Below are positions 1 to 19,409 of a DNA stretch of 19,409 bases, piece after piece. The position numbers were made by a program, and so were the translations under genes. The notes beneath the pieces were generated by a model. It was not told the DNA's origin. It saw only the letters and a program-made list of their open reading frames with translations, and ran no database searches. Numbering within the stretch: position 1 is the stretch's first letter; each line of letters begins with the position of its first letter. This stretch comes from an uncultured Sphingomonadales bacterium (GTDB lineage Bacteria; Pseudomonadota; Alphaproteobacteria; Sphingomonadales; Sphingomonadaceae), in assembly GCA_903868655.1 (NCBI GenBank), contig CAIPWG010000162.1:1-19409 (forward strand), written 5' to 3'.

Positions 1-2972
1 CCCTGGCGTCGGCAGCCAACCAGGATCTTGCCCCGCGGGGTGTACTTGATCGCGTTGCCGACCAGATTGCGCAGCATCTGGTCAAGCAGATGCGGGTCGC
101 TGGTAATCATCCTCGCGCCGGGCATAATGGTCAATTCCAGTCCGCGCGCTTGCGCAGTCATCGTGAATTCGTTGCGCAGGCGATCGAACGCAGCACCGAG
201 TGCAAAGTCCGAAAGCTGCGGCTGGATCACCCCGGCTTCGATCTGGTTGATATTGAGCAGCGCGTCGAGCATGCCCGACATGGCGTGCAGCGTTTGTTCA
301 AACCGGTTCAATAGATCGGTTTTGGACGCACCATCGGCGGCGTTGCCGAGCAGCCCGGTCAACAGCGTCAAGGATTGCAGCGGCTGGCGCAAATCATGGC
401 TGGCTGCCGCCAGAAAACGCGATTTGGCGATGTTGGCGCTTTCGGCTTCGAGCTTGGTCGCTTCGAGCGCGCGCGTGGTCGCCTTGGCCTGAGTAATGTC
501 TGAAAACGTGATGACGACACCTTCGATTCGGGTGTCATGCGCGTGATAGGGAAAGATCCGCCGCAAAAACCATGCGCCCTCCGGCGCCTGCACTTCGCGA
601 TCTATCGACGTTTCTTCGGCAAGCACCCGGCGGGCATCGCCAATCAGATCGGGATCGTTGGCGATCGGCCGCAAATCGGCCAATGGACGGCCGATATCGC
701 CTGGAATAACACTGAACAGCGGACTGATGGCGGGCGTGAAAAACCGGATTTTCAACCCTGCATCGAGGAACATGGTGCCGACATTGGTGCTGTAGAGCAC
801 GTTCTGCAAATCGTCCGAAGCCAGCCTTTGCCGTTCGAGTGTTTCCTGCAACTGACCGTTGAGCGCGGTCAGTTCTTCGTTCAGCGATTGCAGCTCTTCC
901 TTTGATGTCAGCAGCTCTTCATTGGTCGACTGGAACTCTTCGTTGACTGACAGAGCCTCTTCATTGATCGCCTTTTGCTCTTGCTCGGCGGTCTTGCGGC
1001 TTTGAATGGCGCTGGCCACTTCATCGTGGGCGGCTTCGAGTTCGCTTTCCAGCTCGGCAATGCGCGCTGCGTCTGCGGGCATGTCTGAGGCCTGCGGGTC
1101 GGCGCCGGGCAGTTCGACAAAACACACCAGCAGCAAGTCTTCGTTGGTTTCGTTCAACCATTGGATATCGATGCGGAACCAGACCGTAACGTCCCCTACG
1201 GTGACGCGCGCGCGGCCGCCATCGATGCGCGGCTCGGTCTTGCCCGCCCGATCGATCGCCAGCCGCAATTTGGTGCGCAAAGCCGGCGATGCCATCGCCA
1301 GCAGGTTGAGCGAGGCATAGCCTGGAGCAACCCGCAGATAGCGATGCGTGGGCCCCATCGAATAAAGACATTCATAACGGCGATTGATGAGCACTGCGGC
1401 CGGGGCATGGGTTGCCAGAATGATCTGGCTGCATGTCTGCGCCAGACTGGTCTGACGTGCGGGCGTGGATGCCTCGCTATCGGGCTTGATCAACGGCACA
1501 CTGCCGGAAAAGTTGAATGGAAAATCTGGCTGACCCGGGCGGCCATGCGCGATATGGCGGAAACAGCATTCGGCTTTGTCCAGCGGTTCAAACCGGTCGT
1601 CGTTGCGGCCAATGGATTCGGCCGAGCCGAGCACCAGCACGCCGCCTTCTTTGAGCGCAAAATGAAACAGCGCGATGGCTTTGGCCTGGGCATCCGTATT
1701 CAGATAGATGAGCAGATTACGACACGATATCAGGTCTATGCGCGAAAACGGCGGATCGGTCAGCACATCCTGCACGGTAAACACGACTTGCCCGCGCAAG
1801 CCCGGAGCGACGCGGTAGCTGGTATCGTCATGAATAAAAAACCGGCCAAGGCGATCGGCCGAAACCGCGCCGGCGATGTCCAGCGGAAAGACCCCTTCGC
1901 GCGCAAACGCGATGGCATCGGCATCGAGGTCCGATGCGAAAATCTGCAGCTTGATCTCGCGCCCGCTGGCGGCAATTGCATCGCGGCACACCATCGCCAG
2001 CGAATAGGCCTCTTCACCCGTGCTGCACCCGGCAACCCACACGCGCAGCGCCTGATCCGCCGTCAGCTTGGTCAGAAGATCGGGTATGACCGTGGTTTCC
2101 AGCGCGTCGAATACGGCGCCATCGCGGAAAAAACAGGTTACATTGATCAGCAGATCCTGGGCCATTTTTTCGCATTCGGCCTGATCGTGGTTCAAAAGAT
2201 CGCGATATTGGGCCAGATCGCCGGGGCGTATCGCCAGCAGGCCCATGCGCCGTTCGATCCGGCGGCTGATCGTGCCTGGCTTGTATGCACTGAAATCGTG
2301 CCCGGTGCGGTCTTTGACCACGGACAGTATCGCGGAAAGATCTGCCTTGGCCGGCATCGCTTGCGGCGGTGGTGCAGGCCGTGCGGAACGGCCTGCGCCC
2401 AAATCTGTCAACGCGGCCGGGATGTCGGCCAAGGCAGTGATCCGGTCGACCAGCCCGGTGGCAATCGCGCTTTCCGGCATTTCGGGAAACTCTGCCTCTT
2501 CGGGATTTTGCGCAATCGCGCAGCCACCGGCCTGATGGAGCGCGGCCAATGCCTTGCTTCCGTCGCTTCCGGTTCCGGACAAAATCACCGCAATTGTCCG
2601 GCGTGGCGCTGATTGAGCAAGTGACCGCAGCAAGTGGTCGAAGGGCAGGCGCGCGCCGTGGTGCGGTTCGAAAGCGGAGATCTGCAAAAGCCCGGCGCGC
2701 ACCGCAAGAAAATGACCCGGGGGAATGACATGGATATGATCGGACAGCAGTGCGCATCCGTCGATTGCTTCGGCAACCGGCATTGTTGTGTGTTCTGCCA
2801 GCAAACCAGCGAGCAGGCTTTTGTGCGTTGGATCGAGATGCTGGACGACGATGAAGGTCATGCCGCTCGTCACTGGCATCACGTCAAACAGCCGGGATAG
2901 GGCATCCAGCCCACCGGCAGAGGCGCCAATAGCGACAATTGGCCCGACAGCGGGCCCCGTGTTTTCAAGCAT
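1..2972 (-). CDS. CheB-CheR-PAS-histidine kinase fusion protein (3' end missing)
   Basis: A fused chemosensory signalling protein that begins at ATG 2972 and stays open to the left edge (about 990 codons seen). An AAGG sits 7-8 bases before the start. Residues 10-190 are a CheB methylesterase domain without a receiver: GASAGG with Ser18, VVQHLD with His45 and GTGSDGS with Asp137 form the usual triad. Residues about 210-470 are a CheR methyltransferase: a SAYK...RRIERRM helix, NVTCFFRD, the SAM motif VAGCSTGEEAYSL and SCRNLLIYL. About 635-710 is a long Glu/Gln-rich coiled coil with repeated NEE motifs, followed by a PAS domain to about 825. A HisKA domain has the H-box ASHDLRQPLQ (His859), and the ATPase N-box NLVGNAIKYTP is cut by the edge. 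No cheA, cheW or receptor gene is nearby, so it is more likely a stand-alone sensor kinase than part of a flagellar pathway. The signal is unknown; a receiver domain may follow outside the window. Confidence 0.95.
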   Translation of the reverse strand, partial: MLENTGPAVGPIVAIGASAGGLDALSRLFDVMPVTSGMTFIVVQHLDPTHKSLLAGLLAEHTTMPVAEAIDGCALLSDHIHVIPPGHFLAVRAGLLQISAFEPHHGARLPFDHLLRSLAQSAPRRTIAVILSGTGSDGSKALAALHQAGGCAIAQNPEEAEFPEMPESAIATGLVDRITALADIPAALTDLGAGRSARPAPPPQAMPAKADLSAILSVVKDRTGHDFSAYKPGTISRRIERRMGLLAIRPGDLAQYRDLLNHDQAECEKMAQDLLINVTCFFRDGAVFDALETTVIPDLLTKLTADQALRVWVAGCSTGEEAYSLAMVCRDAIAASGREIKLQIFASDLDADAIAFAREGVFPLDIAGAVSADRLGRFFIHDDTSYRVAPGLRGQVVFTVQDVLTDPPFSRIDLISCRNLLIYLNTDAQAKAIALFHFALKEGGVLVLGSAESIGRNDDRFEPLDKAECCFRHIAHGRPGQPDFPFNFSGSVPLIKPDSEASTPARQTSLAQTCSQIILATHAPAAVLINRRYECLYSMGPTHRYLRVAPGYASLNLLAMASPALRTKLRLAIDRAGKTEPRIDGGRARVTVGDVTVWFRIDIQWLNETNEDLLLVCFVELPGADPQASDMPADAARIAELESELEAAHDEVASAIQSRKTAEQEQKAINEEALSVNEEFQSTNEELLTSKEELQSLNEELTALNGQLQETLERQRLASDDLQNVLYSTNVGTMFLDAGLKIRFFTPAISPLFSVIPGDIGRPLADLRPIANDPDLIGDARRVLAEETSIDREVQAPEGAWFLRRIFPYHAHDTRIEGVVITFSDITQAKATTRALEATKLEAESANIAKSRFLAAASHDLRQPLQSLTLLTGLLGNAADGASKTDLLNRFEQTLHAMSGMLDALLNINQIEAGVIQPQLSDFALGAAFDRLRNEFTMTAQARGLELTIMPGARMITSDPHLLDQMLRNLVGNAIKYTPRGKILVGCRRQ

Positions 2973-3156
2973 GATCAAGCCTTGTTCGCGAGCCAAAGTT
3001 GGCGTCGACCTCTTGGGCGGCGTGATCGGTCTTATGTCATGCTTTTTGGCCCATAGGTGCTATACCATAGGCCTTTGCGAATAGTGGCACGGAATATGCA
3101 GGACAGGCATCGTGCCATGCGAAACGCCCATCGCGCGGCGTGTGCCGTTCAGCAAC
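2973..3156. other. Intergenic region upstream of the CheB-CheR kinase
   Basis: This short gap between the kinase start and the porin terminator must hold the kinase promoter. I see no good -35/-10 pair; a TATAGC on the minus strand near 3060 is the only A/T-rich candidate and has no convincing -35. No gene is supported here. Confidence 0.5.
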
Positions 3157-3194
3157 AAAAAACCCGCATGTGCGAACATTTTCGCGCATGCGGG
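3157..3194 (-). terminator. Intrinsic terminator of the porin gene
   Basis: On the minus strand CCCGCATG (3194-3187) pairs with CATGCGGG (3170-3163). An inner GCGAA/TTCGC stem follows after one mismatch, the loop is short, and six T residues (3162-3157) follow the stem directly. It lies 62 bases after the porin stop codon. This is a classic rho-independent terminator in the right orientation, so the porin is probably a single-gene transcript. Confidence 0.92.
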
Positions 3195-3256
3195 CAATTT
3201 GGTCCGAACAGGAATGCCACCGGTTTGCGCCAGCAGCATTCCCGTTTGATGAGAAA

Positions 3257-4687
3257 TCAGAAGCGCAGGCGGATGCCGGCGGTCGGATCGATTTCGTTGG
3301 TGTACAAGTAACCGCTGGCGAAGCCATTGGTCACGTTGCTGGCCATGATGCCGGCGTAGAACGCAACGTGCTTGTTGAAGTCATAGATACCGGCGATCGA
3401 GAATGCCTGCAGATCGCCGCTGCAGTTGCCAGCCACCGACGACGAGCACCCTGCGTTTGCACCGGTCGCGTAGCTGTTCTGGTGCACGTTGTAATATGCC
3501 AGCCACACCGACAGCTTCTTCGTGGCCGCGATCTGTGCACCGGCCCAGAACACGTCCAGTTTCTTCGGGTTGCTGTAGGCGGTCTGGTTCAGCAGCGCAT
3601 ACGGAATGGTGTAGCCGCCGATGTCGTTATAAGCCGTGCCGGTTGCACCAACCAGCGGGCTGTTCGGGTTTTTGTACTGGATGTTTTCATAGGCGCCGGT
3701 CAACTTGACCATCTTGTTGACTTTGTACGAACCCATCACGGAGTAGGTTTCGGTATCCGAGATGGTTGCAGCCACGGTTTTGTCGACTGCGCAGCCTGGG
3801 CACGACGTGGCAAGACCAGCAACTTGAGCAGCGCTCAATGCCGACGCGCCGACAGCACCCTTCACCGATTCATAGTAGAAATCGACAGTGGCATTGGCGG
3901 CGCTCACGCCTGCCTGGAGACCCAGAGCCGAATGGGCTTCGGCACCGGCCTGTGCGAACTTGTACATCGCGCCGACGCGGAAATGGTCGTTCGAGTACAG
4001 ATACTTGAGCGAGTCATCAAAGCGACGGTCCTGGGTGTTGCCACCGCCAGCATAGGTGCCGGAGAAGCCAATCACCGAGAAGGCCTGCGAAGCAGCCATC
4101 GGGTCATAGGCGCCGATTGCGTCGGCCAGCAGCGTGGTCTGACGACCGAACGTCAGCGTACCGTAATGCTTCGAACTGATACCGGCATAGGCTGCACCAC
4201 CGAAGAATTGGCCGGCGATGCTCGAGTCAGCCGACATCGTCTGGTTGGCCAAAGCCACGCCGTTGTTGAGCGTCAGCGACTTCAGCGCGTCGCTGATGTG
4301 GCCCGACTGCGGGTTGAAGAACGTTTCAAGCTTGAACACGCCCGAAAATTCATCGTTGATGGCTTCTTTGCCGGCAAGCGTGATTTTCGACTGGCTCAGG
4401 CCGCTCGGGATAACGCCGGTGACCGAGCCGTTGTTCTGCTTGGCCACGAACGGGTTGCTGCCAGCGGGGTGAAAATCGCTGATCGGCGCGCCGTGGTTGT
4501 CATACTGCACGCCAAGATCGACGGTGCCCGACAGCGTGATGCCATGGAATGTCAGGCTGTCATCGGCGGCTGGAGCGGGTTTTGCGGTTTCGGCATGGGC
4601 CGAGGCGGCAAAGCCGAGGCACAGCGCGCTGGTCAACAATACGGCCGTACGGCGGGCCTTGAAAGACGTGGCGAGAAAGCTTTTCAT
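3257..4687 (-). CDS. Outer-membrane porin (general bacterial porin fold)
   Basis: A 476-residue secreted beta-barrel protein. The start is ATG 4687 because GGAGG lies about 10 bases before it; the in-frame codon nine codons further upstream would place that Shine-Dalgarno inside the gene. Residues 1-33 are a typical Sec signal peptide (MKSF..., Arg-rich n-region, Leu/Ala core, AHA cleavage site). The mature part begins with a short Pro/Ala linker, then SGTVDLGVQYDN. Alternating beta strands such as YAGISSKHYGTLTFGRQ and SVMGSYKVNKMVKLTGAYE follow, and the chain ends in ...AGIRLRF. The terminal Phe is the BAM recognition signal. The sequence is like Gram-negative porins of the Porin_4/OmpC-like class. 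It is divergent from the MFS permease, so it could feed small sulfosugars into the periplasm, but general permeability cannot be excluded. Substrate is inferred from position only. Confidence 0.9.
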   Translation of the reverse strand: MKSFLATSFKARRTAVLLTSALCLGFAASAHAETAKPAPAADDSLTFHGITLSGTVDLGVQYDNHGAPISDFHPAGSNPFVAKQNNGSVTGVIPSGLSQSKITLAGKEAINDEFSGVFKLETFFNPQSGHISDALKSLTLNNGVALANQTMSADSSIAGQFFGGAAYAGISSKHYGTLTFGRQTTLLADAIGAYDPMAASQAFSVIGFSGTYAGGGNTQDRRFDDSLKYLYSNDHFRVGAMYKFAQAGAEAHSALGLQAGVSAANATVDFYYESVKGAVGASALSAAQVAGLATSCPGCAVDKTVAATISDTETYSVMGSYKVNKMVKLTGAYENIQYKNPNSPLVGATGTAYNDIGGYTIPYALLNQTAYSNPKKLDVFWAGAQIAATKKLSVWLAYYNVHQNSYATGANAGCSSSVAGNCSGDLQAFSIAGIYDFNKHVAFYAGIMASNVTNGFASGYLYTNEIDPTAGIRLRF

Positions 4688-4943
4688 GGTTATGGTTCCT
4701 CCCGAAGCCTGCATGAGCGCGCTTCTTGCGGGCCATTAGCCCACTCTCTACTGCGCTCCAATTTCTACAGACGTCGATGTTGCAAAGACTGGTTGACGTA
4801 ATTAAGCGAATAGCCCCTCAAGGCGCGAATTTGCCGCAAAACTGGCCTTTTCTTGGCGGTTTTTCCGCCTCGGCTCCGGTGTAGCTAGCGGCAGCAACGC
4901 CCCCTGCACGAGCGGCGCTACAAGCCTTTTATGACAGAAATGT

Positions 4944-4957
4944 TGCAAATCGTTGCA
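4944..4957. promoter_or_regulatory. Palindrome resembling a LacI-family operator
   Basis: TGCAAATCGTTGCA has five-base arms TGCAA/TTGCA around ATCG. The shape is close to the general LacI/CcpA-type operator consensus (TGnAAnCGnTTnCA). It lies about 257 bases upstream of the porin start and 215 bases upstream of the MFS start. The binding protein is not known, and no second copy was found in the GH31/TonB-receptor gap. Confidence 0.35.
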
Positions 4958-5083
4958 TGGGAGACACACCCCGCGCAGGAAAACCACTTCCGCTCATCAA
5001 TTGGGGGCATTACCCGAGCTTCAATCCTGGCGTGATACCATTCCGGTCGCCTGAGAAGGCGTGTGGTTTTCCGCCACATAGTG

Positions 5084-5102
5084 CTTGTCTTCCGGTGTCA
5101 TA
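5084..5102 (+). promoter_or_regulatory. 19-base element shared with the GH31 upstream region
   Basis: CTTGTCTTCCGGTGTCATA matches TATGTCAATCGGTGTCATA upstream of the GH31 gene at 14 of 19 positions, including an unbroken CGGTGTCATA. Both copies read in the direction of transcription and end about 70 bases before the start codon (70 here, 69 at the GH31 gene). Both contain TGTC twice, 10 bases apart (one helical turn). It is a candidate operator for the LacI-family protein at 9356-10369. This is inference from sequence comparison by eye. Confidence 0.45.
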
Positions 5103-5172
5103 TCCGGCTTTCCATATCGCGGGGCCACGCTAGAGTGGTGCAAACTGTGTGCATGCAGCGAGAGGCCGGGGG

Positions 5173-6414
5173 ATGACAAGTGTGGTGAGCGGTGATGCCA
5201 CGGCCGACCGCGGGGCACAGCGCCTGATGGTCATGCTGGTTGTCCTGCTGTTTGTGGGCAATGCCTTGAACTATGTCGATCGGCAGGTGCTGGCTTTGCT
5301 CAAGCCAACGCTGGAGGCGCAATTTCATTGGAATGATGCCGAATATGCGCATCTGGGCTCGGCTTTCCAGATTGCAGCGGCGGCAGCATTGTTGTTCGTC
5401 GGCTGGTTTGTTGATCGCCTGGGTGTGCGGCTGGCGTATGGCGTTGCCGTGGCAACGTGGAGCTTGGGCGGCATGGCGCACGCCCTTGCTGTAACAATGC
5501 AGCAGTTTGTGGCTGCGCGGATCGTGCTGGCGGTGGGTGAATCGGTCAGCACGCCTGCGGGATTGAAAGCCGCGACACTCTATTTGCCCGCGCGGCAACG
5601 CAATCTGGCGATCGGTCTGGTCAACACCGCGCCCAATATCGGGGCCATTCTTACGCCCCTTCTGATCCCGCCGTTTGCACTGGCGTTTGGCTGGAAAGCG
5701 GCATTTGTGGTGACCGGCAGCCTCGGTTTTGCCTGGTTGGTCGGATGGATGCTGGCGACGCGCAAGCTGCAACCCTTGGGGCACATGCCTGAACGGTCGT
5801 CGTTTCGCTGGAGCGAATTGCTGCATGATCGACGCACCTGGGCGGTGATCGGCGCCAAGGCGCTGACTGATTGTGTCTGGTGGTTTGTGCTGTTCTGGAT
5901 GCCCGATTTTTTCAACCGGCAGTTCGCCATGGGGCAGGCCGCGCTGGGTTGGCCGATCGCGATCATTTTCTCGTTGGCGGCACTTGGCGCGGTTACATCA
6001 GGCGCTTTCTATCCGCTGCTGCTGGCGCGCGGGTTGAGCGTGAATGCGGCGCGCAAATTCTCGATGTTGTTTTATGCGCTGGTCGTGCTGGCCATGCCTT
6101 TGGCGTTGACCGTCACCAGCCCATGGCTTGCGGCGGTGTTGATCGGGCTGGGCCTGTTTGCGCATCAGGGGTTTTCGACCAATATCCTGGGCATGACCGC
6201 GGATATCATCCCTGCCGACCGGGTGGCCAGCGTGATCGCGCTGGGTGCAGTGGCAGGCAATCTGTCGGGTACCGGGATCATCGAACTGGCGGGGTGGTCA
6301 CTGGGTCATGGCCACGGTTATGTGCCAATGTTCGCGATTTGCGGGGGCGCCTATCTGGCCGCGCTCGCTGTGATCCAGACGTTTGTTCCCCGCCTGAAAC
6401 TGGTCAATGCCTGA
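5173..6414 (+). CDS. MFS transporter, anion:cation symporter (hexuronate) type; candidate sulfosugar importer
   Basis: A 413-residue inner-membrane permease. ATG 5173 is preferred because AGAGG lies 7 bases before it; an in-frame GTG at 5149 would add eight residues. After the first membrane helix comes NYVDRQVLALL, and the loop between helices 2 and 3 has the MFS motif A form GWFVDRLGVR (about residues 75-85). VGESVSTPAG lies at about 120, and RNLAIGLVNTAPNIGAILTPLL matches the family's fifth-helix region. Twelve helices fit the length. This pattern is that of the ACS family (ExuT/UxuT-like), whose members import acidic sugars. It is convergent with the catabolic operon (4-base gap) and shares an upstream element with it, so it is the best candidate for uptake of sulfoquinovose or its glyceryl glycoside. 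Known SQ importers are of GPH (YihO/YihP) or ABC (Smo) type, so the substrate is inferred. Confidence 0.88.
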   Translation: MTSVVSGDATADRGAQRLMVMLVVLLFVGNALNYVDRQVLALLKPTLEAQFHWNDAEYAHLGSAFQIAAAAALLFVGWFVDRLGVRLAYGVAVATWSLGGMAHALAVTMQQFVAARIVLAVGESVSTPAGLKAATLYLPARQRNLAIGLVNTAPNIGAILTPLLIPPFALAFGWKAAFVVTGSLGFAWLVGWMLATRKLQPLGHMPERSSFRWSELLHDRRTWAVIGAKALTDCVWWFVLFWMPDFFNRQFAMGQAALGWPIAIIFSLAALGAVTSGAFYPLLLARGLSVNAARKFSMLFYALVVLAMPLALTVTSPWLAAVLIGLGLFAHQGFSTNILGMTADIIPADRVASVIALGAVAGNLSGTGIIELAGWSLGHGHGYVPMFAICGGAYLAALAVIQTFVPRLKLVNA

Positions 6415-6422
6415 CGCGTCAG
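6411..6422. repeat. 12-base palindrome containing both convergent stop codons
   Basis: CTGACGCGTCAG is a perfect palindrome. It contains the TGA of the MFS gene (6412-6414) and, on the other strand, the TGA of the esterase gene (6421-6419). GGGTTTT follows on the plus strand, so it may act as a weak terminator for the MFS gene (4-base stem, 4-base loop). It may also be chance, given how compact the junction is. Confidence 0.4.
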
Positions 6423-7351
6423 GGTTTTGCGAAGCCTGACGATTTGAGCCACAGCGTAAATTCGTCGAACCAGGCGTCGCTGGTGTTGCCTTTGGGTTGA
6501 GAGGCAAAGCCGTGACCGCCGCTGGTGAACAGGTGAAATTCGACCGACGCGCCCGAACGTCGCCAATTGCTGATCAGACTGAAATCCTGGCCGCCAAAAA
6601 ACCGGTCATCGGCAGCAATTGCGGCAAACAGCGGTGGTGCTTTGGCGGGTACCGTGTCGGCCTGGGTCGGGCCGTAGATCATCCCGGCAAAATCGGGGCG
6701 GGCATCGGCGGCATTGGCTTGCAAAGCGCCCAGCACGGCGATCGCGCCTGCGGAAAAGCCAAGCACGCCGATGCGTGCCGGATCGACATGCCATTGTTCG
6801 GCCTGTTGCCGCACCATGCGGATCGCAGATTGCGTATCGGCCACCGCCAGCGGTATCAGCTTGGCGCGTTCGGCGGCCCCTTCGCCGCGTTGAAAGGTGG
6901 CGGCAATCGCTGACTTGTAGGCGTCGATTCCATCGCCCACGGGCTGGGTGCGATATTTCAGGATAAACACGCGCACGCCGAGCGGTGCCAGGCGGCTGGC
7001 CACATCATACCCTTCGTTGTCGATCGCGAGGAATTGGAACCCGCCACCCGGCACCAGGATTACCGCGGCTTCAGGTGCGGTTCCACCCATGCTGGCGGGC
7101 ATCGGTGTTATGGTGGGATGCGACACGTTATAGATTTGGCGCTGGCTCGGGTCCTGCCGGGCCCAGCCTTCGGCGTCGGGGTTGGGCAGGATTTGTGTCA
7201 CCGGCAAAGGGATCGCAGTCGGTTCGACGGGTTTGGCAACAGGCAGTACACCGTTGACCCAATCGCCCGGCTTCGCCGCCGCCGTTGCAGCACAACCGAC
7301 GATGACCGTGCCTGCCAGCAGCGAGCTGCTCAACCGACGCATCATCGTCAC
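6419..7351 (-). CDS. Exported alpha/beta-hydrolase (acyl-sugar or lipid esterase-like)
   Basis: A 310-residue serine hydrolase, last gene of the sulfoquinovose operon. GTG 7351 overlaps the previous stop as GTGA; ATG 7345 or 7342 is equally possible. Residues 1-26 form a signal peptide ending AATAAA. It also contains IVGC (Cys20), which fits a lipobox, so the protein may be a lipoprotein. The fold is shown by VPGGGF (oxyanion loop, about 100-105), GFSAG with nucleophile Ser200, AADDRF with Asp248/249, and GGHGF with His280. The set resembles acetylxylan-esterase/BD-FAE-type hydrolases. The usual substrates of that family are acyl esters of sugars. In this operon it may remove acyl groups from sulfoquinovosyl lipids or acylated SQ in the periplasm before uptake. 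That role is inference; the Agrobacterium smo cluster has no such gene as far as I know. Confidence 0.88.
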   Translation of the reverse strand: MTMMRRLSSSLLAGTVIVGCAATAAAKPGDWVNGVLPVAKPVEPTAIPLPVTQILPNPDAEGWARQDPSQRQIYNVSHPTITPMPASMGGTAPEAAVILVPGGGFQFLAIDNEGYDVASRLAPLGVRVFILKYRTQPVGDGIDAYKSAIAATFQRGEGAAERAKLIPLAVADTQSAIRMVRQQAEQWHVDPARIGVLGFSAGAIAVLGALQANAADARPDFAGMIYGPTQADTVPAKAPPLFAAIAADDRFFGGQDFSLISNWRRSGASVEFHLFTSGGHGFASQPKGNTSDAWFDEFTLWLKSSGFAKP

Positions 7352-8448
7352 AGCGCCAACGGCCCGTGTGCAATATGCGGCAGTACGTGACGGGCGAACA
7401 GGTCAGCCTCTTGCGCATGAGGATAACCCGACAGAATGAATGCCTCGATCCCTTCGGCCTGATAGGCGCGCAGTTTGGCCAGTACCTGATCGGGCGTACC
7501 GACAATCGCCGCACCGCAGCCCGAACGCGCGCGACCGATCCCGGTCCACAAATTGTCTTCGACAAACCCGTCGCCACCCGCAGCTTTGCGCAATTCGGCC
7601 TGCCTTTGCACACCGAAGTTCTTGGCATCGAGCGATTGTTCGCGGATCGCCTGGCCCGCCGCATCGTCCAGTTTGGAAAGCAGGCGGTCGGCATAGTCAC
7701 GCGCCTCTTCCTCGGTATCGCGCACGATTACATGCGCGCGGTATCCGAATTTCAGCGTGCGACCGAACCGTGCCGCGCGGGCAGTCATATCGGCGATCGT
7801 GTCGCGCACTTTGTCCATCGTATCGGGCCACATCAGATAGACATCGGCGCCTTGTGCTGCGCATTCGCGCGCCTCGTGGCTCAGCCCGCCAAAGTAGAAC
7901 GCCGGGCATTTACCCGAAATCGTCGTCACGCGCGGCGGATCGAGCTTCAACTGGTAAAACTCGCCCTGATGGTCGAGCGCTTCGCCGTTAAGCAGCGTGC
8001 GCACGATCTGCATCACTTCGGTCGCGCGGGCATAGCGCGGGCCAGACGCAATCGTCTCGCCCGGCATGTCCGACGAGATGATATTGACGTTGAGCCGCCC
8101 GGCAGTGCCCGCCGCGTCTGGGCCCAGAATACGGTCAAGCGTGGCAATGCGTCGCGCCAGTTGCGGTGGCCAATCTTCGCCGATCCGTGTTGCCCACAGC
8201 AGCTTGATCCGCCGCACCATTGGCGCCACCGCAGCGGCAAAAGCGGTGGTGTCGAGCCCGAGGCTATAGCCCGACGGCAGCAGGATATTGTCAAACCCGC
8301 CTTCTTCGGCGCGCAGGACGATATTGCGGCAATGCTCCCAGCTCGATTTGAGCTGATCATCGGGAACGCCCAGAAACTCGTAATCGTCGTCGCACAGCGC
8401 CGAAAACCAGGCGATTTCGCACGACGGTGCGGTGACTGGTCCGGTCAT
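7348..8448 (-). CDS. smoC: SsuD-like FMNH2-dependent sulfoquinovose monooxygenase (SmoC role)
   Basis: A 366-residue bacterial-luciferase-like TIM barrel. ATG 8448 is chosen because it overlaps the reductase stop as ATGA and has GGAG about 10 bases upstream. It has the alkanesulfonate monooxygenase (SsuD) landmarks: RIATLDRI with GRLNVNIISS (about 100-126), GYRAHVIVRDTEEEARDY with Arg237 and His239 (SsuD Arg226/His228), the lid-loop ARSGCGAAIVGTP (about 307-319, SsuD Arg297 region) and LSGYPHAQEADLF with Tyr342 (SsuD Tyr331). In the sulfo-SMO pathway this enzyme uses O2 and reduced FMN to cleave the C-S bond of sulfoquinovose, giving 6-oxo-glucose and sulfite. Family membership is certain. 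The SQ substrate rests on the neighbouring sulfoquinovosidase and aldo/keto reductase. Taken alone, it could act on other alkanesulfonates. No flavin reductase partner is in the window. Confidence 0.87.
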   Translation of the reverse strand: MTGPVTAPSCEIAWFSALCDDDYEFLGVPDDQLKSSWEHCRNIVLRAEEGGFDNILLPSGYSLGLDTTAFAAAVAPMVRRIKLLWATRIGEDWPPQLARRIATLDRILGPDAAGTAGRLNVNIISSDMPGETIASGPRYARATEVMQIVRTLLNGEALDHQGEFYQLKLDPPRVTTISGKCPAFYFGGLSHEARECAAQGADVYLMWPDTMDKVRDTIADMTARAARFGRTLKFGYRAHVIVRDTEEEARDYADRLLSKLDDAAGQAIREQSLDAKNFGVQRQAELRKAAGGDGFVEDNLWTGIGRARSGCGAAIVGTPDQVLAKLRAYQAEGIEAFILSGYPHAQEADLFARHVLPHIAHGPLAL

Positions 8449-9359
8449 GGCAGTTTTTCTCCACGTGCGGCGACGAGCACCGCGTACCAGTCGGTGCGCG
8501 ACCATTGCACTGTTGTTGCCGTGGCGGCTTCGGCAATACGCGCGGCGTTTTGCGAACCGACAATCGGTATGATCCCGGCCGGATGTGCTATGACCCAGCT
8601 ATAGGCGGCTACTGTGCGGCTGATCCCGAGCGGTGCGGCCACGGCATCGAGTGCGGCGGCCACGGCTTTGTCGCGTGCGGTTTCGGGCATGGCGATCCGT
8701 CCTCCACCCAGCGGCGACCAGGCGAGGGGGGTCAGGCCCAGCATCATTGCCTGATCCAGTTCGCCATTTTCAAAACAGGCGATGCGCAGCGGGCTGATTT
8801 CGGGCTGGGTCGTGGCCAGCGGCTGGCCCAGAAAGTGTTGGAGCGCTGCGGTCTGATGGATGGTGAAATTTGATACGCCCAAGGCGCGGATCTTGCCCGC
8901 CGCCACCGCAGAATCGAGCGTGCGCGCCACTTCATGGGGATGGGCCAAAATGTCGGGGCGATGGATTTGCCACAAGTCGATGCAATCCACCCTCAGCCGT
9001 TTCAGCGACGCCTCGATCGCTGCGTTGAGATAGGCCGTGCTTTGATCATAGGGTAGCGGCGGCAGGATTCCCCCCTTGCTGGCCAGCACCATGCGATCGC
9101 GCAAGGCTGGTTCCGCCCGCAGCACGTCGCCCAACAGGGCTTCGGCATCGCCAAATCCGGCATGACCATCAAATCCGTATATATCGGCCGTATCGAGCAG
9201 CGTGATCCCGGCTTCGAGTGCTGCATGAACCAGCGTTGCCGCCTCGGTCGCGGTGCGGCCATTTTCGGCAAGCCGCCACATGCCCCAGGCCAGTGGCGAT
9301 ACGGTCAGCGATGATGTCCCGAGCGCGCGGGAAACTGGGGGCAATGGCAATAGGCTCAT
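8445..9359 (-). CDS. smoB: Aldo/keto reductase, probable 6-oxo-glucose reductase (SmoB role)
   Basis: A 304-residue NAD(P)H-dependent oxidoreductase with an (alpha/beta)8 fold. ATG 9359 overlaps the LacI-gene stop as ATGA; reading frames further upstream lie inside that gene. The AKR catalytic tetrad is complete: Asp56 and Tyr61 in LLDTADIYG, Lys95 in LASKGG, and His133 in DLWQIHRPD. GVSNF (about 170) and IPIVGSQNAARI near the C-terminus are the usual substrate-pocket and cofactor-binding motifs. In the oxidative desulfurization pathway of SQ, an AKR reduces 6-oxo-glucose, the product of the monooxygenase, to glucose. Its overlap with the monooxygenase start and its place in a five-gene overlapping operon support that role. 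Substrate and cofactor preference are inferred. Its stop overlaps the next start, which points to translational coupling. Confidence 0.85.
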   Translation of the reverse strand: MSLLPLPPVSRALGTSSLTVSPLAWGMWRLAENGRTATEAATLVHAALEAGITLLDTADIYGFDGHAGFGDAEALLGDVLRAEPALRDRMVLASKGGILPPLPYDQSTAYLNAAIEASLKRLRVDCIDLWQIHRPDILAHPHEVARTLDSAVAAGKIRALGVSNFTIHQTAALQHFLGQPLATTQPEISPLRIACFENGELDQAMMLGLTPLAWSPLGGGRIAMPETARDKAVAAALDAVAAPLGISRTVAAYSWVIAHPAGIIPIVGSQNAARIAEAATATTVQWSRTDWYAVLVAARGEKLP

Positions 9360-10369
9360 GGGTTTATCCTGGCGGGAGGAGCGACCGAAGCACGTTCGAT
9401 CATGGTATGGGGCAGGCGGCGGTGGTTGATGTCTCCGCCGGCGATAAGAATTTCGGTGGCTGTGCGGGCCAGTTCGGCCATCGGTTGATGGATCGTGGTC
9501 AGCGCGGGCCACACCGTGCGGGCCAGCGTGGTGTCATCAAATCCTGCCACCGACAATTGATCGGGCAAAGTCAGCCCGCGCCCATGGGCGACGGCCAGTA
9601 CGCCTGCCGCCATATCATCGTTGGCGGCAAAAATGGCGCTCGGTGGGTGGGGCAAATCGAGCAAGATCCCGCCTGCTGCCATGCCGCTTTCAAAATCGAA
9701 CGCGCCGGGCATGACCAATTGTGGTTCAAACGCGATGCCGCCGCGATCGAGTGCGCGGCGATAGCCAAACAGACGGTCATCGCTGGCCATATGATTGGGA
9801 TGGCCTTTGATGAATCCGATGCGGCGATGCCCCATATTGATCAAATGGGTGGTCATATCGTCGGCGGCTTGCGCATCGTCCATGAACACCGAAGACGTCA
9901 GTGCATGGTTGGTGCCCGGCGAAATGCGCACAAACGGGATGTTGAGGGCATCCAGCGCCTCCAGCACGGCAACGCAGTCGGTCACAGGCGACGACAGGAC
10001 TATGCCGTCGACGTGGGTTTCGCTGACCAGTCCACGCACCTGATCGCCCACATCGGGATCGGCGACATCGACGGGTTGGGCCAGCAGGCGAATGCCGTTG
10101 GCCTTGCAGCATTCCCAGCAACCGGTCTGGATCTGGAACATGTAATAGGGGCTGTGATTGTCGTAGATCAGTGCAATCTGGTTCGACTTTGCACCTGACA
10201 GGATGCGTGCGGCGATGCTGGGGTAGAAATCCAGTTCCTGCATTGCGCGCTCGACTTTTTCGCGCATCGCCGCGCTGACATAAGGGTGGCCATTCAGCAC
10301 ACGGCTCACGGTCTTGACCGCGACGCCTGCACGCAAAGCGACATCGCGGATATTGGCGCGCTCGCTCAT
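9356..10369 (-). CDS. LacI-family transcriptional regulator of the sulfoquinovose operon
   Basis: A 337-residue regulator. ATG 10369 overlaps the GH31 stop as ATGA. Residues 7-30 are the LacI helix-turn-helix (IRDVALRAGVAVKTVSRVLNG). The hinge helix is YPSIAARILSG at about 48-58 (Val-Lys occupies the recognition positions that are Tyr-Gln in LacI). From about 65 there is a periplasmic-binding-protein-like effector domain: ALIYDNHSPYY, VDGIVLSSPV, HRRIGFIKG, IFAANDDMAAG and VAGFDD. It should bind a sugar and release or gain DNA contact. In the smo cluster of Agrobacterium a LacI-type gene (smoD) sits in the same functional context. Here it is the second gene of the operon it would control, so it is probably autoregulated. 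The likely effector is SQ, SQ-glycerol or a later intermediate (inference). Candidate operators are the 19-base elements at 12436-12454 and 5084-5102. Confidence 0.95.
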   Translation of the reverse strand: MSERANIRDVALRAGVAVKTVSRVLNGHPYVSAAMREKVERAMQELDFYPSIAARILSGAKSNQIALIYDNHSPYYMFQIQTGCWECCKANGIRLLAQPVDVADPDVGDQVRGLVSETHVDGIVLSSPVTDCVAVLEALDALNIPFVRISPGTNHALTSSVFMDDAQAADDMTTHLINMGHRRIGFIKGHPNHMASDDRLFGYRRALDRGGIAFEPQLVMPGAFDFESGMAAGGILLDLPHPPSAIFAANDDMAAGVLAVAHGRGLTLPDQLSVAGFDDTTLARTVWPALTTIHQPMAELARTATEILIAGGDINHRRLPHTMIERASVAPPARINP

Positions 10370-12366
10370 CCTGCCATAACCTCGTGCAGCCCTTCGAACA
10401 GCGCGGCATGTTGGCTGCCCATGCGATAAAAAACCGGAGGCAGGCCGATCGGTGCTGCAATGACATGCGCGCCCGGCATCACATCGGTTCCCGTCCAGAC
10501 ATGGCGCCATGACCCGTCACCCGGAATGACGACGGTGCGTTCCACTGCTCCTGCTTCGATGACCGGCGCAACCAGCAGGTCTTCGCCATAAAGAAATTGA
10601 TCCTGCACGGGGTAAAGTTCGGGATTGTCAGCGTAATGCAAAAACAGCGGCCGTTGTACCGGCAATCCCGTGGCAACCGCCTCGTCGCATAGCAGGCGAA
10701 CATAAGGCGCCAGATGCGCATGGACCCGGCTCCACCGGGCAAAACAGTCAAGCAATTCAGGTGTGCTGTCGTATTGCAGATTGTCGTCGGGCCGGTTGCC
10801 TTCGTGGCTGCGCATGACCGGCGCGAATGCGGCCAGTTCGCACCAGCGCTGCATCAGCTCGACGCTGCGCACATTGCCGTGGAGCGAGGTATATCCGCCG
10901 CAATCCGAATGGCTGTATGCATTGCCGACGAGGCCCGCCGACAAACTGGCGGTGATCACCGTGCCAATGCCATCATGGCGCGTGAAATCGACCGATTGGT
11001 CGCCGGCCCACAGCAGCGGGCAATAGCGCGAAACTCCCGAAAAACCCGCGCGCATGAAAAACAGCGCATCGCCCTGCTGCCCGCGCGCAGCCAGCGCAGC
11101 ATCGTTGACTTGCGCCCACAGCACTGGCCACAGGTTGTGCGCCGCCATCGCATCAATTCCGCTGGCCAGCCGCACGTCGGTCGGCAGATATTCGCCAAAA
11201 TCGGCCATCCATCCCGCGATGCCGATATCGAGCATTTCCTGCGCCAGCACCCGCGTCGCAAACCATTCGCAGGTTTCGGGCCGCGTGAAATCGATCACGC
11301 CGCAATCAAATTCGCCGAAATCGACCAGATAGGGCACATTGCTGTCTCGCCGCAGCGCCAGATGGCCGCCTGCCACCGCCTCGCCATACAGGGCGCCATC
11401 GACGGCAAGGTAGGGATTCGCATAAGCCATGAAGCGAATCCCGCGTGTTTTCAGGTGCGCGATCCGGTTAGGCAAGTCGGGGTAGCGGGTGCGGCTGTAT
11501 TGCCAATCCCAGAACAGGCGGCGGCCAAAGCTGGTTTCGCGAATGCCGGCCCAATCTTCGCACCACAGCGCAGACACTGCTGTGCCAGCAGCCAGAAACC
11601 GGTCAAGCCGGTCGAAGCTGGCCTCGCCCTCTTTCAACCCGACAATCGCGCCGCCAATCGCCCAATCGGGCAGTGCCCGGGGCCTGCCGAAATGTGCGGA
11701 TATTTGCCCGACAAGCGCCTGCGGATCCTCTGCCGCGAACACGTCGAACCGCGCGATTGCCTCCCAAATCTCGACTTCGTGCCAGGCTGGATTGCTGAAA
11801 TCGAGCACGCTGTAACAGGTCGTCCGGCAATGGACCGCCAGCCAGCGGGAGGTCAGGAAAGTCGGCTGCGGGTAATTGGTGTTCCAGTAATCACCACCAG
11901 CCATGCCGGTGGCGTCCATGATCTGGGTGAGCGCCGTCGATTTGTCACGACCAACTCCCGGTTCGCTGGTCCACATCGGAAAACGCCGGCCATTGAGCGT
12001 GAAATAGCTCATTTGTTCGCCACCGCCCCACACCGTCTCGCCGGGTTGGGCGGCAAAACGTACCCACAGCCGGTCATGGCGTGGGTCGATTGCGGTCAGG
12101 GCAAAGCCGGTACCGTCGAGATCGATCCGCGCGATTGCGGCTTGACCATCGCGCAGCACGATGCCCGCGTCGTCAGCATGCCACTGGCGCGGGATGACTG
12201 TATCATGCGGAGCATCCGTCATATCGAAATTGCCCCGCAGCATCCTGACCGAGGGCTGACCCCGGGCTACTGTCACCGCTGGACAATCAGGGCTATGGGT
12301 CAGCACTGTGCGGCCCGCCAGCACAAGCGAAAACCCCATTTCACTGATTTCGAGGCGCAATTTCAT
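10366..12366 (-). CDS. smoI: GH31 sulfoquinovosidase (KERWY type)
   Basis: A 666-residue retaining alpha-glycosidase that hydrolyses sulfoquinovosides such as SQ-glycerol to free SQ. It has no signal peptide, so it acts in the cytoplasm after uptake. It is closely like YihQ/SmoI: GWMADFGEYLPTD carries the nucleophile Asp389, WAGDQSVDF the acid/base Asp456, and MRSHEGNRPDDN and PLFLHYAD are also typical. The sulfonate-recognition set is Lys245 (GLKEG), Glu270 (WCEDW), Arg283 and Trp286 (GRRLFW), and Tyr492 (GGYTS). This is the K-E-R-W-Y set of Agrobacterium-type enzymes, not the Q-Q-R-W-Y set of E. coli YihQ. Length is normal for the subfamily (GH31_2). It is the first gene of the operon, with a weak GGAA ribosome site before ATG 12366. 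A plain alpha-glucosidase is unlikely because all five sulfonate-site residues are present. Confidence 0.94.
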   Translation of the reverse strand: MKLRLEISEMGFSLVLAGRTVLTHSPDCPAVTVARGQPSVRMLRGNFDMTDAPHDTVIPRQWHADDAGIVLRDGQAAIARIDLDGTGFALTAIDPRHDRLWVRFAAQPGETVWGGGEQMSYFTLNGRRFPMWTSEPGVGRDKSTALTQIMDATGMAGGDYWNTNYPQPTFLTSRWLAVHCRTTCYSVLDFSNPAWHEVEIWEAIARFDVFAAEDPQALVGQISAHFGRPRALPDWAIGGAIVGLKEGEASFDRLDRFLAAGTAVSALWCEDWAGIRETSFGRRLFWDWQYSRTRYPDLPNRIAHLKTRGIRFMAYANPYLAVDGALYGEAVAGGHLALRRDSNVPYLVDFGEFDCGVIDFTRPETCEWFATRVLAQEMLDIGIAGWMADFGEYLPTDVRLASGIDAMAAHNLWPVLWAQVNDAALAARGQQGDALFFMRAGFSGVSRYCPLLWAGDQSVDFTRHDGIGTVITASLSAGLVGNAYSHSDCGGYTSLHGNVRSVELMQRWCELAAFAPVMRSHEGNRPDDNLQYDSTPELLDCFARWSRVHAHLAPYVRLLCDEAVATGLPVQRPLFLHYADNPELYPVQDQFLYGEDLLVAPVIEAGAVERTVVIPGDGSWRHVWTGTDVMPGAHVIAAPIGLPPVFYRMGSQHAALFEGLHEVMAG

Positions 12367-12435
12367 GCGATTTCCGTGGTTTGACCTTAGTCTGCCCGGC
12401 GCTGGTTGCCGAAGCGCGGTATTTTTAGGTCACTG

Positions 12436-12454
12436 TATGACACCGATTGACATA
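12436..12454 (-). promoter_or_regulatory. Palindromic candidate operator upstream of the sulfoquinovosidase operon
   Basis: On the minus strand TATGTCAATCGGTGTCATA has arms TATGnCA/TGnCATA (six paired positions on each side of the centre) and contains CGGTGTCATA, repeated before the MFS gene. It ends 69 bases before the GH31 start and overlaps the candidate -10. A repressor bound here would block transcription. It is the most plausible target for the LacI-family protein encoded in the operon, but this has not been shown. Confidence 0.5.
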
Positions 12455-12477
12455 TCGAGCGCGTAACGGCAAATCAA
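12449..12477 (-). promoter_or_regulatory. Candidate promoter of the sulfoquinovosidase operon
   Basis: On the minus strand TTGATT (12477-12472) and TATGTC (12454-12449) are 17 bases apart, giving four of six and three of six consensus matches. Initiation near 12442 would leave a leader of about 75 bases. The -10 lies inside the palindromic element, as expected for a repressed promoter. The match is weak and is offered mainly because of that overlap. Confidence 0.3.
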
Positions 12478-12637
12478 CCGACAAAAGCGGGACCGGATCA
12501 GACTTCGGGACACCGGGAGGCCGTACGGGGCAAGGTCAGGTGCAAGGGCAAAGCCCGCGCGCAGACCGGCAGAGAGGATGAGTGGCATGATATCACCGCG
12601 ACACGAAACCACCGCGTGCCCAAGCCGCCGGGCATCG

Positions 12638-12666
12638 TTGTGCCTGGCCGGACTTTAATCTCTACA
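12638..12666 (+). promoter_or_regulatory. Candidate promoter of the TonB-dependent receptor
   Basis: TTGTGC and TCTACA are separated by exactly 17 bases. The perfect -35-like TTGACA just downstream (12674-12679) has no A/T-rich -10 at the right distance. The leader would be about 110 bases. Prediction by eye only. Confidence 0.28.
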
Positions 12667-12782
12667 AATTGAATTGACATAAAGAGGCCCGGACGCCAAG
12701 CCCTGCCGCAAGAGGGGAAAGCGGACGGCATTATCGCTACAGGACAGGCGTGACACGCGCCAACCTCACAGGGGAGAACGAC

Positions 12783-15146
12783 ATGAGATCGACATATTGT
12801 GTATTGGCCGCGCTGCCACTTGTGGCTCTGGTTGCTTCGCCCGCGCTGGCCGCTGTCGCGCCCGCTGTGGCCGCTACGTCTGCTGCGACGGCGCCTGACG
12901 AAATTATTGTGACCGCGCAAAAACGGTCGGAGCCTCTGCAAAAAGTGCCCGTCGCTATCACTGTTGTGTCGGGCGATGCCATGGCGCGCCTGTCCACCAA
13001 CAATATCGAAGATACGCAGCGGCTTGTGCCAGCGCTGACGTTCGTCAAAGGCGACACCAGCCTCAATTCCGCGCTGTTTCTGCGTGGCCTTGGCACGGTC
13101 AGCTTTTCGATCGCTGCCGAACCCAGTGTGACCAGTGTGCTTGACGGCGTCGTGCTGGCGCGTGCGGGCGAAAGCTTTGGCGACCTTTACGATATCGATC
13201 GGGTTGAAGTGCTGCGCGGGCCGCAGGGCACCCTGTTCGGCAAGAATGCATCTGCCGGTGTCATCAACATCGTGACCAAAGAGCCAGGCAAGACGCTGGG
13301 TGGGTATGTCGATGTCGAAGGTTTCAGCGGCGGTGAATACAAGGCGAAGCTCAATCTGGGCGGACCGGTTGGTGACAATTGGCGCGCGGGCGTGACGGCG
13401 TTCTACAGCGATTACAAGGGCAACATCTGGGATCAGACGACCCAGAGCAAGATCAATGGCTACAAGCATTTCGGTTTGCGCGGCCAATTGATCGGTGACG
13501 TGACGCCGAACCTGCATGTCAAGCTGATCGCCGATTATCGCAAGGCCGAAGATGAGTGCTGCGCGTTTGTCGTTGGCGCGCTCAATCCCGCTCCCAATGC
13601 AACGCAAGTGTTGCAGCAGACCATTCTGGCCCCGGCGCTGGGCGGCGCAACGCGGCAAAGCATCCAGAGCCTGCCCAACCGGACCGAGGAAGAAACCTAC
13701 GGCGTTTCCTTGCAGGCAGATCTGGCCCTGGGCACGCATACGCTGACCTCGATCACGTCATGGCGCAAATGGAACAACGAGGAAATTCGCGACGGTGACT
13801 GGGTTGATCAGGTCTACCGCCAGGTTCCATTGATCCATGACGACGGTCCGGAAGGCGCGCATACCTTTACCCAGGAATTGCGTTTGACCTCACCGACCGG
13901 GGGCTTCCTCGATTATGTGCTTGGCGCGTTTTACTATCAGGCGGTGGCGCAACGCACGTATACGCGGTCAGATACATATTGCACCGCCACGACCGCAACG
14001 GTGCAGGCGAATGGTCTCACCCCGTGCCCGGCCAATGTCTCGACTATCGTCAATGCGGTAGGGGTCGGCGTGTTCGGTTCGACCTTTGACAATGTGGCGG
14101 CTTATGGTCAGGCGACATGGCATTTCGCGCCGACTGTCCGCCTGGTCACGGGGCTGCGGTACACGCATGACAAAGTCTCGGCCTATGACACCCGCACCGA
14201 TACGCTGAACGGAATTGTCGGACCAGCCGGCATCGGGGCGAATTTCGACGCCAATGTTGCCAAGGGCGGCACCTTTAACGGCACGCCGTGGACGGGCTCC
14301 ACGAGCGCGAGCAATGTCTCGGGCAAGGCTGCGCTCGAATACGATATTGCGCGCGATCACATGCTCTACGCCAGCTATTCACGCGGTTACAAAGGCCCGG
14401 CGTTCAACGTGTTTTTCAACATGTCGGCAGCCAACACCGCGCCGATCGCGGCTGAAAACTCGAATGCGTTCGAAGTCGGATTGAAGAACAGCTTCGATCA
14501 CGGCCGCTTCATCTTCAACGTCGACGGGTTTTATACCAAGGTATACAATTATCAGGCCAATTATCCGACAACGGTGAACGGTACAGTGACAACCACCATC
14601 ATCAACGCGGGCAATGTGTCGACCCGTGGCGGCGAAGTGGAGCTGCTGTTCCGGCCGAACCGCCAACTGACGATCAACGCCGGTTACAATTACACCGATG
14701 CCCGTGTTGACCAGTTTCTTCAGCCGCCGGCTGCGCAAGCGGCCAACTACATTGCTTCGGGCACGCCCCTCGCGTTTGCGCCCAAGAACAAGGGCAGTCT
14801 TGGCGCGACATATACCGCCGAACCGCAAGGCCTGCCGTTTGCACTGGAATTCAACGGCTTGGCGGCTTACACCGACAAGCAGGTATCCACGCTGGCGCCA
14901 ACCAACACGGCCGCGCAAATCACTGCATTCCAGCAGCAGATCCTGAAAGCCTATACCCAGGTCGATATCAGCGTGGCCGCCGTCGATCTGGCCAAGCACT
15001 ATCGTCTGGCGTTCGTGGTGAAAAACCTGTTCAACGACCACTATGCCTCGACCATCGGCAGTGGCGGTCCGTTCGGCTCATACATCTATCAAATCCCGCG
15101 CGACTCCGATCGCTACTGGGGTGTGACACTGCGCTACAATTTCTGA
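12783..15146 (+). CDS. TonB-dependent outer-membrane receptor, probable sulfoquinovoside uptake
   Basis: A 787-residue receptor. ATG 12783 follows GGGGAG by about 8 bases; an in-frame GTG at 12750 lacks this. Residues 1-24 are a signal peptide (cleavage near ALA/AVA). EIIVTAQKR at about 40-48 is the TonB-box region typical of sphingomonad receptors. The plug domain runs to about 165 (VPVAITVVSG, LFLRGLGT, DIDRVEVLRGPQGTLFGKNASAGVINIVT). A 22-strand barrel follows and ends in ...WGVTLRYNF with the terminal Phe. Such receptors take up scarce ligands with energy from TonB-ExbBD. The gene is divergent from the sulfoquinovosidase operon with a shared regulatory gap, so SQ, SQ-glycerol or deacylated sulfolipid is the likely ligand (inference). 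An iron-chelate role cannot be excluded from sequence alone. A hairpin terminator follows. Confidence 0.95.
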   Translation: MRSTYCVLAALPLVALVASPALAAVAPAVAATSAATAPDEIIVTAQKRSEPLQKVPVAITVVSGDAMARLSTNNIEDTQRLVPALTFVKGDTSLNSALFLRGLGTVSFSIAAEPSVTSVLDGVVLARAGESFGDLYDIDRVEVLRGPQGTLFGKNASAGVINIVTKEPGKTLGGYVDVEGFSGGEYKAKLNLGGPVGDNWRAGVTAFYSDYKGNIWDQTTQSKINGYKHFGLRGQLIGDVTPNLHVKLIADYRKAEDECCAFVVGALNPAPNATQVLQQTILAPALGGATRQSIQSLPNRTEEETYGVSLQADLALGTHTLTSITSWRKWNNEEIRDGDWVDQVYRQVPLIHDDGPEGAHTFTQELRLTSPTGGFLDYVLGAFYYQAVAQRTYTRSDTYCTATTATVQANGLTPCPANVSTIVNAVGVGVFGSTFDNVAAYGQATWHFAPTVRLVTGLRYTHDKVSAYDTRTDTLNGIVGPAGIGANFDANVAKGGTFNGTPWTGSTSASNVSGKAALEYDIARDHMLYASYSRGYKGPAFNVFFNMSAANTAPIAAENSNAFEVGLKNSFDHGRFIFNVDGFYTKVYNYQANYPTTVNGTVTTTIINAGNVSTRGGEVELLFRPNRQLTINAGYNYTDARVDQFLQPPAAQAANYIASGTPLAFAPKNKGSLGATYTAEPQGLPFALEFNGLAAYTDKQVSTLAPTNTAAQITAFQQQILKAYTQVDISVAAVDLAKHYRLAFVVKNLFNDHYASTIGSGGPFGSYIYQIPRDSDRYWGVTLRYNF

Positions 15147-15171
15147 AGAAACCCGGCTTCGGACAACGGAC

Positions 15172-15207
15172 GGGGGCGGTGCACACCACCGCCCCCGCTC
15201 GCATTTT
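15172..15207 (+). terminator. Hairpin terminator after the TonB receptor gene
   Basis: GGGGGCGGTG (15172-15181) pairs perfectly with CACCGCCCCC (15187-15196) across a five-base loop, 26 bases after the stop codon. The T run (TTTT, 15204-15207) is short and set back by seven bases, so termination may be partial, but the ten-base G/C stem is very stable. It would separate the receptor transcript from the opposing tRNA gene. Confidence 0.75.
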
Positions 15208-15253
15208 GCAGCATGACGAAGCGCAGGTGGCAGCGTAAAATTTCTGATAGCGA

Positions 15254-15327
15254 TGGAGCGGGTGAAGGGAATCGAACCCTCGTCGTAAGCTTGGGAAGCT
15301 TCTGCTCTACCATTGAGCTACACCCGC
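15254..15327 (-). tRNA. tRNA-Gly (anticodon CCC)
   Basis: The 74-base gene folds as a full cloverleaf. The acceptor GCGGGTG pairs with CACCCGC. The D stem is GCTC/GAGC. The anticodon stem-loop has loop TTCCCAA, giving anticodon CCC (reads GGG); the outermost anticodon-stem pair is a G-A mismatch. The T arm is GAGGG-TTCGATT-CCCTT. The discriminator is T and CCA is encoded in the DNA. It lies tail-to-tail with the TonB receptor gene. Confidence 0.95.
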
Positions 15328-15527
15328 AAGGCGCAACAGCAGCGCCGTGGTGGCGCGCGTTGCCTATAGCGCACCGGGCGGATGACATATCGCGGGCTGT
15401 CCGGTCAAGGGAAACCTTGGCGCGTGGGGTCGGCATGGCTTGCGCTTGGGGTTTGTCCGCATTGGTCTTGACCGGCGAGGGCTGGAACGGGCACACGGTC
15501 CGGACCACCCAAAACGGAGAGGGTTTC

Positions 15528-15899
15528 ATGTTCAGTCACATCATGCTCGGCGCGAACGATATCGACGCCGCGAAGACGTTTTATGACGCAACGTTTGCTG
15601 CATTTGGTGGCAAGCCTGGCGTAATCGATCCGCATGGCCGGCTGGTTTATCAGCACAACGGTGGGATATTCATCCTGACCAAGCCGATTGACGGCAATCC
15701 GGCATGTGGCGCCAACGGCGGGACGGTTGGGTTTGCAATGACTCCCGAACAGGCCGAAGCCTGGTGGAATGCAGGCAAGGACAACGGTGGTGAAGCCATC
15801 GAAGACGCGCCGGGGCCGCGCGAAGGCACGCCGTATTATCTCGCCTATCTGCGCGATCCGTCGGGCAACAAACTGTGCGCGCTTCACGTGCTCGGTTGA
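15528..15899 (+). CDS. VOC-family (glyoxalase/bleomycin-resistance fold) protein
   Basis: A 123-residue single-domain protein. ATG 15528 follows GGAGAGGG by about 6 bases. It opens with FSHIMLGANDIDAAKTFYDATF, the first beta-alpha-beta unit of the vicinal oxygen chelate fold, with His4 as a likely metal ligand. It ends with YYLAYLRDPSGNKLCALH, the usual last strand; the Glu often found there as a metal ligand is not present. The reaction is unknown. It lies 106 bases before fghA on the same strand, so it may be co-transcribed and take part in glutathione-dependent aldehyde handling, but this is a guess from position. Confidence 0.9.
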   Translation: MFSHIMLGANDIDAAKTFYDATFAAFGGKPGVIDPHGRLVYQHNGGIFILTKPIDGNPACGANGGTVGFAMTPEQAEAWWNAGKDNGGEAIEDAPGPREGTPYYLAYLRDPSGNKLCALHVLG

Positions 15900-15919
15900 T
15901 CGGTCGATAAGAGTCCATG

Positions 15920-15964
15920 ATTGGGCAGGATGCGGGATTGACGGATCTGCGCGTTCTGCCCAAT
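15920..15964. repeat. Inverted repeat between the VOC gene and fghA
   Basis: ATTGGGCAG (15920-15928) and CTGCCCAAT (15956-15964) form a nine-base stem with a 27-base loop just after the VOC stop codon. It could be a partial terminator or an mRNA-stability hairpin that sets the VOC/fghA ratio. No T run follows closely. Confidence 0.45.
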
Positions 15965-16005
15965 TCGTTTCTGCGGTGAATCACAGCCCATCTGCGGAGC
16001 GTACA

Positions 16006-16845
16006 GTGGAAACGGTTTCGACATCAAAGGCCCATGGTGGAACGCTGGGCGTCTTCAGCCACACATCGACGTCCACTGGCACGAAAATGACCTTTTCGGT
16101 GTTTTTGCCACCACAGGCCGAAGCCGGGGTGAAACTTCCCGTGCTGTACTATCTGTCGGGTCTGACGTGCACCCATGCCAATGTCACCGACAAGGGTGAA
16201 TACCGCCGCCTCTGTGCCGAACTTGGCATAGTATTTGTGGCGCCCGATACGTCACCGCGCGGCGATGGCGTAGCCGATGACCCCGCTGGGGCCTATGATT
16301 TCGGGCTGGGCGCGGGGTTCTACGTCAACGCGACGGTTGCGCCTTTTGCGCAGCACTATCGCATGTGGGATTATATTTCCGAAGAATTGCCCGCGTTGAT
16401 CGCGGCGCATTTCCCGGTTGATCCGGCACGCGCAGGAATTACCGGGCATTCGATGGGTGGCCACGGTGCATTGACGCTGGGCCTGACCTTTCCCGACCGT
16501 TTCAAGTCGTTGTCGGCGTTTGCGCCGATTGTCGCGCCGGGACAAGTTCCGTGGGGGCACAAGGCTCTCGCCGGATACCTGGGCGACGATCGCACCGTAT
16601 GGCGCGCACACGATGCGGTTGCTTTGATCGAAGACGGACATCGGCCTGCCGGTGATATCCTGATTGATCAGGGTGAAGCTGACAGTTTTCTGGCTGAGCA
16701 GCTGCGCCCTGATTTGCTGCGCAACGCAGCCGATGCTGCAGAAATCAGCCTCACGTTGCGGCTACAGCCGGGTTACGACCACAGCTATAATTTCATCTCC
16801 ACGTTTATGGAGGACCACATCCGCTGGCATGCCGAGCGGTTGTAA
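16006..16845 (+). CDS. fghA: S-formylglutathione hydrolase
   Basis: A 279-residue cytoplasmic esterase (family length about 280) that hydrolyses S-formylglutathione to formate and glutathione, the last step of glutathione-dependent formaldehyde detoxification. The start is GTG 16006, preceded by GGAG at 15996-15999. It gives the family's usual N-terminus (ETVSTSKAHGGTLGVF). The frame is open much further upstream, but that part overlaps the VOC gene and is not related to the family. The catalytic triad is Ser149 in GHSMGGHG, Asp226 in EADSFL and His259 in GYDHSYN. LYYLSGLTCTHANV (oxyanion-side loop with the conserved Cys) and PDTSPRG are also present. The partner dehydrogenase (adhC) is not in the window. 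Confidence 0.97.
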   Translation: METVSTSKAHGGTLGVFSHTSTSTGTKMTFSVFLPPQAEAGVKLPVLYYLSGLTCTHANVTDKGEYRRLCAELGIVFVAPDTSPRGDGVADDPAGAYDFGLGAGFYVNATVAPFAQHYRMWDYISEELPALIAAHFPVDPARAGITGHSMGGHGALTLGLTFPDRFKSLSAFAPIVAPGQVPWGHKALAGYLGDDRTVWRAHDAVALIEDGHRPAGDILIDQGEADSFLAEQLRPDLLRNAADAAEISLTLRLQPGYDHSYNFISTFMEDHIRWHAERL

Positions 16846-16855
16846 TTCGCTTCTG

Positions 16856-16892
16856 GGACGTGGCTAACTTTATCCAGGGTTAGCGAACGTCC
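16856..16892. terminator. Bidirectional hairpin between convergent fghA and nusB
   Basis: GGACGT-G-GCTAAC (16856-16868) pairs with GTTAGC-GA-ACGTCC (16879-16892) around a ten-base loop: twelve pairs with a small internal bulge. It fills the 34-base gap and runs into the last codons of nusB. There is no strong T run on either strand, so its terminator role is plausible rather than certain. Confidence 0.5.
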
Positions 16893-17326
16893 TTGGCCAA
16901 AGCGTCGAGCAGTCCATTGACGAATTTCGCCTCGCGCGCGTCGAAAAAGGCGTGGGTCACATCAAGATATTCGTTGATCACCGTGCCGACGCCAATGTCG
17001 GCGCGGGCGATCAATTCGTAAGCCGCGGCGCGCAGAATTTGCAGCATCGTCTTGTCGAGCCGCGCCAGCGACCAGCCGTCGGCCAGACGCGCAGTCAGGC
17101 GCCCATCGATCTCTTCGCGCCGGGCAATCGCGCCTTTCACCAGATCGTCGAAGAACACGACATCAGCGTCGAGATATTCGACGTCCTCGATCTCGCGGCC
17201 CAGGCGGTGGCGGTGAAATTCGTCGATCAAGGTGGTCAGTTCGGGCGATTCCATGTCGAACTGGTACAGCGCCTGCACCGCGGCCAGACGCGCGGCCGAA
17301 CGGGCTTTGGCTTCAATTCGGCTCAT
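16880..17326 (-). CDS. nusB: Transcription antitermination factor NusB
   Basis: A 148-residue all-helical RNA-binding protein. With NusE (ribosomal protein S10) it binds boxA RNA and supports antitermination of rRNA transcription. Typical features are ARSAARLAAVQALYQFDM at residues 9-26, WSLARLDKTMLQILRAAAYEL (about 85-105) and the C-terminal signature VINEYLDVTHAFFDAREAKFVNGLLD. The ATG overlaps the hisD stop as ATGA. Linkage to hisG and hisD is common in sphingomonads and makes it the last gene of this operon. Confidence 0.97.
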   Translation of the reverse strand: MSRIEAKARSAARLAAVQALYQFDMESPELTTLIDEFHRHRLGREIEDVEYLDADVVFFDDLVKGAIARREEIDGRLTARLADGWSLARLDKTMLQILRAAAYELIARADIGVGTVINEYLDVTHAFFDAREAKFVNGLLDALAKDVR

Positions 17327-18615
17327 ATTCCCAGTCTCACTTCAATGGAACGCGCATGCGCGGTCAGCCCTTCGGCATTGGCCAATTCGATCGCCGCCGG
17401 GCCAATCGCGCCCAGTGCGGCGTCACCCACCGCGATGAACGAGGTGCGCTTCATGAAATCGAGCACCGACAGGCCCGACGAAAACCGCGCACGGCGCCCG
17501 GTTGGCAGGACATGGTTGGGCCCGGCAACATAATCGCCAACAGCCTCTGGCGTCATCCGGCCAAGGAAGATCGATCCCGCATGGCGGATCTGGGCAAACA
17601 GCACTTCCGGATCGTCGGTTGCGATCTCGACATGTTCGGCGGCGATGCGGTTGGCAAGCGCAGGCGCGTCGGCGAGCGTGTCGACGACGATGACCGTGCC
17701 ATACTTGTCCCAGCTTTCGCGGGCGATCTGCACTTTGGGCAGCAGCACCAGTTCGGCCTCGACCGCGGCAATGACCGCATCGGCAAATGCGGCATCGTCG
17801 GTAATCAGGATCGATTGGGCGGCGGGATCGTGCTCGGCCTGACTCAACAAGTCGGCGGCGATCCAGACGGGATCATTCCGGGCATCGGCGATCACCAGAA
17901 TTTCGGAAGGGCCGGCCACCATATCGATGCCGACAACGCCATACAGCTGCCGTTTGGCCTCGGCTACCCAGGCATTGCCTGGGCCGGTGATCACGTCGAC
18001 CGGGCGAATGCGGTCGGTGCCATAGGCCAGCGCGGCGATCGCCTGCGCCCCGCCGATGCGCCAGATTTCATCCACCCCGGCCAGATGCGCGGCGGCCAGC
18101 ACCAGCGGATTGATCGCGCCATCGGGGGTAGGGGTGGCGATCACCAAGCGTTCTACGCCCGCCACTTTGGCAGGGATCGCGTTCATCAGTAGCGACGAAG
18201 GATAGGCGGCGCGACCGCCCGGCACATAGAGCCCGGCACAATCGACCCCGCGCCAGACCGCGCCCAACCGCACCCCGGCTTCATCGGTATAATCGCGGTT
18301 TTCAGGCAATTGCGCAGCGTGATACGCGCGGATCCGTTGTGCCGCCAATTCGAGCGCGGCGCGCAAATCGGGGGTCAGCGCGTCATAGGCCTGACGGCAG
18401 ACATCGGCGCCAATGCACCAGTCGGCCTCGGTCTGCGGCTCAAACCGGTCAAACCGTGCGGTATATTCGGCCAGCGCGGCATCGCCACGCGCGCGCACAT
18501 CGGCGATGATCGTGGCGACATCGCGGGCAATGTCGGCATCGCTTTCGCGACGGTCATCGACCAGTTTGGAAAAAGCTTCGGAAAATCCGGTATCAGAGGC
18601 GTTAAGGCGCAACAT
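17323..18615 (-). CDS. hisD: Histidinol dehydrogenase
   Basis: A 430-residue zinc enzyme that oxidises L-histidinol to L-histidine in two NAD-dependent steps, the last of histidine biosynthesis. The zinc and catalytic residues are all in place: Gln259 and His262 (LLSQAEHDP), Glu327 and His328 (AAEHVEI), Asp361 (VGDYVAGPNHVLPT) and His420 (LTAHARSIEVRL). The NAD-binding and substrate stretch YVPGGRAAYPSSLLMN lies at about 130-145. The start ATG 18615 shares one base with the hisG stop (TGATG), and its own stop overlaps nusB. Length and motifs match the family throughout. Confidence 0.98.
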   Translation of the reverse strand: MLRLNASDTGFSEAFSKLVDDRRESDADIARDVATIIADVRARGDAALAEYTARFDRFEPQTEADWCIGADVCRQAYDALTPDLRAALELAAQRIRAYHAAQLPENRDYTDEAGVRLGAVWRGVDCAGLYVPGGRAAYPSSLLMNAIPAKVAGVERLVIATPTPDGAINPLVLAAAHLAGVDEIWRIGGAQAIAALAYGTDRIRPVDVITGPGNAWVAEAKRQLYGVVGIDMVAGPSEILVIADARNDPVWIAADLLSQAEHDPAAQSILITDDAAFADAVIAAVEAELVLLPKVQIARESWDKYGTVIVVDTLADAPALANRIAAEHVEIATDDPEVLFAQIRHAGSIFLGRMTPEAVGDYVAGPNHVLPTGRRARFSSGLSVLDFMKRTSFIAVGDAALGAIGPAAIELANAEGLTAHARSIEVRLGI

Positions 18616-19298
18616 CAGGCAACCTTTCGTGCAGCAACGCGTTCGCGAAATGCATCGACCAGCTCTCCCAGCCGCGCGCTATCGGTCTTCAGCGCGGCGC
18701 GGTTGACGATCAGGCGGGCCGAAACGGGCATGATCCGGCTGGTTTCGACCAGACCGTTCTCTTTCAGCGTACGGCCTGACGATACCAGATCGACAATCCG
18801 GCTGGCCAGCCCGAGCGTGGGCGCCAGTTCCATCGCGCCGTTCAGCTTGACGACCTCGGCTTGCACGCCCAGCCGTTCGAAATGGCGACGCGTCAGATTG
18901 GGGTATTTGGTTGCAACCCGCGCATGGCTTTCGTTTGCGCTGGCCCCGCTGGCCGCCAGGTCGGCGGGTTCGGCCACGCTGAGGCGGCAATGGCCGATAT
19001 CGAGATCAACCGGGGCATAAAGGTCGGCATAGTCAAATTCGTCGATCACATCCGATCCGACAATCCCCGCCTGCGCCGCGCCATGCGCCACAAAAGTCGC
19101 CACATCGAACGCGCGCACGCGGATGATGCGCAGATCGGCACGATTGGTGGCAAAGCTGAGCGCGCGCGAACCCTTGTCGAAGAACTCGGGCTCAGGCACA
19201 ACACCGGCTTGTTCCAGCAGGGGCAATGCTTCATCGAGGATGCGACCCTTGGGCAGGGCAAACACGATGGGCCGGATGGAAACGGGGGATGCGGTCAT
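18615..19298 (-). CDS. hisG: ATP phosphoribosyltransferase catalytic subunit, short form
   Basis: A 227-residue enzyme that joins ATP and PRPP, the committed step of histidine biosynthesis. ALPKGRI near the N-terminus, [43 protein letters not shown] and the PRPP-binding loop [13 protein letters not shown] (about 167-180) identify it. The length is that of the short form HisG(S), which lacks the C-terminal regulatory domain and works with the HisRS-like subunit HisZ. No hisZ is in the window. The start ATG 19298 has only a weak ribosome site. It is the first gene of hisG-hisD-nusB. Confidence 0.97.
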
Positions 19299-19409
19299 GG
19301 CCCATTCGCCCTATGGCAAAGGGCTGAAAAGGGCAACCCAAGTGGAATGGATCGCACCAAACCCAAAGGTGATCGAAGCGATCATCTGGCAAGCTGCTTA
19401 TGCCGACAG
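19299..19409. other. Right-edge region upstream of hisG
   Basis: These 111 bases should contain the hisG promoter. Two plus-strand frames, from ATG 19297 and ATG 19349, are open to the edge, but neither shows recognisable sequence or a good ribosome site, and the first would overlap the hisG start. No gene is called. Confidence 0.4.

Follow-up and report, generated by a model that had tools for sequence, protein, structure and literature searches.

A putative LacI-controlled sulfoquinovose locus of the sulfo-SMO type with a dedicated TonB-dependent receptor and MFS permease in a sphingomonad

A stretch of 19,409 nucleotides (here termed the window) from a Novosphingobium-like MAG (genome of 2.9 Mb, 85% complete) carries what is most probably a LacI-controlled regulon of the sulfo-SMO type for sulfoquinovose (SQ), a plant sugar containing sulfur, with dedicated import by a TonB-dependent receptor (TBDR) and an MFS permease (rough probability 0.8). 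This reading is based on gene content and order, active-site residues, the conservation and rarity of an operator and the co-occurrence of the TBDR and MFS genes with SmoC, all of which are established from the sequence itself. In the proposed model a dedicated TBDR would carry SQ-glycerol and/or SQ across the outer membrane, and a DgoT-like MFS permease would then move the substrate across the inner one. A cytoplasmic GH31 enzyme would free SQ, then SmoC with reduced flavin, delivered by a reductase encoded elsewhere, would cut the C-S bond to yield sulfite and 6-dehydroglucose, and the latter would be reduced to glucose by an aldo/keto reductase (AKR). The LacI-family regulator would be bound to TATGACACCGNNNGACATA at two places and released by SQ or its derivative, and the genes of the locus are probably switched on together.

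Gene content and the predicted pathway

All genes named in the initial annotation (GH31, LacI, AKR, SmoC-like monooxygenase, TBDR, MFS permease and porin) were recovered from open reading frames and Pfam matches, in the orientations claimed for them. A row of four reverse-strand genes encodes a GH31 sulfoquinovosidase of the YihQ/SmoI type (10366..12366), a LacI-family regulator (LacI and Peripla_BP_3; 9356..10369), a SmoB/SquF-like AKR that is predicted to convert 6-dehydroglucose to glucose (Aldo_ket_red; 8445..9359) and a SmoC/SquD-like FMNH2-dependent SQ monooxygenase (Bac_luciferase; 7348..8448, frame open from 8505); as read from the open reading frames, each gene overlaps the next one by 4 bases. 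The TBDR gene (Plug and TonB_dep_Rec_b-barrel; forward strand, 12783..15146 from its probable ATG, frame open from 12750) is divergent from this row, and the MFS gene (MFS_1; forward strand, 5149..6414, probable ATG at 5173) is convergent with it. The interval 4688..15146, to which the locus had been assigned, holds the named genes except for that of the porin (Porin_4; reverse strand, 3257..4714), which is divergent from the MFS gene and lies almost entirely outside. The gene list was also incomplete, since it omitted an alpha/beta hydrolase of the esterase type (BD-FAE, Abhydrolase_3 and DLH; reverse strand, 6419..7351; signal peptide seen by eye), located between SmoC and the convergent MFS gene and overlapping the SmoC end by 4 bases.

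The GH31 protein scores 863.5 bits against NCBIfam PRK10426, exceeding the YihQ-type cut-off of 553 by 310 bits, and its best PDB match is 5ohy (834 bits), with YihQ (5aed) at 600 bits. Residues Q288, R301, W304, D405, D472 and Y508 of YihQ align with E270, R283, W286, D389, D456 and Y492, so that the arginine, the tryptophan, the tyrosine and both aspartates are kept; these positions presumably serve sulfonate recognition and catalysis. As no signal peptide was seen by eye, the enzyme is presumably cytoplasmic. The SmoC-like protein is closest to 7olf and 7oh2 (379 and 371 bits), which we take to be SmoC, and these scores are about 200 bits above those of 1nqk (179 bits; presumably SsuD) and 1m41. 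The best matches of the AKR are 7bbz and 7bby, which we take to be Agrobacterium tumefaciens SmoB. A section of PMC13372026 recognises the sulfo-SMO pathway by SmoB and SmoC inside a 10-ORF window, and here the AKR and SmoC genes fall inside such a span, being adjacent and overlapping. The sulfo-SMO (sulfo-ASMO) assignment proposed earlier is well supported by family scores, closest PDB matches and active-site residues, and formation of sulfite and glucose from SQ is the activity predicted for these enzymes.

Of the full path from outer membrane to glucose plus sulfite that had been claimed, the enzymes and the TBDR/MFS pair are well supported by sequence, and a local flavin reductase and a local sulfite exporter are lacking; family matches for both sit elsewhere in the genome and are candidates only. 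None of the genes identified in the window encodes a SmoA/SsuE flavin reductase, and two PF01613 and four PF03358 matches elsewhere are candidate flavin reductases. Such a reductase is a cluster feature of many, not all, sulfo-SMO members, and it is not required in the cluster, since that of Novosphingobium aromaticivorans also lacks one, according to a section of PMC9594981.

Conservation across sphingomonads

The search for the same gene set in other sphingomonads, suggested with the initial annotation, revealed that the order of TBDR divergent from GH31-LacI-AKR-SmoC recurs in named genomes from many genera, N. arvoryzae (L004) and N. umbonatum (L007) being examples from Novosphingobium, and because of this recurrence the arrangement is more than chance. 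The comparison included 80 named related loci, 63 of them longer than 15 kb; in the latter TBDR, GH31, AKR and SmoC are present in 63/63 and LacI in 61/63. Over the 80 loci a LacI match was found in 76, with at least 70% identity in 74 of these. Two loci (L019 and L021) possess the enzymes and the TBDR, lack a matching LacI and the operator, and contain MFS matches below 35% identity that are probably unrelated; they speak against the regulon explanation.

Co-occurrence was scored within the order Sphingomonadales in 88 SmoC-positive and 308 SmoC-negative genomes, related genomes not being independent. With two TBDR candidates per genome scored and four for the MFS permease, absences are soft for both. 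The TBDR (E<=1e-100) was found in 87/88 SmoC-positive versus 11/308 SmoC-negative genomes, and in 85/88 SmoC genomes it lies within 15 kb of SmoC; the 11 genomes with such a TBDR and without SmoC count against the regulon explanation. MFS matches of at least 50% identity occur, among the four listed per genome, in SmoC genomes only (best other genome 43%), including 15 SmoC genomes in which, among the matches listed, they are separated from SmoC by more than 15 kb or lie on a different contig. Of the 63 loci longer than 15 kb, 29 have an MFS match in the class of at least 50% identity, another 29 one of 35-49% and 2 one below 35%; the remaining 3 have none. Again among four matches per genome, 23/88 SmoC genomes have no MFS within 15 kb and 6/88 have none at all, which likewise counts against the explanation. 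With this co-occurrence and the fixed locus order, the proposal of the initial annotation that TBDR and MFS stand in for an ABC importer is well supported, and more strongly so than was possible from the window.

The alpha/beta hydrolase has a match in 2/80 related loci, about 8 kb beyond SmoC. Its relatives (E<=1e-40) are present in 63/396 genomes, 20 of which also contain SmoC, and at this threshold only the gene of the window lies within 15 kb of SmoC. A role as a conserved sulfolipid deacylase is therefore unsupported, as the relatives are not conserved beside SmoC.

The operator and the putative LacI regulon

A LacI-type operator, TATGACACCGNNNGACATA, is located between TBDR and GH31 in 66/66 loci that have TBDR, GH31 and LacI. 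In the window this site, to which the LacI protein is predicted to bind, is TATGACACCGATTGACATA (12436..12454, forward strand), 70 bp from the GH31 start. A second one, TATGACACCGGAAGACAAG (5084..5102, reverse strand), deviates at 2 of the 16 fixed positions. It is the only operator in the gap between MFS and porin genes and lies upstream of MFS, whose probable start is 71 bp away; the start of the porin gene is at a distance of about 370 bp. A strict PWM built from the first operator alone misses the MFS site, which is found by the relaxed core TGACACCGNNNGACA. This core is present at exactly two places of the 2.9-Mb genome, i.e., the TBDR/GH31 gap and upstream of MFS (control 0), and both lie in the window, so the core yields no further regulon member in this 85% complete genome. 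In 59 genomes of the genus, own included, it occurs at 40 places (control 3), some of them single or off-locus and possibly due to chance.

Operator-like sites are conserved at the proposed target promoters of the putative regulon. The MFS gene is preceded by the operator in 28/29 loci of the class with at least 50% identity and directly preceded in 0/29 loci of the 35-49% class; the latter permeases, having no operator of their own, would have to be read together with the TBDR or be different transporters, which slightly lowers our confidence in the regulon explanation as a whole. For distant MFS genes the operator is present in 7/7 genomes with the LacI-GH31 locus and in 0/9 genomes without this LacI in the stretch examined.

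A gene for a putative sulfite exporter of the YeiH family is present in 50/80 related loci, with the operator upstream in 46 of the 50, and in 25/80 loci it takes the place divergent from MFS, with the operator in between. The regulon thus seems to include this gene in many relatives, where its product probably exports sulfite. There is no tblastn match to YeiH in the window (E<=1e-3); the copy of the own genome resides on contig C626, shares 77% identity with that of L002 and 85% with that of L003, and has no operator-like site (up to 5 mismatches) in the 473 bases upstream. More broadly, and with somewhat less confidence, we favour the view that sphingomonads possess, under one LacI repressor, a dedicated TonB-energised import of sulfosugar glycosides (TBDR and DgoT-like MFS) with YeiH-type sulfite exit in relatives, in which the TBDR would stay with SmoC while the glycosidase and regulator are swapped as a module (LacI-GH31 versus a GH188-like gene).

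The porin had been included in the uptake set. It has no match in the 80 related loci (E<=1e-20) and the nearest operator is remote from its start, thus it was rejected as part of the route and is judged to lie outside the conserved system.

Substrates and direction of transport

The closest solved structure to the MFS permease is the D-galactonate transporter DgoT (6e9n, E 6e-28), and with 133.1 bits against the TIGR00893 cut-off of 395 it falls outside that subfamily. It is the proposed importer of SQ or SQ-glycerol, and the TBDR would bring the same compounds through the outer membrane. SQ-glycerol is small enough to fit through porins, and the direction of transport cannot be read from sequence; the pathway might therefore run as described with the MFS permease exporting an end product (sulfite or glucose) and SQ entering through general porins and an unlinked carrier, as the MFS protein YihP of a related pathway is described as a DHPS exporter in a part of PMC12890257. 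We consider this rather unlikely, since TBDR and SmoC go together with few exceptions, the nearest solved MFS relative transports D-galactonate and the YeiH-family gene already provides an exporter in 50/80 related loci. Less likely again is that another sulfosugar or an acylated sulfolipid fragment, and not SQ-glycerol or SQ, is the substrate. An AMP-binding acyl-CoA synthetase gene beside GH31 and TBDR in two loci (L171 and L233) and the coupling of the esterase-like gene to SmoC in the window would fit such a substrate, but the GH31 protein keeps the sulfoquinovosidase residues and its wide excess over the YihQ-type cut-off, and the locus is conserved without the esterase-like gene. That TBDR and MFS are accidental neighbours in TBDR-rich sphingomonads (17 to 188 TBDR candidates per genome among those listed) is very improbable, given their fixed position across genera, the association of the MFS of at least 50% identity with SmoC even where unlinked, and the retention of the operator where this LacI is present. 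These three explanations are not mutually exclusive.

Relation to known systems

The A. tumefaciens sulfo-SMO locus SmoA-I, reportedly described by Sharma et al. in 2022, has homologues of SmoC, SmoB and the GH31 SmoI in common with the window. Agrobacterium uses an ABC transporter for SQ-glycerol (PMC9594981, in part), whereas the window has TBDR and MFS, a pair of LacI operators and no SmoA, and no ABC gene for an SQ-glycerol importer with binding protein is found among its identified genes. Eleven other alphaproteobacterial stretches share the SmoC and AKR pair, usually with a Gfo/Idh gene of the GH188 type, and differ in transport, which involves TRAP (L163-L167), a sodium:solute symporter (L168, L169) or other MFS proteins (L155, L158, L161, L162); GH31 and LacI have no match in any of them.

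The locus had been presented as a sphingomonad version of the sulfo-SMO pathway. The pathway is not new in this group, and its sphingomonad enzymes were already published: SquD and SquF were characterised in N. aromaticivorans DSM 12444 (Liu et al., 2021, as cited in PMC9594981), and the GH31 of this strain is named in a passage of PMC13219744. The N. aromaticivorans system has the same enzyme types in the same bacterial group and no SsuE in its cluster; transport and regulation are not discussed in section 10 of PMC9594981. Neither the word TonB nor the word LacI occurs in the main text of any of five papers (PMC9594981, PMC12890257, PMC13372026, PMC10755693 and PMC13219744), which is not firm evidence of absence from print, and the abstracts and excerpts retrieved revealed no TBDR or LacI with a role in the use of SQ; where both SQ and TonB are mentioned in a paper, this is in unrelated places. 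The pathway is known, and the variant of transport and control is apparently undescribed. We know of no TBDR previously assigned to sulfosugar uptake, and the receptor, if the assignment is true, would be the first.

SQ production is estimated at 10 billion tons a year in the abstract of PMC12890257, and a stable-isotope study (PMC13372026) places Novosphingobium with the predominant users of SQ in freshwater. For such bacteria a candidate receptor and a candidate permease for SQ entry can now be named, together with a likely exporter and an operator of 19 bases, and the TBDR together with the operator may serve as a simple marker for SQ use in sphingomonad genomes.

Pathway and enzymes

The locus belongs to sulfo-SMO (sulfo-ASMO), a known pathway that converts sulfoquinovose (SQ) to sulfite and glucose and that had already been reported from this group. 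Its enzymes have been demonstrated in A. tumefaciens and N. aromaticivorans (PMC9594981; PMC12890257), it is predicted in labelled Novosphingobium (PMC13372026), and a Sphingomonas strain is among the representative clusters with the NAD-dependent enzyme, the pathway being unstated there (PMC10755693). What seems not to have been described is the transport and control variant: a proposed dedicated import route of TonB-dependent receptor (TBDR) and MFS permease, a putative pair of LacI operators and an association with a putative YeiH exporter, all three open to immediate testing. TonB and LacI have zero mentions in the main texts of five SQ papers, although the same genes may already appear in figures of Liu 2021, Sharma 2022 and Ye 2023. 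Of the sphingomonad SQ path with its own transport proposed in the initial annotation, the TBDR and MFS part is well supported by sequence and the porin part is not, and the pathway itself was already known in the group.

The GH31 sulfoquinovosidase scored 863.5 bits on the NCBIfam YihQ-type model (cut-off 553), and 5ohy, 5ohs and YihQ 5aed are among its best solved relatives. In the alignment it keeps R301, W304, D405, D472 and Y508 of YihQ and carries E at the position of Q288. The LLM monooxygenase is much nearer to 7olf/7oh2 than to 1nqk/1m41 in the PDB comparison, and the nearest entries to the aldo/keto reductase (AKR) are 7bbz/7bby; we take these entries, deposited under generic names, to be SmoC, SsuD and SmoB, respectively. 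The reading frames of GH31, LacI, AKR, SmoC and a hydrolase are joined by 4-base overlaps; an overlapping operon had been described for the first four. The alpha/beta hydrolase (6419-7351; signal peptide by eye), which overlaps the end of SmoC, is a lineage-specific addition, since relatives do not have it beside SmoC. The genes identified in the window include no flavin reductase; candidates lie elsewhere in the genome (two PF01613 and four PF03358 matches), and N. aromaticivorans is likewise without a clustered SsuE (PMC9594981). Two PF00174 (sulfite-oxidase-type) matches also lie outside the window.

Conservation and co-occurrence

A genome-collection scan gave at least 579 relatives, and among the best 80 named loci, many of which are truncated where a contig stops, AKR and SmoC were present in 80, LacI in 76, GH31 in 73, TBDR in 69, MFS in 65, YeiH in 50 and the hydrolase in 2. 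When the 17 shorter loci were set aside, the gene set sought in other sphingomonads was recovered: TBDR, GH31, AKR and SmoC were each found in 63/63 loci longer than 15 kb, LacI in 61 and YeiH in 45. The MFS of these long loci was at least 50% identical in 29, 35-49% in 29, below 35% in two (L019 and L021, probably unrelated proteins) and absent from three. The loci L171, L019 and L021 have SmoC-AKR, TBDR and a 52% GH31, yet are without LacI of the window type and without the operator; a LysR-like gene was seen by eye nearby. In two sphingomonad genomes an AMP-binding, acyl-CoA-synthetase-type gene (L171 2721-4364, L233 15315-16967) lies between TBDR and the sulfoquinovosidase-like GH31, which may point to acylated sulfolipid fragments as substrates.

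Of 396 genomes sampled from the order, own genome counted, 88 contain SmoC. With two candidates scored per genome, and related genomes not being independent, TBDR (E<=1e-100) was present in 87/88 SmoC genomes vs 11/308 without SmoC, and within 15 kb of SmoC in 85/88; given those two limits, the p-value computed for this association is not to be read literally. The 11 TBDR stretches without SmoC (L198-L208), with matches to TRAP components (8/11), a sodium:solute symporter (1/11) and distant Gfo/Idh proteins (5/11, 32-35%), mostly look like other uptake loci when compared with our query set only. For MFS, four candidates were scored per genome and the strongest matches listed: 82/88 SmoC genomes have a match, within 15 kb of SmoC in 65/88. 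Among the matches listed, identity of at least 50% occurs only in SmoC genomes (best elsewhere 43%), and in 15 SmoC genomes such an MFS is on another contig or more than 15 kb from SmoC.

The putative operator

With up to 2 mismatches allowed, TATGACACCGCTTGACATA was present in 61/63 TBDR/GH31 intergenic regions (62 loci and the window; six more loci were skipped for bad ORF bounds), and the relaxed TATGACACCGNNNGACATA (<=3 mismatches), with alignment-based gene starts, in 66/66; the closest approach of 50 shuffled consensus strings in the same regions was 4 mismatches. The exact cores between TBDR and GH31 (12438-12452) and upstream of MFS (5086-5100) are the sole ones that the genome contains (0 for the control). 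Across 59 genomes of the genus, own included, the core occurs at 40 places in 24 genomes vs 3 for the reversed control, and two cores lie 3.9-4.8 kb apart in 11; single or scattered cores in several of these genomes may be chance. Among long loci, the site upstream of MFS was found in 28/29 of the >=50% class vs 0/29 of the 35-49% class.

An independent test set is provided by 16 genomes with MFS away from SmoC. Where the SmoC locus contains GH31 and LacI (70-82% identical), the distant MFS has an upstream site in 7/7 (G209, G186, G377, G083, G131, G181, G357), with exact core in six and one mismatch in G357. In G357 the same altered base (TGACAaCG) is found in the MFS site and the intergenic site, the pattern that joint change of regulator and sites would produce. 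Where the SmoC stretch analysed has no such LacI, 0/9 distant MFS genes have a site at 3 or fewer mismatches (G386, G339, G133, G121, G245, G247, G374, G179 and G233, whose MFS is only 47% identical); G374 has a 48% LacI in its SmoC stretch and G179 a 49% LacI adjoining its MFS. The second MFS of G186 (54%) has no site. A third operator-like site (3 mismatches) was seen in G357 beyond TBDR (L213 15928).

YeiH and the porin

A PF03601/YeiH-family gene adjoins MFS in 50 of the best 80 loci (Pfam confirmed on four). It is divergent from MFS in 25, with the site between them or just upstream in 25/25, and co-directional in 25, with the site upstream of YeiH in 21/25. The family is described as putative exporters of sulfate or, more probably, of sulfite (PMC11582611, PMC12423496). 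The porin had been regarded as part of the uptake route; it has a match in 0 of the same 80 loci, and in the window it occupies, divergent from MFS, the place that YeiH holds in the close relatives L002, L003 and L170. Because of this it seems to be a local substitution or insertion, outside the import route. The window's genome has a YeiH copy on another contig (C626; L237 474-1568), which shares 77-85% identity with its counterparts in L002 and L003, with no operator site in the 473 bases upstream; a GH130-like gene and then a flavodoxin-like reductase gene follow it.

Other SmoC loci and genome setting

SmoC was present in 14/289 genomes sampled from the class, own included; the other 13 stretches and two more, taken from a different family of the order, were read (L155-L169 in all). 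Their transporters include TRAP components (L163-L167), sodium:solute symporters (L168, L169) and other MFS genes (L155, L158, L161, L162), and L156, L157, L159 and L160 gave no match to our transporter queries. A Gfo/Idh gene is present in 12/15. The motif R-x3-L-x-K, found in 7/7 Gfo/Idh proteins checked from these stretches and sphingomonads, matches the GH188 sulfonate site (R166/L170/K172; PMC11465081), so they are probably NAD-dependent sulfoquinovosidases. The sphingomonad TBDR also adjoins a GH188-like Gfo/Idh gene in L214, L215, L221-L223 and L226. In these loci and in L172, L209 and L211 such a gene replaces GH31 and LacI at SmoC; TBDR adjoins in most of this group and MFS is often elsewhere.

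The window's genome comprises 2.93 Mb in 654 contigs (85% complete), and among the matches listed the nearest named genomes are Novosphingobium and other Sphingomonadales. A CheB-CheR-PAS-HisKA fusion histidine kinase (3-3059) runs off the left contig end, and the right end carries VOC-family and esterase-family genes and, by eye, nusB, hisD and hisG.
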